From: Gymnodinialimonas phycosphaerae | Lineage (GTDB): Bacteria; Pseudomonadota; Alphaproteobacteria; Rhodobacterales; Rhodobacteraceae | Reading direction: 5' to 3' | DNA: 64,000 bases | Assembly (NCBI RefSeq): GCF_019195455.1 | Contig: NZ_JAIMBW010000001.1 | Span: 682,001-746,000 of the forward strand | Notes under the pieces: model-generated | Database searches by the model: none | What the model was told of the DNA's origin: nothing | What the model saw: only the letters and a program-made list of their open reading frames with translations | Part shown: positions 1-64,000 of the stretch, in pieces | Layout: every line of letters begins with the position of its first letter | Numbering within the stretch: the stretch's first letter is position 1 | Made by a program: the position numbers and the translations under genes

Positions 1-140
1 CCGTCAATCTGGCGCGGATCTGGGCTGCTCATGATGCGCATCAGAAAAGCATCGCGATCATTGGGCAAGTCTTCGGCCAAAATGTAGCCACCCTTCGACG
101 TACCGCCGCGCATCCACATGCAGCGCACGCCTTCAGACAT
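1..140 (-). CDS. galD: 4-oxalomesaconate tautomerase (GalD/PrpF family), N-terminal part
   Basis: Only the first 46 codons lie in the window; the gene runs off its left edge. The start is the ATG at 140-138, giving MSEGVRCMWMRGGTSKGGY and then a segment ending SSPDPRQIDG. The RGGTSKG and SPDxRQIDG signatures are typical of the N-terminus of the PrpF/GalD isomerase family. GalD converts the keto form of 4-oxalomesaconate, made by gallate ring cleavage, to the enol form used by GalB. The next genes upstream are galC, an extradiol dioxygenase and galB, which supports GalD over other PrpF-type isomerases. The 68 bases between this start and galC hold nothing recognisable. Confidence 0.8.
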   Translation of the reverse strand, partial: MSEGVRCMWMRGGTSKGGYILAEDLPNDRDAFLMRIMSSPDPRQID

Positions 141-208
141 CCCGCGGCCAGGATATACCGGAGATATGCCACAGATATCCGTCAAGCATCTGGCGTTTTC
201 CAAAAGTT

Positions 209-880
209 TCAATCATAATGCAGAGCTTTGGCAGCTAGCCGTTCGCGTATTTCATACATGTCGAGACCCAACTCGCCAGAGGCCAATCGCACACGTTTGG
301 CCTCCTCCATCGCAAGGCGCTTTTCAGCCTCCGCCAAGACCACTTCCGCATCCGCTCGCCTCACCACGACAATGCCGTCGTCATCGGCCACGATCACGTC
401 ACCCGCCTCTACGGATTGACCCGCGCAAACCAATGGCACATTGACCGACCCAAGCGATTCTTTCACCGTGCCTTGGGCCGAGATCGCTTTGGACCATACG
501 GGAAACCCCATCGCCTCCAGATCGCGCACATCGCGCACGCCTGCGTCGATGATCAGCCCCCGACAGCCCCGGGCCATGGCAGAGGTGGCCAGCAGATCGC
601 CGAAGTAGCCGTCCGTACAAGGGGATGTCGGCGCGAGCACCAGAACGTCGCCTGCCTGTAGCTCTTCAATCGCCACATGAAGCATCCAGTTGTCCCCCGG
701 TGGAGCGCTTATGGTCACGGCTGATCCCGCGATTTGCGCCCCGCGGAATATGGGCCGCATATGCGGCGCAAGGCAGCCGGTCCGGCCCTGCGCTTCATGG
801 ACCGTTGCCACGCCTGCGCGGCCCAAGGCGTCAATGATTGCGGGGTCTGCTCGGTCAATGTGCTGTCTCACTATACCCAT
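209..880 (-). CDS. galC: 4-carboxy-4-hydroxy-2-oxoadipate aldolase / oxaloacetate decarboxylase (RraA family)
   Basis: This 223-residue protein has the RraA/HMG-aldolase fold signatures, including the [28 protein letters not shown] segment at about residues 94-118 with the conserved Arg-Asp pair of class II pyruvate aldolases. Family knowledge: GalC/LigK/ProA enzymes split 4-carboxy-4-hydroxy-2-oxoadipate to pyruvate and oxaloacetate with a divalent metal, the last step of the gallate and protocatechuate 4,5-cleavage pathways. A GGAG Shine-Dalgarno precedes the ATG at 880 and overlaps the end of the dioxygenase gene, so the two are translationally close. Placement beside galB and galD makes the CHA aldolase role more likely than RNase E regulation (RraA). 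Confidence 0.85.
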
Positions 881-884
881 TGCT

Positions 885-1841
885 TCACTCCTTCTTGGCG
901 GCGGGCGGCGTGCCGTGGGTGTGAAATGTCTCGATCGTCTTCAACCCCCACGCCTGGCCCTTTTTGCGGTCCGCCTCGGTCCAGCACACGGGCTCCCAAT
1001 CAGGCGCAAGGATCAGACGCGCGCCTGAATTTGCCAGCTCCACCCGGTTGCCCGCAGGCTCCCACACATACAGAAAAAACGTGCCCTGGATCGCGTGTTT
1101 GTGGGGGCCTGTCTCAATATGCACACCGTTTTGCAGGAAGATATCGGCCGCGCGCAGGATGTCCTCGCGTTGGTCCGTGGCATAGGTCAGGTGGTGCAAT
1201 CGCGCCGTGCCACCCGAGTGATCTTCCGTGCAGGCCAGATCGTAGGTCTTGTTGTTGATCGTGAACCAAGCGCCGCCAGTGCGACCATTGTCGAGTTGGA
1301 TATATTCGGTCACGCGACTGCCCAAGCACGTCTCCATGAACGTACGAAACTCCGCGACATCGGGGGCCAAAAGGTTAACGTGATCGATCCGCCTTGGGGC
1401 GGCACCAGTGAAGGCTGAGGCAGTATTTTTCAGGGTAGGGCGGCCGGCGGCGTCCGCTTGGTAGCGCACTGTGTCGTAGTAAATCTCAAACACATGGCCG
1501 AACGGGTCTTCAAAGCGGAACGCGCGCCCGTGGCTTTGGTCGCCGTCGGTCCAGCCATGCACTTTGTAAACGCTGGCCTCAATCGCCGCTACCCGCCGCT
1601 CCAGCGCTTCGGGCGAGGTGGCGCGGTAGCCGATGTGCGCCACGCCGGTTGTGTGCGAGGCGGTCAGATTCAAAGTGGCGAACTCATAATCGTCCCACGC
1701 GCGCAGATAGGCACTGTCGCCCGCCAACGCTGACACCTTCAACCCATAGACACGCGTGAAAAAGTCCAGGCTTTCCTCAAAGCGATCCGTCAACATCTCC
1801 ACCTGGCCCAAATGGGCTATATCCGTGCACGGCCCGCTCAT
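885..1841 (-). CDS. Extradiol ring-cleavage dioxygenase, VOC family (catechol 2,3-dioxygenase-like)
   Basis: The 318-residue protein has two VOC modules, as in type I extradiol dioxygenases. The expected 2-His-1-carboxylate iron ligands are visible: His154 (RRIDHVNLL), His217 ([10 protein letters not shown]) and Glu268 ([10 protein letters not shown]), at nearly the same spacing as His153/His214/Glu265 of XylE metapyrocatechase. It would open a catecholic ring next to a hydroxyl group using Fe(II) and O2. Its ATG overlaps the galB stop by four bases (ATGA), so it belongs to the gal operon. Known gallate dioxygenases (GalA) belong to the unrelated LigAB superfamily, so the substrate here (catechol, gallate or a methoxylated relative) is open. 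A decayed second copy lies at 29863-30605. Confidence 0.85.
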
Positions 1842-2569
1842 AACTTATCCACCGTGCGCGGGAAGATCGACTGGAAGCCTTCGGCATATTTGCAATCCCG
1901 CCCGCCAGACATGCCACCAGAGTTGCGCTTGAAATGGTTCGCACGCTGTTGCGCGACACGCGTGTAGTAGTCCCACAAATGAACTTGGCCTTGCATGTGT
2001 TCCATGGCGGCACGCTTCTTGTCCCAGACGGGCGTGATATCGAGGAAAGTATCGGGCTTCCAGCCCATCTGCTCGGTCTGGTGCGGCTCAAATAGGTAGA
2101 GTTGCGGCGCACCAAGGACCTTCTCGCCGGGGTTGTGACCCCAGGCTTGTGCGATCATCCGGACCTCCAGCGCGACTTGCGTCAAATACATGTGGTCCGT
2201 GTTATTGGGATCGTATTGGCTGTGGCTCATCATGAACGATGGCTGCACCTTGCGGATCAGATCGACGAGTTTGCCCTTGTCGTCCCGGTCCAGTTCCAGC
2301 GGATAGTCACCCAGATCAAAGCACTCCAGATGCGCTGCCCCAAGAGCATCTGCGGCGGCTTCCGCCTCGGCCCGGCGGATGGATTTTACCTCATCCAGTG
2401 TCTTGCCTTCTTTCCATAGTTTGGCGCTTTCGCCCCGTTCACCAAAAGACATTCACGCGATGGTCACATCGTACCCCAACTCAGCATGAAGCGCGATAGC
2501 ACCACCGCACCGCCAAACGAAATCTGCGGCATGTGCGGACAGGACAAGAGCGGTTTTTTTGTGTTCCAT
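1838..2569 (-). pseudogene. galB: 4-oxalomesaconate hydratase (PIG-L/LmbE family) split by an in-frame TGA
   Basis: Reading from the ATG at 2569 (AGAGG upstream) gives 38 residues beginning MEHKKTALVLSAHAADF, containing the PIG-L metal-site motif AHxxD and a GGAIALHAELG helix. A TGA at 2455-2453 follows, directly succeeded in the same frame by ATG and then SFGERGESAKLW to the natural end at 1838. As I recall it, GalB of Pseudomonas reads through this junction with Cys in place of the stop (CLSFGERGES), so a single TGC-to-TGA change explains the break. The 204-residue downstream open frame could restart at the abutting ATG but would lack the metal-binding N-terminus. A sequencing error or, less likely, selenocysteine cannot be excluded. 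Confidence 0.8.
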
Positions 2570-2978
2570 TGGCAGCCTCTGCATAGTGTCCATGATCCGA
2601 AAATGACCTCAGAACGCATGAGAATAGAAATCGGAAACGTGCGACAAATGATAAACTTTTGCTATAGCGCGCATTCCGAATTTTGTTCCTGTCAGTAGGG
2701 GGCTATCCCGTCCAGCGATGCCCGCTACGGGAAACACCCGCGTTTTTGCAGCAAATTGCCCAACGAATTGTGCTGCAAAAAAGACGGTTCGAGGAGCGCC
2801 CTGAGCGCCTTGGCGCAGCATGATACATATCAAATTCTTTACCTTATTGCAGCGCCAATATCGTGGTTGAGGCCCAACGCCCCCAAACTGCATAGCGCAA
2901 GCAGAAACGGAAGATAGTGCAACGCACCATCGAAGTCTGCGGTCGGGTTAATCCAGTCGCATCTCCGGCACGCGGTTA
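2570..2978. other. Intergenic region between flotillin and gal operon
   Basis: These 409 bases hold no convincing gene; a 94-codon minus-strand frame here looks like noise. The part nearest galB (about 2600-2700) is AT-richer than its surroundings and is the likely place for the gal operon promoter on the minus strand, but I cannot assign -35 and -10 boxes with confidence. A strong inverted repeat lies at 2743-2782 (separate entry). Confidence 0.5.
2743..2782. repeat. Long inverted repeat, TTTTTGCAGCA arms
   Basis: TTTTTGCAGCA (2743-2753) pairs perfectly with TGCTGCAAAAA downstream. After one bulged base the stem continues through AATT/AATT, leaving the loop GCCCAACG. The T-run lies on the 5' side and the A-run on the 3' side on both strands, so it is not a Rho-independent terminator in either direction. 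It may be a protein-binding site or an mRNA 3'-end structure for the flotillin transcript. Confidence 0.6.
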
Positions 2979-4532
2979 CTATTTATACTTGCCGCGCTTG
3001 GGAGACATCGTCTTCTCGAGATTTACGCCGACGGCATCCCCCAACTTCTGCATCGCCGGAAGCGACACAGCCATGTCAAGAATTGCATCAACAGTCTGGT
3101 TGACCGGAGAGGTGGATTGACCGTCCTCGGTGCGACCCATTCCAGTGAAATGATTGATGGAGATGCCATCGATCTTCTCCGCAGGTTTCACCATTTCCGC
3201 AACCACGAGCGGCATCGCCTTCAGGCGTGCCAGCTCCAACTCCATCTCCACCTGGGCCTCTGAGCGCGCATTTTCTGCGTCAATTTGGGCGCGGTTGGCT
3301 TCGACTTCCGCCATACGCATAGCCTTCATCGCCTCGGCCTCTTCGCGCTTTGCGGCGGTCTTGTCAGCGGCCGTTGCCTTGTCGCTGGCGGCCGTGATGG
3401 CGGCGCGCGCTGCGGCGGCTTCGGCTTGTTCCTGTGCTGCGATCAGGGCCAGCGCCTTACGTCGTTCCGCCTCCGCCATTTGGCGGGCGGTCTGGACGGC
3501 TTCTGCTGCGGTCACCGCCTCGATCCGCGCGGTATCGGCGTCCGCATGAGCGCGACTTTCTTCTTGCGATTTGGCGGCAAAGGATATTGCTCGGTCTTGC
3601 TCAGCCACTTCCAAGGCGAGCGCCTGCGCAATCTCAGCTTGTCGCAACACCTGCTCCTTAGCGATATCTGCACTGGCGATGTCCTGTTCCATTTGGATTC
3701 GTGAGTGGGCGGCAGCGCGTTCGCTATCGGCCTTCCGCGCAGCAATCTCGGACATCTGCGCTGCGATCAGCGTCTCAATCTCCTGTGTCTGGGCGATTTC
3801 GGCCCGACGCTGGTCAAGGTTAATCTCCAGCTTGCGGCGCTCCGCCTCCATCGCGGCGCGGGCGACGGAGACCTGACTATCTCCCTCAATCTCGGCGCGT
3901 TCCTTTTTGGATTTGGCGATGACCTCAGCCAATTTGCGCATGCCGACCGCGTTGAAGGCGTTGTTTTCATCCAACGCCGCGAAAGGCGTCTGGTCCAACG
4001 CGGTAAGCGACACGCTGTCGAGTTGCAGGCCGTAGTTGGCAAGTGTCTCGGTCAATGCATCGCGCACTTGCCGCACGAAGTCAGAGCGGTTTTCGTGCAA
4101 TTCATCCATGGTCATTTGCGCCGCCACTGACCGCAACGCGTCGATCATCATGCCGTCAATCAATCCCTTGAGTTGGTCGGGTTGAAACACCCGTTTGCCA
4201 AGGGTTTGGGCGGCCCGGGTAACAGCGTCGTCATTGGGCGTGACGCTGGCATAGAACTCTGCGCCCACATCCACCCGGAGGCGATCCTTGGTGATCAGGG
4301 ATGACTCGCCCGATCGCGCGACATCCATGCGCAGGGTTTGCATATTCACCCGGTTGATCTCGTGGAAATACGGGATCGCCAAGACCCCGCCATCGATCAC
4401 AACGCGCCTGCCGCCCAAGCCAGTGCGCACCAAAGCGACTTCGTTCGTGGCGCGCTGATAGAAGGTTGCGGCCAGTGCGATGATGATCGCCAAAGCGACC
4501 AGAATGATGATAATCCAAGCCAGTGCGGTCAT
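2979..4532 (-). CDS. Flotillin-family SPFH/band-7 membrane scaffold protein
   Basis: The 517-residue protein begins with one hydrophobic segment (residues 5-25). A band-7/SPFH domain follows (about 25-210), then a very long Ala/Glu/Arg-rich coiled coil (about 210-440) and a short C-terminal tail ending in basic residues. This is the usual layout and size of bacterial flotillins (YqiK/FloT type), which organise membrane microdomains. A GGAGG Shine-Dalgarno sits seven bases before the ATG. No NfeD partner gene is adjacent, although one is common next to flotillins. Its place between two aromatic-catabolism blocks may be incidental, and any role in aromatic-stress membrane protection is only a guess. 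Confidence 0.85.
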   Translation of the reverse strand: MTALAWIIIILVALAIIIALAATFYQRATNEVALVRTGLGGRRVVIDGGVLAIPYFHEINRVNMQTLRMDVARSGESSLITKDRLRVDVGAEFYASVTPNDDAVTRAAQTLGKRVFQPDQLKGLIDGMMIDALRSVAAQMTMDELHENRSDFVRQVRDALTETLANYGLQLDSVSLTALDQTPFAALDENNAFNAVGMRKLAEVIAKSKKERAEIEGDSQVSVARAAMEAERRKLEINLDQRRAEIAQTQEIETLIAAQMSEIAARKADSERAAAHSRIQMEQDIASADIAKEQVLRQAEIAQALALEVAEQDRAISFAAKSQEESRAHADADTARIEAVTAAEAVQTARQMAEAERRKALALIAAQEQAEAAAARAAITAASDKATAADKTAAKREEAEAMKAMRMAEVEANRAQIDAENARSEAQVEMELELARLKAMPLVVAEMVKPAEKIDGISINHFTGMGRTEDGQSTSPVNQTVDAILDMAVSLPAMQKLGDAVGVNLEKTMSPKRGKYK

Positions 4533-4548
4533 GGGTGAGGCCTCCGGT

Positions 4549-5355
4549 TCAAGATGACAGCCCGTGCATTTCGCACAGGATGTTGGATGACATGCCGCCG
4601 TCGGCGGGAATATTCGTGCCGCGAATCCATGCGGTCATGTCTGACAGCAAAAATGCGATGATAGGGGCGAGGTCGGCAGGCGTGCCGGGGCGATCCATGA
4701 CGCGCGCGTCTTCTTCTGCGCGCGCGCCGAGCGTTTCAAGGAAGTCGCCAAGGATCGGCGTATCGACCGGGCCGGGGCTAAGACTGTTCATCCGGATACC
4801 GCGATCCCGCCAAGTCCAGCGATTTTGCATCGTCCAGGTGACAAGCGCTTCCTTGGAGAAGAAGTAACTCCGCCCGCCCTCATTGGTGATCTGATGTTCT
4901 GCTGCAAAGCGCGCGGCACCGTCGACATGCACGGTTTCACTGGCGCGGATTGCAGGGATGGAGCCTTGCCAGCCGAAGCCTGCCAAGGACGCCAAGTTCA
5001 CGATGCTGGCGCTGTCATTCAGCTTGGGGATCAGTCCAAGCGTCAGGTGTTTCAGCCCGAACAGGTTCACGGCCAGCACCTTATCTGCAGGTGCGGTCGG
5101 TGGCAGGCCCGCGATATTCGCGATGCCGTCGATCCCCTTGGGCAGGACATCGATCAGCGCGTCGATTGTGGCGCCGTCCGATAGATCGGCGCGGTAGAAT
5201 TCTTCCACGTGGTCAAAGCGCTTTGTCAGATCTACGCCCAACACGCGCGCACCCATAGCGGTGCAGACCCGCGCGGTTTCCAGCCCGATGCCCGAGGCTG
5301 ACCCGGTGACGAGGATGGTCTTCCCCTCAAGGATCTGTGCCCGTTCCCAGCCCAT
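4549..5355 (-). CDS. Short-chain dehydrogenase, coniferyl-alcohol dehydrogenase-like
   Basis: This is a 268-residue classical SDR. The NAD-binding TGSASGIG motif is at residues 18-25, NIAG near 80-83, and the catalytic set is Ser123, Tyr164 and Lys168 (YFFSK). The stretch from YFFSKEALVTWTMQNRW onward and the MDRPGTPADLAP segment match what I recall of CalA-type coniferyl alcohol dehydrogenases, which oxidise coniferyl alcohol to the aldehyde; 3-alpha-hydroxysteroid dehydrogenases are close relatives. The ATG at 5355 overlaps the stop of the aldehyde dehydrogenase upstream (TGATG), so the two enzymes are probably co-translated and act in sequence on alcohol then aldehyde. A TTG one codon earlier is possible. 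Confidence 0.75.
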   Translation of the reverse strand: MGWERAQILEGKTILVTGSASGIGLETARVCTAMGARVLGVDLTKRFDHVEEFYRADLSDGATIDALIDVLPKGIDGIANIAGLPPTAPADKVLAVNLFGLKHLTLGLIPKLNDSASIVNLASLAGFGWQGSIPAIRASETVHVDGAARFAAEHQITNEGGRSYFFSKEALVTWTMQNRWTWRDRGIRMNSLSPGPVDTPILGDFLETLGARAEEDARVMDRPGTPADLAPIIAFLLSDMTAWIRGTNIPADGGMSSNILCEMHGLSS

Positions 5356-6830
5356 CAAAACACCGGCGGAAACGGACGATGGCCGCGATCAAGCGTGATC
5401 CAGCGCGTCTCGGTAAAGGTTTCCATCGACCATTTCCCTCCGTGCTTGCCGACGCCAGACGCTTTGGACCCGCCAAACGGCACGTGCGGCTCATCGTTCA
5501 CGGAGGAACAATTGACGTGGCACATGCCCGTCTCCAACTTTCGGGACATCTCCAGCGCGCGGTTCTCGTCCGCCGTGATAATCCCGGAGCTCAGCCCATA
5601 TTCGGTGTCATTGTTCAGCGCGATGGCTTCTGCGTCCGTCTTGAAGGGCACGACGACGGCCACCGGCCCAAAGGTCTCATCCCGCCACACGGCCATATCG
5701 GGCGTTACGTTGGTCAGGATCGTAGGCTCAACGAAACGGTCCCAGACGCGGCCACCCAGCACGGCCTCGGCCCCCTTGGCCAGTGCATCTTCGATGTGAA
5801 ACTTCACACGCTCCACCTGGCGGTCATTGATCAGCGGGCCAATGACATTGTCCTTGTCGGCGGTGTCGCCGTTTTTCAGTTTGGCCGCGCGGGCTACGAA
5901 TTGGCGCAAGAAATCGGTGTAAATGCTCTCTTGCACCAGTACTTTTTCGACTGACATGCAGATCTGGCCCTGATGCATGAACGCGCCGAAACTGGCGGCG
6001 GATGTGGCGCGGTCCATATCCGCATCCTCCAGCACGATCAGGCTGTCCTTGCCGCCCAATTCCACGCAGGCCTTCTTAAGGTGCGCGCCAGCCTTGGCCG
6101 CAATTTGGCGACCTACGGGCGTTGATCCGGTAAACGAGATGCCTTTAACCTGCGGGTTCTCGACCATCTCGTCACCCATCTCCGATACGCGGTCACGCGA
6201 GCACGTGATGACGTTGAACACGCCCTTGGGGATGCCCGCCTCTTCCATGATTTCGGCAAATAACAAACCGCCCGCATAGGGCGTATCCTCAGATGGTTTA
6301 AGGACAATCGTATTGCCTGCCGCCAGGGGAAAGGCGAAGCCACGCGCGGTCAAAATGCCGGGCATGTTCCAGGGGCTGATCACTGAGACCACCCCCATCG
6401 GCACCCGTTCCACCATTGAAACCTTGCCATGGGACGACGGCAGCATTTCGCCAATCGCATTGTAGCACATTGCAGCAGCTGCCCGGAACACTTCGGGCAC
6501 ATAGCCCGCCTCGAACATGCCTTTGCCAAACCAGCCGCCACCCTCCGCCTGGGCGGCAGCGACGAAATCCATCTTCCGTCGGTCCCAGATGTCGGCGGCC
6601 CTGAGCAACATCATCGCGCGCTCTTGAAAATGCAGCGCGGCCCAAGCGGGGAACGCGGCCTGCGCGGCGTCGATGGCGGCGCGTGTTTCACTGCGCCCCC
6701 CATCGGGGATATGGGCCCAAACCGCCCCTGTGGAAGGGTTGATATCCTCAAAGGTGCGGGTGCCGGGAACCCAGTCACCGCCGATGAACATGCCCTTGAT
6801 ATGGGCGGAATTGCTTGGGCTGTCTAACAT
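5355..6830 (-). CDS. NAD(P)-dependent aromatic aldehyde dehydrogenase
   Basis: This is a 491-residue ALDH-superfamily enzyme. The catalytic Cys291 sits in HQGQICMS and the general base Glu257 in CVELGGKD; the cofactor loop FTGSTPVG is near 233-240. The SPWNMP motif and HQGQICMS context are typical of benzaldehyde, vanillin, salicylaldehyde and coniferyl aldehyde dehydrogenases. I chose the ATG at 6830 because GAGAGGACC lies just upstream and the preceding ABC ATPase gene ends two bases earlier; the in-frame ATG at 6845 would overlap it. With the SDR gene it overlaps, this enzyme plausibly takes a lignin-derived aldehyde to the acid. Confidence 0.85.
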   Translation of the reverse strand: MLDSPSNSAHIKGMFIGGDWVPGTRTFEDINPSTGAVWAHIPDGGRSETRAAIDAAQAAFPAWAALHFQERAMMLLRAADIWDRRKMDFVAAAQAEGGGWFGKGMFEAGYVPEVFRAAAAMCYNAIGEMLPSSHGKVSMVERVPMGVVSVISPWNMPGILTARGFAFPLAAGNTIVLKPSEDTPYAGGLLFAEIMEEAGIPKGVFNVITCSRDRVSEMGDEMVENPQVKGISFTGSTPVGRQIAAKAGAHLKKACVELGGKDSLIVLEDADMDRATSAASFGAFMHQGQICMSVEKVLVQESIYTDFLRQFVARAAKLKNGDTADKDNVIGPLINDRQVERVKFHIEDALAKGAEAVLGGRVWDRFVEPTILTNVTPDMAVWRDETFGPVAVVVPFKTDAEAIALNNDTEYGLSSGIITADENRALEMSRKLETGMCHVNCSSVNDEPHVPFGGSKASGVGKHGGKWSMETFTETRWITLDRGHRPFPPVF

Positions 6831-6831
6831 C

Positions 6832-7974
6832 TCAGGTCCTCTCAAAGCCGGCGCCGTCTGGCTGTCGGCGATACACTTCGACGCGCGGCGCGCGGTAGAC
6901 TTCGATCACAGGCGTTGGTTTGTCCTGCGGCGCGCTCGGGTGCGGTGCCGCGGGGGCAGGGGCCTGCGAACTGCGCGTAGGTGCGGCGGTTCGGGGTCGA
7001 TTGCGGGCCGCCTTTGCTGCACGCTCAATCTCGGCCATCGCGCCCGCGAGGCGGTCTGTTGGCACCTGGCTTGGCACGCTTGTTGTTGGGCGTTTCACCG
7101 CCGTCGCTGTCACGCTTTGTTGGCTTGCGGCGGCCACCATGTCGGCGACGGAGCGACCGAGGATCGCGTCCGCTGATTGCGTTTGCTGACTGCGCGGCTT
7201 GATCGCGAAGGCCTCAACCACCGTCTCCGGCATATCAGGTTCTGCCACCGAAGCAGGGGCGTCACTGCCCGCACCAAGATAGGCCGCCTGGACCGCCGGG
7301 TCCTTCATCAGGTTGTCCGCGGTGTCTTCGTGCACGACATGGGCGTTCTCGATCAGATAGCCCCGGTCCGCGATGCCAAGCGATTGCTTGGCGTTCTGCT
7401 CCACCATCAACACGCCGATCCCAAGGTCGCGCACCTTTGCGAGGTTATGGAACAACTCCTTCGACAAGAGCGGCGACAGACCAAGCGACGGCTCATCCAG
7501 CGTCAGGATCGTAGGGTTTGACATCATGGCGCGCCCGATGGCGACCATCTGCTGCTCGCCCCCAGACATCGTTCTCACGATTTGTCTGGCGCGTTCGCGC
7601 AGCTTGGGAAAGAGGGAATACACCCGGTCCAACGTCACCTGCTCTTCATGGCGCGCGCGCGCGGAATAGGCGCCCAATGTCAGGTTCTCTCGCACGGTCA
7701 GATCGGCAAACACCCCGCGCCCCTCTGGCACCAGCGCAAGCCCTTCATCCACGATCTTGTTGGGCGCAAGCCGCGTCAGGTCGGTCCCATCCAGTCGGAC
7801 ACTGCCCTCGACAACCCCTTCGCAAATCCCGCTGGCGGCCTTCAGAAGCGTCGACTTTCCCGCGCCGTTCGCGCCAAGAATAACCACGATTTCACCCTTC
7901 GCCACATGGACGGAGGCCCCCTCCAGCGCGCGGTGCTGGCCATAGCGGACGGTGACATCGTGCAACTCAAGCAT
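6832..7974 (-). CDS. LIV-type ABC transporter ATP-binding protein (LivF-like) with unusual C-terminal extension
   Basis: Residues 1-236 form a LivF-type ATPase: Walker A GANGAGKST at 34-42, signature MSGGEQQ at 136-142, Walker B with LDEPSLGLSP at 159-168, and a final QAAYLGAG. Typical LivF proteins end here. This one goes on for about 145 Ala/Pro/Thr/Arg-rich, probably disordered residues, ending in a near-repeat, IEVYRAPRVEVYRR. I prefer the ATG at 7974, which gives MLELHDVTVRYG, over the longer frame from 7995; it overlaps the LivG stop by eight bases. The tail's function is unknown. Confidence 0.9.
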   Translation of the reverse strand: MLELHDVTVRYGQHRALEGASVHVAKGEIVVILGANGAGKSTLLKAASGICEGVVEGSVRLDGTDLTRLAPNKIVDEGLALVPEGRGVFADLTVRENLTLGAYSARARHEEQVTLDRVYSLFPKLRERARQIVRTMSGGEQQMVAIGRAMMSNPTILTLDEPSLGLSPLLSKELFHNLAKVRDLGIGVLMVEQNAKQSLGIADRGYLIENAHVVHEDTADNLMKDPAVQAAYLGAGSDAPASVAEPDMPETVVEAFAIKPRSQQTQSADAILGRSVADMVAAASQQSVTATAVKRPTTSVPSQVPTDRLAGAMAEIERAAKAARNRPRTAAPTRSSQAPAPAAPHPSAPQDKPTPVIEVYRAPRVEVYRRQPDGAGFERT

Positions 7975-8698
7975 CGTCGTCTCCCAGATAGGCACGGATC
8001 ACTTCGCGGTCTGACAACACTTCCGTCGGCGTGCCCTGCGCGATCTTCGCGCCCGCCGCCATGACCACGCACCGGTCGCAAAGTGATCGGATCGCATCCA
8101 TCACATGTTCCACCAGAATGACCGTCCGCCCCTCGTCCCGCAAAGACCGGATCAGGCTGATGCCGATCTGCAATTCCGTGGGGTTCAGACCCGCAAGCCA
8201 TTCATCCAGCAACAGCACTTTTGGATCACTCGCCAAGGTGCGCGCCAATTCGACCCGCTTGGTATCGATATAGGTCAGTTGCCCAATCGGCATGTCGCCC
8301 TTGCCACCAAGGCCGACCTTTTCCAGCAACATATCCGCATGATCGATCGCCTCGCGCCCCCAGCGGCGGCGATGGCCAAAAACCGCGCCCGCCACCACGT
8401 TGTCACGCACGTTCATGGACGGAAGCAGGCGGACCAATTGAAACGTCCGGCTGACGCCTTTGCGGGTGATGGTCTGCGCGGGCAGGCCCGAAATCCGGTT
8501 GCCCCACAAACTGACATGTCCGCCACTCAAGGGCAGGGCACCCGAGATCAGGTTGAGCGTCGTTGATTTGCCCGAACCGTTAGGCCCGAGAAGCCCCAGA
8601 ACTTCATGCTCGGCCACATCAAAATCCATCGCATTCACGGCAATCAGGCCACCAAAACGCTTGGTCACATTGCTTAATGACAAGACAGTCTGCGTCAT
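7967..8698 (-). CDS. LIV-type ABC transporter ATP-binding protein (LivG-like)
   Basis: The 243-residue protein has Walker A GPNGSGKST near 38-46, Walker B LLLDEWLAGLNP and the switch histidine in ILVEHVMD. The signature region reads LTYIDTKRVELAR instead of the usual LivG form LPYGQQRRLEIAR, so the glycine of the canonical signature is absent. It should pair with the LivF-like ATPase downstream to power uptake of a small organic acid. It starts three bases before the LivM stop region ends, within one operon. Confidence 0.9.
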   Translation of the reverse strand: MTQTVLSLSNVTKRFGGLIAVNAMDFDVAEHEVLGLLGPNGSGKSTTLNLISGALPLSGGHVSLWGNRISGLPAQTITRKGVSRTFQLVRLLPSMNVRDNVVAGAVFGHRRRWGREAIDHADMLLEKVGLGGKGDMPIGQLTYIDTKRVELARTLASDPKVLLLDEWLAGLNPTELQIGISLIRSLRDEGRTVILVEHVMDAIRSLCDRCVVMAAGAKIAQGTPTEVLSDREVIRAYLGDDDA

Positions 8699-8700
8699 GG

Positions 8701-9636
8701 CTACGACCCTCCCTGTTGGTTGATCCGCGCTGTGACGCGATCCATGAGGCCGACGAACCCGCCGGGCAGGACATAGACGATGACCAGAAACGCGATGCCG
8801 ATCACCAGTGTCGTCTGGTTCGGGAAGTTAGACGAGACGGTCTCCAAAAGGATGGTGAACGGGATCACACCTAACAGTGGCCCCCAGAGGCGCGAGGCCC
8901 CGCCCAGAAGCCCCATGATGACCACCTGAAAAGACAGGATGGGGGCGAAGGCCAGCGACGGCTCGATATAGACATAGCGCGGCGCAAGGATCGCGCCGGT
9001 CATTGCGGCGACGGCACCGGGCACCATGAACAACAGCACTTTGGCGCGCGCCGTGTTGATGCCGGAATGGGCGGCAACCGTTTCATCATCGCCAATGATA
9101 CGCAGCGCGAACCCAAGGCGGGATCGACCCACCAGCCAACCGGTCAGGAAGACCGCGGCAGCCAGACCCAGCAACCACCAGTAGATATCGGCCTCATCCA
9201 GATCCATCAGGACATAGAGCCCGCGTGCGCCGGTGGAGTTCTGAACCCATGTGATCACCTGCCGCACCAACTCGGCCAGACCCAGCGTGAAAATCACGAA
9301 GTAGACTCCCGACAGGCGCAGTGTCGCGAGCCCCACAAGGGCCGCCAATACCGCCCCGATGATCCCTGCAATGCCCACCAGTGACCAGAACGGCAGCGTA
9401 TCGAACCCCAATCCAGTGACATAGGTGCCAACCCCGAAGAATGCCGCAGTCGCGAGGCTGATGTAATGCGTCGGCCCTGAAAACAGGGCCCAGGATGTGG
9501 CCAATACGGTGAACATAATGACCGTGACGCCTAGGCCTAGCCAATAGCCCTGATCAATCAGGGGCAAACCGGCGCAAATGGCCAGTGCCAATCCAGCCAG
9601 TACAAGGGTACGGATATCGACTGAAGTCAGGCTCAC
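8701..9636 (-). CDS. LIV-type ABC transporter permease (LivM-like)
   Basis: This is a 311-residue integral membrane protein with about eight to ten hydrophobic helices. It carries the LivM-type segment LSGVYFVIFTLGLAELVRQ and the cytoplasmic loop FALRIIGDDETVAAHSGIN, which contacts the ATPases. It ends two bases before the LivG start and overlaps the LivH stop by four bases. Together with LivH, the two ATPases and the binding protein it forms a complete high-affinity importer. The surrounding genes suggest an aromatic acid or related compound rather than branched-chain amino acids. Confidence 0.9.
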   Translation of the reverse strand: MSLTSVDIRTLVLAGLALAICAGLPLIDQGYWLGLGVTVIMFTVLATSWALFSGPTHYISLATAAFFGVGTYVTGLGFDTLPFWSLVGIAGIIGAVLAALVGLATLRLSGVYFVIFTLGLAELVRQVITWVQNSTGARGLYVLMDLDEADIYWWLLGLAAAVFLTGWLVGRSRLGFALRIIGDDETVAAHSGINTARAKVLLFMVPGAVAAMTGAILAPRYVYIEPSLAFAPILSFQVVIMGLLGGASRLWGPLLGVIPFTILLETVSSNFPNQTTLVIGIAFLVIVYVLPGGFVGLMDRVTARINQQGGS

Positions 9637-10505
9637 GTTGTCTTCTTTCCGAACAGGCCCTGTGGGCGGAACAACAAGATGCCGAGGAACATGACGTAGG
9701 CCGCTGCAAGGGTGAGACCGGGATCAATCAGCGTCGCCACGGTTGTCTCCAGCACTCCCAGTAGAAGCGCTGCGACGATCGTGCCGCGCACGTCACCGAC
9801 CCCGCCCATGATAACGATGATCAGCGCCTTTAGCGTGAATACGACGCCGGTGGAGGCGTCCAAGGTCAGGTAGGTGGAGATCAACGCACCGCCCACCGCC
9901 GTCACCGCGCCACCAAGGGCAAAGGCCAGTGCCGACAAGCGCTTGACGTCGATGCCCACCAGCCGTGCAGACGCCGGGGCCGTTGCAATCGCACGGATCG
10001 ACAGGCCCGCGCGGGAGCGGTTGAGCCAGATATAAAGCGCGCCGCAGATCACCACGGCCATGGCGAAGGAAATCGCCCGGTTCGCGCCATAGGAATTGCC
10101 CAAAAGTTCGACCGGGACCGCCATGAAGCTGTAAGAAAAGTAATCACCGCCGAAAAAGCTGAGCATCAGGCCCACGCCGATGAAAGACAGCCCGAAGGTG
10201 GCAAGGATACTATCGGTCTCCAGCTGGCCGCGGTTCTTGGCACGTGTGACCAGCGGTTGCAGCATGATGCGGTAGATCAGCCAGTTTATTCCGAATGCCA
10301 GCGGGGCCACGATGAAGATGGTCAGAAGCGGGCTTAACTGCGCGGCGGTATAGGCGATGAAGGCCACATAGCCGCCCGCCACCAGAATCTCGCCATTGGC
10401 GAGGTTCATGATCCGCGCCACGCCATATTGCAGGTTCAGCCCCATCGCGATCAGTGCGTAGGTGCCGCCAAGCAAAAGACCTGTTATCAGAATTTCCACG
10501 CGCAA
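9633..10505 (-). CDS. LIV-type ABC transporter permease (LivH-like)
   Basis: This is a 290-residue permease starting MRVEILITGLLLGGTYALIA. The conserved LivH segment GLNLQYGVARIMNLANGE follows and the coupling loop RAIATAPASARLVGID is near 190. The length and helix pattern fit the family. Its stop overlaps the LivM start (four bases). A strong hairpin at 10528-10553 separates it from the binding-protein gene, which probably lets the binding protein be made in excess. Confidence 0.9.
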   Translation of the reverse strand: MRVEILITGLLLGGTYALIAMGLNLQYGVARIMNLANGEILVAGGYVAFIAYTAAQLSPLLTIFIVAPLAFGINWLIYRIMLQPLVTRAKNRGQLETDSILATFGLSFIGVGLMLSFFGGDYFSYSFMAVPVELLGNSYGANRAISFAMAVVICGALYIWLNRSRAGLSIRAIATAPASARLVGIDVKRLSALAFALGGAVTAVGGALISTYLTLDASTGVVFTLKALIIVIMGGVGDVRGTIVAALLLGVLETTVATLIDPGLTLAAAYVMFLGILLFRPQGLFGKKTT

Positions 10506-10527
10506 CCGCCATGATCTAAGAAGAAAG

Positions 10528-10553
10528 CCGGGGCGAAACCTTCGCCGCCCCGG
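10528..10553 (-). terminator. Intercistronic hairpin, probable attenuator
   Basis: On the minus strand CCGGGGCG pairs perfectly with CGCCCCGG across a ten-base loop and is followed by CTTTCTTCTT. This resembles a leaky Rho-independent terminator placed after the substrate-binding-protein gene and before livH, a common way to set binding protein above permease levels. Confidence 0.65.
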
Positions 10554-10564
10554 AAGATTGAGGT

Positions 10565-11764
10565 TTACTCCCAGCCATCTTTCAGGATGACCGGAACAGC
10601 CCCGTCACGGTCGCGTGATGCGACACCGCGAAACACACCGCCTTGCCATTGACCTACGGTCCAGAAGGCCGCGTTGGAGTTGTTCTCATCAAAGCTGATC
10701 GGGCCAAGAATGGTCTCGAACGTGGCTTCGCGCAGGTAGTCAGACACCTCCGCCCGGTCGAGGCCGACGGCCTCAATCGACTGTGCCAGGATCTCAAGCG
10801 AAGCGTAGGTGGTGGCCGATGCCCAGTAGTCAGGCTCGGCCCCCGTGACTTCCAGATGCGCTGCCGCATAGGCTTGGAATGCTTCGCTGTCGGGGTTCAC
10901 ACCGCCCGCGCCCAGAACCCCTTCAGCCGCCGGACCGAAGCGTGCGCCATAGCCGGGGAAGGGGGTGGCCACGGCGGTGTAGAAGGCGTCGACATCCAAC
11001 CCTGCGATCATCGCCTGCTCGGTCAAACCGAATGTGTCGGGTGGATAGGACCACGCGACGAACGCATCAGGTTCCGCCGCGGCCGCTCCGTTGATGACCG
11101 GGGAAAGGTCCTGTGTTCCAAGGGGATAGGAGGTGTCATAGACAATCTCGAACCCGGCCTCTTCAAACAGGGGGCGAGCTGCGGTGGCAAGCTCAATCCC
11201 AAAAGCATCCGCCACGTTCACCATCGCCACCCGGTTGCCCAGATCACCCGCGTCCCGCATGCCTTCCAACACATCCACAAGGTCCGATGCGAGGGCCGTC
11301 GTGGTGCCCAATGTGAAGAACATGTTTGGAAATTGCTCGGCCAATGCGCCTTGCTGGTCGGTGATGGCCGAAACCGCGATCTGTGGATAGCCGTAGCGAT
11401 CAAACAACGGCGCTGCGGCAAGGTTCAGACCTGTGCCGTAGGGTGCGATGATGAAGTGGGCATTGTCTTGGGTTGCCAGACGCTGCACGGCGCGGATCGT
11501 CTCGCCGGGGTTGGTTTGGTCGTCATATTCGATCAGCTCGATCAGCATCATCTCGCCATCGACATTGAGGCCGCCGGCCTCGTTCACTTGATGGACCCAC
11601 AACTCGATCGAGGGCCATTGGGTCACGGTCGCGCCACCGGCAAGTGGACCGGTACGCGGCGCTACAGCGCCAATTCGGATCGTATCGGCGGCGGCGGCTG
11701 TGCCTGTCAGGGCCGCCGCGATTGCGATGGCACTTGTCAGCTTCAAAAATGGTCTGCGGTTCAT
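10565..11764 (-). CDS. LIV-type ABC transporter periplasmic substrate-binding protein
   Basis: The ATG at 11764 follows a perfect GGAGG and gives MNRRPFLKLTSAIAIAAALTG, a clear Sec signal peptide likely cleaved after AAA (about residue 25). The mature 375 residues show the Peripla_BP_6 fold, beginning IRIGAVAPRTGPLAGGA and containing an FAPYGTGLNLA-like ligand loop. It should deliver substrate to the LivHM/LivGF importer encoded downstream. The ligand cannot be read from sequence; proximity to aromatic alcohol and aldehyde dehydrogenases suggests a lignin-derived aromatic. Confidence 0.9.
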   Translation of the reverse strand: MNRRPFLKLTSAIAIAAALTGTAAAADTIRIGAVAPRTGPLAGGATVTQWPSIELWVHQVNEAGGLNVDGEMMLIELIEYDDQTNPGETIRAVQRLATQDNAHFIIAPYGTGLNLAAAPLFDRYGYPQIAVSAITDQQGALAEQFPNMFFTLGTTTALASDLVDVLEGMRDAGDLGNRVAMVNVADAFGIELATAARPLFEEAGFEIVYDTSYPLGTQDLSPVINGAAAAEPDAFVAWSYPPDTFGLTEQAMIAGLDVDAFYTAVATPFPGYGARFGPAAEGVLGAGGVNPDSEAFQAYAAAHLEVTGAEPDYWASATTYASLEILAQSIEAVGLDRAEVSDYLREATFETILGPISFDENNSNAAFWTVGQWQGGVFRGVASRDRDGAVPVILKDGWE

Positions 11765-11819
11765 TGCGTATCCTCCATTTGCAATATTTCCTCGCGCGGG
11801 CAGGGGCCCGCCGGGGATG

Positions 11820-13208
11820 TTACAGTCTTGGTGTGCTCCCAACCTCGTGGATCGCGATCCAGCGCTGTTCGGTGAATTCGTGAATGACGCTCTCGCCGCC
11901 AAATCGCCCGTGACCGCTTAATTTCATACCGCCAAAGGGCATCGCGGGATCATCGTGAACTGTGGGTCCGTTGATTTGCACCACGCCGTATTCAAGCGTC
12001 TCTGCCATCGCTTGCGCGCGGTTCAGGTCTGCGGTGAAGATAGCGGCGTTCAGGCCGTAATCGGATGCGTTGGCAATGGAAATCGCTTCTTCCGCATCCT
12101 GCACCCGCATCACACTTGCCAGTGGCCCGAAGGTTTCCTCTCGGAACACCCGCATGTTGGACGCTATGCCATCCAGAAGTGTCGGCTGCATCTGGTCGGC
12201 CGCTGTTTCGCCCCCAACCAACAATCGAGCACCCTTCGAGACTGCATCCTCGACCAAAGCGCGCACCCGTTCAACTGCCTTGGCCGAGATCATTCGGCCA
12301 CGGTCAGGTCCGGTCTCTGCCGCAAGCTGGGCCACACGGGACGTCAGCTTGGACACAAAGGTGTCTGCAATGGAGTGCACGACAATAATCCACTCGGTCG
12401 ACATGCAAATCTGGCCTTGGTTGAAGTAGGCGCCAAAACAAGCAGCCTCCACTGCGGCGTCGAGGTCCGCATCCTCCAACACGATGAGCGGCGCTTTTCC
12501 AGACAGCTCGAGAAGCGCAGGCTTCAAATGGCGTGCAGCTTCAATCGCAACATCGCGGCCCACGCGGGTCGATCCGGTGAAATTTATCCGCCGCACGCAA
12601 GGATCCGCAATCAACGCGACCATGATGTCATGGGCATCATCCTGCGTACCGACGACGCAGCTTAGCGCACCTTCGGGCAGGCCAGATCCATTTAGGATAT
12701 CGACCAGCAATTGATGGGTGCGCGGGCAGATATCAGAACCCTTCATCACCACCGTGTTGCCGCACATCAGCGGCCCCGCCACGGCGCGCACGCCAAGCGT
12801 TATCGGGGCATTCCACGGAACCAGCCCTAAAACCACACCTGCCGCCTGACGACGAATGATAGACCGGGTCTCGGGCGTTCCATGCACCACGGTCTTGTCC
12901 TCAAGGGCAGGACCTAAGCTTGCAACATGTTTCAGGATGCCTTTGGCCAAGTCGATGTTGAAATCGATCCACGAACGTGTGGCGCCCAGTTCTTCCTCGG
13001 CTACGGCGTACAGATCACCTCGTCGGTCTTCCAATAGATCAGCCATGGACGCGATCGTGCGGGCGCGCTCTGCAATCGGCCGATGGGACCAATCGGCAAA
13101 GGCTGACGCGGCAGCCGATGTAGCGGTCTCAACACTATGCGATGACGAGGGGGCCACATGTGTGCCGCTCGTCTGCAATGTGCCCAAAGCAGGCTTCGCC
13201 ACGCTCAC
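11820..13208 (-). CDS. Aldehyde dehydrogenase, vanillin/benzaldehyde dehydrogenase-like
   Basis: I read a 462-residue ALDH from the GTG at 13208, which has GGAGG eight bases upstream; a longer frame to 13349 gives an unlikely Cys-rich leader. Catalytic Cys268 lies in NQGQICMS, general base Glu234 in LLELSGKAP and FTGSTRVG near 210-217. Ser replaces the usual Gly in the ELGGK motif, a minor oddity. The PWNAP and NQGQICMS context groups it with vanillin and salicylaldehyde dehydrogenases. The gene diverges from an AraC regulator and precedes the ABC importer, so it may be the regulator's first target. Confidence 0.85.
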   Translation of the reverse strand: MSVAKPALGTLQTSGTHVAPSSSHSVETATSAAASAFADWSHRPIAERARTIASMADLLEDRRGDLYAVAEEELGATRSWIDFNIDLAKGILKHVASLGPALEDKTVVHGTPETRSIIRRQAAGVVLGLVPWNAPITLGVRAVAGPLMCGNTVVMKGSDICPRTHQLLVDILNGSGLPEGALSCVVGTQDDAHDIMVALIADPCVRRINFTGSTRVGRDVAIEAARHLKPALLELSGKAPLIVLEDADLDAAVEAACFGAYFNQGQICMSTEWIIVVHSIADTFVSKLTSRVAQLAAETGPDRGRMISAKAVERVRALVEDAVSKGARLLVGGETAADQMQPTLLDGIASNMRVFREETFGPLASVMRVQDAEEAISIANASDYGLNAAIFTADLNRAQAMAETLEYGVVQINGPTVHDDPAMPFGGMKLSGHGRFGGESVIHEFTEQRWIAIHEVGSTPRL

Positions 13209-13358
13209 TAGGTGTCCTCCCCCATTTCCGCAGCAAGCCTTCCCATGGCAGCGCGGTGTCCCGCAGCCGGATACTGTGAACCGCGGTCCGTTTACCCTAC
13301 GCCCCAGAAATCGGGCAAAAAATATTGATATCCGGGAAAGTAATGTCATTATCGGGGG
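13209..13358. promoter_or_regulatory. Divergent promoter region between ALDH and AraC regulator
   Basis: This 150-base divergent spacer turns AT-rich toward the regulator. It contains the short palindrome TAATGTCATTA (13341-13351). Upstream of it TTGATA (13325-13330) could be a -35 box for the plus strand, with ATTATC 17 bases further on as a weak -10. The assignment is tentative; the palindrome is a candidate operator. Confidence 0.4.
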
Positions 13359-14279
13359 GTGAACTCATGTCATTCCCTCAAATCCGTGCCATTGGCGCAC
13401 CAATCGACCATCCACGCAGAGGCGTTTCGCAGCGGGCTGCATGATCGCATTCTGGGTGGTCTTGTCGATTTTCCAGGACGCACCTCACAATGCATCATGG
13501 TCTCTTCTGGGGCTATCACGCGCCTTGAAGCCGACCGAGAGGAAACGGTCGCGGCCCCCGCGATCATCTGGGGGCCGAAAGATGCAAACACTCGTATTCG
13601 GGCCCATGCGGGAAGCAATGGGGCGATCATGACGCTGGGGGAGGCCACGTTATCGAATGCCATAGGTCACAAACCCGAAGTCGCCGCCCTGCGGTTGATG
13701 TCAGCGCGCGACTTTACCCTCGATCTGTCCATGAAGTCGGACATTGAGCAAAGCCTCGCCGCTTGTTTTTCCGCCATTCTGCGGGAGTTGGACGCGGTCG
13801 AGACGGGAATGGATACCGTGATCGAGGCGCAGATCCGCATTCTGATGGTCTCGCTTTGGCGGGTGGGCACGGCAGACGTTACCCCAGCCGCCGATCACCG
13901 CGATGTGGATCTGACGTTGGAGACGTTTCGTCATCTGGTCGAGTCGCATCTGTGCGACCGCTGGCCCGTGCAACGTTTTGCGCAGGAGTTGGGAATGTCA
14001 TCAGACCGGCTGCACGATATCTGCACGCGCAAATTAGGTATTCCGCCTCAGCGTCTTGTCTTGGACCGGCTGACAGTGGAAGCGCAGGCCCTGTTGCAAC
14101 GTTCACACTTAACGCTCGATCAGATCGCCGACTATCTTGGGTTTCGCAGCACGCCGCAATTCAGCGCGTTCTTCAAAACCCATACCGGATTTCCACCGGG
14201 CGCATTCCGCAAAGCCATCCGGCGTAGGGACAACGTCGCGGAACTCCTGCAATCGCGGACCTACGCCGATTGGCCGTAA
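13359..14279 (+). CDS. AraC-family transcriptional regulator
   Basis: This is a 306-residue protein with a cupin-like N-terminal half and a C-terminal AraC double helix-turn-helix (about residues 190-290). The helices include FAQELGMSSDRLHDICTRK and, as second motif, DQIADYLGFRSTPQFSAFF. It probably senses an aromatic compound and activates the divergent aldehyde dehydrogenase and transport operon. The start is uncertain: the GTG at 13359 sits immediately after a run of Gs, and a GTG nine codons later is also possible. Confidence 0.85.
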   Translation: MNSCHSLKSVPLAHQSTIHAEAFRSGLHDRILGGLVDFPGRTSQCIMVSSGAITRLEADREETVAAPAIIWGPKDANTRIRAHAGSNGAIMTLGEATLSNAIGHKPEVAALRLMSARDFTLDLSMKSDIEQSLAACFSAILRELDAVETGMDTVIEAQIRILMVSLWRVGTADVTPAADHRDVDLTLETFRHLVESHLCDRWPVQRFAQELGMSSDRLHDICTRKLGIPPQRLVLDRLTVEAQALLQRSHLTLDQIADYLGFRSTPQFSAFFKTHTGFPPGAFRKAIRRRDNVAELLQSRTYADWP

Positions 14280-14527
14280 CTACGCGCGTTGGCTTCCTCG
14301 GATATTTCCGGTCTGGGTCCCCCCCCAGCGCTGCTCTTTGACATTTTCTAGGCGCAATCCAAGGTCAAGAATCTTTGCGCGGGAACTGATTGAAAAATCA
14401 TAGGCGGCAAGGATCGCAGCATTAGCTATGGACGAAACGCTCCAAACGCCGTTTTGATATGCACGATCTGCATGTGTGGACGAGTGATCGTTCCTGTGTC
14501 TTTAAGCCGTACCGGGAGAATATCGTT

Positions 14528-15724
14528 ATGGGAGCACGAACCGCTGACAGCGCGTTTGCACCACTTGATACAGAGATATCGCTGGATCAGTTGGACCGCG
14601 ATCCCTATCCGATTTACCGCCGCCTGCGTGCCCAATCGCCGGTATTGCGCGTCCAGTCCGCCAACCGCACGTTGCTGACCAAGGCGGCGGATACGAAGTA
14701 TGTCAAAGACCACCCTGAAATTTTCAGCTCGGATGATCCCAACACGCCGATGCAGCGCGCGTTCAACGCGCACACGCTGATGCGCAAAGATGGGGAAGAG
14801 CATTTGCGTGAACGGATGGCGATGGCGCCGGCCTTTAATCCGCGCGTCATCAAGGGCGAATGGATGCCCGCCTACAGCGACATCGCGGACGAATATCTGG
14901 ATCGTTTGCCCAAGGGTGAAGTCGTTGATCTGCATAAGCTTCTGTCTGGGCCCTACGCGGCGCGGGGGTTGGCGGTGCTGTTGGGCATACCTGAGGCCAC
15001 AGACGAGGAGATGCAGCGGTGGAGCCAGATATTGATCGACGGATCGGGTAACTTTGGCTGGCGGCCCGAACCATTTGAACACTCAGACCAGGCCAATGCA
15101 GAGATGAATGCGCTGTTTGATCGCGTGTCCGTGGCCCACCGCGCCAATCCCAATTCCTCGGCGCTGTCGGTGATGGTCAATTCTGACGACCCGATCCCAG
15201 AATCCCAGATTTACGCCAACATCAAGATCGCCATTGGCGGCGGCATCAATGAGCCGCGCGATGCGCTGTCAACGATCCTCTACGGACTTCTGACAAATCC
15301 CGATCAGTTGGAAGAGGTCAAGCGCACCGACAATTGGAGTGGCGCGTTTGAAGAAGGCGTGCGTTGGGTGGCACCGATCCAAGCGTCGTCTCGGCTGGTA
15401 AAGGAGGACACGGAAATTCGCGGCTATGTGATCCCCAAGGGTGACACGGTAATGACGATCCAAGCGTCCTCCAACCGCGATGAAGAAATCTACGGGGACG
15501 GGGAATTCTATGACGTCTACCGCGAAAAGAAGCCGCACCAAGCCTTTGGCAACGGCCCGCACTTCTGCCAAGGCACCCATGTGGCACGTCGTGCCATTGC
15601 TGACATCATGCTGCCAAAGCTGTTCGAGCGGTTCCCCAATATGGATTTGCCTGACCCGTCTGTGGTGGAATGGCGCGGGTTTGGATTTCGGGGACCGATC
15701 AACCTTCCAGTTCGTCTGGCATGA
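14528..15724 (+). CDS. Cytochrome P450, GcoA-like (CYP255-type aromatic O-demethylase candidate)
   Basis: From the ATG at 14528 (GGGAGA upstream) this is a 398-residue soluble P450. The heme-ligand loop is FGNGPHFCQG with Cys347, and EEGVRW holds the ExxR-type helix K. The I-helix reads IGGGINEPRDALST and lacks the usual acid-alcohol (D/E-T) pair. That feature, the following LLTNPDQLEEV segment and the GFGFRGPINLPV tail resemble what I recall of GcoA, the guaiacol O-demethylase of Amycolatopsis. An O-demethylase would feed catechols to the VOC dioxygenase. No GcoB-like reductase or ferredoxin gene is nearby, so the redox partner must be elsewhere. Family placement is from memory. Confidence 0.75.
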   Translation: MGARTADSAFAPLDTEISLDQLDRDPYPIYRRLRAQSPVLRVQSANRTLLTKAADTKYVKDHPEIFSSDDPNTPMQRAFNAHTLMRKDGEEHLRERMAMAPAFNPRVIKGEWMPAYSDIADEYLDRLPKGEVVDLHKLLSGPYAARGLAVLLGIPEATDEEMQRWSQILIDGSGNFGWRPEPFEHSDQANAEMNALFDRVSVAHRANPNSSALSVMVNSDDPIPESQIYANIKIAIGGGINEPRDALSTILYGLLTNPDQLEEVKRTDNWSGAFEEGVRWVAPIQASSRLVKEDTEIRGYVIPKGDTVMTIQASSNRDEEIYGDGEFYDVYREKKPHQAFGNGPHFCQGTHVARRAIADIMLPKLFERFPNMDLPDPSVVEWRGFGFRGPINLPVRLA

Positions 15725-16516
15725 TCAATCGATCTTTGACGCATCCTTGAACATCACCCTGTGACGGCGGGTTTTGATCCACTCCGCCATATCCTCATCC
15801 GACATAAAGTGGTCCGTGTTGTAGGTATCTTGATGCAGGATTTCCTCGATAGGTCTGCGCCAACGCTTGTAGGGTGCGCTCGCAGGTGGTCCGAACAGGA
15901 AGATATCAAGGACTGAGATTTCCTCCGGAATTCCAAGCAGAGGACGCAGTTCCTTTTGGGCCTCTTCCTGTCCAATCGCCGTGACCCACCAGACCGTATA
16001 GCCAAGGGATGCAGCGGCCAAATGGGCGGACATCGTCGCGGCGGCTACGGATTGAAGCAAAATCCGCTCCGCATTTTCCTTGTAGCGCGCGTCCAGATCG
16101 GATCCGTCGTTCAGGATTGGGAAGGCGTTAACCCACCGCATGTCCGAGCAGACGACAACAAAGCCGGGCGCCGTGGCGAGGCCACGATAATCAGGCGTCG
16201 GGAACTTCATCTTGGCCTTCGCGCGGAACCGTTGCTCGGCCACGAAATAGTCGGCCATCTTGGCCTTCTTGTCCGCTTCCTTGACGACAATGAACTGCCA
16301 CGGCTGTGCGTTTGCGCCTGACGGGCCGTGGCGGGCGGCTTCCATGATCATGTCATAATGCTCTTCCGGGACGACGTAATCCGGGTCGAACTTGCGCACG
16401 GTCACGCGGTTGCGGATGACCTCCATCAACGCGTTATAGCGGCTACGATCCCCGATTTCGGGCAAATCAACTTCAGCCTCCGCTTTTGCGAGGTCCACTG
16501 CCGGGGTAGTTTCCAT
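15725..16516 (-). CDS. Nitroreductase-family FMN oxidoreductase
   Basis: This 263-residue protein has nitroreductase-fold signatures: an R-x-TVRKF segment near 39-43, HGPSGANAQPWQFIVV at about 63-78 for FMN binding, and the GYTVWWVTAIG region before a second FMN-contacting loop. Family members reduce nitro, quinone or other electrophilic groups with NAD(P)H; some also act as dehydrogenases. Its stop abuts the P450 stop with no gap (convergent). The substrate is unknown. A link to the P450 as electron donor is not supported by anything in the sequence. Confidence 0.85.
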   Translation of the reverse strand: METTPAVDLAKAEAEVDLPEIGDRSRYNALMEVIRNRVTVRKFDPDYVVPEEHYDMIMEAARHGPSGANAQPWQFIVVKEADKKAKMADYFVAEQRFRAKAKMKFPTPDYRGLATAPGFVVVCSDMRWVNAFPILNDGSDLDARYKENAERILLQSVAAATMSAHLAAASLGYTVWWVTAIGQEEAQKELRPLLGIPEEISVLDIFLFGPPASAPYKRWRRPIEEILHQDTYNTDHFMSDEDMAEWIKTRRHRVMFKDASKID

Positions 16517-16539
16517 GTCATATCCTTTCGGGGAAGTGG

Positions 16540-17283
16540 TCAGAACAAGTTGGCGAGCAGGCGCAAAGCAATAACGGCCAGCATCACCAGAATGATGTTA
16601 CTGAACACCGCAGGCGACCAGCGCTGCGCTAAGGCTGCGCCCAACGGCATTGTAATAAGCACAAGGCCAAGCGCGGCGAACCCGAACACGATCAGCGTGG
16701 GCGTCATTAACCCTGCGCTCGCGATCAATGGGATCTGCGCATAAGACATCGCGACAAACACAGCTGAGATTGTGGCGATGAAAACGGGGCGGTCAAGTTT
16801 CAGGGCGCTGAGGAAGGTAACGGAAATCGGGGCAGAGACCCCGATGGCACCTTGCAGGACCCCAGCGGCAAGCCCTACGGGGGCAACAACGCGGGTTGCG
16901 GTCTTTAGCGACAAGCTCCAATCGGGACGTGCAAGACGGAAAGCGATGTAGGCGATGCACCCGATCGCGACGCCCGTGGTCAGGAATTCCGATGGCAAAC
17001 TAATCAGCATCACAGTGCCAAGTCCCGCACCGACAAAAGCGGCGATCAAAAGGGGCAAGATGAAGCGCCGCGAAAGGTTATGTTCGCGATATTGCCACGC
17101 TTGCCACATGTTGGAAATCAGATTGGGGATCGTAAAGATTGTGACTGCTGTTGGCACATCGAAAGCGACTGCCAAGAGCGGAACGGCCACGATGGGCGCG
17201 CCGGCGCCGGTTGCTCCTTTGACGATGCCGCCAATCACGATGCCTATGATCGCGAGCGCAATGGACAATGGATCAATGGGCAT
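16540..17283 (-). CDS. TauE/SafE-family anion permease
   Basis: The ATG at 17283 gives a 247-residue protein starting MPIDPLSIALAIIGIVIGG, with about eight transmembrane helices and the family's repeated GxxxGxGG-like glycine motifs (GIVKGATGAGAPIVAVPLL and, in the second half, GVLQGAIGVSAPIS). TauE/SafE proteins export or import sulfite, sulfonates or small organic anions. The start overlaps the stop of the ThDP enzyme upstream by eleven bases, so they form an operon; the permease could move that enzyme's substrate or product. Confidence 0.85.
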   Translation of the reverse strand: MPIDPLSIALAIIGIVIGGIVKGATGAGAPIVAVPLLAVAFDVPTAVTIFTIPNLISNMWQAWQYREHNLSRRFILPLLIAAFVGAGLGTVMLISLPSEFLTTGVAIGCIAYIAFRLARPDWSLSLKTATRVVAPVGLAAGVLQGAIGVSAPISVTFLSALKLDRPVFIATISAVFVAMSYAQIPLIASAGLMTPTLIVFGFAALGLVLITMPLGAALAQRWSPAVFSNIILVMLAVIALRLLANLF

Positions 17284-18982
17284 CTGATACGGCCACACAC
17301 ACATCAAGCAGGGCTTGGCGTCGCTCGGTTCGGATGACCTTGATGGCGCGCTTGAGGGCTGCGGGCAGGTCCTGCCCGCACGCAACCTTTTCTGCGTGCG
17401 CACGGTTCGCCTGTGCGACTTTCGTGAAGTCGGGCAGAGGGGCAAGGGATGTCAGCGGCATCTCGTTGGCCTTGGCGGCGGCCCCGTCCGGGTAGGCCCC
17501 GATGACGGAGCGGCGCACAGCGTTCCACATCGCGTTGTTCTTGACGATGGTCAGGATCGGAAGCTGCAAGGCTTCCGCGATTTGGTGGGCTGCTACGGGG
17601 TTGGCGAACATATACGACCCGTCGCCCACGCATGCGATTACCAAACGTTCCCGGTCCGCAAGCTGCGCGCCAAGGGCTGCGTTCATCGCCCATCCAAGGC
17701 CACCGGAATGAGGGCTGATGAAGACACGGTTCGGCCCGGCAAGGTCCATGGAACCCGGCAACACGCCGAGGTCCGAGAAAACCACGGCGTCGTCGCCCAT
17801 CGCGTTACTGATACAGTGACTGAGCCATTCCGCGCCCATCGGCTCTCCAACAGCATTGCGCGCGACGGCGGCAAGCTTCGTGCGGCGCGCAGCGGATTGA
17901 CCTGCCAGCGCAGCGTTCCGTTTGTCTGCGTTGATCAAGGGTGCCGCAAGGGCCGCATCCAGCGCTGCAAGGGCCAAAAGCGGATCGGACTGCACTGCGA
18001 TATCCGTCTGGTTCCCGCGCATCGGCAACCGGGCGAAATGGGGATCGGGGCCGATGTGGACAACTTTGCAACTGGGCGGTGGACTATTAGTTGCCGCAAT
18101 CCAAGGTGTTGGGCTGTCGAGAACGATCAGAAGGTCCGTCTGATCGAACACCGCATCCGGTGCAAAGCCCGCGAAGTTTGGATGATCCGAGGACAGCAGG
18201 TTACGTGTCATGAACGGGCTGACAACGCGGATGCCGTGGTGAGTGGCGAAGGTAGAAAGCGCCGCGCCAAGCTGGCCGTCTGGGTCACCGCGTTGGCACA
18301 GGATTGTCGGGCTATCGGCGGCGCGCAACCAGTCGGCGAGCGTCACAATCGCGGCTGGATCAGGGGCGGCTGGCGTCGCTCTTGGTCTCGTAGTGGGCTG
18401 AGGGCTGTTCCAGTCGGGGCAGGCCTCTGCCAATGGCTCTCGTGGGAGGCTCAGATAAACGGGGCCTTCTGGTGCAGAATTCGCCAAAGCCATGGCGCGG
18501 CCCACCAGCTCTCCCGCTTGTTCTGGGTACCGAAGCTCGTAATTGAATTTCACCACATCGCGCAGCAATGACGTCTGGTCGAACATCTCTTGGCCGTAGT
18601 GGATCGGTGTCACCCGGTGGCCGGGTCGACCCGTCTCCGTGATCGGCGTGCGCCCTGACATGACGAGGACGGGGATATTGTCGCTGGCGGCATTGATCAC
18701 CCCCATGACCGCATTCGCGAGGCCGACGTTCACGTGGAACATCACCGCCTGCGCGCGCCCCGTGACAAGGTAGTGCCCGTGCGCCATGGCGACGCCTGCG
18801 GTTTCATGGGGAACGGTGATTGCAACCGGAGAGGCATCAACGGGCAGTCGGGCCATAGCCTCAATAATTGGGGGGAAGTCCGTGCCTGCATTCGCAAAAA
18901 CATAGTCGATGCCGCTGGACTTGAGACCAGTCAGCAACGCCTCCGCCCCAGTTGCTGGCTTGTGATGTTCGTGAGTGTCCAC
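17273..18982 (-). CDS. Thiamine-diphosphate-dependent enzyme, acetolactate synthase / benzoylformate decarboxylase-like
   Basis: This is a roughly 570-residue protein with the three-domain ThDP layout. The N-terminal PYR domain has VFANAGTDFPPIIEA and HETAGVAMAHG (the Glu that activates ThDP). A central domain follows, then a PP domain with GDGSYMFANP and NN about 26 residues later (VKNNAMW), the classic GDG-NN metal/ThDP motif. Candidate activities are decarboxylation or carboligation of a 2-oxo acid; the exact reaction cannot be told. I chose the GTG at 18982, preceded by GGGGGG; a TTG at 18994 is the alternative. It diverges from the TAXI transporter operon. Confidence 0.8.
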   Translation of the reverse strand: MDTHEHHKPATGAEALLTGLKSSGIDYVFANAGTDFPPIIEAMARLPVDASPVAITVPHETAGVAMAHGHYLVTGRAQAVMFHVNVGLANAVMGVINAASDNIPVLVMSGRTPITETGRPGHRVTPIHYGQEMFDQTSLLRDVVKFNYELRYPEQAGELVGRAMALANSAPEGPVYLSLPREPLAEACPDWNSPQPTTRPRATPAAPDPAAIVTLADWLRAADSPTILCQRGDPDGQLGAALSTFATHHGIRVVSPFMTRNLLSSDHPNFAGFAPDAVFDQTDLLIVLDSPTPWIAATNSPPPSCKVVHIGPDPHFARLPMRGNQTDIAVQSDPLLALAALDAALAAPLINADKRNAALAGQSAARRTKLAAVARNAVGEPMGAEWLSHCISNAMGDDAVVFSDLGVLPGSMDLAGPNRVFISPHSGGLGWAMNAALGAQLADRERLVIACVGDGSYMFANPVAAHQIAEALQLPILTIVKNNAMWNAVRRSVIGAYPDGAAAKANEMPLTSLAPLPDFTKVAQANRAHAEKVACGQDLPAALKRAIKVIRTERRQALLDVCVAVSDAH

Positions 18983-19055
18983 GGCGCCCCCCAAAAATCC
19001 GCCACTCTCTCAAATTGTCTTGAATTGTTTCCTCTCGCAAGCAATATTCGTCACG

Positions 19056-19074
19056 AATCTCATTATGTGAGATT
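19056..19074. promoter_or_regulatory. Palindromic operator candidate between ThDP enzyme and TAXI operon
   Basis: A perfect seven-base inverted repeat, AATCTCA-TTATG-TGAGATT, is centred in the 143-base divergent spacer. Its size suits a dimeric regulator. The IclR-type regulator encoded in the downstream operon (22026-22802) is the obvious candidate to bind it. Confidence 0.5.
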
Positions 19075-19125
19075 TTTGCGGTTTCCGGGGAGGGCGATCG
19101 CAACTTTCCAGGGAGGAAATAGACC

Positions 19126-20079
19126 ATGAATAAGGTACTCTTCGGCGCGTTTGTCGCCACTACACTTGGGCTTGGTGGTGCGGCGCACGCACAGCAAGCC
19201 GTGGGTATCGCGACGTCCAACCCGGGATCACTGTTCCACAACATCGGTACCTCAGTGGCAAACGCGGCCAACGCAAGCGGGTTGAATGCCACGATCCAAC
19301 CCGCCACCAGCCCCAACCAATTTATCCCCTTCGTCAATACTGGTGGGATCGAGTTTGGCGTGGCGAATCTGCAAGAGGTTGAATACGCGATCACCGGAGC
19401 GGAGTGGTGGAACGGGGTCGAGAACCCGAATTTGCGCATCGTTGGCCACCTTCAGCCGTTGGTTGAGGCTATTTTCGTACGCGCCGACAGCGGTATCATG
19501 TCAGTCGCAGACCTGGCCGGCCTGCCGATGACGGATGGCTACACCGCGCAAAACACCATTCTGCCGCAGCTGTCAGCCTTCTATGCCACCGCAGGGATGA
19601 CCCGCGATGACATTGTTCCGGTCAATGTGGCCTCGGTCGTGGCGGGCGCAGATGCGTTCATGGCGGGCGATACCGTTGGTTTCATCTTCGCCCATGGTGC
19701 GGGCAAGGTACGTGAAGCGGACGCCGCAGTAGGCGGTTTGCGCGCGTTGGGTGTGGGCGACGACAGCGATGAAGCCTTGGCCTCCGCGCAGGCGCATTGG
19801 CCGACCGCGTTCTTCATGTCGCTGCCTGAGGGTGCCATGCCCGGTGTCTTGGAAGAGACCACGTATATCGCGTTCCCACAGGTCGTCTTTACCCACGCAG
19901 ATGTGCCCGATGATGTGGTCGCCGCCATGGCACGTGCCATGTATGAGGGCGGCACGATCATGGGCGAAACCTTCCCTCCAATGCGTGCGTTCCGGCCCGA
20001 AAACATGCGTGGCGCTTTGGGCGTCACCCAGTATCACCCCGGTGCTTTGGCCTTCTTCGAAGAAGTCGGACTGGAATAG
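19126..20079 (+). CDS. TAXI-family TRAP transporter substrate-binding protein
   Basis: The 317-residue protein starts MNKVLFGAFVATTLGLGG with a Sec signal peptide cleaved after AHA (about 22). The mature part opens VGIATSNPGSLFHNIGTSVA, the hallmark of TAXI-type TRAP binding proteins. A GGGAGGAAA Shine-Dalgarno lies before the ATG. The fused permease gene follows without a gap. TAXI systems take up C4-dicarboxylates, glutamate or unknown organic acids using the Na+ gradient; the downstream enzymes hint at a cyclic or aromatic acid here. Confidence 0.9.
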   Translation: MNKVLFGAFVATTLGLGGAAHAQQAVGIATSNPGSLFHNIGTSVANAANASGLNATIQPATSPNQFIPFVNTGGIEFGVANLQEVEYAITGAEWWNGVENPNLRIVGHLQPLVEAIFVRADSGIMSVADLAGLPMTDGYTAQNTILPQLSAFYATAGMTRDDIVPVNVASVVAGADAFMAGDTVGFIFAHGAGKVREADAAVGGLRALGVGDDSDEALASAQAHWPTAFFMSLPEGAMPGVLEETTYIAFPQVVFTHADVPDDVVAAMARAMYEGGTIMGETFPPMRAFRPENMRGALGVTQYHPGALAFFEEVGLE

Positions 20080-22029
20080 GTGAACGCAACACCTGAAATC
20101 ACGGGGGGAGGGGCCGGGTCCGGCCTGTCCTCCAACATCTGGCGACCGGTCGCAGATGTGTTGGCCGCGTTGATGACGCTGCTGGCCATCGGGTGGGCGG
20201 TGTCGTTTCAGCGGGTCATTGGCCTAAACATTTACCCGCAACAGCTTTTCGCAGCCATTCTGGGACTGACACTTGCGGTATCCTACTTGATACTGCCCCG
20301 CGTGCGTGGGACCCAGCGGGTCCGCGTGCCCTACACCGACGTCGCGCTTGCACTGATTGCGGCGGCGATGGCGGGCTATGTAGCGGTCGAATATCCACGC
20401 CTCGTGCTGACGATCTTCTCGCGTCCCGTGGACGCCTGGCTGCCCGGCCTCATCATCGTTTTATTGACACTTGAGGCGCTTCGGCGCGCGACGGGATGGG
20501 CTTTGGTGATCATCATCGCCGTGTTCATCCTCTACGCGCTATTTGGAGACGTGTTTCCCGGCAGATTGCAAGGCCGTGCCCAGAATTGGCAATTGCTGGC
20601 GGGCTATATGGCTTTGGACAGCAACGGCATGTTGGGATTGCCGATGTCTGTTGCCGCAACCATCGTGGTCGCCTTCATCCTCTTCGGCACGCTTTTGGGC
20701 ATCACCGGAGGGTCACAGTTCTTCACTGATGCGGCGATGATCGCGATGGGGAGGTTCCGGGGTGGTTCGATGAAAATCGCGGTTCTGGCATCGGGCCTGT
20801 TTGGCTCCATCTCAGGTTCTGCCGTTGCCAATGTCGTTGGGACCGGCGTGGTCACGATTCCAATGATCAAACGGGACGGATACCCCGCCCACAAGGCTGG
20901 CGCGATTGAAGCCGTCGCATCGACCGGAGGGCAACTCATGCCGCCCGTGATGGGCGCGTCTGCGTTTCTGATGGCCGAGTTCCTGGCCGTTCCCTACGCC
21001 GATATCGTCTTGGCGGCTCTCGTGCCTGCGATCCTCTATTATGTGGCCTTGTTCATCCAAGCGGACCTGGAAGCGGCACGCCTTGGCATCCGCCCTGTGC
21101 CTCGGTCTGAAATCCCCAAAGGACGTATGGTTATCGTCGGTGTCCACTTCGCATTCGCCTTCGCCGCGTTGATCTACATGCTGTTTTGGCTGCGCTATCA
21201 GCCGGAAAGGGCCGCAACATGGGCCTGCCTTGTGCTGATCGCCTCGTCCTTGCTGATCGGTTATCGCGGCGCACGCCCCAGCTTGCGTGCCATAGCAGGA
21301 AGCCTGTCAAAGTGCGGCCATGGCGTGACTGAGATCATCTTGATCTCAACCGCTTCAGGTATCGTGATCGGCGTCCTGAACGTCACGGGACTGTCGTTCA
21401 ACCTGACGTATCTGCTGGTGCAAATCGGCGGTGGCTCAGCGGCGCTGCTGCTGTTTCTGTCAGCACTTGTCTGCATTGTTCTTGGTATGGGTCTTCCGAC
21501 ACTTGGCGTCTACGTCTTGTTGGCGGCCTTGGTTGCGCCCGCCTTGGTGGCAGTCGGCATCAATGAAATTGGGGCGCATTTGTACGTCCTCTACTTCGGA
21601 ATGATGTCAATGATCACCCCGCCCATTGCACTCGCGGCCTTTGCCGCCGCTTCCATCGCCAAAGCGCCCGCAATGGCGACAGGATGGGCCGCGATGCGGT
21701 TTGGTTGGTCCGCCTATGTGATCCCGGTCCTGTTCGTTTTGTCGCCCACGCTGTTGCTGCAAGGCGAAAGCTGGGACATCACAATCGCGATCGCCAGCGC
21801 GGGCATGGGCGTTTGGTTGGTTTCAAGCGCGCTCGCGGGCTATTTCTCGGGTCATTTGTCGATGGTGATGCGCGTAGGGTTTGCGGCGTTCGGATTGATC
21901 GCCCTGGTCCCAGCAGGGGCGTTCCCCGGTGCGGCTGTCACGGATATCGTAGGCGTTGCGGGCGGCCTAAGCCTTATGGCGCTGGATGTCATTCGAAACC
22001 GCGCCACCCGTCGGGAGCAAAGCGCATGA
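20080..22029 (+). CDS. TRAP transporter fused permease (4TM + 12TM)
   Basis: This is a 649-residue membrane protein: about four to six N-terminal helices (DctQ-like) joined to a long DctM-like part. Conserved segments include GSISGSAVANVVGTGVVTIP and GGQLMPPVMGASAFLMAEF near residues 245-305, and LGMGLPTLGVYVLLAALVAPAL late in the protein, all typical of TAXI-associated permeases. It begins with GTG directly after the binding-protein stop and ends in an ATGA overlap with the IclR gene, so transport, regulation and metabolism are one operon. Confidence 0.9.
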   Translation: MNATPEITGGGAGSGLSSNIWRPVADVLAALMTLLAIGWAVSFQRVIGLNIYPQQLFAAILGLTLAVSYLILPRVRGTQRVRVPYTDVALALIAAAMAGYVAVEYPRLVLTIFSRPVDAWLPGLIIVLLTLEALRRATGWALVIIIAVFILYALFGDVFPGRLQGRAQNWQLLAGYMALDSNGMLGLPMSVAATIVVAFILFGTLLGITGGSQFFTDAAMIAMGRFRGGSMKIAVLASGLFGSISGSAVANVVGTGVVTIPMIKRDGYPAHKAGAIEAVASTGGQLMPPVMGASAFLMAEFLAVPYADIVLAALVPAILYYVALFIQADLEAARLGIRPVPRSEIPKGRMVIVGVHFAFAFAALIYMLFWLRYQPERAATWACLVLIASSLLIGYRGARPSLRAIAGSLSKCGHGVTEIILISTASGIVIGVLNVTGLSFNLTYLLVQIGGGSAALLLFLSALVCIVLGMGLPTLGVYVLLAALVAPALVAVGINEIGAHLYVLYFGMMSMITPPIALAAFAAASIAKAPAMATGWAAMRFGWSAYVIPVLFVLSPTLLLQGESWDITIAIASAGMGVWLVSSALAGYFSGHLSMVMRVGFAAFGLIALVPAGAFPGAAVTDIVGVAGGLSLMALDVIRNRATRREQSA

Positions 22030-22802
22030 GCGCGGGCAGCGGCGAGCGGCTGCTAAGCATCCTGGATCTGTTCACCGAGGATCATCTGGAATGGACCCCG
22101 CAGGACATGATGGAGGTCCTAGGCTTTTCGCGTCCCACCCTCTACCGCTACCTGAAGGTGCTGAAGGAAACCGGATTCCTTGCGCCAGTTCACGGGGCGG
22201 CTTACGGGCTTGGCCCCCGCTTCGTTGAAATGGACTTTCTCGCCCGCCAATCAGACCCATTGGTCACTTTCGGGCAGGACCACCTAAAATACCTGTCCGC
22301 GCAATTTCCCGGCACCGCATTCTTGGTGCGCTGGTACGGCGAACGGTCTTTATGCGTCGCCTCCGTCAGCCGCGACGCCATGGCGCGCACCAGCTACCCA
22401 CGCGGGCGCCCGATGCCACTTTTGGGGGGGGCTGCATCCAAAGCGATCTTGGCCTTCTTGCCACGCCGACAGCGCAAAATTCTGGCGCAACGACCCGATG
22501 CCAACCGGATCGCCACTTCTGAGGCTGAAGTGCAGGAGGTGTTCCGCACCATCCGGCAAGATGGATTCGTTGTAGCTCATGGAGAAGTCACGCCCGGCAT
22601 CGTCGGGTCCGCAGCGCCAGTCTTTGACGCCGGAGAAAACCCAATCGCGTCGCTGTGCGTCAGCATGGAGGAGGCAGACTACTCGGGGATTGACCATGCC
22701 GCGCTTCATTCCGCGCTTCGCGCGGCCACCAAAAGCATTAGCGCCGCTATGGCGGACACACAGCAGCCTCTTGCCCAAAAATCTGTCGGAGAATTCACAT
22801 GA
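22026..22802 (+). CDS. IclR-family transcriptional regulator
   Basis: The 258-residue protein has an N-terminal winged helix (LLSILDLFTEDHLEWTPQDM and MEVLGFSRPTLYRYLKVLKE, residues 9-52) followed by the IclR effector domain (about 75-245) with GGAASKAILAFL. The ATG overlaps the permease stop (ATGA) and its own TGA overlaps the amidohydrolase ATG. IclR proteins often control aromatic or organic-acid operons; the palindrome at 19056-19074 is a plausible site for autoregulation. Confidence 0.9.
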   Translation: MSAGSGERLLSILDLFTEDHLEWTPQDMMEVLGFSRPTLYRYLKVLKETGFLAPVHGAAYGLGPRFVEMDFLARQSDPLVTFGQDHLKYLSAQFPGTAFLVRWYGERSLCVASVSRDAMARTSYPRGRPMPLLGGAASKAILAFLPRRQRKILAQRPDANRIATSEAEVQEVFRTIRQDGFVVAHGEVTPGIVGSAAPVFDAGENPIASLCVSMEEADYSGIDHAALHSALRAATKSISAAMADTQQPLAQKSVGEFT

Positions 22803-23815
22803 AAAAGATCGACGTATTCAACCACATCTGGCCGAAGCCATTCCACGATGCGCTGATTGATCATCTGGGCTCCACAACCGACATCACGCGCAGGTCTGAG
22901 GCTGTACCGATGATGACGAACCTCGACCGCCGGTTCGAGGTGATGGATATGTTCGGCGATGATTACTGCCAAATCCTCTCCATCGCGTCACCTCCCTATG
23001 AGAAATACGCGGCCCCCGCAAAGTCGCTGGAACTGGCGACCATAGCATCGGATAGCATGGCGGAGTTGTGCCAAAAGTATCCTGACCGCTTCCCCGGTTT
23101 TATCGGCACGGCAGTGATGTCGAACCCTGACGCGATGGTGGAGGACGCGCGCCGCAATATCGAGGACCTCGGCGCGTGTGGGATGCAGGTTTTCACCAAC
23201 GTATCTGGCAGGCCATTGGACCGCCCTGAGTTCGAGCCGTTCTTTGAATACATGCATTCGGCTGGCAAACCGATCTGGATGCACCCAGCACGCGGGGCGA
23301 ACTTCACCGATTATCTGGCGGAGGAGCAGTCGGAGTTTGAGATTTGGTGGACGTTTGGTTGGCCTTACGAGACCTCTGCCGCCATGGCACGGCTGGTCTT
23401 CTCAGGCCACTTTGACCGCTACCCCGGCCTCAACATCATCACACACCACGCAGGCGGCATGGTGCCCTTTTTTGAAGGCCGTGTCGGCGCCGGTTGGGAC
23501 CAGATGGGGGCGCGGACGACCGACAAAGACCTTGCCGCCGTGCGGCGCGGATTGAAGCGGCCACATCTGGAATATTTCAAGGAATACTACGCGGATACGG
23601 CAACCTTTGGATCGTCCCGCGCTATCACCCATGCCATGGATTTCTTTTCGGATGATCGCGTGTTGTTTGCGTCTGATGCGCCATTCGATCCCGAACAAGG
23701 TCCCATGTACATTCGTGAAACCATTAAGATCATTGAAGAATTGGAAATTACTGACGCGCAGCGCCAGAAGATATTCCAAGACAACGCGGTGAAGTTGTTG
23801 GGGTTGAAGCTGTAG
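22799..23815 (+). CDS. Amidohydrolase_2 family protein (ACMSD / LigW / decarboxylase-like)
   Basis: This is a 338-residue TIM-barrel metal enzyme. The usual N-terminal HxH metal motif is altered: the sequence reads DVFNHIWP, with Phe7 where the first His is expected and His9 retained. Other likely ligands are His162 (IWMHPARG), His216/217 (ITHHAGG) and Asp293 (FASDAPFD). The family includes aminocarboxymuconate-semialdehyde decarboxylase, gamma-resorcylate and 5-carboxyvanillate decarboxylases and some hydratases. Its place between IclR, ALDH and flavin hydroxylase genes suggests non-oxidative decarboxylation or hydrolysis in a ring-degradation path, but the specific reaction is not clear. 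Confidence 0.75.
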   Translation: MKKIDVFNHIWPKPFHDALIDHLGSTTDITRRSEAVPMMTNLDRRFEVMDMFGDDYCQILSIASPPYEKYAAPAKSLELATIASDSMAELCQKYPDRFPGFIGTAVMSNPDAMVEDARRNIEDLGACGMQVFTNVSGRPLDRPEFEPFFEYMHSAGKPIWMHPARGANFTDYLAEEQSEFEIWWTFGWPYETSAAMARLVFSGHFDRYPGLNIITHHAGGMVPFFEGRVGAGWDQMGARTTDKDLAAVRRGLKRPHLEYFKEYYADTATFGSSRAITHAMDFFSDDRVLFASDAPFDPEQGPMYIRETIKIIEELEITDAQRQKIFQDNAVKLLGLKL

Positions 23816-23816
23816 A

Positions 23817-25262
23817 ATGACGCGGATCGCACAACATTTCATTGCGGGCGCATGGCGCGACGATGGCAGCGCGCCCTGTGACAGCACGAACCCGGCCGAC
23901 GGCTCGGTCGTGGGGCAATTTTTGCCGGGATCAGCTGCGTTGTTGGAAGAGGCTGCAACAGTTGCGCGCGCCACCTTCCTGGAAGGTACATGGGCCTCGT
24001 CCCCCCGTATTCGTGCAGCGGCGATGTATGAGATTGCGGACGCATTGGAGGCCGCGAAGGATGAGATAGCAGCACTGGTCGTGGCAGAGAACGGCAAACT
24101 GCGCGCAGCGGCCATGGGTGAGACCATGGCCGGTGTGTCCGAGATGCGATATTATGCAGGCCTCGCGCGATCCGTACGCGGCACCATGCAGGAAATCGGC
24201 CCCGGTGCCATGTCGCTGTTCGCACGCGAAGCTGCTGGCGTAACAGCGATCGTCGTGCCGTGGAACGCGCCGGTCACGCTTTTGGTGCGCTCACTGGCGC
24301 CTGCTTTGGCCGCAGGGTGCACTTGCGTGATCAAGCCCGCCGCTCAGACGCCGCTGGTTCATGCGCGGATCATGCAATGCATCGCAGGCGCACCGAGCCT
24401 GCCCGCAGGGGTGGTTAACTCCGTTAACGAAAACGGGATCGAAGTGGGCCAAGCCGTGGTCGCCTCACCCGACATCGACGTGATTTCCTTCACCGGGTCG
24501 AGCGCCACCGGCAAGAAAATCATGGAAGGTGCATCGAAGACGTTGAAACGGGTCGGATTAGAGCCGGGAGGCAAAGCGCCCGCCGTCATTTTCGCCGATG
24601 CGGATTTGGACAAGGCCGTGCGCGAACTGACTCACGGGTCGCTCAACATGGCGGGGCAAATCTGTGTCGCGGCAGCACGGTTCCTGGTCCACGAGAGCGT
24701 AGCTCAGACGTTCGAATACAAAATGATCGCTGCGTATCGCGCGGTGCGCGTGGGTCCCGGCACCGATCCGTCCAGCCAGATGGGCGCGTTGATCGATATG
24801 CCCAATCAAGCGCGTCTGTTGCGGCTTATCGAGCAAGCAGGCGATGAGGGACAGATGGTTCTGCGTGGCGAAGCGCAGGGCATCGGCGCGTTCCTGTCAC
24901 CCACGCTGTTCCGCATCGATGACTTGCAAACGAGCCTCATTCAAGAGGAACTCTTTGGATCCATCGTGTCCATCGAGACCTTCGCAGATGAAGTTGAAGC
25001 CATTGCCAAGGCCAATGCGACCGTGTTCGGCCTTGCGGCGTCGGTCTTCACAACAGACGTGGCACGCGCAATGCGGGTTAGCCGGGCCATACGCGCTGGC
25101 ACGGTCTGGGTGAATTCACACCTTCGCCTGTTTGCCGAAGCGGAAACCGGTGGTTTCGGGCAGTCGGGAATGGGCCGGCTACATGGTGGCGAGGGCCTGT
25201 CGGATTTTCTTGAGACCAAACATGTTTATTTTGAACCCGGCACGGTCGGGCAGGGGGTCTAG
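23817..25262 (+). CDS. NAD(P)-dependent aldehyde dehydrogenase
   Basis: This is a 481-residue ALDH. Catalytic Cys283 is in MAGQICVAAAR; the general base is Glu249 in GLEPGGKAP, where Pro replaces the more common Leu of ELGGK; the cofactor loop is FTGSSATG near 225-232. The MAGQIC context is of the betaine-aldehyde/semialdehyde type rather than the aromatic QGQICMS type seen in region 1. It starts one base after the amidohydrolase stop and ends two bases before the hydroxylase. It may oxidise a semialdehyde formed in the same pathway. Confidence 0.85.
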   Translation: MTRIAQHFIAGAWRDDGSAPCDSTNPADGSVVGQFLPGSAALLEEAATVARATFLEGTWASSPRIRAAAMYEIADALEAAKDEIAALVVAENGKLRAAAMGETMAGVSEMRYYAGLARSVRGTMQEIGPGAMSLFAREAAGVTAIVVPWNAPVTLLVRSLAPALAAGCTCVIKPAAQTPLVHARIMQCIAGAPSLPAGVVNSVNENGIEVGQAVVASPDIDVISFTGSSATGKKIMEGASKTLKRVGLEPGGKAPAVIFADADLDKAVRELTHGSLNMAGQICVAAARFLVHESVAQTFEYKMIAAYRAVRVGPGTDPSSQMGALIDMPNQARLLRLIEQAGDEGQMVLRGEAQGIGAFLSPTLFRIDDLQTSLIQEELFGSIVSIETFADEVEAIAKANATVFGLAASVFTTDVARAMRVSRAIRAGTVWVNSHLRLFAEAETGGFGQSGMGRLHGGEGLSDFLETKHVYFEPGTVGQGV

Positions 25263-25264
25263 CA

Positions 25265-26818
25265 ATGGATTTCACCCACGAAGTTATCGTTATTGGCGGC
25301 GGCCCTGTGGGTATGGGACTTGCCATCGACCTCGGCCAACGGGGCATCAAAACGGCCGTGGTGGAACGCCATCCAGAACCGCAGATGGTGCCAAAGGGTC
25401 AGAACCTGACCCAACGCTCCTTGGAAAATATCGATAGTTGGGGATGTGAGCCCAAGATGCGGGCCGCAAGGGTGATGCCACCGGGGTTGGCCAACGGCGG
25501 GCTGGTGACGTACCGCACGATCCTAAGCGATTACGCCTATGATTGGCTGGCACGAGAAAATGTGCAGCCCTACTACGGGCAGCGCGTGGACCGAATGCCG
25601 CAATACCAGACGGAGAAGGTGTTGCGCGCCCGTGCGGCGGAGCTCGATACAATAGACTTACGCTATGGGCTGTCGTTTAAAGGGCTGGACCAAGACGACG
25701 ACGGCGTGATGATCACAGCGGATGACGGCAGTGTCCTGCGCGCGCGATATGCGGTGGCCTGCGATGGCAGCAACTCCGCCACCCGCGATGCTGCGGGCAT
25801 CACGCAGACCATTACTGCTCACGACCGCAAGATGGTTCTGATCGTCTTCAAATCGCCCGACCTCAGCGATCTGCTGGCCAAGTACCATCCGCCCCGGTCC
25901 TTCTACAACGCGCTCGATCCAGAGTTGAACGGCTATTGGAAATTTTTGGGCCGCGTCGATGGTGTGACGGAGTGGTTTTTCCATGCCCCCGTGCCCACGG
26001 ACACGACACGCAAAAATACGGACTTCGAGGCGATCCTGACAGAGGCTGTCGGCGCGTCGTTTGAGATCGACATATCTTACGTTGGCTTTTGGGACCTGCG
26101 GTTTGCGCTGGCCGATCGCTATCGCAAGGATCGTGTGTTGGTGGCGGGGGATGCCAGCCACAGTCACCCCCCCTACGGCGGCTATGGGATCAACACCGGG
26201 TTTGAGGATGCGCGCAATCTTGGCTGGAAACTTGCGGCCGCGCTGGATGGATGGGCAGGTGACGCCTTGCTGGACAGTTACGACGCAGAACGCCGACCCG
26301 TTTTCGCTTCCCTCGGGCGCGACTTCATCGGAAACTTCATCGAGGAGGACCGTGACTTCCTTCAAACCTATAGTCCGGAGAAGGACCCGGCAGAATTTGC
26401 CACCAAGTGGAGCGCCCGCAATGAGGGCGACGAGGAGGTTCTTGCGTACGAGCCTAACTACCAAGGCTCGCCCATTGTAGACGGGGATGGCACTCCGAGC
26501 GCGCGCGGCGACCACAGGTTTGACGCCCGCGCGGGCCACCACATCGCCCCGCGCGCCCTGTCTGACGGGCGCACGACCTATCAGACCTTGGGCGCTGGCT
26601 TCACCTTGTTTGCCTTCGGGGTGGATAGTGTGGATTTTGCCGAGGCAGCGCAGGCCTTGAGCATTCCGCTGACCATTGTGGCGGACACATTTGAGGAGGA
26701 GCGGCGCGATTACGTGCAGCCGCTTATCCTCGTGCGGCCAGATGGATTTGTGTCGTGGTGCGGACAAGCCGGCGATGCGGACCAGATCCTGCGGATGGCA
26801 ATTGGTGCGCAGTCATGA
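25265..26818 (+). CDS. FAD-dependent aromatic monooxygenase (MhpA/phenol hydroxylase-like)
   Basis: The 517-residue protein carries all three class A flavin hydroxylase fingerprints. These are GGGPVGMGLA at about 11-20 (GxGxxG), the DG motif in VACDGSNSATRDAAG, and the GD motif in VLVAGDASHSHPPYGGYG followed by GFEDARNLGWKL. A C-terminal thioredoxin-like segment (after about 420) fits the MhpA/PHBH-like subfamily that hydroxylates phenolic acids with NAD(P)H and O2. It is the last gene of the TAXI operon. It would supply the catechol-type substrate needed for ring opening; the exact phenol is unknown. Confidence 0.85.
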   Translation: MDFTHEVIVIGGGPVGMGLAIDLGQRGIKTAVVERHPEPQMVPKGQNLTQRSLENIDSWGCEPKMRAARVMPPGLANGGLVTYRTILSDYAYDWLARENVQPYYGQRVDRMPQYQTEKVLRARAAELDTIDLRYGLSFKGLDQDDDGVMITADDGSVLRARYAVACDGSNSATRDAAGITQTITAHDRKMVLIVFKSPDLSDLLAKYHPPRSFYNALDPELNGYWKFLGRVDGVTEWFFHAPVPTDTTRKNTDFEAILTEAVGASFEIDISYVGFWDLRFALADRYRKDRVLVAGDASHSHPPYGGYGINTGFEDARNLGWKLAAALDGWAGDALLDSYDAERRPVFASLGRDFIGNFIEEDRDFLQTYSPEKDPAEFATKWSARNEGDEEVLAYEPNYQGSPIVDGDGTPSARGDHRFDARAGHHIAPRALSDGRTTYQTLGAGFTLFAFGVDSVDFAEAAQALSIPLTIVADTFEEERRDYVQPLILVRPDGFVSWCGQAGDADQILRMAIGAQS

Positions 26819-27076
26819 GGAGCCAGTTCAGACAACAGCGTGCAACAGAGCATGGTCAGTTCTTGGGGACGCCAGCCTATGCTATAGCTTGAACGTGGGG
26901 CGCATTCTGGTCGGACAGGGGTGTGTCCGATCAAACAACTCATCGGCCTAATGCCTGGCATCTGGCCAATCAACGACGATCGTGACAGCACCGGGAACAC
27001 TCAGGCCAGCATGGTGACGGCACCGGGGCCGTGGCCCGGTAACAGGTCCCCAATTGGGGGCACCGGGAGGATACCA
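26819..27076 (+). promoter_or_regulatory. Leader region of the DctPQM operon with three inverted repeats
   Basis: No gene is seen. Three inverted repeats stand out: TCGGACA...TGTCCGA (26911-26930, six-base loop), ATGCCTGGCAT (26951-26961) and the perfect palindrome CCCCAATTGGGG (27048-27059) just before GGGAGG and the dctP ATG. The first could act as a weak terminator for the preceding operon, although no T-run follows; the others are operator candidates. Confidence 0.45.
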
Positions 27077-28054
27077 ATGTTCATCAAACCAGTTCTGGCT
27101 GGGGCGGCGTTTTTGCTCGCCACAACAGCCGTTTACGCCGAAGAATTGAAGTTCGCGAATTTCACGCCGCCCTTTCACACCATCAACGCATCCGTGATTG
27201 AGCGGTTGAACACCGAGGTGACTGCTGCCACCAATGGAGAGCTGATCGTGTGCGGCTATCACGGCGGCGAATTGGGCGCCGGGCCGGTGGAGCAATACGT
27301 GCGCGCGTTGCAAAACGTGTCTGAGATCACATGGGTTCTTCCGGGCTACACTTCTTCGCAGTTTGAGCAGACGATGATTGCCGAACTTCCGGGCGCTATC
27401 CCTGTAGATTTGCCGGGGTATGAAGCGCTTTGGGCGGCCTACGGAGATCACCTTGCAGGTGAATTCCCCGGTACCGTGCCATTGGCACTTTGGACGTCCG
27501 AGCCGAACGTGCTGATAATGGGCAGCGTTGAAGTCCGCTCGCCCGCCGATCTGATTGGCCTCGACACACGCGTGGCGGGGGCAACGGCGGCGGATGTGGC
27601 AGTGGCCTTGGGCGCGACGCCGCAGCAGATGCCGATCAGCCAAGTCTACCAAGCCTTGGACACGGGCGAGATTGACGGCGTGATTACGGGAGCCTCGACG
27701 CTGATTGATTTCCGTTTGGATGAAGTCGCGGACTCGATCACCGTAGGCGCGCCTTTGGGCCGTCTGACGGTCTTCACCGTGATGAACGAAGGCGTCTATA
27801 ACGGCCTGTCAGATGAGCACCGCGCGGCATTGGACGCCTCTATCGGGATGCCATTGTCCCGCTCCGCGGAAGAGGCATGGTATGCCGCTGCAGATGAAGC
27901 CATGATCGCAGCACGCTCCGATGCAAGCAACGTCATCATTGATCTGACGGAGGAAGAAATTGCAGTCTTCGCGGCAGCCGTCTCGGAAGTGAGCAACGGC
28001 TACGTTGAGGCCGTCGGTGGTGCCGAGACGTTGGCCGCGATGAACGGCAACTGA
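27077..28054 (+). CDS. TRAP transporter substrate-binding protein, DctP family
   Basis: The ATG at 27077, six bases after GGGAGG, gives a 325-residue protein with signal peptide MFIKPVLAGAAFLLATTAVYA and a mature part starting EELKFANFTPPFH. The family's Arg/Gly-rich ligand region (DLIGLDTRVAGATAADVAVALGA-like) lies near residues 155-175 and is followed by PISQVYQALDTGEIDG, the DctP hallmark. It works with the DctQ and DctM proteins encoded downstream. The ligand is probably an organic acid. Confidence 0.9.
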   Translation: MFIKPVLAGAAFLLATTAVYAEELKFANFTPPFHTINASVIERLNTEVTAATNGELIVCGYHGGELGAGPVEQYVRALQNVSEITWVLPGYTSSQFEQTMIAELPGAIPVDLPGYEALWAAYGDHLAGEFPGTVPLALWTSEPNVLIMGSVEVRSPADLIGLDTRVAGATAADVAVALGATPQQMPISQVYQALDTGEIDGVITGASTLIDFRLDEVADSITVGAPLGRLTVFTVMNEGVYNGLSDEHRAALDASIGMPLSRSAEEAWYAAADEAMIAARSDASNVIIDLTEEEIAVFAAAVSEVSNGYVEAVGGAETLAAMNGN

Positions 28055-28061
28055 GGGCCTT

Positions 28062-28571
28062 ATGGACCTTGTCAGAACCATTGCGGACAGGCTGATCGGC
28101 CTGTCCGCGCTTATCGGCTCAATCGCGTTGGCGGTGCTGGTGGGCGTTATTCTAGCGGATGTCATTGGCAGCCAATTTGGTATGCCGATTTATGGGGCGC
28201 TGGATGTCACGATCATGTCCATGGTTATCGTCGTCTTTGGTGGCATGGCTTTGTGTGACCGTCGCGGTGGCCATATTTCAGTTGATCTGTTGGAGCGGTC
28301 CTTTCCGCCGGCCTTGAACCGCGCCATTGATTCAGGGTCCGCCGTTCTAGGTGCCGTGATCTTTGTGACACTAGCTTGGGCCGTATACGAGAGCGCCCAA
28401 ATCTCGGAGATGTTGAACCTCTCCACTAACCTGTTGCGCCTGCCTAAGGCGTGGTTCCAATACGCCCTGTGTGGATTGGCGATATTCACGGCTCTTGGCA
28501 TGGTCCTTCGCGCGGTTGAAATCGCGTTCACTGGGCGCGACGTGCGCCGTGATGAGACACACCTCCAATGA
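28062..28571 (+). CDS. TRAP transporter small permease (DctQ)
   Basis: This is a 169-residue protein with four hydrophobic helices, the standard size and layout for DctQ. The segment GMALCDRRGGHISVDLLERSFP between helices two and three matches the family's conserved loop. It starts seven bases after dctP and overlaps dctM by four bases. It is a structural partner of DctM in the membrane. Confidence 0.9.
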   Translation: MDLVRTIADRLIGLSALIGSIALAVLVGVILADVIGSQFGMPIYGALDVTIMSMVIVVFGGMALCDRRGGHISVDLLERSFPPALNRAIDSGSAVLGAVIFVTLAWAVYESAQISEMLNLSTNLLRLPKAWFQYALCGLAIFTALGMVLRAVEIAFTGRDVRRDETHLQ

Positions 28572-29866
28572 CAGATACCGCAACCGGGCTACTCGGAATG
28601 GGCGCCCTCCTGATCCTCTTAATGCTGCGGGTGCCCGTGGCATTCGCAATTTTTTTGGTAGGATTTATCGGAATATCGGTGCTCAACGGCATGTCGTCGG
28701 CTTTCAACCTGATGGCATCTGAAAGCTTCACCCTTGCGTCGTCGCCCGAACTGGTTGTGATCCCATTGTTCATCTTGATGGGCAATATCACTGCTGCCAC
28801 GGGAATGAGCCGACAGCTTTACGATGCTGCTTACGCGATTATTGGATCTGTTAAAGGCGGCTTGGCGTCCGCCACGATCCTGGGGTGCGGAGGTTTCGCC
28901 GCGCTGTCGGGATCATCTGTCGCCTCGGCCCTGACCATGGGCCGCGTGGCGCTGTCGCAGATGGACCGCTTCAACTACAACCAACGCTTGTCCACGGGAG
29001 CTGTGGCAGCTGGCGGCACACTTGGCATCCTGATCCCATCGTCGACGGGCTTCGTGATCTACGCGATCCTCACGGAACAATCCATCGGCCGCCTGTTCCT
29101 TGCGGGCATCCTACCGGGCATCCTTTTGCTGACCCTGTTTGTACTGGCGATCACCGCAATCTGTGTCATCAAGCCAGAGTTCGGCCCCGCTGGCCCGCGC
29201 ACCACATTGTCCGAGAAGACCCGCGCGTTTGTTGCTGCCGCCCCGATCCTTGGCGTTATTGCGCTGACCATCGGTGGCATTTATGGCGGCTATTTCTCAC
29301 CCGTCGAGGCCTCCGCTGTCGGGGCGGTGATGGTGATTACCCTAATCCGCCGTACACTCACGTTCAAAATCCTGTTTGAGGCTCTGCGCGGCAGTGTTGT
29401 CACGACGGCCACGGTCATGTTGATCCTGATCGCCGCCCATATGATCAACCCGTTCCTCGCGCTCAGCCATATCCCGTCTGCAGTGGGGGAGTTCATCGAC
29501 GCGTTGGGCCTGTCGCCGATGGCGATCCTTGGGCTGATCTTGCTGATCTATCTGATCCTCGGCACGTTCCTAGAGGGCTTCGCCATGCTGGTCCTCACGC
29601 TGCCGATCTTCTTTCCGATCATCGTGGCGCAAGGCATCGATCCGATTTGGTGCGGCGTACTTGTGGTGCTAACGCTTGAAATGGGACTAATCTCGCCACC
29701 TGTGGGCCTCAACGTGTTCATCGTGAAGTCCGTGGCGCCCAAGGTGCCGCTGTCAGACATCTTCGTTGGCGTGATCCCGTTCTGGCTCATGATGTTGGTG
29801 ACGATCCTAATCTTGCTGGCCTTCCCGCAGATTGCCTTGATGCTGCCCAACGCGATGATCAACTAG
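28568..29866 (+). CDS. TRAP transporter large permease (DctM)
   Basis: The 432-residue protein has about twelve helices and DctM signatures such as GFAALSGSSVASALTMGRVAL, GTLGILIPSSTGFVIYAILTE and LGTFLEGFAMLVLTLPIFFPI. It is the Na+-coupled transport subunit. Its TAG stop overlaps, on the opposite strand, the TAG stop of the decayed dioxygenase copy; the two share CTAG at 29863-29866. Confidence 0.9.
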   Translation: MTDTATGLLGMGALLILLMLRVPVAFAIFLVGFIGISVLNGMSSAFNLMASESFTLASSPELVVIPLFILMGNITAATGMSRQLYDAAYAIIGSVKGGLASATILGCGGFAALSGSSVASALTMGRVALSQMDRFNYNQRLSTGAVAAGGTLGILIPSSTGFVIYAILTEQSIGRLFLAGILPGILLLTLFVLAITAICVIKPEFGPAGPRTTLSEKTRAFVAAAPILGVIALTIGGIYGGYFSPVEASAVGAVMVITLIRRTLTFKILFEALRGSVVTTATVMLILIAAHMINPFLALSHIPSAVGEFIDALGLSPMAILGLILLIYLILGTFLEGFAMLVLTLPIFFPIIVAQGIDPIWCGVLVVLTLEMGLISPPVGLNVFIVKSVAPKVPLSDIFVGVIPFWLMMLVTILILLAFPQIALMLPNAMIN

Positions 29867-30605
29867 CGCTTGGCAGGCGGCGTGCCGTGGGTTTGGAATG
29901 CCTCGAACGTTTCGAGGCCCCATGCGTGGCCCCTCTTAAGGTCCGTCTCGGTCCAGCACACTGGTTCCCCAATCCGGCGCTCGGATCAGGCGTGCGCCCG
30001 CATTTGCCAACCCCTTCCGGTTGCCCGCAGGTTCCCTTACATACAAAAAGAACGTGCCTTGAATGGCATGCTTATGGCGGCTCGTCTCAATATGGATACC
30101 GTCTTGCAGAAAAATGTCAGCGGCGCGTGGAGTGCTTTCGCGCTGATCGGTGGCGTAGGTGACTGGTGCGGACGACCCTTGGCATCGCCTTGTTACTCGG
30201 TGCAGGCAAGATCTTACGTCTTGTTGTTGATCGTGAACCAGCACGCACCGATGCGCCCATTGTCGGACCGCCGCGGGGCTGCCCTTGTGAACGCTTGGGC
30301 GGGGTTCTTTAGTGCCGTTTTGATCGGTGTCATTGGCCCTATTGCGGTTGGTGTGGCAATAGATCTCAAACAAATGGCCAAACGGATCTTCGGACCGGAA
30401 CGCGCCCATGGCTCTGGTCGCCTTCGGCGCATCCGTGGGTGGTGTAATCGCTGGTCTCAATCGCCTCAACGCGCCGCTCCAATGCCTCGGACGAGGCAGA
30501 CCAATTCCCTATCTGCGCCATACCAGTCGTATCTGAGGCGGTCAGCTTCAACGTACAGAATTCATAGTCATCTCAAGCGCGCAAATAAGCACTGTTACTG
30601 TCGCG
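29863..30605 (-). pseudogene. Decayed second copy of the VOC extradiol dioxygenase
   Basis: On the minus strand, pieces in shifting frames match the intact dioxygenase at 885-1841 almost from its residue 42 to its end. Examples are LTASDTTGMAQIGNWSAS (cf. [18 protein letters not shown]), [55 protein letters not shown] and a terminal FQTHGTPPAKR. Damage includes a Trp-to-TGA change in the RAWDDYEF block, frameshifts around the middle and loss of the His/Glu ligand contexts (GNRKGLA replaces GNRVELA). The N-terminal 40 or so codons are missing where IS-related sequence begins near 30606. It looks like an inactivated duplicate. Confidence 0.85.
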
Positions 30606-30977
30606 CGGGCCTTTTTGCACAAATGGAATGAGGGGATTCATCTCGCGAGTACAGCATGATAGCTGGTAGCCATGAGCAGTTGGACCCGTACGAGTACAAG
30701 ACGACGAATTGGTCGTCCTACAATGCTAGCCTGAAGCAGCACGGATCGTTGTCGATTTGGTTTGATCCTGAAATGATCTGGATGCCAGTGCCGACAGGCA
30801 AACGTGGTCGGCAGCAGCAGTTCGGCGATGCTGCGATCCAAACCTGTCTGAGCTTGAAGCTGCCGTTCGGGCTACCGCTGCGGCAGACGACTGGCTTCGT
30901 GGAAATCTTACTGTAATTGGTCGGCCTGGATTGGGCTGCGCCTGATTTCAGTACGCTGTGCCGTCCATTGTCCGGCG

Positions 30978-30994
30978 ACACATGCTACATGTGT
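30978..30994. repeat. Short palindrome inside insertion in IS5 remnant
   Basis: ACACATG-CTA-CATGTGT is a perfect inverted repeat inside a stretch of roughly 36-39 extra bases that interrupts the transposase between FSTL and KKLNV while keeping the reading frame. It may be a small palindromic insertion element. Confidence 0.5.
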
Positions 30995-31092
30995 GAGAGG
31001 GGCCCGAAGAAACTGAATGTCAGTCGTCCATATAGAGGTGGAACCGGCCCGCTTAATCTTCTCATCGACAGCTCCGGTATCAAGGTTGAGGG

Positions 31093-31133
31093 GGAAGGCG
31101 CCCTCTCGGCAACATGCCTTGCATGCGCCTTCC
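31093..31133. repeat. Second palindromic insertion in IS5 remnant
   Basis: GGAAGGCGC (31093-31101) and GCGCCTTCC (31125-31133) form a nine-base perfect inverted repeat. It lies in an insertion of about 45-48 bases that splits the expected transposase segment EGEWNARKHGG. Together with the repeat at 30978 it suggests two separate palindromic insertions in one dead gene. Confidence 0.5.
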
Positions 31134-31293
31134 GGGTAGTTAATGAAACGCCCGCAAACATGGCGGCTCGAAGCGGCGCATTTGGCGCAAGATACATACG
31201 GGGATCGACGAAGAAACGCTGGAGGTTCAGGCTGTCGAAGTCACGACCAGCAATGTCGACCTGTCCCGTTTTTATGCCGTCCTTAGCGCTCGT

Positions 31294-31362
31294 TTAAGCC
31301 ACCTTCCGTTCGAAGGCGACAGGGCTTTTCCAGCCCGAATGTCTTTGAATCCCTATCTTCCC
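31294..31362 (-). mobile_element. C-terminal scrap of an IS3-family transposase
   Basis: The minus strand reads GIQRHSGWKSPVAFERKVA followed by TAA at 31296-31294. This closely resembles the usual C-terminus of IS3-family OrfB transposases (HSxLGWKSPxxFE). Nothing else of the element is recognisable upstream on that strand. It adjoins the IS5 remnant and shows that this spot has been hit by more than one insertion sequence. Confidence 0.6.
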
Positions 31363-31739
31363 TCGTCATTTCTTGCTGCACAACTTGCAGCACGCAGATT
31401 GAACAAATGTAACTAAAACAATAATATAGTTGTTTTCAGGTTTGCTGCCTTCGGACTGTCTGTCCGCCATTTCCCTTATCGCGCTGCCGCCTCCGACCGC
31501 TTGAGCGCATGGTGCTTGTTTCGAAGGTCGTCCTTTTTTACTCCGTCCCCACTTGACCTGCTGACACCACCTTCAGGCGACGCGTTCGGATGGAGGGGTC
31601 CGAGGCTGTTGGCCGCCGAGACCAAAGCCTTGCGGTGTCCTGAAACAGCGACGCCCCCGGAGATGAAACCGTCTGGGACCGGGGGCGCGGGCGTGTTGGT
31701 CAATCGACTGGCGATATCCGCTTGCGCGGTCCGTACCGA
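31363..31739. other. Intergenic debris with hairpins
   Basis: I see no gene I can support. An inverted repeat TGCTGCA...TGCAGCA lies at 31374-31392. An AT-rich hairpin, AAAACAA...TTGTTTT, lies at 31415-31436. A GC-rich hairpin, CGCCCCCGG...CCGGGGGCG, lies at 31652-31687 and, being just downstream of the small peptide gene at 31740-31994, could mark the end of its transcript, although no T-run follows. A 75-codon TTG-start frame on the minus strand here has no recognisable feature. Confidence 0.5.
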
Positions 31740-31994
31740 TCAGCGCTTCAGGAAGCTTTCTTTGGACGCGCCGATGCGCAGGTCCGAGCCGTCCTGGAAC
31801 GACTTGCCGCCTTTGCCCTTGCTGTCATTTTCCGTGTACCCCTTCACGTCGTGCTCTTTCATGATGCCACCCCGCAGTGGCGTCCCGCCCTTGTGCGCGC
31901 CATCCGCAGCCGTGTAGCCGCCTTGGACGCCGTCCAGTTCATCGTCGGTCAACTCGACCTTGCTGTTCTCGGTGGTCTTTTTCATGTCACTCAT
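31740..31994 (-). CDS. Double-glycine leader peptide precursor 1 (NHLP-exported peptide candidate)
   Basis: This 84-residue protein has a clean TAGGAGAT Shine-Dalgarno. Its leader ends VELTDDELDGVQGG at residue 26, the same pattern as the three peptide genes at 40291-41038. Cleavage after GG by the C39 peptidase would release about 58 residues starting YTAADGAHKGG, rich in Gly, Lys and charged residues and with no Cys. It lies 86 bases downstream of the methyltransferase gene on the same strand, so the two are probably one operon. I recognise no mature-peptide family. It lacks the IVAQ(A/S)GD tail found in precursors 2 and 3. Confidence 0.8.
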   Translation of the reverse strand: MSDMKKTTENSKVELTDDELDGVQGGYTAADGAHKGGTPLRGGIMKEHDVKGYTENDSKGKGGKSFQDGSDLRIGASKESFLKR

Positions 31995-32080
31995 AGCAAT
32001 CTCCTAACTAAATGGTATCTTTCAAAGGCTGTATCTTGCGGGCGAAACGTTATGCAGGCCGGTCGCACGCATCAATACTT

Positions 32081-33574
32081 TTAACGCGCCGCCCGCGGTT
32101 CCGGGAGGGAGGAATTCCTTACCGCAACGCCCAATCGGATCATGCGGCGGCGGACTTCCTGGCTGATCTCGGCGGCGGAAATCGCCGTTTCTGGGTCATC
32201 CAGATCGGCATCCGATGCAAGGTATCGCGCGCGGATCACCGGTTCCGAGGCGGCGGCAGACAGGATGTCTGCGGGTGACGTTGCATGCAAGGCAACCTCG
32301 ATGGCGCGCGCGTCCATTGGCCCATGGGCTCCGGCCAAGGCAAGGATATCGGGGCCTTGCGGCGTCAGCGCGCTATTCGCCAGTCGCGTGTTAAGCGCTT
32401 CGGCGACCTCCGTCGCAGCGGGTGGTGCCGCAGGTCTCACAAGGCGCGCGATCAGCAGGCAGTCGACCGCGTTGCGGATATCGGGTAGCCCAAGACCAAG
32501 ATCCTCGGCCAAGCGATCCAGCCGCGCGGGGCCGCTTTGCAGCGCTGTCACGACGCCGCGCGCGGCGGGATTGTCAAAGCGGATCGTGCCCGCAGGCCCG
32601 CGCACCATCAGCTCAACATCCGCGTCACAATGGGCAACGAGCCACGTGGTATCGAATGCCTCGGGCGCTTCGTGCTGCGGGTCCTTGCCGTAAAGGTCGA
32701 TGCGAAACCGGGTGTTTCGGATCACGTCCACAAGGCTATCGCGATAAATGTCATCCTCAACCTCTTCCAGCGCGGCCCGTTGACCGGACCTGAGGGTCAG
32801 GTCCGGGCGCGTGCGGTCCATGATGGCCTGGCCTAGGTAAGTCAGCCCCCGCGCGGCCATCTGTGCTTTGACGTCAGCGCTCCAGAGCGGCTGCCACGCG
32901 TCGTTGAGGTATTCGTGGGGAAAATAGTCGGGCGGCATTTGCGCGAACGTTTCTTCGACGCGATCCGCTACGTCTGCGCCGAGGCCCGGCAAATTCAGCT
33001 CTGCCATCGCGCGGACCTGATCATGGGCGGCACGAAAGCGTTCAAACCCACTGCCGTCCTTGCTGCGCGCCAAATTATACACCGTGTGCTGGTAGATAAG
33101 ATCGTCGGTCCATCCCGGCAGTGCGTTGTAGCTGATTGCGCAAATGCCACCGGGGGCGGTGCGCTGCGCCGCCAGATCCATCGCTTGGCCGCGGACAAGC
33201 GGCGGCACCCAGGCGATCACCCCATGCATCGTGACGAAATCGCAGGGCGGGCCCTGCTGCGCCAGCGCCTCGTCAAACAGGGCGTGGGTCAGGTCCAGGT
33301 TGTCCAACCCGGCCCCGAAGGCGCGTCCCCGCGCAATGTGCTCGGCCATTCCGTCAAGCCCCTCGAACCGTGCTTCCGGGTGGCTGGCCGCCGTAAGCGC
33401 CAATCCAAGCCCGTCGCCGCAACCGATATCCAGCATTCGGAAGGCGCGGCAAAGGTCGGGGGCGGCCCATCCGTGCCGCCGCGCCATGGCGGAAAGATTG
33501 GCGGGGGTCAGACGTTCATGAAACAGGCTGGGGTAGGCGGTTTCAGAGAAGTATCCATCAAGCTCATTTGACAT
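32081..33574 (-). CDS. SAM-dependent methyltransferase with methyltransferase regulatory domain (protein-lysine-methyltransferase-like)
   Basis: This is a 497-residue protein. Residues 40-160 form a class I methyltransferase domain with the SAM loop MLDIGCGDGLG at 47-57. About 210-300 correspond to the methyltransferase regulatory domain, and the Ala-rich C-terminal 150 residues look like a winged helix. I recall this layout from rickettsial protein-lysine methyltransferases (PKMT1/2) that act on outer-membrane protein OmpB. Here it stands between a double-glycine peptide gene (downstream, same strand) and the divergent export operon. A role in methylating the peptides or their exporter is an inference; it could also serve an unrelated target. 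Confidence 0.75.
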   Translation of the reverse strand: MSNELDGYFSETAYPSLFHERLTPANLSAMARRHGWAAPDLCRAFRMLDIGCGDGLGLALTAASHPEARFEGLDGMAEHIARGRAFGAGLDNLDLTHALFDEALAQQGPPCDFVTMHGVIAWVPPLVRGQAMDLAAQRTAPGGICAISYNALPGWTDDLIYQHTVYNLARSKDGSGFERFRAAHDQVRAMAELNLPGLGADVADRVEETFAQMPPDYFPHEYLNDAWQPLWSADVKAQMAARGLTYLGQAIMDRTRPDLTLRSGQRAALEEVEDDIYRDSLVDVIRNTRFRIDLYGKDPQHEAPEAFDTTWLVAHCDADVELMVRGPAGTIRFDNPAARGVVTALQSGPARLDRLAEDLGLGLPDIRNAVDCLLIARLVRPAAPPAATEVAEALNTRLANSALTPQGPDILALAGAHGPMDARAIEVALHATSPADILSAAASEPVIRARYLASDADLDDPETAISAAEISQEVRRRMIRLGVAVRNSSLPEPRAAR

Positions 33575-33682
33575 TGTCGCGATCCGCCTGCGCTGTCATG
33601 GTTCGGCTGTTGCACCACCGAAGGGGCCCGCTCGATTACGTTGGTTGCAACCGGTACCGCTCTGCGGGCCGCAACAACGCGC

Positions 33683-33719
33683 CGTTACCTATTGTGATGT
33701 AACGCCTTTTGTTTACACT
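33683..33719 (+). promoter_or_regulatory. Promoter and operator candidate of the peptide-export operon
   Basis: TTGTGA (33692-33697) and TACACT (33714-33719) are spaced 16 bases apart and each match the sigma-70 consensus in four of six positions. An inverted repeat CGTTAC...GTAACG (33683-33704) overlaps the -35 box. The 171-base spacer also serves the divergent methyltransferase gene, so one regulator could control both sides. Confidence 0.45.
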
Positions 33720-33745
33720 CCCCTCCATTGTTTGAGGAGATTTAG

Positions 33746-35023
33746 GTGGCGCGCAAGATTTTTCGCCAAGCTGCGCTGGAACGGATGGCCAGCCCGGAAC
33801 GACTGGATCGGCCGGTGCGACTGGTTGGGGCGTCGGGTTGGTTGGTCCTTCTGTGCCTTGCGTCACTGATCGGTGCGGGCGTGTTTTGGGCGGGCGTGAC
33901 AATGGCCCCGATCAAGGTGCGGGGCGAAGGGATCCTGATCGATGAGGCGGGGCTGGTGGAACTCGTCTCGGAACAGGGCGGATTGCTGCAATCCATCGAC
34001 ATCGCGCCTGGGGATTTGATCGAGGAAGGGCAAGTGGTCGCCCGCCTGTCCCGCTCGGAACTGCGCCGCGAACTGGCGGGTGCTCAGGCGCTTCTGGCGG
34101 ATCAGCAGGAACGCTACAGCCAGCTTCTTGCGGCCCAGGACGCGCGGTTGGCGCGCGAGACCAGCGCAGATGCCCGCAGTCTGGCCGCGTTGGAGCGGAC
34201 CTTGGAAGCCCTGCGCGCACGTCTTCCGGTCCTGCAAGAACTGGCGCTGGAGCTTGTGCCCCTGGCCGAGCGCAACGTGGTCCCCCAAAGCCGTCTGCTT
34301 GAAGCGCAGATCGCGGTGGCGGATTTGGAAGAGCGGATATCCAACCTGGTGGAGGACGCGCAGGATATCGAGTTTCAGGCCAGCGAACGGGAGGCCACGC
34401 GCGAATTCGAATTGCTCGAAGAACGCCTGGCGATTGATGAACGGGTCCGCGTGATTGCCCGCCTGGAGGCGCAATTGTCCGAAGAGCGTGTGATCGTTTC
34501 CCCCTACACAGGCCGTGTGGTCGAATTGCAGGTGAACGCGGGCGACGTGCTGCCCCTGGGCGGCACCCTGGCCACGTTGACCCAAACCGGAGAGGGGCGC
34601 GCCTTGGTGGCGCTGATGTTCGTGCCACCGGAAGAGGGCAAACGGATCGAGCCCGGCATGTTGGCCGAGATCGCGCCCACAACGGTCGAACGTGAGGTTT
34701 TCGGGCATATCCACGGCGAGGTGATTGCCGTCTCGGAACTTCCGGCAACGCCGGAGGGCATGCGCCGGGTCTTGCAGAATGATCAACTGGTTCAGCAGCT
34801 TTCGCTGGAAGGCGCGCCGATCGAAGTGCGCATCCGCCTGTTGCCTGATGCGGACACGGAAACGGGGTTTGCGTGGTCGGCCTCGGACGGGCCGGTGTCG
34901 GGGGTGAATGCCGGTACGCTTCTGGGCGGGCAGATCGTGCTGGAGGAACGCCCGATCATCGATCTCGTGATCCCCGGGGCCTCCGTGCGGTTGGCGCGGC
35001 TTCTTGAGGACGCGACCCCCTGA
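33746..35023 (+). CDS. NHLP-type bacteriocin/RiPP secretion protein, HlyD family
   Basis: The 425-residue protein starts at GTG after GAGGAG. The N-terminus contains FRQAALERMASPERLDRPVRL, very like the start of NHLP/NHLM system HlyD proteins. One transmembrane helix follows at about 31-54, then a long coiled coil (about 105-245), a lipoyl/barrel-sandwich segment (SPYTGRVVELQVNAGDVL) and a C-terminal beta domain. It would link the inner-membrane ABC exporter to the periplasm or an outer-membrane channel. The stop overlaps the next ATG (TGATG). No TolC-like gene is nearby. Confidence 0.85.
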   Translation: MARKIFRQAALERMASPERLDRPVRLVGASGWLVLLCLASLIGAGVFWAGVTMAPIKVRGEGILIDEAGLVELVSEQGGLLQSIDIAPGDLIEEGQVVARLSRSELRRELAGAQALLADQQERYSQLLAAQDARLARETSADARSLAALERTLEALRARLPVLQELALELVPLAERNVVPQSRLLEAQIAVADLEERISNLVEDAQDIEFQASEREATREFELLEERLAIDERVRVIARLEAQLSEERVIVSPYTGRVVELQVNAGDVLPLGGTLATLTQTGEGRALVALMFVPPEEGKRIEPGMLAEIAPTTVEREVFGHIHGEVIAVSELPATPEGMRRVLQNDQLVQQLSLEGAPIEVRIRLLPDADTETGFAWSASDGPVSGVNAGTLLGGQIVLEERPIIDLVIPGASVRLARLLEDATP

Positions 35024-37170
35024 TGTTTGGGGCGACGGGCCGGGCGCGCACCCAAAGCGTCTTGCAGCTTGAGGCCGCTGAATGCGGCGCGGCGTCCCTG
35101 GCCATGGTGCTGGGGTATTTCGGCCGCTTTGCGCCTTTGGATGAGTTGCGGACGCTGTGCGGCGTGTCGCGCGACGGGGCCAAGGCATCGTCGCTTCTGA
35201 AGGCCGCGCGCAGCTTCGGCTTGACCGCCAAGGGCCTCAAGGCTGAGCCGGAGGCGCTGCGCACGATGAAGGGCCCAATGATCGCCTTCGTGAATTTCAA
35301 CCACTTCCTTGTGGTCGAAGGTGTGCGGCGCAACCGGGTCTACATCAACGACCCCGCCTCGGGCCGCCGGGTCGAAACGCTGTCCGAGTTTTCGGACAGT
35401 TTCACCGGCGTGGTCCTGACGTTTGCCAAGGGCGAGGGCTTCAAGCGCGGCGACACGCGTCCGGCCCTGATCCCGTCGCTCCTACGCCGGATGCGCGGCT
35501 TTGGCGGCGCGCTGTTCTTTGCGTTCCTTGTGTCCCTGGCCCTTGTGGTGCCGGGCATTCTGGTGCCGTTTTTCTCGCAGATCTTTGTCGATTACATCCT
35601 CGTGCGGTCGTTGGAGGATTGGTTGGTGCCCTTGCTGATCGGCATGGGGCTGACGGCGGTGGCCCGCTTCATCCTGATCCAGCTTCAGGGCATGACGCTT
35701 CTGCGATTGGGCGAGGCGATGACGCTTAGGAATGGGCAAGACCTGTTCCAACACATGATGCGCCTGCCGATTGCCTTTTTCGAGCAACGCTTTTCCGGCG
35801 AGATCGCGGATCGTGTGCGCCTTAACGAAGACCTCGTGTCGCTTCTGACGGCGCAACTGACAGGCGCCGCCCTCAACGTCATCACGGCGACGCTGTTTCT
35901 GGTGGCGATGCTGACCTATCACCCGATGATCACCCTGGGGGTGGCGGGGTTGGCGGCGCTGAACGTGGTCATTCTGGCGGTCTCGACCCGCCTCATGTCC
36001 GAGAGGTTTCGCAAGATCTCGATCGAAAGCGGCAAGCTGACCGGGGCCAAGGTTGCGGGCCTCAAGGATATGGAGACGTTCAAGGCCTCGGGCGCGGAGG
36101 ACATGCTTTACACGCGCTGGACCGGGCTGTTGGCCAATCTAACCAATGGCACCCAGGCCGCCGCGCGCGCGTCTGCGTGGCTTTCGCCGCTTCCGGGGCT
36201 CGTCTCGATTATCATCGGGATTTTTGTGCTGATCGCGGGCGGTTACGCGGTGATGCAGGGGCAATTGACCTTGGGCGAGTTGGTTGCCCTGCAATCACTG
36301 GCTGCGTCCTTTGCCGCACCTGTCACGGGCCTTGCAGGCTTCGGGGCCGAGTTGCAGCAAGTCCGCTCCTTCACACAGCGCCTTGATGACATCATGGAGC
36401 AAGACCTTGATCCCGGATTTGCCGCTGACAGGCCGGTGCGGGCGGATGCAGTCCCCTCGGGCTCGGTGCAGTTGCGCGATGTGTCCTTCGGATACAGCCC
36501 GTTGGAAGCGCCTTTGCTGGACGGTTTGAACCTGTCGATGCACCCGGGGCAACGGGTGGCCTTGGTCGGGACCAGCGGGTCAGGCAAATCGACGCTGGGC
36601 AAGCTGATCACCGGCATGGCCTATCCCAGCGCCGGCACGGTCGAGATCGGCGGGCGGCCCCATGCCGGTTGGACCCGTGAGGCCTTGGCCGCGCGCCTGG
36701 CTTACGTCCGCCAGGATGTGGTGATGTTCAAAGGCACGGTGCGCGAAAACCTGACGTTGTGGGATGACACGATCCCGGAAACCGACCTGGTGCGCGCCGC
36801 CCATGATGCGCAGATCCACGCCACCATCGCGCAGCGCCCGGGCGGCTATGACGCCGAAATGACAGAGGGCGGCAAGAACTTCTCGGGCGGGGAACGGCAG
36901 CGGCTGGAGATTGCGCGCGCCTTGGCGACGAACCCGTCCGTCATCGTGTTGGACGAGGCGACTTCGGCGCTGGACGCCATGACCGAGCACCGGGTGATGG
37001 AGGCGATCCGGCGGCGCGGCACCACCGCTATTGTCATCGCCCACCGCCTGTCCGCGATCCGCGATTGTGACGAGATTATCGTCCTTGATCAGGGTCAGAT
37101 CGCCGAGCAGGGGCGCCACCAGGACCTGATGGCTGCCCGGGGCCTCTACGCCCATTTGATCGAGGCATAG
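35023..37170 (+). CDS. NHLP family peptide exporter: C39 peptidase / permease / ATPase
   Basis: This is a 715-residue transporter of the bacteriocin-processing type. The N-terminal C39 peptidase is complete: Gln15, Cys21 (AAECGAAS), His94 (NFNHFLVV) and Asp110 (YINDPASG). It should cut double-glycine leaders such as those at 31740-31994 and 40291-41038. A six-helix ABC exporter domain covers about 165-430. The ATPase has Walker A GTSGSGKST near 516, signature FSGGERQRLEIARAL near 624 and Walker B VIVLDEATSALD. It is the central component of the cluster and is co-translated with the HlyD protein. Confidence 0.9.
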   Translation: MFGATGRARTQSVLQLEAAECGAASLAMVLGYFGRFAPLDELRTLCGVSRDGAKASSLLKAARSFGLTAKGLKAEPEALRTMKGPMIAFVNFNHFLVVEGVRRNRVYINDPASGRRVETLSEFSDSFTGVVLTFAKGEGFKRGDTRPALIPSLLRRMRGFGGALFFAFLVSLALVVPGILVPFFSQIFVDYILVRSLEDWLVPLLIGMGLTAVARFILIQLQGMTLLRLGEAMTLRNGQDLFQHMMRLPIAFFEQRFSGEIADRVRLNEDLVSLLTAQLTGAALNVITATLFLVAMLTYHPMITLGVAGLAALNVVILAVSTRLMSERFRKISIESGKLTGAKVAGLKDMETFKASGAEDMLYTRWTGLLANLTNGTQAAARASAWLSPLPGLVSIIIGIFVLIAGGYAVMQGQLTLGELVALQSLAASFAAPVTGLAGFGAELQQVRSFTQRLDDIMEQDLDPGFAADRPVRADAVPSGSVQLRDVSFGYSPLEAPLLDGLNLSMHPGQRVALVGTSGSGKSTLGKLITGMAYPSAGTVEIGGRPHAGWTREALAARLAYVRQDVVMFKGTVRENLTLWDDTIPETDLVRAAHDAQIHATIAQRPGGYDAEMTEGGKNFSGGERQRLEIARALATNPSVIVLDEATSALDAMTEHRVMEAIRRRGTTAIVIAHRLSAIRDCDEIIVLDQGQIAEQGRHQDLMAARGLYAHLIEA

Positions 37171-37172
37171 GG

Positions 37173-39794
37173 ATGATGGATTTTCCCAACTCCACTGCGA
37201 ACACTCTCTCCCCCCTGACGGTGGACCGGGGCGCGCCGATCGTGCTGCCCATTGGGTCCATCGCCTGGGTAATCGAGGCCGGAGAGGTCGAGGTATATGT
37301 CGTTGGGGACACGGGGCGCGATTTTCTGGCCGAGTTATCGGTTGGCGACGGGCTGCTGGCGATGCGCGGCCCGGAAGATGTGCATTTGCAGATCGTGGCC
37401 ACCGAACCCGCGCGCCTGACCTCCCTTGACCAAAATGACCCTGCATTCAGCGCCGTGGCGCAGCAGTGGCTGGATCGCCTGACGGCTTTGATGCCCGGCC
37501 CGGACGCCACCGATCTGGACGCCGCCGCCTCGGACACCGCCGACCCGGACACCGCAGACTTGGAAACCTCAGACCTGGACGCCGTCGATATCGTGGACCC
37601 GTTCGAGGCGACCGAGGCGGCCATTGCGGCGCTGGCGCAAGACTACGCACAGGGCCGGGAAGGGGAGGACGCACGCCTCGTGTCGCGCCTGTCCCGCGGC
37701 ACGGCCGACGACGATGTGCCCGCCAACCGCACGGCGGCAGCGCTGGGTGCCATCGCGCAATCGCTGGGGGTGCCGATGGAGGCGGGCAGCCTGGCCGCGT
37801 TGCGTGCCGACGGGCAGGTGCCGTCCCTGTGCCGCCGCGCGGGACTGCGCGCGCGCGCCGTCGTGCTAGAGGCTGGATGGCACAAGCGCGACCAAGGCCC
37901 GCTCTTGATTCGCCGCAGCGACACGTCCCACGCGCCCGCCACGCCCGGGGGGGGCGAGGCCCTGATTTGGGACGGTCGCCGCTACCGTGACCCGGACGGC
38001 GTGCGCCTGAGCGCGCGCGCGGCGGAGGATGTCGACCACGTGGCCTACACCGTCTCGGCCCCGCTGCCCGAGGACGTCTTGGGCTTCTGGTCCCTCGCGC
38101 GCTACGTGCTGCGCACCAGCAACCGGCGCGACGGCATGGTGGCGGCCTTCGCGGCGCTGATCATGGCGGGGCTCGGTGTCCTGACGCCGCTGGCCATCGT
38201 CTGGCTTTTGTCCGACATCGTGCCTGCGGGCATGGTGGGGCTCTTGTTTGGCGTGGCCGTCGCCCTCGGCGTGGCGGCGCTGTTTTCCACGCTGCTCAGC
38301 ACCGCGCAAAGTCTGGCCGTCACCCGCCTTGGCGGGGCAGGGGCCGTGGCGCTGGATTCAGCGGTGACGGACCGTCTGCTGAGGCTGCCAACGAGCTTCT
38401 TCAAGGGCTACGCGCCGGGCGACCTGAACCAACGCATCGGCCACCTGCAACAGATGCGCGGCCTTGTGATCTCCATCGCGTTCAGCGCTGTGCTGACGAC
38501 CGTCCTGTCGCTGGTCTATCTGGCCGTCCTGCTGACGTATGATCCGCAATTGGCGCTGATCGGGGTTGGCCTTGTGGCCGTCTATATCGTCGCCGTGGCC
38601 ATCGCGCGGGTGTTGCAGATGGGGCCGCTGCGCGAAGCGGCAGCGCTGGATGGCGATATCTCGGCGCTGACCTATGAAACGCTGGACGGGGTCGCCAAGC
38701 TGCGCGCCTCTGCCGCCGAGGATCGCGCCATTGCTCGCTGGTTGGATGTCTATGCCAAGGAACGCGCGGTGCAGATCAAGGCCGGCAAGATCGGGGTGGG
38801 ATTTGGCGCGTTCTCGGACGCGTATCAGACCATCACCTTGATGATCCTCTTCGCGGGGGCTGGCGCCTTGGCGGCAGCGGACGCCCCGGCGGGTGTCTTC
38901 ATCGGCTTTCTGGCCGCCTTCGGGGCGTTCCAGGGGGCTTTCATCGGCCTGTCGTCGGCGCTGCTGGAGATCTACGCAGCCCAACCCCTGATGGACCGTG
39001 CACGCCCCATCCTTGAGGCCGCCCCCGAGGTCGCGTTGGGGCGCAAGGACCCCGGTGTCCTGCGCGGCGAACTGGAGGCCTCGGGCCTGACCTTCGCCTA
39101 CCAGCCGGGAAGTGCGCCGGTGCTGAACCGCTTGGATTTCAAGGTCAAACCCGGTCAGCACATGGCCGTTGTCGGCGCATCTGGGTCCGGTAAATCGACA
39201 CTTCTGCGCCTGTTGCTGGGGTTCGAATCCCCCCAGACCGGCACCATCCTTTACGATGGGCAGGAACTCAGCCACCTCGACCTGACCCGCGTGCGCGGCC
39301 AGATCGGCGTGGTGCTGCAAGCCTCCGAGTTGTTCGCGGGGTCGATCCTCGACAACATTCGCGGGGCTTCGGACACGGATCTTGAAGACTGCCTGCGCGC
39401 CGCCGATCAGGCCGGGCTGTCGCGGGATCTGGAATACTTCGCCATGGGCATCCACACGCCGATCACCGAAGGCGCCAGCACGCTGTCGGGCGGGCAGCGC
39501 CAGCGCATCCTGATCGCGCGGGCCTTGGCGGCCAAGCCCAACATCCTGTTCTTTGACGAGGCGACCTCGGCGCTGGATAACGCCACGCAGGCCGTCGTGT
39601 CAGAAACGCTCGATCGGCTTCAGGTCACGCGCATCACCATCGCGCATCGCCTGTCCACCGTGCGCCACGCGGACCAGATCTGCGTGTTGGAAGACGGGAA
39701 ATTCGTCGAACAGGGGCGGTTTGACGATCTCATGGCCCAGAACGGGCGCTTCGCTGACTTGGCGCGACGGCAATTGACGGAAGAGGACGTGTGA
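37173..39794 (+). CDS. NHLP family exporter, second permease/ATPase subunit
   Basis: The 873 residues comprise an N-terminal cupin-like domain (about 1-100; IAWVIEAGEVEVYVV), a strongly acidic linker (about 108-150) of five-residue repeats, and a degenerate C39-like region (about 150-290) without catalytic Cys. An exporter membrane domain (about 310-600) and an ATPase with Walker A GASGSGKST near 668, signature [15 protein letters not shown] near 770 and Walker B ILFFDEATSALD follow. This is the layout of the second ABC protein of NHLM bacteriocin systems, thought to pair with the peptidase-bearing subunit. It overlaps the next gene by one base. Confidence 0.85.
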   Translation: MMDFPNSTANTLSPLTVDRGAPIVLPIGSIAWVIEAGEVEVYVVGDTGRDFLAELSVGDGLLAMRGPEDVHLQIVATEPARLTSLDQNDPAFSAVAQQWLDRLTALMPGPDATDLDAAASDTADPDTADLETSDLDAVDIVDPFEATEAAIAALAQDYAQGREGEDARLVSRLSRGTADDDVPANRTAAALGAIAQSLGVPMEAGSLAALRADGQVPSLCRRAGLRARAVVLEAGWHKRDQGPLLIRRSDTSHAPATPGGGEALIWDGRRYRDPDGVRLSARAAEDVDHVAYTVSAPLPEDVLGFWSLARYVLRTSNRRDGMVAAFAALIMAGLGVLTPLAIVWLLSDIVPAGMVGLLFGVAVALGVAALFSTLLSTAQSLAVTRLGGAGAVALDSAVTDRLLRLPTSFFKGYAPGDLNQRIGHLQQMRGLVISIAFSAVLTTVLSLVYLAVLLTYDPQLALIGVGLVAVYIVAVAIARVLQMGPLREAAALDGDISALTYETLDGVAKLRASAAEDRAIARWLDVYAKERAVQIKAGKIGVGFGAFSDAYQTITLMILFAGAGALAAADAPAGVFIGFLAAFGAFQGAFIGLSSALLEIYAAQPLMDRARPILEAAPEVALGRKDPGVLRGELEASGLTFAYQPGSAPVLNRLDFKVKPGQHMAVVGASGSGKSTLLRLLLGFESPQTGTILYDGQELSHLDLTRVRGQIGVVLQASELFAGSILDNIRGASDTDLEDCLRAADQAGLSRDLEYFAMGIHTPITEGASTLSGGQRQRILIARALAAKPNILFFDEATSALDNATQAVVSETLDRLQVTRITIAHRLSTVRHADQICVLEDGKFVEQGRFDDLMAQNGRFADLARRQLTEEDV
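37509..37602 (+). repeat. 15-base tandem repeat encoding acidic pentads
   Basis: About six imperfect copies of a 15-base unit run through the linker of the second NHLP exporter subunit, encoding pentads such as ATDLD, AAASD, TADPD, TADLE, TSDLD and AVDIV. Copies differ mainly at third positions, so the repeat is old rather than freshly expanded, but its length could vary between strains. Confidence 0.6.
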
Positions 39795-40294
39795 TGCGCA
39801 AGGGGTTGATTATCTTGGGCGATCTGAAGGATCAGGACCTGATCTGGCTGTCGCAGAACGGCACGCTGCGGCGGCTCTCGGCAGGCGACCGTCTGATCAC
39901 GGAGGGGGAGCAGGTGAGCGATCTGTTCATCATCACCGAAGGCGGCTGCGACGTCACGGTGCAGGGGGCCCGCGTCGCGCAGCTTGGCGTCGGCGATATC
40001 ATGGGCGAGATGTCGTTCGTGGAAAAGGCGGGCGCCAGCGCCACGATCACGGTGGCGGAGGCCTCGCGCGTTCTGGCCGTCCCGCAAAAGGCGCTACTGG
40101 CGCAGTTTCGCGATGACGAAGGCTTTGCCGCCCGCTTCTACCGCGCGTTGGCGGTGTTCCTGTCGGATCGCTTGCGGTCCATGGCACCGGGTGCGGACGC
40201 GGACGAGCTGGACGAGGGCCTGTTGGACACGCTGCATGTCGCAGGCGACCGGATGCTACGCTTGATCAGCCTGTTGGAAGGGCAGCAGCGCTAG
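39794..40294 (+). CDS. Cyclic-nucleotide-binding-fold protein of the export operon
   Basis: This 166-residue single-domain protein matches the CAP-type ligand fold: an RLSAGDRLITEGEQVSDLFIITEG segment, then GDIMGEMSFVEKAGASATITV. The conserved Glu of the phosphate-binding cassette is present (GEMSF), but the Arg that contacts the cyclic phosphate in CAP is replaced (GASATI), and there is no DNA-binding domain. It may bind another ligand or have a structural role. The ATG at 39794 overlaps the upstream stop; a GTG one codon earlier is possible. Its TAG shares CTAG with the convergent peptide gene at 40291. Confidence 0.8.
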   Translation: MRKGLIILGDLKDQDLIWLSQNGTLRRLSAGDRLITEGEQVSDLFIITEGGCDVTVQGARVAQLGVGDIMGEMSFVEKAGASATITVAEASRVLAVPQKALLAQFRDDEGFAARFYRALAVFLSDRLRSMAPGADADELDEGLLDTLHVAGDRMLRLISLLEGQQR

Positions 40295-40521
40295 ATTTCG
40301 TTATCGCCCGCTTGGGCCACGATGTTCTTCTCGGTCTCGCCGATGTAGGGCTTCCGGCCATCGCGCGACAGGATCATGCCTTTGCGATCCACGCTCCGGC
40401 GCAGTTTCATGGACTCCCCCGCGATATCGCCGATCTTGAGGTAGCCGCCGGTGACGGAGTCGAGCTCTTCCGCCGTGAGGTCTTCGACCTGTGGCTTTGC
40501 GGGTTTCGTGGTGTCGGTCAT
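40291..40521 (-). CDS. Double-glycine leader peptide precursor 2
   Basis: This 76-residue precursor has a TAGGAGAT Shine-Dalgarno. The leader ends VEDLTAEELDSVTGG at residue 26. The predicted mature 50 residues begin YLKIGDIAGESMKL, are rich in Lys, Arg, Asp and Glu, contain no Cys, and end NIVAQAGDNEI. That tail nearly repeats the end of precursor 3 (RIVAQSGDGSI). It lies on the minus strand, convergent with and overlapping the export operon by four bases. The mature peptide family is unknown to me; it is not Cys/Ser/Thr-rich as a lanthipeptide would be. Confidence 0.8.
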   Translation of the reverse strand: MTDTTKPAKPQVEDLTAEELDSVTGGYLKIGDIAGESMKLRRSVDRKGMILSRDGRKPYIGETEKNIVAQAGDNEI

Positions 40522-40579
40522 GGGATATCTCCTATGGTCACTGAGAGGGGATTTCGCCGTCAGCGCAACAAGCGCCGCG

Positions 40580-40774
40580 CTAGATGCTGCCGTCGCCCGA
40601 TTGGGCCACGATGCGCTTGTCGCGCGGGGCGCGCTTCACCGCGTCCGCCTCGTCAAACTGCAAGACGGCCTTGCTGTCCCGCGCGGCTTGCACGGCGGGC
40701 AGCAGAAGGCCACCGCCCTGAACGCCATCAAGGTCCGTGTCGGTCAGGTCGTTGGTTTCGGGTTTATCGGTCAT
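40580..40774 (-). CDS. Double-glycine leader peptide precursor 3
   Basis: This is a 64-residue precursor with AAAGGAT upstream of the ATG. The leader ends NDLTDTDLDGVQGG at residue 21. The predicted mature 43 residues start GLLLPAVQAARDSKAVL, which could form an amphipathic helix, and end KRIVAQSGDGSI, matching precursor 2's tail. No Cys is present. It stands 58 bases upstream of precursor 2 on the same strand, so it is likely co-transcribed with it. Confidence 0.8.
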   Translation of the reverse strand: MTDKPETNDLTDTDLDGVQGGGLLLPAVQAARDSKAVLQFDEADAVKRAPRDKRIVAQSGDGSI

Positions 40775-40849
40775 GGCATCGATCCTTTAAATAAAGCCCA
40801 ACCGCGCCACCCGAAAATCGAATGGCGCGCGTGGTGTGATCGCCTGCGA

Positions 40850-41038
40850 TCAATTCTCCATCGTGATCTTGAGATAACCGTCGCCATCGCGCTGTTGCTT
40901 CAGGCCTTTGCCGTCGGCGCCTTTCAAGTGGGCTTCGCCCGAGTCCTTGCGAACGGTCCATTCGATTTTCTCATAGCCGCCCTGAACGTCGTCCAGATCT
41001 GCGTCGGTGAGAGTTTCGGTTTTCGCTTTGTCAGTCAT
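40850..41038 (-). CDS. Double-glycine leader peptide precursor 4
   Basis: This is a 62-residue precursor with GAAGGA upstream of the ATG. The leader ends ETLTDADLDDVQGG at residue 21. The predicted mature 41 residues begin YEKIEWTVRKDSGEAH and end GDGYLKITMEN, alternating charged and hydrophobic residues in a way that suggests beta strands. It lacks the IVAQ tail of precursors 2 and 3 but shares their leader almost residue for residue. As the first of three tandem peptide genes, it probably has the common promoter, in the 41039-41289 spacer. Confidence 0.8.
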   Translation of the reverse strand: MTDKAKTETLTDADLDDVQGGYEKIEWTVRKDSGEAHLKGADGKGLKQQRDGDGYLKITMEN

Positions 41039-41289
41039 TTAAAAGTCCTTCAGTCTTCAATTTCGATGAACATACAAAGCTACAATACTCCATTTCGCGC
41101 AACGAAGGGAGTCCGGTCTTGACAATGAAACGAATCTGATACTCAGGGACGCAATCCGCGCCTGGCGGCGTGCTTGTGGCCATTGTCCGCCGCTCTCTTC
41201 TCTTGATCCCGGGTGTCGTCTGGCATCCGGCACTGGCGTGGGGCTTACGGGGTTTGCAAAGCGCACAAGATTTGGTCATCTTGTGCGAT

Positions 41290-42420
41290 ATGGAAATCCT
41301 GAGTGTCAGTCACAGCGGCTTTTTGGTTGCGATGTCCTGTGTCGTGGCGCTTGTGGCGGGATTCACAGGCCTGTCGCTGACGCGCGACCTCTCGAAAAAG
41401 CCGCTGTTCCAGAAGAAGGCGTCGATCGCGCTGGCGGCGGTGGCCCTTGGGGGCGGCATCTGGGCGATGCATTTCGTCGCCATGTTGGGGCTGAAGATGC
41501 CAATCCCATTCTATTATGACGCGGCGATCACGCTGGTCTCGGCGCTTTGTGCGATCTTGCTGGTGGGGGCGGCCCTGATCTTGCTGCATTTTACCGAGCG
41601 CACGCCTGTGATGATTGCGGCAGCGGGGGCGATCGTTGGGGTGGGCGTCCTGGTGATGCACTACATCGGGATGGCGGGATTGGAGATGTGCCGCGCCACC
41701 TACACGGTGCCGGGGGTCGTCTTCTCGTCGGTCGTGGCGATCGGGCTGTGCATGCTGGCGTTCTGGATCGCCTACGGACAGCGGACCAAACGCAATATCG
41801 TGCTGGGGACGATCTGCTTTGCGATTGCGGTGTGCTCGGTGCATTTTCTGGCGGTGTCGGGCACCCGTTTCGTTGCAGAGCCAAGCGTGGCCGAGTTCGG
41901 CCCCGCCATGAGCAATGAGACGCTGGCGCTTGGGGTGATCTTCTTCAGCTTTGTGATCTTCGGGGCCTGCCTTTGGGTCAGCGTAACGTATCTGGTCCCC
42001 GCTGAGGCCGCGTCCCGCGCGCCCGAAAACCAGCCCACAGCCGCCGCGGTGCCCAATGCGCGCGGCCATGGCCTTCAAATCCCTTGCGAGCGGGATGGCG
42101 CCAAGGTTTTCATCCGCTCCGACGATGTTCTCTTCGTGCGGGCCGATGGCCATTACACACAGATCTACACCGGGTCCGAGCGGTTGTTTTGCGCGTGGCC
42201 CGTGACCGAGGCGTGCAAGCGCCTTCTGCCTGTCGGGTTCTTGCAGACGCACCGCAGCTATCTGGTCAATCCGGCCCGCGTCTCGCGGTTCGAGAGGACC
42301 AAGGACAAGGGGCGGTGCATCTTCGAGGGCGACGGCATGCCGCCCGCCCCGGTCAGCCGCTCCAAGCTGAAGCTGATCCAAGATGCGCTGACACTACAGG
42401 CCGGCGCAATTGGTGCGTGA
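41290..42420 (+). CDS. coxC: MHYT-domain membrane sensor with LytTR DNA-binding domain (CoxC-like)
   Basis: The 376-residue protein has seven predicted helices in residues 10-235 with three MHYT-type motifs: MHF at 60-62, MHY at 123-125 and VHF at 184-186. A LytTR domain follows at about 265-365 (DDVLFVRADGHYTQIYT and FLQTHRSYLVNP). CoxC and CoxH of Afipia (Oligotropha) carboxidovorans have this same architecture, and coxMSL follows 117 bases downstream, so a CO- or redox-responsive role on the cox genes is likely. MHYT His/Met residues are thought to bind copper or gas-sensing metal. The ATG at 41290 lacks a strong Shine-Dalgarno, so the start is uncertain. It also borders the peptide genes. 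Confidence 0.8.
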   Translation: MEILSVSHSGFLVAMSCVVALVAGFTGLSLTRDLSKKPLFQKKASIALAAVALGGGIWAMHFVAMLGLKMPIPFYYDAAITLVSALCAILLVGAALILLHFTERTPVMIAAAGAIVGVGVLVMHYIGMAGLEMCRATYTVPGVVFSSVVAIGLCMLAFWIAYGQRTKRNIVLGTICFAIAVCSVHFLAVSGTRFVAEPSVAEFGPAMSNETLALGVIFFSFVIFGACLWVSVTYLVPAEAASRAPENQPTAAAVPNARGHGLQIPCERDGAKVFIRSDDVLFVRADGHYTQIYTGSERLFCAWPVTEACKRLLPVGFLQTHRSYLVNPARVSRFERTKDKGRCIFEGDGMPPAPVSRSKLKLIQDALTLQAGAIGA

Positions 42421-42537
42421 GCGGGCGCATTTCGTGCAAAAGAGCAGTATTTCATTGATTTTCTAGTGCCCTCGCATGCCTTGGTATGCAGCTTCTCCTT
42501 CAAGCCAGAACATTCGCTTCAAGGGAGGAGAAAGCCG
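42421..42537 (+). promoter_or_regulatory. coxM promoter region with imperfect palindrome
   Basis: An inverted repeat GCATGCC-TT-GGTATGC with one mismatch lies at 42474-42489. CATTTCGTGCAA (42428-42439) resembles CATTTCGCGCAA in the spacer before coxC (41091-41102). These are candidate sites for the LytTR regulator. GGGAGGAG precedes the coxM ATG. Confidence 0.4.
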
Positions 42538-43392
42538 ATGATTCCAGCGGCATTTGACTATTATCGCCCCAAGGACATGGACGGCGTGCTGTCTATTCTT
42601 GAAGAACACGGAGACGATGCGCGCGTCATGGCGGGGGGGCACAGCCTGATCCCGATGATGAAGTTGCGCATGGCCGACGTGCCGCATCTGATCGATCTTC
42701 AGGATGTGGGCGGCATGTCCGATATCGAGATCGGCGGCGACGCGATTTCGATCGGCGCCATGGTCACCCAGGCGGACATCATCGACCACGGCCCCCTGGC
42801 CGAGGCGGCGCCGATCCTGCGTGAGGCGGCCTTGCAGATCGCCGATCCCCAGGTGCGCTACATGGGCACCGTCGGCGGCAATGTCGCCAATGGCGACCCC
42901 GGCAACGACATGCCCGGCCTGATGCAGTGCCTGGATGCGGTGTTCACCGTCGTCGGGCGCGGTGGTCCCCGCGATATCCCGGCTCGGGACTTCTACGAGG
43001 CGGCCTACATGACCGCCCGCGAGGACGACGAAGTTCTGACCAAGGTCACGCTTCCGATGCCAAGGGGCGGCTACGCCTACGAGAAGCAGAAGCGCAAGAT
43101 TGGTGATTATGCCACTGCCGCCGCCGCCGTGCAGATCGTCAAGGAAGGTGACACCTGCGCCTCGGCAGCGATCGCGATGACCAACCTCAGCGACACGCCG
43201 ATCTATTCCGAAGCGGCCGGTGCTGCGCTGGTCGGCACCTCGCTGGACGATGCAGCCCTCAAGGCGGCTCTGGCAGCGATGTTGGGCGACATCGACCCGA
43301 CCGAGGACAACCGCGGCCCCGTCGCATTCAAGAACCATGTGGCGGGCGTCATTCTGCGCCGCGCCATCGAGCGCGCCTGGTCGCGGGCGTAA
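42538..43392 (+). CDS. coxM: Aerobic CO dehydrogenase medium (FAD) subunit
   Basis: This is a 284-residue flavoprotein of the xanthine dehydrogenase FAD-subunit family. The FAD-binding motifs [11 protein letters not shown] (about 33-43) and [14 protein letters not shown] (about 111-124) are both present. Start at 42538 after GGGAGGAG. It carries electrons from the iron-sulfur subunit to the respiratory chain. The M-S-L gene order is that of form I (true) CO dehydrogenases. The gene ends 13 bases before coxS. Confidence 0.92.
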
Positions 43393-43405
43393 GGGAGGAA
43401 AGCAG

Positions 43406-43900
43406 ATGCCAAAAAAGATGCACATCACGTTGAAGGTGAACGGCAAAGAGGAAGAGTTCCTGGCCGAGCCGCGCGAACTGTTGATCTACACCCTGCGCGA
43501 GCGGCTCAACATCACCGGGCCGCACATTGGCTGCGAGACGTCCCATTGCGGGGCCTGCACGGTCACGATCGACGGCAAGTCGGTGAAGTCCTGCACCATG
43601 TTCGCCGTCCAGGCCGAAGGGGCCGAGATCACGACGATCGAAGGGATCGGGGGGCCGGACGATCTGCATCCCTTGCAGACCGCTTTCAAGGAACACCATG
43701 GCCTGCAATGCGGCTACTGCACGCCGGGCATGATCACGCGGGCCACCAAGTTGTTGGAGGAAATCCCCAACCCCACGGAAGAGGAAATCCGCTTCGGGAT
43801 GGCCGGCAACCTCTGCCGCTGCACCGGCTACCAGAACATCGTGAAAAGCATTCAGGCCGCCGCGGCTGAAATGTCAGCTGCAAAGGAGGCTGCGGAATGA
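43406..43900 (+). CDS. coxS: Aerobic CO dehydrogenase small (2Fe-2S) subunit
   Basis: The 164-residue protein has all eight cluster Cys residues: Cys43, 48, 51 and 63 (plant-type ferredoxin cluster, [10 protein letters not shown]) and Cys102, 105, 137 and 139 (CGYCTPGM and CRCTGY). It passes electrons from the Mo-Cu site of CoxL to FAD in CoxM. The upstream AUG is preceded by GGGAGGAAA. It overlaps coxL by four bases (ATGA). Confidence 0.93.
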
Positions 43901-46323
43901 AGGACGAAGTTTCACGCGAGGATCGTATTGATAACCTCAAAGGCATGGGCTGCTCGCGCAAGCGCGTCGAAGACGCCCGTTTCACCCAAGGCAAAGGCAA
44001 ATATGTCGATGACATCAAGCTGGACGGGATGCTGTTTGGCGATTTCGTCCGCTCGCCCTATGCCCACGCCCGGATCAAGAACATCGATATCTCTGCCGCC
44101 ATGGAAGTCCCCGGCGTCCTCGCCGTTCTGACGGCTGCGGATCTGGAGCCGCTTGGCCTCCATTGGATGCCGACGCTGGCAGGTGACAAGCAGATGGTTT
44201 TGGCCGACGGCAAGGTGCTGTTCCAAGGCCAGGAGGTCGCCTTTGTCGTGGCCGAGGATCGCTACGCCGCCGCCGACGGGATCGAACTGGTGGAGGTCGA
44301 CTATGAAGAGCTTCCCGTGATCGTCGATCCGTTTGAATCGCTGAAGTCAGACGTCGTGTTGCGCGAAGATCTGGTGGCCGAGGATGGGACCATCCCGCCG
44401 GGTGCCCACGGACCGCGCAAGCACCACAATCACATCTTCACCTGGGAAGCGGGTGACAAGGACCCGACCGAAGAGGTGATCGCCAACGCCGAGGTCGTGG
44501 CCGAAGAAAGCATGTACTACCACCGCACCCATCCCTGTCCGCTGGAAACCTGCGGCTGCGTGGCCAGCATGGATAAGGTCAACGGCAAGCTGACGCTATG
44601 GGGCACGTTCCAGGCCCCCCACGCGATCCGCACGGTGGTGTCGCTGATCTCGGGCATCGAGGAACACAACATCCGCGTCATCTCGCCCGATATCGGCGGT
44701 GGCTTCGGCAACAAGGTGGGGGCTTATCCGGGCTATGTCTGCTCGGTCGTGGCCTCCATCGTGACGGGCAAGCCGGTCAAGTGGATCGAAGACCGGATGG
44801 ACAATCTGATGACCACCGCCTTCGCCCGCGACTACCACATGACGGGCCAGATCTCCGCGACGAAAGAGGGCAAGATCACCGGCCTCAAGTGCCACGTGAC
44901 AGCCGACCACGGCGGCTTTGACGCCTGCGCCGACCCCACCAAGTTCCCGGCGGGCTTCATGAACATCTGCACCGGGTCCTACGACATTCCGACCGCCTAC
45001 CTTGAGGTCGATGGTGTCTACACCAACAAGGCGCCTGGCGGCGTGTCCTATCGCTGTTCCTTCCGGGTGACGGAGGCCGTCTATTTCATCGAGCGGATGG
45101 TCGAGGTTCTGGCCATCAAGCTGAACATGGACGCGGCAGAGCTTCGCCGGATCAACTTCATCAAGAAAGAGCAGTTCCCCTATACCGCAGCGCTGGGGTG
45201 GGAATACGACTCCGGCGACTATCACACCGCCTGGGACAAGGCGCTGAAGGCCGTCGACTATGACGGGCTGCGGGCAGAGCAAGCCCAGCGGGTCGAAGAC
45301 TTCAAGGCGGGCAAGACGCGCAAGTTGATGGGGATTGGCCTGAGCTTCTTCACAGAGATCGTGGGTGCAGGCCCGGTGAAGAACTGCGATATCCTCGGCC
45401 TCGGCATGTTCGACAGCTGCGAGATCCGCATTCACCCCACAGGCTCGGCCATCGCGCGGTTGGGCACGATCAGCCAAGGGCAAGGGCATGCGACGACATT
45501 CGCGCAAATCCTCGCCTCGGAAATCGGCCTGCCAGCCGACAGCATCACCATCGAGGAAGGCGATACCGATACGGCCCCCTATGGCCTTGGTACCTACGGG
45601 TCGCGTTCCACCCCCGTTGCGGGGGCGGCCACGGCCATGGCAGGCCGCAAGATCCGCGCGAAAGCACAGATGATCGCGGCCTATCTGTTGGAGGTCCACG
45701 ACAACGACGTGGAATTCGACGTGGATCGTTTCGTCGTCAAGGGCGCGCCCGAGCGGTTCAAGACGATGAAGGAAATCGCCTTCGCGGCCTACAATCAGGC
45801 CATTCCGGGACTAGAGCCGGGGTTGGAGGCGGTCAGCTACTACGATCCGCCCAACATGACCTATCCGTTCGGCGCCTACGTCTGTGTCATGGATATCGAC
45901 GTGGACACCGGCGTGCCGGAAATCCGCCGCTTCTATGCGCTGGATGACTGCGGCACACGGATCAACCCGATGATCATCGAAGGGCAGGTTCACGGCGGCT
46001 TGACCGAGGCGCTCGCCGTGGCCCTGGGGCAGGAGATTGCCTACGACGACATGGGCAATGTGAAGACGGGCACGCTGATGGACTTCTTCTTGCCCACAGC
46101 CTGGGAGGTCCCGAATTACGAGACCGACTTCACCGTCACGCCGTCGCCGCACCACCCGATTGGCGCAAAAGGCGTGGGCGAAAGCCCCCACGTGGGCGGC
46201 GTGCCGTGTTTCTCCAATGCGGTGCAGGATGCGTTCCGGCCCTTCGGCAACACGCATACCAACATGCCCCACGATCATTGGCGCATCTGGCGCACAGCCA
46301 ACGAGTTGGGCTTGCACGACTAG
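43897..46323 (+). CDS. coxL: Aerobic CO dehydrogenase large (Mo-Cu) subunit, form I
   Basis: The 808-residue protein carries the form I active-site loop SYRCSFR with Cys387, the residue that binds copper in CO dehydrogenase (Cys388 in A. carboxidovorans). The usual first residue of this AYxCSFR motif is Ala; here it is Ser. The catalytic Glu is Glu762 in [19 protein letters not shown] near 267 and [12 protein letters not shown] near 528 contact the molybdopterin cytosine dinucleotide. The form II signature (AYRGAGR) is absent, so CO is the expected substrate. Length and subunit order are normal. Confidence 0.93.
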
Positions 46324-46332
46324 AGGCTTCGA

Positions 46333-46380
46333 ATTTCGCTTCGCGAAATCCGACCACGCGGGGGAGGCGCTGCCTCCCCC
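46333..46380 (+). repeat. Two tandem hairpins between coxL and coxD
   Basis: ATTTCGC-TTC-GCGAAAT (46333-46349) is followed by GGGGGAGGC-GCT-GCCTCCCCC (46360-46380) and then by GGACCCCCTCCGGAG and TTTTT. The second stem is very stable. Similar GC-hairpins followed by a CCGGAG-TTTTT tail are, as I recall, frequent between Rhodobacteraceae genes. They probably protect the coxMSL mRNA or attenuate coxD. Confidence 0.6.
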
Positions 46381-46429
46381 GGACCCCCTCCGGAGTTTTT
46401 CTGGCAAGATGAAAGGGACAAGAGCGTCA

Positions 46430-47305
46430 ATGACCTATCGCGCATTGCAGGAAGATATGGCGGCCTGTGGGTATGTTGCCTCGGACGATCTGGCCGTGGC
46501 CTTGCAACTGGCGCTGTCGCTGGGGCGGCCGTTGTTATTGGAAGGGGCGGCGGGCGTTGGCAAGACCGAGGTCGCGCGCACGCTGGCCACGGTCAAGGAC
46601 ACCGCGCTGATCCGGTTGCAGTGCTATGAGGGGCTGGACGCGGCACAGGCGATTTACGAATGGAACTACCAGCGCCAATTGTTGACGATCCGCGCGGCTT
46701 CCGAGGCTGGAGAAACGGGTAAAACCGTGGAAGAGCGCATTTTTTCACGGGAATTCCTGTTGGAACGTCCGCTGTTGGCGGCGATTACGCAGGACGTCGC
46801 ACCCGTTCTTCTTATAGATGAAATTGATCGCGCGGACGAGGAGTTCGAGGCCTACCTTCTGGAAATCCTGTCGGATTTTCAGATTTCCATTCCTGAGCTT
46901 GGCACCATCACGGCCACCACCCGGCCGATTGTGATCCTGACCTCCAATGGCACAAGGGATCTGTCTGACGCCCTGCGCCGCCGGTGCCTGTATACCTACG
47001 TTGAATATCCCGATCGTGCGACGGAGCTGGCGATCCTCAGGGCGCGCTGCCCAGAGGTCGAGGCAAGGCTCGCCGATCAGATCGTGGGGTTCGTGCAAAA
47101 GCTGCGCGAGGAAGAGTTGGAGAAGACGCCGGGTGTGGCCGAGATGCTTGACTTCGCGGCGGCGCTGATGGGGCTTGGCATTGCGGACCTGACCGATGAT
47201 CCGGCTATTTTGCAATCCACGCTCACCACGCTCTTGAAGACCCAAAGCGACCAGGCGCAGATCACGTCCGAGGTTGCGGGCCGCATTGCGGGCAAGGCGG
47301 CATGA
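46430..47305 (+). CDS. coxD: CO dehydrogenase maturation AAA+ ATPase (MoxR-like)
   Basis: This is a 291-residue MoxR-type AAA+ protein. Walker A EGAAGVGKT is near 38-46, Walker B VLLIDEIDRAD near 125-135, a sensor-1 Asn in VILTSNGTRDLSDALRRRC, and arginine fingers follow. In A. carboxidovorans CoxD is needed to insert copper and sulfur into the CoxL active site. The start is uncertain between the ATG at 46430 (used) and one seven codons upstream at 46409. It overlaps coxE by four bases, as is usual for MoxR-VWA pairs. Confidence 0.9.
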   Translation: MTYRALQEDMAACGYVASDDLAVALQLALSLGRPLLLEGAAGVGKTEVARTLATVKDTALIRLQCYEGLDAAQAIYEWNYQRQLLTIRAASEAGETGKTVEERIFSREFLLERPLLAAITQDVAPVLLIDEIDRADEEFEAYLLEILSDFQISIPELGTITATTRPIVILTSNGTRDLSDALRRRCLYTYVEYPDRATELAILRARCPEVEARLADQIVGFVQKLREEELEKTPGVAEMLDFAAALMGLGIADLTDDPAILQSTLTTLLKTQSDQAQITSEVAGRIAGKAA

Positions 47306-48483
47306 GCCGGGTCACCAAGTTCGCCGGTCGCGACCCCGGTCCCGCGGCGCGCGTCGCGGGTTTCATCGCCCATCTGCGCCAGAATGGTTTGCGCCTGGGC
47401 GTGGCGGAGGCCGACGTTGCCCTGGCCGCCCTGACCCATGTCAACGCCATTCGCCCCGACGACGCGCGCCGTGCGCTGCGGGCCGTTTGTACCGGATGCA
47501 AGGAAGAGGCCGAGCGGTTCGATGATCTCTTCGATGGTTTCTGGATGGACATGGGCCGGGTGAAGCAGAAGGTGATCCCGAAGCAAACCGCCACGGCGAA
47601 CGATGATGTCCATTCCTCGCGCGATGCCCAGGGCGAAGACGCAGGCGCCAGCGGCAGCGCCACCGCGCCAGATGCCGAGGGCGGAGAGGCCGACAGCGAC
47701 GGCACCGGAAAGCTGATCGCGACCCGGCAGCGCAACCTCAATCGCCGCGACCTGCGTGATCTGGTGCGCCCTGAGGAAATCGCCGAGGCAGAAGCGGTCG
47801 CCCGCCGCCTTGGCGCAGCCTTGCGCGACAGACGCTCTCGCCGCCGGATCGCGGCGCGCAGGGGCGACCGGCTGCACTTCCGCAAGACCATCCGCCAGAG
47901 CCTTGCGACTGGCGGCGAGCCCCTGCGCCTATTGCGTAAGAAGCGCCCGGACCGGACCCGCAAGATCGTGGCGCTGTGCGATGTCTCTGGCTCGATGAGC
48001 GTCTATGCGCAGGTATTCCTGGCGTTTCTTGCGGGCCTTTTGCGTGCTGACACGGCGGCGGATGCCTACCTGTTCCACACCCGCCTTGTGCGCATCACCG
48101 AGGCGCTGCGCGATAAGGATGCGATGCGCGCGATCGGGCGAATGTCGCTGATGGCTGATGGATTTGGCGGCGGCTCCAGGATCGGACCCTCGCTGATGCG
48201 GTTCGCGGACACCTACGCCAAGCGGTTTGTCGATGGACGCAGCGTGGTGCTGATCCTGTCGGACGGCTACGATACCGAACCGCCCGCACAGATCGACGAG
48301 GCCCTGGCAAAGCTGCGCAAGCGAGGCTGCAAGATCATCTGGCTCAACCCCCTGAAAGGGTGGGCGGATTACGCCCCGGTGGCCGAAGGTATGGCGGCAG
48401 CCTTGCCCCATCTGGCCGCCTTCAAGGCGGCCAATACGCTGGCCGATCTTGCGGCCCTGGAAGCGGAGCTGGCCAGCCTATGA
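47302..48483 (+). CDS. coxE: VWA-domain protein CoxE
   Basis: The 393-residue protein has a von Willebrand A domain in its C-terminal half with the metal-ion-dependent adhesion motif DVSGSMS (about 229-235). An acidic, low-complexity linker is present at about 105-135 (GEDAGASGSATAPDAEGG). CoxE partners the CoxD ATPase in maturing the Mo-Cu cofactor. Start codon overlaps the coxD stop; its own stop overlaps the next ATG. Confidence 0.9.
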   Translation: MSRVTKFAGRDPGPAARVAGFIAHLRQNGLRLGVAEADVALAALTHVNAIRPDDARRALRAVCTGCKEEAERFDDLFDGFWMDMGRVKQKVIPKQTATANDDVHSSRDAQGEDAGASGSATAPDAEGGEADSDGTGKLIATRQRNLNRRDLRDLVRPEEIAEAEAVARRLGAALRDRRSRRRIAARRGDRLHFRKTIRQSLATGGEPLRLLRKKRPDRTRKIVALCDVSGSMSVYAQVFLAFLAGLLRADTAADAYLFHTRLVRITEALRDKDAMRAIGRMSLMADGFGGGSRIGPSLMRFADTYAKRFVDGRSVVLILSDGYDTEPPAQIDEALAKLRKRGCKIIWLNPLKGWADYAPVAEGMAAALPHLAAFKAANTLADLAALEAELASL

Positions 48484-49259
48484 CGCCCGCAGAGATCCTT
48501 TCCGACGATCTGGCCGAAGCGGCATCGGCCCTGCGCGCCAAGGACGAGGCCTTTGCCTTCGCCACCATCGTGCGTACGGCGGGATCCACGGCGGCGAAAC
48601 CGGGGGCCAAGGCCTTGCTGAGCGCCGATGGTACTATCGTGCAGGGCTGGCTTGGGGGCGGTTGCACACGGGGCGCGGTGAAACGTGCCGCGCTGGAGGC
48701 ATTGAAAAGCGGCGTACCGCAACTCGTGTCCGTCGCGCCCGAGGATTTGTTGGCCGAAAAGGGCGTGGCTGCCGGGGACGAGGTCGACGGCACTCGGTTC
48801 GCACGTAACGGTTGCCCGTCGCGGGGCACGGTCGACATCTTTATCGAGCCGTGCCTGCCCACGCCGCAACTCGTGGTCATGGGAACCTCGCCGGTGGCGC
48901 AGGCACTGGTCCGACTGGCACCCCAGTTTCATTGGGCCATTGCCGCCGATCCAAGCGTGGCGAAGCCGGGCCAAAAGCGCTTCATCGTGGTGGCGACCCA
49001 AGGGCAGGGCGACCTGGACGCCCTGACCCAGGCGCTCGCCGCCGGGGCCGACTACGTGGCCTTTGTGGGCAGCCGCCGCAAATATGCCGTGCTGGCCGAG
49101 AAGCTGGCGATGGCGGGGGTGGATCAGGGCGGCATCGACGGGGTGCAGGCGCCAGCAGGGCTCGACCTGGGGGCCGTGACGCCGGAAGAGATCGCGCTGT
49201 CGATCCTGGCGCAACTGGTGCAGACGCGCCGGGTGGCGGTGAAACATGCCGAAGCATGA
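48480..49259 (+). CDS. coxF: XdhC-family maturation protein (CoxF)
   Basis: This is a 259-residue XdhC/CoxI-family protein. The N-terminal part has the family segments TIVRTAGSTAAKPGAKALL and GWLGGGCTRGAVKRAALEAL, and the C-terminal part is a Rossmann-like domain (VAFVGSRRKYAVL). XdhC proteins bind the molybdenum cofactor and deliver it, sulfurated, to hydroxylases; CoxF does so for CO dehydrogenase. It overlaps coxE and the next gene, so it is in the same operon. Confidence 0.88.
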   Translation: MTPAEILSDDLAEAASALRAKDEAFAFATIVRTAGSTAAKPGAKALLSADGTIVQGWLGGGCTRGAVKRAALEALKSGVPQLVSVAPEDLLAEKGVAAGDEVDGTRFARNGCPSRGTVDIFIEPCLPTPQLVVMGTSPVAQALVRLAPQFHWAIAADPSVAKPGQKRFIVVATQGQGDLDALTQALAAGADYVAFVGSRRKYAVLAEKLAMAGVDQGGIDGVQAPAGLDLGAVTPEEIALSILAQLVQTRRVAVKHAEA

Positions 49260-49854
49260 CGTTGCGGTCATCGTGTTGGCGGCGGGCCTGTCGCGGCGCA
49301 TGGGTGCGCGCAACAAGTTGCTTCTGCCCGTGGGGGGCTTGCCGATGATCCGCCATATGGTGGGTGTCTATGCCCGGATCACTGCGCGACCTGTCATCGT
49401 CGTCACCGGCCACGAGGCGCCCGAGATCGAAGCCGCGTTGGCGGGCAGCGGGGCGGACATCGTTTTCAACCGTGATTACGCGCAGGGCCAACCCACATCG
49501 GTGGCCTGTGGCCTGCGCGCGGCGCCAGCGGATTTGCCTCTTCTGATCGGCCTGGGCGACCAGCCATTGCTGAGCGCTGAAGACCTGCGTGCGCTGATCG
49601 CCGCGCATCTTGCGGGTGACCGGGACCGCATTTCGATCCCCTTGCACAACGACCGGCGCGGCAATCCGATTGTCATCCCCGCAGCCCTGCGCGCGCGTCT
49701 TCTGGAAGATCCAGCCTCGCCCGGGTGCAAGAAATTCACCCGCGCTCACCCCGAGCACGTGCAGTTTCACCCGCTGAGCGCCCCGGGCTTCTATGCAGAT
49801 ATCGACACGCCCGAGGCCTATGACGCCCTGAATGAAGGCGCGTCCCCATGTTAG
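49246..49854 (+). CDS. MobA-like nucleotidyltransferase (molybdenum cofactor cytidylyltransferase candidate)
   Basis: The 202-residue protein shows the MobA/MocA nucleotide-binding loop LAAGLSRRMGARNKLLLP (residues 11-28) and the metal-binding GLGDQPLLS motif near 104-112. CO dehydrogenase uses molybdopterin cytosine dinucleotide, so a MocA-type cytidylyltransferase is expected and such a gene is common in cox clusters. The start overlaps coxF by 14 bases. The last 108 bases before coxG hold nothing I recognise. Confidence 0.85.
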   Translation: MPKHDVAVIVLAAGLSRRMGARNKLLLPVGGLPMIRHMVGVYARITARPVIVVTGHEAPEIEAALAGSGADIVFNRDYAQGQPTSVACGLRAAPADLPLLIGLGDQPLLSAEDLRALIAAHLAGDRDRISIPLHNDRRGNPIVIPAALRARLLEDPASPGCKKFTRAHPEHVQFHPLSAPGFYADIDTPEAYDALNEGASPC

Positions 49855-49962
49855 CGCTCAGACGCCTCGCAAGTCGTTGGCGCCGAAAAGCGGCGCTTAC
49901 CCCCGCGCAGGCCGAAATCCTGGCCTCGATCAAATTTCCCTGTTGCTAAGAAGGACATCGCA

Positions 49963-50418
49963 ATGGAACTGGCAGACGAAATCATCATCAACGCCCCCAA
50001 GGACGTTGTCTATGCGGCCCTTAATGATCCTGAAATCCTGAAGCAATGCATCCCCGGATGTGAAGAGCTGACCAAGCATTCCGATACGGAGCTGGAGGCC
50101 AAGGTGGTTCTGAAAGTCGGCCCCGTGAAGGCCAAGTTCAGTGGCGATGTGCAGCTTGACACCACGGGCGCGCCAGATGCGTTCTCGCTGACGGGGCAAG
50201 GCAATGGCGGTGCGGCGGGTCATGCCAAAGGCGGCGCGGATGTGACGCTGACGGCCGATGGCCCGGATGTGACCATTCTGCGCTATGAAGCCAAGGCGGA
50301 CATCGGCGGTAAACTTGCCCAGTTGGGCAGCCGCCTGATCCAGAGCACCGCGAAGAAGCTGGCCGCCAAGTTCTTCAAATCCTTCGCCGAGGTCGTCAAT
50401 GAAGACGCTGCCGCCTGA
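49963..50418 (+). CDS. coxG: CoxG-type SRPBCC-fold protein
   Basis: This is a 151-residue SRPBCC-fold protein: INAPKDVVYAALNDPEILKQCIPGCEEL at the N-terminus is the CoxG signature. In A. carboxidovorans CoxG helps anchor CO dehydrogenase to the membrane. This version ends at AEVVNEDAAA without the C-terminal hydrophobic tail found in longer CoxG proteins, so it may recruit the enzyme through a partner. The preceding AGAAGGA is a good Shine-Dalgarno. It overlaps the next gene by 20 bases. Confidence 0.88.
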   Translation: MELADEIIINAPKDVVYAALNDPEILKQCIPGCEELTKHSDTELEAKVVLKVGPVKAKFSGDVQLDTTGAPDAFSLTGQGNGGAAGHAKGGADVTLTADGPDVTILRYEAKADIGGKLAQLGSRLIQSTAKKLAAKFFKSFAEVVNEDAAA

Positions 50419-51328
50419 CAGCCTGACCTACGCGGAACATGCCTCGGACGTGATCGCGTCGGCGGCGGCGCTGGTGCGTGCGGATCGGCCGTTCGTGTTG
50501 ATCACGTCGCTGGCGATCGAAGGGGGTGCAGCACGAGAGGTGGGCTCGCTCGCGCTGGTGGATGAGGCCGGAGAGATGACCGGGTATCTGTCGAACGGCT
50601 GTATCGACAGGGACATCCGCTTGCAGGCCCAGGACGCTCTTCGCAGCGGGTCGAAGAAGCTGATCCGCTACGGCGACGGCTCACGATATGTGGATCTGAA
50701 ACTGCCTTGCGGCGGGGCGCTGTCGGTCTTGATCGATCCGGCCCCCGATCGCGCCGCGATCGTGGCGGCGGCGGCGGGATTCGCCGCCCGTGAGACCGTG
50801 TCGTTGCGCTTTGACGGCCCTGAAGAGGATGCGCCCGTCCTGACGCGTACCTTCACCTATCCGCCCCGCCATCGGCTCGTTCTGGCCGGGCGCGGGGCGA
50901 TCTTCCGGGCGATGGCGCAGATCGGCGCGGCAACGGGCTATGAGGTACATGCAATGTCCCCCGATGCCGCCGATCTTGAGGCCGTGGCACCCGTGCTGGA
51001 CGCCGCCCCGATCCATTTGACCTCTCCGAACGCCGCGCCGCGCCTTTCCATGCTGGATGCCCATTCGGCCTTCCTGACCCTGTTCCATGACCATGATTGG
51101 GAGCCCGCCTTGCTGCGCGCCGCCCTGGACACGGAGGCACGGTTCATCGGCAGCCTTGGCAGCCAGCGCACCCATGCCCTGCGCAAGGAAGCGTTGCGGC
51201 AGATGGGCGTTGACGCGGCATCTCTGGCGCGCCTGCGCGGGCCTATCGGCTTGGTGCCGTCGTTGCGCGATGCCTCCTCCATTGCCGTGTCGGCCCTGGC
51301 CGAGGTCATTGCGACCCTGCGCCCCTAG
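50399..51328 (+). CDS. coxI: Second XdhC-family protein (CoxI-like)
   Basis: The 309-residue protein is a fuller XdhC form: N-terminal domain with LITSLAIEGGAAREVGSLALV and GYLSNGCIDRDI, then a C-terminal Rossmann domain beginning HRLVLAGRGAIFRAMAQ and containing FIGSLGSQRTHALRKEAL. CoxI of A. carboxidovorans is this type. Two XdhC-family proteins in one cluster (with CoxF) is normal for cox operons. It ends the CO gene block; a spacer of 109 bases leads to the DeoR regulator. Confidence 0.85.
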   Translation: MKTLPPDSLTYAEHASDVIASAAALVRADRPFVLITSLAIEGGAAREVGSLALVDEAGEMTGYLSNGCIDRDIRLQAQDALRSGSKKLIRYGDGSRYVDLKLPCGGALSVLIDPAPDRAAIVAAAAGFAARETVSLRFDGPEEDAPVLTRTFTYPPRHRLVLAGRGAIFRAMAQIGAATGYEVHAMSPDAADLEAVAPVLDAAPIHLTSPNAAPRLSMLDAHSAFLTLFHDHDWEPALLRAALDTEARFIGSLGSQRTHALRKEALRQMGVDAASLARLRGPIGLVPSLRDASSIAVSALAEVIATLRP

Positions 51329-51437
51329 CGCTGGTTCGCGGGGGGCTTTGCCGGGGAGGCCCTTTCGTGATACGAATCTGATATCAAACGATAATTGAAG
51401 CAGCCCCCCCGCGCGGGCTGAAAGGGGCGAACGATCC

Positions 51438-52229
51438 GTGCCACAGGGGTTCAGGCAAGCCGAGATTCTGGACATCGCCGCACGCGATGGCAAGGTCACC
51501 GTCGATGGTCTGGCCGAGCATTTCTCGGTCACGTTGCAAACCATCCGCCGTGACCTGTCCGAGTTGGATCAGGCGGGTCTGCTCAAGCGCGTTCACGGCG
51601 GGGCGATGCCCGCCTCGGGCAGCCGCAATTTTGCCTATGAAGACCGCCGCGCGTTGCAGACCGAGGCCAAGGACCAGATCGCGCGCGCCTGCGCCGCCGC
51701 CATTCCCGATGCCTGTTCCATCTTCCTCAACATCGGCACCAGCACCGAGGCCGTGGCCGAGCGCCTGAGCCAGCACGAAAACCTGCTGGTCGTGACCAAC
51801 AACCTCAATGTGGCGCATATCCTGTCGCAAAGTCCGGGGGTAGAGATCTTCGTGACCGGCGGCACGCTGCGTCGGGCGGACAATGGCCTGATCGGGTCCC
51901 TGGCCATCGATACGATCAACAAGTTCAAGTTCGACTATGCCGTCATCGGCTGCTCGGCGCTGGATCTGGACGGCGAGGTGCTGGATTTCGACGTGCAGGA
52001 GGTGGGCGTCAGCCAGGCCATTGTCGCGCGGTCCCGCAAGACCTTCCTCGTGGCGGATCATTCCAAGTTCGAACGCAGCGCGCCCGCGCGGATCTGCTCG
52101 CTGGCGCAGATCGACGGGTTCTTTACTGACAGCCCTCTGGCACCGGATCTGGCCGAGAAGTGCGCCCAATGGGGCGTGGACGTTCACGTCAGCGGTCCGC
52201 ATGAGGCACCGGACGCCGCTCAAGGGTGA
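51438..52229 (+). CDS. DeoR/GlpR-family transcriptional regulator
   Basis: The 263-residue protein has a DeoR helix-turn-helix at about 18-57 (VTVDGLAEHFSVTLQTIRRD, LSELDQAGLLKRVHGGAM) and a sugar-phosphate sensor domain starting near 75 with FLNIGTSTEAVAERL. Its size and position upstream of methylglyoxal synthase and ugpBAEC suggest sensing of glycerol-3-phosphate or a triose phosphate (GlpR-like). Start is GTG at 51438 with AAAGGGG upstream. No binding site was identified with certainty. Confidence 0.85.
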   Translation: MPQGFRQAEILDIAARDGKVTVDGLAEHFSVTLQTIRRDLSELDQAGLLKRVHGGAMPASGSRNFAYEDRRALQTEAKDQIARACAAAIPDACSIFLNIGTSTEAVAERLSQHENLLVVTNNLNVAHILSQSPGVEIFVTGGTLRRADNGLIGSLAIDTINKFKFDYAVIGCSALDLDGEVLDFDVQEVGVSQAIVARSRKTFLVADHSKFERSAPARICSLAQIDGFFTDSPLAPDLAEKCAQWGVDVHVSGPHEAPDAAQG

Positions 52230-52298
52230 CGACGCCCAAGGGTGACGCCGCCCATGGCCTGCGCTATGGCTCTGATAGCCAAAGCGGAGACAGCCCCC

Positions 52299-52670
52299 AT
52301 GACCACCATCGCCCTCGTGGCCCACGATCAGAAGAAAGACGCACTTGTTGCCTGGGCCAAGACCCATGAGGCCGCGCTTCAGCGACATACGCTTTACGCG
52401 ACGGGCACCACGGGCGGGCGCTTGCAGGCCGAGACGAACCTGACCATCACGGCGCTGAAATCAGGGCCCCTTGGCGGGGACGCGCAGCTTGGCGCGATGA
52501 TCGCAGAGGGCAAGCTGCCGGTGCTGATCTTCTTCATCGATCCGCTGTCCGCGATGCCCCATGACGTGGATGTGAAGTCCTTGATTCGGCTGGCAATCCT
52601 CTACGACACGCTTCTGGCGGTGAACGAAGAAACCGCCGCGGCCGTGATCGCGTCGCTACCTGCGACCTAA
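52299..52670 (+). CDS. mgsA: Methylglyoxal synthase
   Basis: The 123-residue protein shows the MgsA motifs [16 protein letters not shown] (N-terminal, with the His-Asp pair), TGTTGGRL (phosphate-binding loop, near 35-42), [11 protein letters not shown] and [18 protein letters not shown], with the catalytic Asp. It converts dihydroxyacetone phosphate to methylglyoxal with release of phosphate, easing sugar-phosphate stress or phosphate shortage. That fits its place between a GlpR-like regulator and a glycerol-phosphate importer under a PHO-box-like array. Start at ATG 52299. Confidence 0.92.
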
Positions 52671-52675
52671 ATCCC

Positions 52676-52743
52676 CTTGTGAAAGCCATGTGACACCCTT
52701 GTGACGGGCCAGCGTGCAAAGCGTCACACGCACGTCACCCGTA
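52676..52743. promoter_or_regulatory. PHO-box-like direct repeats upstream of ugpB
   Basis: Three contiguous 11-base units, CTTGTGAAAGC, CATGTGACACC and CTTGTGACGGG (52676-52708), share TGTGA, which reads TCACA on the minus strand. Two plus-strand units, CGTCACACGCA and CGTCACCCGTA (52722-52743), follow in the same 11-base period. PhoB sites are 11-base direct repeats with a GTCA core, and ugp genes are classic Pho-regulon members. The array is about 230-290 bases upstream of the ugpB start. The rest of the 52671-52968 spacer shows no gene. Confidence 0.55.
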
Positions 52744-52968
52744 GTGCGTAGCTGGACCGTGCCGGAGGGCAGGGGGCAGCGGGGCATCTTAAAGCTTCGT
52801 AATCGTTTGCACTCTTCCGTTGTGTGTGTAGTCTTCCCCTGCGTGATGATCCGGGGGGACGCGTACTTTGTGACCCGGCAATGAGATCAAGCCGCCTCAG
52901 TCCGACTGGGGCGGGATAACCCGCATCCTGCGGTCCAATGATGGCCGCGTCACTATGGGAGAAAGAAA

Positions 52969-54270
52969 ATGAACCTCAAGAAAACCGTTGGCCTCGGCCT
53001 TGCGTTCGGCCTGATGGCCGGAGCGGCCCAGGCACAGACCGAAATCGAGTTCTGGCACGCCATGGGCGGCCAGTTGGGCGAGACCGTCGATCAGATGGCC
53101 GCAAACTTCAACGCCAGCCAGGGTGACTACGTCATCACGCCGGTTTTCAAGGGCACCTACGAGGAAACGCTGACCTCCGCCATCGCCGCCTTCCGCGCGG
53201 GCGAGCAGCCCAACATCGTGCAGGTCTTCGACGCGGGCGCTGCCACCGTGATCGGTGCCCAGGGCGCGACCGTTCCTGTCGAGCAGCTTCTGTCTGACAA
53301 CGGCGTGGCGTTTGACCGTGAAGACTACATCTCGGGCGTGCGGAACTTCTATGCCGACGCCGATGGCCAGATGATCGGCATGCCGTTCAACTCCTCCACG
53401 CCGATCATGTATTACAACGCCGACGCCCTTGAGGCCGCTGGCGTGACCGCGCCCGCCACTTGGGAAGAGTTCGCCGAAACCACAGCGCCTGCGCTGCTGG
53501 AAGCAGGCTACATCCCGCTCGCGCAAAGCCACCTGCCGTGGATCTTCACCGAGAACTTCTTCTCTCGCCACAACCTGCAGTTCGCCTCCAACGACAACGG
53601 CTACACCGGCGTCGACACCGAGATCATGGTGAACCACCCCGCCATCCGCGCGCATTTCAACGCGCTGACCGAATGGCAGGAAGCGGGCTACTTCGAGTGG
53701 TACGGCACCGGCTGGGGCGACAACCAGGATCCGTTTGAGGCGGGCGAAGTCGCTATGTGGCTTGGGTCTTCCGGCTCGTTCGGCGGCATTGCCGACCGCG
53801 TGGACTTCAACTTCTCCGCCGCCATGCTACCCTACTGGGAAGCCGTGACGACAGAGCCCACGCAGACCTTCATCGGCGGCGCGGCGCTGTTCGCAATGTC
53901 CGGCTTCGACGCAGCCGAGAACGAGGCCACGGCCGCTTTCTTCGACTACCTCGCCTCCACCGACAACCAGGTCTTCTGGCACGTCGCAACGGGTTACGTT
54001 CCGATTACCACGGCCGCCTACGAGGCCGCAGCCGAGCAGGGCCACTACGAGGAATTCCCTGCTGCGGAAGTTGGTGTTCAGCAGTTGCAGCTGCCGGCGG
54101 GTGAGTTCACACGCGGCTACCGCATGGGCTTTTACGTCCAGATCCGCGACGTGATGAATCGGGAGTACGGCCGCATCCTGACCGGTGAGACATCCGTGGA
54201 AGACGCGTTCGAGACCATCGAAGCGGAAGCCAACGAGCTTCTGGCGCGCTTCGCTCAGACCCAGGGTTAA
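52969..54270 (+). CDS. ugpB: sn-Glycerol-3-phosphate ABC transporter binding protein
   Basis: The 433-residue protein starts with the signal peptide MNLKKTVGLGLAFGLMAGAAQA. The mature part begins QTEIEFWHAMGGQLGETVDQM; WHAMGG, FKGTYEETLTSAIAAFRAGE and NIVQVFDAGAAT match UgpB. It binds glycerol-3-phosphate (and possibly glycerophosphodiesters) in the periplasm. GGGAGAAAG lies before the ATG. It is the first gene of ugpBAEC. Confidence 0.92.
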   Translation: MNLKKTVGLGLAFGLMAGAAQAQTEIEFWHAMGGQLGETVDQMAANFNASQGDYVITPVFKGTYEETLTSAIAAFRAGEQPNIVQVFDAGAATVIGAQGATVPVEQLLSDNGVAFDREDYISGVRNFYADADGQMIGMPFNSSTPIMYYNADALEAAGVTAPATWEEFAETTAPALLEAGYIPLAQSHLPWIFTENFFSRHNLQFASNDNGYTGVDTEIMVNHPAIRAHFNALTEWQEAGYFEWYGTGWGDNQDPFEAGEVAMWLGSSGSFGGIADRVDFNFSAAMLPYWEAVTTEPTQTFIGGAALFAMSGFDAAENEATAAFFDYLASTDNQVFWHVATGYVPITTAAYEAAAEQGHYEEFPAAEVGVQQLQLPAGEFTRGYRMGFYVQIRDVMNREYGRILTGETSVEDAFETIEAEANELLARFAQTQG

Positions 54271-54292
54271 CGCCGTTAACCGTTAAGACTGC

Positions 54293-54319
54293 ACTGGCCG
54301 GGTCCCACGCCCGGCCAGT
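54293..54319 (+). terminator. Intercistronic hairpin after ugpB
   Basis: ACTGGCCGGG and CCCGGCCAGT form a perfect ten-base stem with a seven-base loop. No T-run follows, so it more likely stabilises the ugpB mRNA or attenuates the permease genes than ends transcription outright. Placement after the binding-protein gene parallels the hairpin at 10528-10553. Confidence 0.6.
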
Positions 54320-54365
54320 TGCCAACCAAAACACGACCAAACGAGCCTCAGGGGGATAGACGACA

Positions 54366-55247
54366 GTGAAACGCGCCGCATTCGGGCATATCAGCTTTCC
54401 GATCTTGCTGCTTTTGCCGCAGCTCGTGATCATCGCGATCTTCTTCTATTGGCCCGCCGGGTACGCCTTGCAATCCTCTTTCTATCTGGAAGACCCGTTT
54501 GGCTTCGGCTCCACCTTCGTGGGCATGGACAATTACACCCGCCTTGCCAGCTCATCGTCCTATATGGACGCCGCCTGGTTCACGCTGATTTTCACCTCGC
54601 TCGTGACGTTCTTCGCGCTTGCCATCGCTCTGTTGCTCGCCGTCAAGGCTGACAAGGTGATCCGAGGCGCGCGCACCTACCGCACGCTGTTGATGTGGGT
54701 CTATGCCATCGCGCCCCCCGTCGCGGGCCTGATCGGCGTCATGTTGTTTGACCAATCGCGCGGCAACATCACGCAACTTCTGGGCATGATGGGCATCGAG
54801 TACCGCTTGGGCGTGAACTACTGGGATACCGCGTCCGCGATGATCACCGTCTCGATCTGGAAACAGATCCCCGTGAACTTCATCTTCTTCCTGTCGGGCC
54901 TGCAAGCGATCCCGCAATCGGTGCGGGAGGCCGCGATGATCGACAATCGGTCCGGCACGCGCCGGTTCTGGGACATCACGTTCCCGCTGCTCGCCCCCAC
55001 AGGCTTCTTCCTGCTGATCATCAACATCACGTATTCGCTGTTTGATACCTTCGGCATCGTGGACACCATCGTGAAGGGCCAGCCCGGCAACAACCCGATG
55101 ACCCTGGTCTACCGCGTGTTCGTGGACGGCTTCCGCGGGCAGGATCTGGGCGGTTCATCGGCGCAATCCGTGGTCCTCATGGTGCTCGTCCTGATCCTCA
55201 CAATCGTGCAGTTCCGCTTTCTGGAACGCCGAATACACTACACATAG
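54366..55247 (+). CDS. ugpA: Glycerol-3-phosphate ABC transporter permease
   Basis: This is a 293-residue permease with six helices and the EAA coupling loop near 205 (VREAAMIDNRSGTRRFWDITFPLLAP), typical of UgpA. Start is GTG at 54366. It forms the membrane channel with UgpE. The gene ends 12 bases before ugpE. Confidence 0.9.
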   Translation: MKRAAFGHISFPILLLLPQLVIIAIFFYWPAGYALQSSFYLEDPFGFGSTFVGMDNYTRLASSSSYMDAAWFTLIFTSLVTFFALAIALLLAVKADKVIRGARTYRTLLMWVYAIAPPVAGLIGVMLFDQSRGNITQLLGMMGIEYRLGVNYWDTASAMITVSIWKQIPVNFIFFLSGLQAIPQSVREAAMIDNRSGTRRFWDITFPLLAPTGFFLLIINITYSLFDTFGIVDTIVKGQPGNNPMTLVYRVFVDGFRGQDLGGSSAQSVVLMVLVLILTIVQFRFLERRIHYT

Positions 55248-55259
55248 GGGGCTTGAGAT

Positions 55260-56165
55260 ATGGCTGAAATCTCTGAAACCCAAGTCGCCGCGACGGCGCC
55301 AACACGCCCTGTCAAGCGCATCCGTTGGGATACGATCGGCGACCATGCGGTCCTGATTGCGGGCGCACTTTTGATGCTGGTGCCGGTCTACATGGTCTTC
55401 GCGACCTCAAGCTGGGACGCCATCACGATCCACCGTGAGGGCATGCAGTTCGGCTTCGGCGAAGACATGGGCGTGAACTACAACGCCGCCCTGTTCGAAT
55501 ACGGCGGCTTCACCGACAGCGTGAATGGCGTCACCATGCTGGCCAACTCGATGATCCTGGGTCTGGGCTTTGCCATCGGCAAGATCATCGTCGGCATGAT
55601 GGCCGCCTATGCCATCGTCTACTTCCGCCTCCGGTTTGCCACGCTGGCCTTCTGGATGATCTTCACCACGCTTCTGTTGCCGCTGGAGGTGCGCATTTTG
55701 CCATCCTACGAGGTCATCACCGCGATGAACCTTGGCAACACCTACACCGGCCTGATCGTGCCGCTGATCGCCAGCGCCACGGCGACCTTCTTCTTTCGAC
55801 AATATTTCCGATCCGTCCCGGAAGAACTGATCGAGGCCGCGCGCATCGACGGGGCAGGGCCGGTCAAGTTCTTCATCGACATCCTCGTGCCGCTGTCGAA
55901 AACCATGATCGCGGCGATGTTCATCATCATGTTCGTCTTTGGCTGGAACCAGTACCTCTGGCCGACGCTGATCACCACGGACGAAAGCCTGTTCACCCTG
56001 GTGCGCGGCATCCGGCAGATCATCCAATCCTATGCAGACGGGTCCGAGACGCCGGACTACGGTCAGGCGGCGGCGCTGGCGATCATCGCCATGACGCCCC
56101 CGGTGCTGATCGTGGTCTTCTTCCAGAACTGGTTCGTCAAGGGCCTCACGGAATCCGATAAATAA
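55260..56165 (+). CDS. ugpE: Glycerol-3-phosphate ABC transporter permease
   Basis: This is a 301-residue permease. After a short cytoplasmic N-terminus there are six helices and the coupling loop [20 protein letters not shown] near 196-215. The [12 protein letters not shown] segment late in the protein is typical of UgpE. It pairs with UgpA in the membrane. Confidence 0.9.
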
Positions 56166-56182
56166 AGAGAGAACCATATCAA

Positions 56183-57232
56183 ATGGCACAAGTTACCCTG
56201 AACCAGGTTCGCAAGATCTACCCCAACGGCGCCGAGGCGCTGGAGCCCTCGACCTTCACCATCCCCGATGGCGAATTGACGGTCCTTGTCGGCCCCTCGG
56301 GCTGCGGCAAGTCCACCCTTTTGCGCATGGTCGCGGGGCTGGAAGAGATCACCGAAGGTGAGCTGTCCATCGGCGACCGTATCGTCAACGACATCGATCC
56401 CGCCAACCGCAACATCGCGATGGTGTTCCAGAACTACGCCCTTTATCCGCACATGTCCGTGGCCCAGAACATGGGCTACGGGTTGAAGAACCGGGGCATG
56501 GACAAGGCGCAGATCGCGGCGAAGGTCCGTGAAGCCTCCGAGATGCTGCACCTCGACGAATTCCTCGACCGCAGGCCCTCGCAACTCTCGGGCGGGCAGC
56601 GTCAGCGCGTCGCCATGGGCCGCGCCATCGTGCGCGACCCGGACCTGTTCCTGTTTGACGAGCCGCTGTCCAACCTCGACGCCAAGCTGCGCAACCAGAT
56701 GCGGATCGAGATCCGGGCGCTTCAGCGTAGGCTTGGCACCACGGCGATGTATGTGACCCACGATCAGGTCGAAGCGATGACCATGGCCGACCGGATCATC
56801 GTGCTGAACGCAGGGACAATTGAGCAGATCGGCACCCCGAACGAGATTTATGAACACCCCGCCTCCACCTTCGTGGCCTCCTTCATGGGCGCCCCGCCAA
56901 TGAACCTTTTGCGTGGCGATGCCAAAGGCGGCGCGGTCACGCTGAAAGGCGGCCAAGACGTCCCCCACGCCCGCGCCGATGGCCATGACGGCCCGATCCA
57001 GGTCGGTATCCGCCCGGAAGATACCTGGCCCGATCCGGCCGGAGACCTCGCCTTCGATGTGGATATCATCGAAGAGTTGGGCGCGCAGCGTCTGCTTCAC
57101 GGTCACGTGTCGGGGCAGGCGTTCTCGGTCGCGGTGCCCAAAGACAAGGAGGCCGGCACCGGCAATATGCAGCTGTCGGTCAAACCCGGCGCGGTGCATC
57201 TGTTCGATGCCGACAGGGGTCGCCGCCTCTAG
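56183..57232 (+). CDS. ugpC: Glycerol-3-phosphate ABC transporter ATP-binding protein
   Basis: This is a 349-residue CUT1-type ATPase: Walker [10 protein letters not shown] near 37-45, signature [15 protein letters not shown] near 134-148, Walker [13 protein letters not shown] and the switch His in [17 protein letters not shown]-terminal TOBE-like regulatory domain begins near 240. It energises UgpAE. Its TAG overlaps the stop of the convergent LysR gene (shared CTAG at 57229-57232). Confidence 0.9.
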
Positions 57233-58110
57233 GCCGTCAACACTGCCGTTACCGCCGCCGCGTCGGCTGCGCTGAACGCAGGCCCAAGGCTCAGGATCAG
57301 GGCGCGCCCGGTCCGCGCGTCCTGTGGCAAGGGGCGTACAAGGCTGCCGTCGGCCAGGGCGTCTTGCACCAGGAAGCCATGGCCCATCGCAACGCCTGCG
57401 CCGGATCTCGCCTCGGCCAGGGTCAGCGAATATAGGGAATAGCGGGGCCCGTCTTCCGCATTGGGCAGGCGGACGCCGCAGGCCGTCGCCCAATCCCGCC
57501 AATCCCGCATCCAACTGGCGTCGTGCAGCAGCGTCTGCCCGGCAAGATCTTCGGGCGCGGTGATCTGATGCGCAATCTCAGGGGCGCATACCGGGAAGAT
57601 CACGTCGTGTGCCGCCACGACCCCAAGCTTTGCCGACCCGCCTTCTGCGGGCCCCAGAAACAATGAGATATCGTAGAGGTCACGCAACATGTTGGGCGCC
57701 GTTTCCAGCGCATGGACCGAGACCTGCCGGGCCCCGAGTGCGGTGCGGATGGCCTTGAGTCGCGGGGTCAACCAAAGCTGCGCAATGGCGGGCAGGGTGG
57801 CGATGGTCACGGGGCCTGCGGGGGCGCTTCGGCGCAGCTCGGCCACCGCAAGTCCCAGCGCGTCGAAGGCGTCGCGGAACGCACTTTGCACGCGCGCGCC
57901 TTCTTCAGACAATCGCACACCGCTGCTTTGCCGTACGAACAGCGGCACCCCGGCCCACTCTTCCAACGCGCGGATATGCTGCGACACGGCGGCGGGCGTG
58001 ACGCTCAACTCTTGCGCGGCGGCCCGAAACCCGCCGCAACGCGCGGCGGCCTCGAATGCGCGAAGCGCATTGAGGGGGGGCATTTGGGGACGATGGGGGG
58101 CAACGGGCAT
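57229..58110 (-). CDS. LysR-family transcriptional regulator (GcvA-like)
   Basis: The 293-residue protein has an N-terminal winged helix ([18 protein letters not shown] and [20 protein letters not shown], residues 9-60) and a LysR effector domain. [21 protein letters not shown] starts are typical of the GcvA subgroup, which controls glycine/serine and one-carbon genes. It diverges from an SHMT-fold enzyme, in keeping with that. The ATG at 58110 is used; upstream codons to 58359 look non-coding. Confidence 0.88.
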
Positions 58111-58208
58111 AGGCTTAGGTTTTCTGACTGAGATTTTCAGGTTATCTCGTTTGCGCGCCCGTCGTCCAGTCGCCATGATGGTGCCAGTTCGACAGAAAGG
58201 CCTTGCCC

Positions 58209-59546
58209 ATGACCCTCGCTCTTCGCCCTTGGGTGCCCGCTGCATCCGAGACCCTCGTCCAGCGTTTTGCCGGACAAACGGCCGCCGCCCCCAGCGCCGA
58301 GATCGCCGCGCGCCTGGATGCCTTGGGCGTCGAAAACCGTCGTATCCATGAACAGGCATGTTTCAACCTCAACCCGGCCACCAACGTGATGAACCCGGCC
58401 GCCGAGGCGCTTTTGGCCAATGGCATGGGCACGCGCCCCTCGCTCGGCTACCCCGGCGACAAATACGAGATGGGCCTGGAGGCCGTTGAAGAAGCCGAGG
58501 TGATCGCAGCCGAGCTTGCCGCCGAGGTCTTCAATGCCAAGTTCGCCGAGATCCGAGTGGCCTCCGGCGCCATGGCCAACCTCTACGCCTTCATGGCGAC
58601 GTGCACACCCGGTGACACGATCATCGTGCCGCCTGCCGCCATCGGCGGTCACGTCACCCATCACACGGCGGGCTGCGCCGGGCTCTTCGGGTTGCGAATC
58701 ATCGAGGCACCGATCGATGCGAATTGTTATACCATTGATATACCCAGTCTCGCCGATCTGGCCGCGCGCGAGCGGCCCGCGTTGATCACCTTGGGCGGGT
58801 CGTTGAACCTGGTGCCGCATCCAGTGGCGGCGGTGCGGGCGATTGCCGATGACGTGGGCGCGAAGGTTTTGATGGATGCCGCGCACCAATGCGGGCTTTT
58901 CGCGGGAGGCGCGTGGCCTGATCCGCTGGCCCCCGAAGATGGAAGGGCGGGTGCGCATCTGATGACAATGAGCACCTACAAAAGCCTTGGCGGGCCTGCC
59001 GGGGGATTGATCGTCACCAACGACGCGGACATTGCCAAGCGGCTGGATTCCATTGCTTTTCCCGGCATGACGGCAAATTTCGATGCCTCCAAATCCGCCG
59101 CGCTTGCGCGTACGCTGCTGGATTGGCGGGACCACGGCGCGGCCTATGCCGCCGAGATGGTGCGGACCGCTCAGGGCCTTGCCAAGGCCTTGCAGGACAA
59201 CGGAATGCCGGTGTTCGAGACGCGCGACGGCCCCACCCGGTCCCATGCTTTTGCCGTGCCTGCCCATGACTTCGGGGGCGGGCAGGTGGCGTCCAAACAC
59301 CTCTATCGTGCGGGCATCATTGCCTGTGGTATTGGCATTCCGGCACCTGAAATCCGCAATGATATGAACGCGATACGCTTTGGCACGCCTGAGACGACGC
59401 GCTTTGGCGTGGGGCAGGGACGCGATGATCTCGCGACCCTCGCCAGCCTGATCGCGCGCGCCCTGCGCAGCAAAACGCCCGAGGATCTGGCGCCGGAGAC
59501 GGCAGTGTTCCGCGCAAAGTTCAGGGATTTGCATTACGTCAGTTGA
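58209..59546 (+). CDS. PLP-dependent enzyme of the serine hydroxymethyltransferase fold
   Basis: This is a 445-residue protein aligned in pattern with SHMT: NLNPATNVMNPAAEALL, RPSLGYPGDKYEMG near 75-90, the SGAMANLYAFM helix, and the PLP lysine Lys258 in MSTYKSLGGPAGG. Known SHMT sequences have the THKTLRGPRGG form here, so this is a divergent relative; it may act on serine, threonine or an alpha-methylated or hydroxy amino acid. Start at the ATG 58209 with AGAAAGG upstream. The divergent LysR/GcvA-like gene is its likely regulator. Confidence 0.8.
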   Translation: MTLALRPWVPAASETLVQRFAGQTAAAPSAEIAARLDALGVENRRIHEQACFNLNPATNVMNPAAEALLANGMGTRPSLGYPGDKYEMGLEAVEEAEVIAAELAAEVFNAKFAEIRVASGAMANLYAFMATCTPGDTIIVPPAAIGGHVTHHTAGCAGLFGLRIIEAPIDANCYTIDIPSLADLAARERPALITLGGSLNLVPHPVAAVRAIADDVGAKVLMDAAHQCGLFAGGAWPDPLAPEDGRAGAHLMTMSTYKSLGGPAGGLIVTNDADIAKRLDSIAFPGMTANFDASKSAALARTLLDWRDHGAAYAAEMVRTAQGLAKALQDNGMPVFETRDGPTRSHAFAVPAHDFGGGQVASKHLYRAGIIACGIGIPAPEIRNDMNAIRFGTPETTRFGVGQGRDDLATLASLIARALRSKTPEDLAPETAVFRAKFRDLHYVS

Positions 59547-59558
59547 GCGATCTTGTTT

Positions 59559-59606
59559 TTGCAAGTCACTCGCAAGTTTCTTGACTGAAATGCGAGTAAG
59601 TCGCAT
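59559..59606 (+). promoter_or_regulatory. Two operator-like palindromes in the Mn/Zn transporter promoter
   Basis: TTGCAAGT-C-ACTCGCAA (59559-59575, one mismatch) and ATGCGA-GTAAG-TCGCAT (59590-59606, perfect six-base arms) lie 31 bases apart centre to centre. TTGACT (59581-59586) could be the -35 box, with CATATA 17 bases on as a weak -10, so the second palindrome fills the spacer. The pattern fits repression by a Fur-superfamily metal regulator such as Mur or Zur; which one is unknown. Confidence 0.6.
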
Positions 59607-59646
59607 ATACACCTGTGACGGCATCCCCTTCAGGAGTCTCACAGAT

Positions 59647-60585
59647 ATGATCCGCACGCTTTCCGTTCTTGCTGCTACCGTAACGCTCGTGGTGCCCGCC
59701 CATGCGCAGGAGCCGCTCACCATCGTTGCCACCACCGGCATGATCGCCGACGCTGCGCGGCAGGTGGGTGGAGATCTCGTGGAAGTTCAGTCACTTATGG
59801 GGGCAGGGGTGGATCCGCACGCCTACCGTCAGACGCGCTCGGATATTGTCGCGACGGCGCGCGCTGACATGGTCCTTTGGCATGGCCTCTACCTGGAGGC
59901 GCAGATGGAGGAATTCCTGCTGGAACTGGCCGAAACCAACACCGTCATTCCCGTGGCCGAGGCGCTTCCGCGCGACGTTTTGCTGACGTCCGAGGGTTAC
60001 GAGGATCGCTTTGACCCCCACGTCTGGATGGACCCCACGCTTTGGGCGGATGTCGTGCAAGTCGTGGAGGGGGCGCTGAGCGACGCACTGCCCGAAGCCG
60101 CCGAAACCTTCGCCGCGAATGCAAGTGCCCACGGGGCCGAGATCGAAGCGCTGATCGCCTATAGCAACACGGCCCTCGCTTCTGTCCCGGAGGCCTCCAG
60201 GGTGTTGCTGACGGCGCACGATGCGTTCAGGTATTTCGGTGCGGCCTACGGCTATGAAGTCATTGGCATTCAAGGGATTTCCACGGAATCCGAGGCAGGC
60301 TTGCAACGGATCGGAGAGTTGGTGGATCTTCTGGTTAGCCGCGACGTCGGCGCGGTCTTCGTGGAATCCTCGGTTTCGGATCGTAACATCCGCGCCTTGA
60401 TCGAGGGGGCCGCCGCACGCGGCCATGAGGTTGTGATCGGCGGAGAGCTTTTCAGCGACGCCATGGGCGAAGAGGGCACCTATGAAGGCACCTGGATCGG
60501 TATGATTGACCACAATGTCACCACCATCGCCCGTGCACTGGGTGGCGATGCGCCCGAAGGCGGCATGCAAGGATTACTGGAATGA
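59647..60585 (+). CDS. Mn/Zn ABC transporter periplasmic binding protein (TroA/ZnuA cluster A-I)
   Basis: The ATG at 59647 gives a 312-residue protein with signal peptide [20 protein letters not shown]. The metal ligands appear to be His58 (GVDPHAYR), His125 (FDPHVWMDP), His191 (LLTAHDAF) and Asp288 (GMIDHN), a three-His-one-Asp set as in TroA. The His-rich loop of ZnuA is absent. It should bind Mn(II) or Zn(II). It overlaps the ATPase gene by four bases; the three following genes complete the importer. Confidence 0.88.
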
Positions 60586-61394
60586 CAGATCTGAAAGTGC
60601 TGCAATCGCCCGCGACCCTTGACCCCGCCAGCCCGCTTGCGGTGCGGGGTTTGACGGTGTCCTACGGCGAAAAACCGGCGCTGTTCTCGCTGGATGCGAC
60701 GTTCCCTGCGGGCGCCATGTCGGCCATCGTGGGGCCAAACGGGGCGGGCAAATCCACGTTTCTCAAGGCGTCGTTGGGCCTGATCCCCAGAGTTTCCGGC
60801 GAGGTCACTGTCTTCGGCCGCGAGGTCACGCGTGCCCGCGACCGTATCGCCTACGTGCCGCAGCGCGCGTCGGTGGACTGGGATTTTCCGACAACCGCCA
60901 TCGATGTGGTGCTGATGGGCCTATACGGGCAGCTTGGCCTATGGCGTCGGATCAGCGGCGCCCACAAGGCCCGCGCGCGGGCCTGTCTGGACCGCGTCGG
61001 CATGGCGGATTTCGCGGATCGTCAGATCGGCCAGCTTTCCGGCGGGCAGCAGCAGCGCGTCTTCCTCGCCCGTGCCTTGGCGCAGGACGCTGATCTTTTC
61101 CTGCTGGACGAGCCCTTCGCGGGTGTCGATGCGGCCACGGAAGCGGCGATCATCGACGTGTTGAAATCCCTGCGCGCCGAGGGGCGCAGCGTGATTGCCG
61201 TGCACCATGACCTGTCGACGGTGACCGCCTATTTCGACCATGTCCTGCTGGTGAACCTGCGCCGCATCGCCGAGGGGCCAGTGGCCACGGCCTTCACCGC
61301 CGACACGTTGTCGGAGACCTACGGCGGGCGCCTTGGGGCGGTCCAGATCGACAGTCTCGCGCTGACAGCGGCCCCAAAAAAGTCGGGGGTCTGA
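60582..61394 (+). CDS. Mn/Zn ABC transporter ATP-binding protein
   Basis: This is a 270-residue ATPase with Walker [10 protein letters not shown] near 50-58, signature [15 protein letters not shown] near 152-166 and Walker [13 protein letters not shown]. The switch His is in [10 protein letters not shown]. It is of the TroB/MntB type, pairing with two different permeases encoded next. It overlaps both neighbours. Confidence 0.9.
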
Positions 61395-62593
61395 TGTCCG
61401 GTTTCCTGCAAGCCCTGTTCCTGCAAGCGGGCTATAACGCGGCGCTTGTCGCCGTGGGGGCGGCGCTTCTGGGCTTTGCGGCCGGGGCAGGGGGCAGCTT
61501 CCTGTTCCTGCGCAAACGGGCCCTTGTCTCCGACGCCGTGGCGCACGCGACGCTTCCGGGCGTGGGTCTTGCCTTCATCGTGATGGTCGCCTTGGGCGGG
61601 GATGGGCGCAGCCTGCCGGGCTTGTTGATCGGGTCTGCCCTTTCCGCGTGGCTGGGACTTCTTGCCGTCGGCTGGTTGGTTCAGCGCACCCGCCTGTCCG
61701 AGGACGCGGCGATTGGCGCGGTCCTGTCGGTTTTCTTTGGCTTGGGCATCGTGTTGCTGACGGTCATCCAATCCATGAGCCAGGGACGACAGGCAGGGCT
61801 TGAGGGCTTTCTTCTGGGGTCCACCGCCGGGATGTTGTTCCAAGACGCGATACTGATCGCGGGCGGCGGCGCGGTGGTGGTGGCGCTGATCTGGCTACTG
61901 CGGCGGCCGATGACGATGGTCGCCTTTGATCCGGGGTTCGCCGCCGCGCGCGGTGTGGATGTGCGCCGCGTGGATCTTGCCATGATGGGCCTTGTCCTGG
62001 CCGTCACGGTGATCGGCTTGAAGTTGGTGGGCCTTATTCTGATCGTGGCCTTGTTGATCATCCCGCCCGTCACGGCGCGCTTCTGGTCCGAGCGCGCAGA
62101 GACGGTGGTCTGGACGGCGGGTGTTATCGGGGCGGTGTCGGGCTACGTCGGCGCGGCGCTTTCGGCGTCGGCGCCCGCGCTGCCCACGGGGCCGATCATC
62201 GTGCTGATCTCGGCGGCGCTGTTTGCGCTGTCACTGCTGTTCGCGCCGGCCCGGGGCGTGCTGGCCTCGGTTCTGTCGCGCCGCGCCTTCCAGACGCGCG
62301 TGCACCGCAGGCAGGGCCTTTTGGCGCTGAGCCGGGCCGAGCCGATCCATGATCCGCTCACCGTGAAAATTCTTCACCGGGAGGGGCTTATGCGGGCTGA
62401 CGGGGTCGCCACGGACGCAGGCCACGCGGCGGGTGCGAAAATCTCGCGCGACGAGCGACGCTGGTCGATTGCCCGAAAACAACACTACGATACCGCGCTG
62501 ACGGGCCGCTATGATGGCCTCACGCCAATCGAAGACGTCTTCACTGCCGATGAAATCGCCCATTTCGATGCGGCCCTGCCGAGGCGTGTGTGA
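61394..62593 (+). CDS. Mn/Zn ABC transporter permease with C-terminal cytoplasmic extension (TroC-like)
   Basis: This is a 399-residue protein. About the first 285 residues are the ABC-3 permease domain with eight or nine helices and LVSDAVAHATLPGVG early on. The remaining 110 residues (from RRAFQTRVHRRQGL) are soluble and contain SRDERRWSIARKQHYDTAL, a winged-helix-like region seen in TroC-type permeases but not in ZnuB. Family knowledge gives no firm role for this extension; metal-sensing feedback is a guess. It ends one base before the second permease start. Confidence 0.88.
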   Translation: MSGFLQALFLQAGYNAALVAVGAALLGFAAGAGGSFLFLRKRALVSDAVAHATLPGVGLAFIVMVALGGDGRSLPGLLIGSALSAWLGLLAVGWLVQRTRLSEDAAIGAVLSVFFGLGIVLLTVIQSMSQGRQAGLEGFLLGSTAGMLFQDAILIAGGGAVVVALIWLLRRPMTMVAFDPGFAAARGVDVRRVDLAMMGLVLAVTVIGLKLVGLILIVALLIIPPVTARFWSERAETVVWTAGVIGAVSGYVGAALSASAPALPTGPIIVLISAALFALSLLFAPARGVLASVLSRRAFQTRVHRRQGLLALSRAEPIHDPLTVKILHREGLMRADGVATDAGHAAGAKISRDERRWSIARKQHYDTALTGRYDGLTPIEDVFTADEIAHFDAALPRRV

Positions 62594-62594
62594 C

Positions 62595-63521
62595 ATGGGA
62601 TCAGAGTTCGTCCAGTTTTCCCTAACCCCCATCCTCATCGGCATTTTCGCGGCCATGGCCTGCGCGCTGCCGGGCAATTTCCTGATCCTGCGCCGCCAAG
62701 CGTTGATCGGGGACGCGATCAGCCACGTGGTGCTGCCGGGCATCGTGGTGGCGTTCCTGATCACCGGAACCGTGCGGACGTGGCCGATGCTGTTGGGGGC
62801 GGCAGGTGCGGCGCTTGTCGCGGTGATCCTGATCGAGGCGGTGCGCCGATTGGGCAAGATCGAACCGGGGGCGGCGATGGGCGTCATCTTCACCTCACTC
62901 TTCGCGGGTGGCGTGTTGTTGCTGGAGCAATCGGACACGTCCTCGGTGCATCTGGACGTGGAACACGCGTTGATGGGCAATCTGGAGCAATTGATCTGGC
63001 TTCGCGCCGACGGCTGGGGGTCGCTGCTGGATCTTGTCGCGCTCTCGTATCTGCCGCCCGAACTGACGCGTATGGTGATCGTTTTCGCGATCATCGCGGC
63101 GTTGACGGCCGTCTTCTGGCGGCCGCTCAAGCTGTCGAGCTTTGATGAGGGTTTTGCGCGGGCCCTGGGCCTGCCGGTCACGTTGATCGGGCTGGGGCTT
63201 GTGGCCTCCGCCGCCGCCGCCGCCGTAGCGGCGTTTGATGCGGTGGGCTCGATCATCGTGATCGCCATGTTCATCTGTCCCCCCGCCGCGGCCCGATTGA
63301 TGACCAATCGCCTGGGTGTGCAGGTCGCGTGGAGCCTTGCGTTCGCCACCCTTTCGGCGATCTTCGGCTACGTGCTGGCAGGGTATGGACCGCTCTGGAT
63401 CGGGGCGGAAAGCTCGGTCTCGGCGGCGGGGATGGTGGCGGTGGTCTCGGGTCTGATCCTGGCTGCCGCTTGCCTCTTTGGTCCCGCCCGGGACCGTATC
63501 GGCGTGGCTGTGGGCGGCTGA
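62595..63521 (+). CDS. Mn/Zn ABC transporter permease (TroD-like)
   Basis: This is a 308-residue ABC-3 permease starting [21 protein letters not shown]. Early conserved segments are [21 protein letters not shown]; the segment [25 protein letters not shown] lies near 215-240. It has about nine helices. With the TroC-like permease it forms a heterodimeric channel. 53 bases separate it from the tryptophan dioxygenase gene. Confidence 0.9.
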
Positions 63522-63574
63522 ACTGGACGGCTTGCTGCGCGACGGATAGGAACGGGGGGCAATCGGAGGAGCCC

Positions 63575-64000
63575 ATGGCCGAAAATCCCGAAGACGACGG
63601 CGCGCGCATGTCCTTCAAGGACGCGATGAGCTACGGTGATTACCTGTCGCTGGATCCGATCCTTGGCGCGTCCAAACCTCTTTCTACCGCCCATGACGAG
63701 ATGCTGTTCATCATCCAGCATCAGACCTCGGAGTTGTGGATGCGCCTGGCGCTGCATGAGTTGGACGCCGCCCGCACCGCCTTGACGCGCGGTGATTTCC
63801 CGCCCGTTTTCAAGATGCTGACCCGTGTCGCGCGGATTTTTGAGCAGCTCAACAATGCCTGGGACGTGCTGCGCACCATGACGCCGTCGGATTATACCGA
63901 GTTTCGCGAGGACCTGGGCCAATCCAGCGGCTTCCAATCGCACCAGTATCGGCTGATCGAATACATCCTGGGCAACCGGAACACGGCAATGATGCGGGTG
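63575..64000 (+). CDS. kynA: Tryptophan 2,3-dioxygenase, N-terminal part
   Basis: The first 142 codons are present; the gene leaves the window at its right edge. The ATG at 63575 follows GGAGGA. Signatures of heme-dependent tryptophan dioxygenase are clear: [27 protein letters not shown] with the substrate-contacting His, and [17 protein letters not shown]. It opens the indole ring of tryptophan to give N-formylkynurenine. No operon partner is visible within the window. Confidence 0.93.

What the first reader, a model, noticed from the sequence alone, without database searches (positions are those of the whole stretch)
31740..41038. NHLP-type export system with four short double-glycine peptides and a PKMT-like methyltransferase
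Seen: HlyD-like protein, an intact C39 peptidase-ABC transporter (Cys21/His94/Asp110), a second NHLP-type ABC subunit and a cyclic-nucleotide-fold protein in one operon. Four small genes around it share an almost identical leader, LTDxDLDxVQGG. The only tailoring candidate is a class I methyltransferase with a regulatory domain as in rickettsial protein-lysine methyltransferases; no lanthipeptide, YcaO or radical SAM enzyme is seen, and the cargoes have no Cys. Established: NHLM/NHLP systems usually carry nitrile-hydratase-like or Nif11 leaders of 60 or more residues and dedicated modifying enzymes. Inference: a distinct subclass exporting Lys-rich, possibly methylated, short peptides, perhaps antimicrobial or signalling.
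Basis: partly seen in the sequence, partly recalled or inferred. Interest (0 to 1): 0.88.

Follow-up and report, generated by a model that had tools for sequence, protein, structure and literature searches.

The report
Peptide exporter with lysine-rich short peptides
A bacterial gene island encodes a machine that probably cuts and secretes at least seven small lysine-rich peptides, next to an enzyme of a kind known to put methyl groups on lysines of surface proteins, a pairing that would be a new way of decorating secreted peptides if the enzyme acts on them.

Summary
[quoted passage not shown] New here: three more precursors lie at two other places in the chromosome, so at least seven may feed one exporter; their cores hold 10.2% Lys (median window ORF 2.5%), no Cys, and several repeat a K-G-hydrophobic module; exporter, methyltransferase and precursors were found in this genome and in none of 12 congeners. 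The methyltransferase was beside none of 40 other exporters, and I accepted no short-leader peptide beside 25 other relatives of it. Cleavage and export are likely; lysine methylation of the peptides is plausible but rests on one locus; killing is weakly supported (I see no immunity gene; cores are hydrophilic). A new variant of a known kind.

The parts
31740..31994 (-). precursor P4, 84 aa; leader 26 residues ending ELTDDELDGVQGG; core 58 residues with 8 Lys; 86 bases downstream of the methyltransferase gene on the same strand
32081..33574 (-). class I methyltransferase with MethyTransf_Reg domain, OM PKMT family; AdoMet-contact residues D74 and H117 kept
   Evidence: PF10119 67.6 bits (cut-off 25.5); PKMT1/PKMT2 best matches in PDB, E 2e-17 and 3.1e-16; residue roles from PMC11784438
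33746..35023 (+). HlyD-like periplasmic adaptor of the NHLP exporter
   Evidence: TIGR03794 over cut-off
35023..37170 (+). C39 peptidase / permease / ATPase (NHLP ABC1), Cys21 His94 Asp110 present
   Evidence: TIGR03796 over cut-off; of 122 matches in the genome it is the only one that covers the C39 domain
37173..39794 (+). second permease/ATPase (NHLP ABC2)
   Evidence: TIGR03797 687.1 bits, cut-off 709.4
39791..40294 (+). cyclic-nucleotide-fold transport-associated protein
   Evidence: PF00027 over cut-off; TIGR03896 below cut-off
40291..40521 (-). precursor P3, 76 aa; leader ends DLTAEELDSVTGG; core 50 residues with 5 Lys; shares the KG module and the IVAQxGxxxI end with P5
40580..40774 (-). 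precursor P2, 64 aa; leader ends DLTDTDLDGVQGG; core 43 residues with 3 Lys
40850..41038 (-). precursor P1, 62 aa; leader ends TLTDADLDDVQGG; core 41 residues with 6 Lys; first gene of the P1-P2-P3 run

Best explanation
This is a horizontally gained (or elsewhere lost) island for export of a small-peptide family. The C39 domain of the transporter recognises the leader helix through Leu-12, Leu-7 and Val-4, cuts after GG (GA in two trans-encoded members), and the ABC pair with HlyD, plus an outer-membrane channel presumably encoded elsewhere, exports the 41-58 residue cores. At least seven precursors at three chromosomal places feed one exporter. Before export the OM PKMT-family enzyme, encoded next to precursor P4, most likely methylates Lys residues of the cores, which are Lys-rich and in several members repeat a K-G-hydrophobic module. 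The product is then a mixture of hydrophilic, methylated, multi-module peptides acting outside the cell, more likely in signalling or surface interaction than in killing. Shown by sequence: gene content, leader motif, family membership, shared occurrence. Inferred: cleavage, export, methylation, role.
For: Exporter families TIGR03794 and TIGR03796 over cut-off. The leader matches motif 2 of NHLP leaders (ELSDEQLDAVAGG, PMC2887384 Table 3) and the positions that LahT150 recognises (PMC6363468 passages). Strict leader pattern: 4 in the window, 3 in the two trans loci, 0 in 447 kb of control DNA. The precursor family was found only in this genome: 1 of 13 in the genus, 1 of 394 in the family sample, 1 of 385 in the class sample, at E 0.01, 1e-6 and 1e-5. 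C39-ABC family 0 of 12 congeners; methyltransferase 1 of 13 in the genus, this genome. It is the only C39-bearing match among 122 ABC matches in the genome. Core Lys 10.2% against a median of 2.5% over 53 window ORFs picked by length and GC3. P3 and P5 share a module (46% over 37 residues). MT: PKMT1/2 are its nearest solved relatives, with both AdoMet-contact residues kept. A known OM PKMT (KmtA) methylates many Lys of an exported adhesin (PMC11784438 abstract).
Against: The MT-exporter pairing was seen once: 0 of 40 other exporter neighbourhoods hold an MT match; PF10119 is in 5 of 30 exporter genomes and, outside this genome, on other contigs (draft assemblies) or 0.8-1 Mb away. I accepted no short-leader peptide near 25 other MT relatives; one scan hit was judged chance. 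Several of those relatives sit beside large RTX, two-partner-secretion or Hcp-repeat proteins, which suggests that large proteins are the usual substrates. The second ABC subunit misses its cut-off. The core of P2 has only 7% Lys. The protein-database search failed at every try, so close homologues outside the sampled genomes are unknown.
Confidence: 0.5

Rival explanations
1. The exporter and peptides are as described, but the methyltransferase modifies another substrate (a large surface or secreted protein) or was carried along in the island; the peptides leave the cell unmodified, like class II microcins.
For: MT not linked to any of 40 other NHLP exporters. Of nine large ORFs that I chose by eye beside eight MT relatives, six have RTX repeats, two have Hcp domains (one of these also RTX), one a TPS secretion domain and one is a ShlB-type transporter. 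KmtA and rickettsial PKMTs act on large outer-membrane proteins (PMC11784438).
Against: MT lies between P4 and the exporter, on the strand of P4, 86 bases from it. MT, exporter and precursors are all missing from 12 congeners. It is the only PF10119 match in this genome. The cores are about four times richer in Lys than the median window ORF.
Confidence: 0.38
2. The peptides are antimicrobial (class II microcin-like) and the island is a bacteriocin cluster.
For: Double-glycine leaders with a C39 transporter are typical of bacteriocins; weak leader-only matches to bacteriocin models; NCBIfam names this exporter family 'bacteriocin export'.
Against: I see no room for an immunity gene: 31740-41038 is filled by the nine named genes. 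Cores are hydrophilic, GRAVY -0.23 to -1.27, without Cys. No bacteriocin model passes its cut-off. Three members lie at two other places without an exporter match nearby.
Confidence: 0.2
3. The peptides carry other modifications put on by enzymes encoded elsewhere in the genome, as happens with Nif11/NHLP RiPPs whose precursors lie far from the enzymes.
For: Precursors in trans are known for NHLP systems (PMC2887384, passages); three precursors here are in trans.
Against: Cores have no Cys and modest Ser/Thr, 8.8% and 4.0%; no LanM, YcaO or radical SAM match among the ten proteins scanned. The rest of the genome was not searched for such enzymes.
Confidence: 0.1

Closest known systems
NHLP/Nif11 (proteusin-type) export systems, TIGR03794/TIGR03796/TIGR03797 (Haft, Basu and Mitchell 2010)
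   Same: same three-gene exporter, same 13-residue cleavage motif, precursors partly encoded in trans, conserved leader with variable cores
   Different: no nitrile-hydratase or Nif11 leader domain (leaders 21-26 residues against averages of 83 and 70), no LanM/YcaO/radical SAM match in the cluster, cores 41-58 residues and Lys-rich without Cys, an OM PKMT-family gene instead
Cyanobacterial double-glycine bacteriocin clusters (Wang, Fewer and Sivonen 2011)
   Same: C39 ABC transporter plus HlyD and, in some groups, a second ABC subunit, with double-glycine precursors many of which lie outside the NHLP/Nif11 families
   Different: accessory domains named in the passages read are rotamase, S8 and M16 peptidases and LanM; the word methyltransferase does not occur in its main text
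Outer-membrane protein lysine methyltransferases (rickettsial PKMT1/2; Acinetobacter KmtA)
   Same: PF10119 domain, similarity over residues 9-294, both AdoMet-contact residues kept
   Different: 497 residues with no sequence match beyond residue 294 in the PDB search; residues at the L103 and I130 positions differ, as reported for KmtA; neighbour is a peptide exporter, not a large adhesin
Class II microcins / double-glycine bacteriocins
   Same: short leader L-12, D/E-8, L-7, V-4, G-2, G-1 and a C39 exporter
   Different: no immunity gene seen, hydrophilic cores, exporter with two ABC subunits, several cores with repeated modules

Membership tests
NHLP-type export system | HlyD-like adaptor over TIGR03794 cut-off | tested here: met
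   285.9 against 156.2 bits
NHLP-type export system | C39 peptidase-ABC over TIGR03796 cut-off | tested here: met
   917.9 against 853.3 bits
NHLP-type export system | second ABC subunit over TIGR03797 cut-off | tested here: inconclusive
   687.1 against 709.4 bits over the whole model; best-scoring family by far, adjacent in the operon
NHLP or Nif11 RiPP precursors | long nitrile-hydratase-like or Nif11-like leader domain (TIGR03793 / TIGR03798) | tested here: not met
   leaders are 21-26 residues; best TIGR03793 match 11.8 bits against 50.9; no TIGR03793 or TIGR03798 match for P5-P7 at E 0.1
NHLP or Nif11 RiPP precursors | cleavage motif 2 before the core | tested here: met
   xL(T/S)xx(D/E)Lxx(V/A)xG(G/A) in 7 of 7 precursors; motif from PMC2887384 Table 3
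NHLP or Nif11 RiPP precursors | cognate LanM, YcaO or radical SAM enzyme in the cluster | tested here: not met
   Pfam and NCBIfam on the ten cluster and flank proteins; the rest of the genome was not searched
OM protein lysine methyltransferase | PF10119 regulatory domain behind a class I methyltransferase domain | tested here: met
   67.6 against 25.5 bits; Methyltransf_12 31.5 against 30
OM protein lysine methyltransferase | Asp and His that bind AdoMet in PKMT1 (D102, H146) | tested here: met
   D74 and H117 align to them, taking the chain numbering as one higher than the protein's; residue roles read in PMC11784438
OM protein lysine methyltransferase | middle and C-terminal domains of PKMT1 | tested here: inconclusive
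   sequence match ends at residue 294; the single-sequence structure model is too poor to use, pLDDT 38.9
OM protein lysine methyltransferase | methylates Lys of an exported protein | not testable with these tools
   needs mass spectrometry or an enzyme assay
class II microcin / double-glycine bacteriocin | bacteriocin model over cut-off, or immunity gene in the cluster | tested here: not met
   all bacteriocin model matches below cut-off; I see no further gene in 31740-41038
class II microcin / double-glycine bacteriocin | kills related bacteria | not testable with these tools
   needs an inhibition assay

The most novel reading that the evidence does not exclude
A new kind of ribosomal peptide system: one NHLP-type exporter serves a dispersed family of at least seven short-leader precursors, several of whose cores are strings of a Lys-Gly-hydrophobic module, and an OM PKMT-family enzyme methylates the repeated lysines before export, so that multi-lysine methylation, known from surface adhesins, becomes the sole tailoring step of a secreted peptide family.
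Probability: 0.33. Interest if true: 0.72.

Novelty: new variant of a known kind. Interest (0 to 1): 0.5.

Why it matters
If the methyltransferase acts on the peptides, it would be a small-peptide substrate for an enzyme family otherwise known (from the papers read) for large outer-membrane proteins, and a minimal tailoring route in which only lysine methylation is added. The seven paralogues with one exporter give a tractable system to ask what multi-lysine methylation does to an exported peptide. The short-leader clade of NHLP exporters suggests that the 13-residue cleavage motif suffices for this exporter type, so genome mining that looks only for long leaders will miss cargo.

Tried and rejected
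Protein-database homologue searches for the methyltransferase and two precursors failed by time-out every time. The single genome-contig scan with the C39-ABC protein gave one match, to the ATPase part only. Plasmid searches with P3 and P5 found nothing; a phage search with the methyltransferase found nothing. A viral-contig scan with the precursor alignment was not possible because no stretch was conserved enough.

The MHYT-LytTR gene 41266-42420 was considered as the island's regulator and rejected: it is 81% identical in congener G011 (a match in 2 of 13 genomes of the genus, this one included), which lacks exporter, precursors and methyltransferase, and colinearity with G011 through the carbon monoxide dehydrogenase-type genes starts at window 41253. 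It more likely belongs to the cox cluster (recalled: CoxC/CoxH are MHYT-LytTR proteins). G011 is only a one-sided control: the 36 kb fetched showed no match to the left flank of the island.

A resemblance of the P3 core start (YLKIGDIAGES) to Hcp-type tube proteins (recalled) was tested after Hcp-like repeats appeared beside two methyltransferase relatives. A profile of 12 such repeats gave P3 2.7 bits, reached by 6 of 300 shuffles, with seven cores searched; not significant.

Structure models were of no use: methyltransferase alone pLDDT 38.9, P3 with four sequences pLDDT 50.9 with only the leader helix formed; no fold search was run. Promoter scan: 0 sigma-70-like sites against 1.9 expected; terminator-like sites 14 against 9.8 (sd 3.5). 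PADLOC matches to TIR/cyclic-nucleotide and MADS models look like shared ATPase, methyltransferase and cNMP folds and were not followed. A reversed-DNA control of the looser leader scan gave 0, but reversal also destroys Shine-Dalgarno sites, so I do not lean on it.
Full report
WHAT IS THERE. The window is G000:C1:682001-746000 of a 4.32 Mb two-contig genome. From left to right the island holds precursor P4 (31740-31994, minus), a methyltransferase (32081-33574, minus), HlyD (33746-35023, plus), C39-ABC (35023-37170, plus), a second ABC subunit (37173-39794, plus), a cyclic-nucleotide-fold protein (39791-40294, plus), and precursors P3, P2 and P1 (40291-40521, 40580-40774, 40850-41038, all minus). 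Family models: TIGR03794 285.9 bits (cut-off 156.2), TIGR03796 917.9 (853.3), TIGR03797 687.1 (709.4, just missed), TIGR03896 110.4 (161.05, missed), PF10119 67.6 (25.5). The C39 residues Cys21, His94 and Asp110 are at those positions in the translation.

ARE THE SMALL GENES REAL? Each of the four has a Shine-Dalgarno-like sequence and third-position GC of 0.67-0.83. A strict leader pattern with start codon and Shine-Dalgarno finds exactly these four in the window and none in 447 kb of control DNA (33 loci: 25 methyltransferase neighbourhoods, two pieces of congener G011, six ABC-transporter loci of the same genome). A looser pattern gave one more window match, inside a thiamine-diphosphate enzyme gene at 17273-18994, and one match in control locus L102; both I take as chance.

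THREE MORE PRECURSORS. A profile of the four precursors, searched in the whole genome at E up to 10, found three more: P5 (L092:8514-8759, plus) and P6 (L092:8800-9039, plus) side by side, and P7 (L093:8462-8671, minus); a profile of all seven found no eighth in this genome at E 0.01. Neither place has an exporter or methyltransferase match within the 18 kb fetched. P5 and P6 end their leader in GA instead of GG. P5 and P6 repeat KG(I/V)(V/I)(L/M)SSE-type modules, P7 holds GRTGVVDHKADD twice, and P3 shares the module and the ending IVAQxGxxxI with P5 (46% over 37 residues). So leaders are conserved and cores vary, with a common module in some; P1, P2 and P4 show it weakly or not at all.

LEADER AND CLEAVAGE. 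The leader fits L-12, D/E-8, L-7, V-4 (A in P7), G-2, G/A-1. Haft et al. 2010 (PMC2887384; passages and Table 3 read) give motif 2 of NHLP leaders as ELSDEQLDAVAGG and of Nif11 leaders as ELSDEELEAVAGG; here it is mostly (E/D)LTDx(D/E)LDxVQGG. Their mean GG positions are 83 and 70; here 21-26. The LahT150 study (PMC6363468; [quoted passage not shown] A PDB profile search with the seven precursors had one match, at E 0.25 and so not significant, to the same motif in an NHLP leader (8tb1). The C39-ABC protein is the only one of 122 genome matches that covers the C39 domain, so it is the only candidate found for all seven.

CO-OCCURRENCE. The C39-ABC family is in 0 of 12 congeners at E 1e-150, the precursors in 1 of 13 genomes of the genus (E 0.01), 1 of 394 of a family sample (E 1e-6) and 1 of 385 of a class sample (E 1e-5), always only this genome, and the methyltransferase in 1 of 13 of the genus at E 1e-10. 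The family and class searches scored at most 14 candidates per genome and would miss short-leader peptides with unrelated cores, such as those of L020. Exporter relatives (E 1e-150 or 1e-130) are in 5 of 394 family and 26 of 385 class genomes including this one, the others at 37-48% identity. Congener G011 keeps the DNA to the right of the island from window 41253 on, which marks the right edge; a split transposase lies left of P4. The left edge is not defined. No call names the host; a Rhodobacterales-type marine alphaproteobacterium is my guess.

OTHER EXPORTERS OF THIS KIND. I examined 40 other exporter neighbourhoods: 4 of 4 other family places, 29 of 32 other class places (one place in G564 and two in G661 not taken) and 7 of 19 plasmid hits. 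Some are cut short by contig ends. Methyltransferase matches: 0 of 40. From the scan I accept short-leader cargo at 7 of 40 (L018, L020, L057, L061, L062, L080, L081) and long NHLP/Nif11-type leaders at 8 of 40 (L060, L063, L064, L074, L076, L079, L083, L084); I discarded short hits that were internal starts of long leaders (L060, L064, L083), one inside the ABC subunit (L051) and one of two in L057; the L081 case is the weakest. L019 has a 916-residue ORF with a short leader seen by eye and missed by the scan. L057 and L061 come from one genus and are not independent. In a tree of 41 C39-ABC proteins this one sits, on a long branch (0.92), in a 10-row clade (95/98) with six other short-leader rows, one long-leader row and two without label; the short label needs 3 changes, as few in 6 of 500 shuffles. 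So short-leader cargo, from precursors of 67 to over 1000 residues, recurs in this exporter lineage and is not peculiar to the window.

THE METHYLTRANSFERASE. Its nearest solved relatives are rickettsial PKMT1 (5dnk, E 2e-17) and PKMT2 (5doo, E 3.1e-16), over residues 9-294. Inoue et al. 2024 (PMC11784438; abstract and two sections read; passages) name Asp102 and His146 of PKMT1 as critical for AdoMet; they align to D74 and H117 here, if the chain numbering is one higher than the protein's. The positions of L103 and I130, which they find not conserved in KmtA, hold Gly and Phe here. They report that KmtA methylates over 130 lysines of an exported adhesin without a clear consensus, and that Rhodobacterales sequences appeared only in the KmtA cluster. 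The seven cores hold 10.2% Lys against 2.2% in seven large window proteins and a median of 2.5% (maximum 9.3%) over 53 window ORFs picked by length and GC3, not all of them certain genes.

EVIDENCE AGAINST THE METHYLATION STEP. PF10119 is in 5 of 30 exporter genomes, and outside this one it lies on other contigs of draft assemblies or 0.8-1 Mb away. Among 295 family genomes 18, this one included, have a methyltransferase match at E 1e-10. In 25 neighbourhoods of relatives (18 fetched from the family, 7 from exporter genomes) I accept no short-leader peptide; one hit in L143 inside a 242-residue frame I take as chance; ABC-transporter matches in eight of them were not examined further, and none had a HlyD match. 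The 22 plasmid records with a methyltransferase match were not examined. Nine large ORFs beside eight relatives, chosen by eye because they looked secreted, were checked: RTX repeats in six, Hcp domains in two of which one also has RTX, a TPS domain in one, a ShlB transporter in one. The usual substrates may thus be large secreted proteins, and the pairing with a peptide exporter is a single case.

FUNCTION. I see no space for an immunity gene, the cores are hydrophilic (GRAVY -0.23 to -1.27) and no bacteriocin model passes its cut-off. I therefore put signalling or surface interaction above killing, as inference.

LITERATURE. Wang et al. 2011 (PMC3140520; passages read) report 290 cyanobacterial precursors of 28-164 residues near such clusters, 121 of them NHLP or Nif11. 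Two searches that could have shown a lysine methyltransferase acting on RiPPs or double-glycine peptides showed none in their listings, and one for NHLP bacteriocins with Alphaproteobacteria had no hit; one for double-glycine leaders with Alphaproteobacteria and C39 listed two papers that I did not open. Other listings were used only to choose papers. All cover only the open-licence library. One further paper was looked at: PMC6959600 (Legionella NHLP-type T1SS; three passages).

VERDICT. A real, coherent export island with a seven-member short-leader precursor family; a new variant of the NHLP export theme. The methyltransferase link is the interesting and unproven part.

Noticed in passing
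window 30656-31297: Two neighbouring reading frames match consecutive parts of one transposase domain (DDE_Tnp_1_5), a broken insertion element just left of P4; described only.
   Followed up: partly
L092:8514-9039 and L093:8462-8671: Three further precursors of the same family in two other chromosomal places with no exporter match nearby; cores made of short repeats.
   Followed up: yes
L144:8856-13100 and L145:3394-7773: Beside two relatives of the methyltransferase lie large proteins in which a profile built from their own Hcp domains finds six Hcp-like units each; the L144 one also has RTX repeats. Hcp-fold repeats in such proteins next to a lysine methyltransferase look unusual.
   Followed up: partly
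window 40291-40521: The core of P3 begins YLKIGDIAGES, like the first strand of Hcp proteins (recalled); profile test not significant, 6 of 300 shuffles as good.
   Followed up: yes
window 41266-50418: MHYT-LytTR regulator followed by carbon monoxide dehydrogenase-type genes (FAD-binding, molybdopterin, CoxG), colinear with congener G011.
   Followed up: partly
L020:1201-3774: Four short-leader precursors of 91-194 residues beside an NHLP-type exporter in another member of the family; one has EF-hand matches below cut-off.
   Followed up: no
L018:3023-6199 and L019:5485-8235: ORFs of 1058 and 916 residues with a short double-glycine leader beside NHLP-type exporters; very large cargo if real.
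   Followed up: no
window 32081-33574: The methyltransferase and the HlyD protein are poor in Lys, 0.6% and 0.7%.
   Followed up: no
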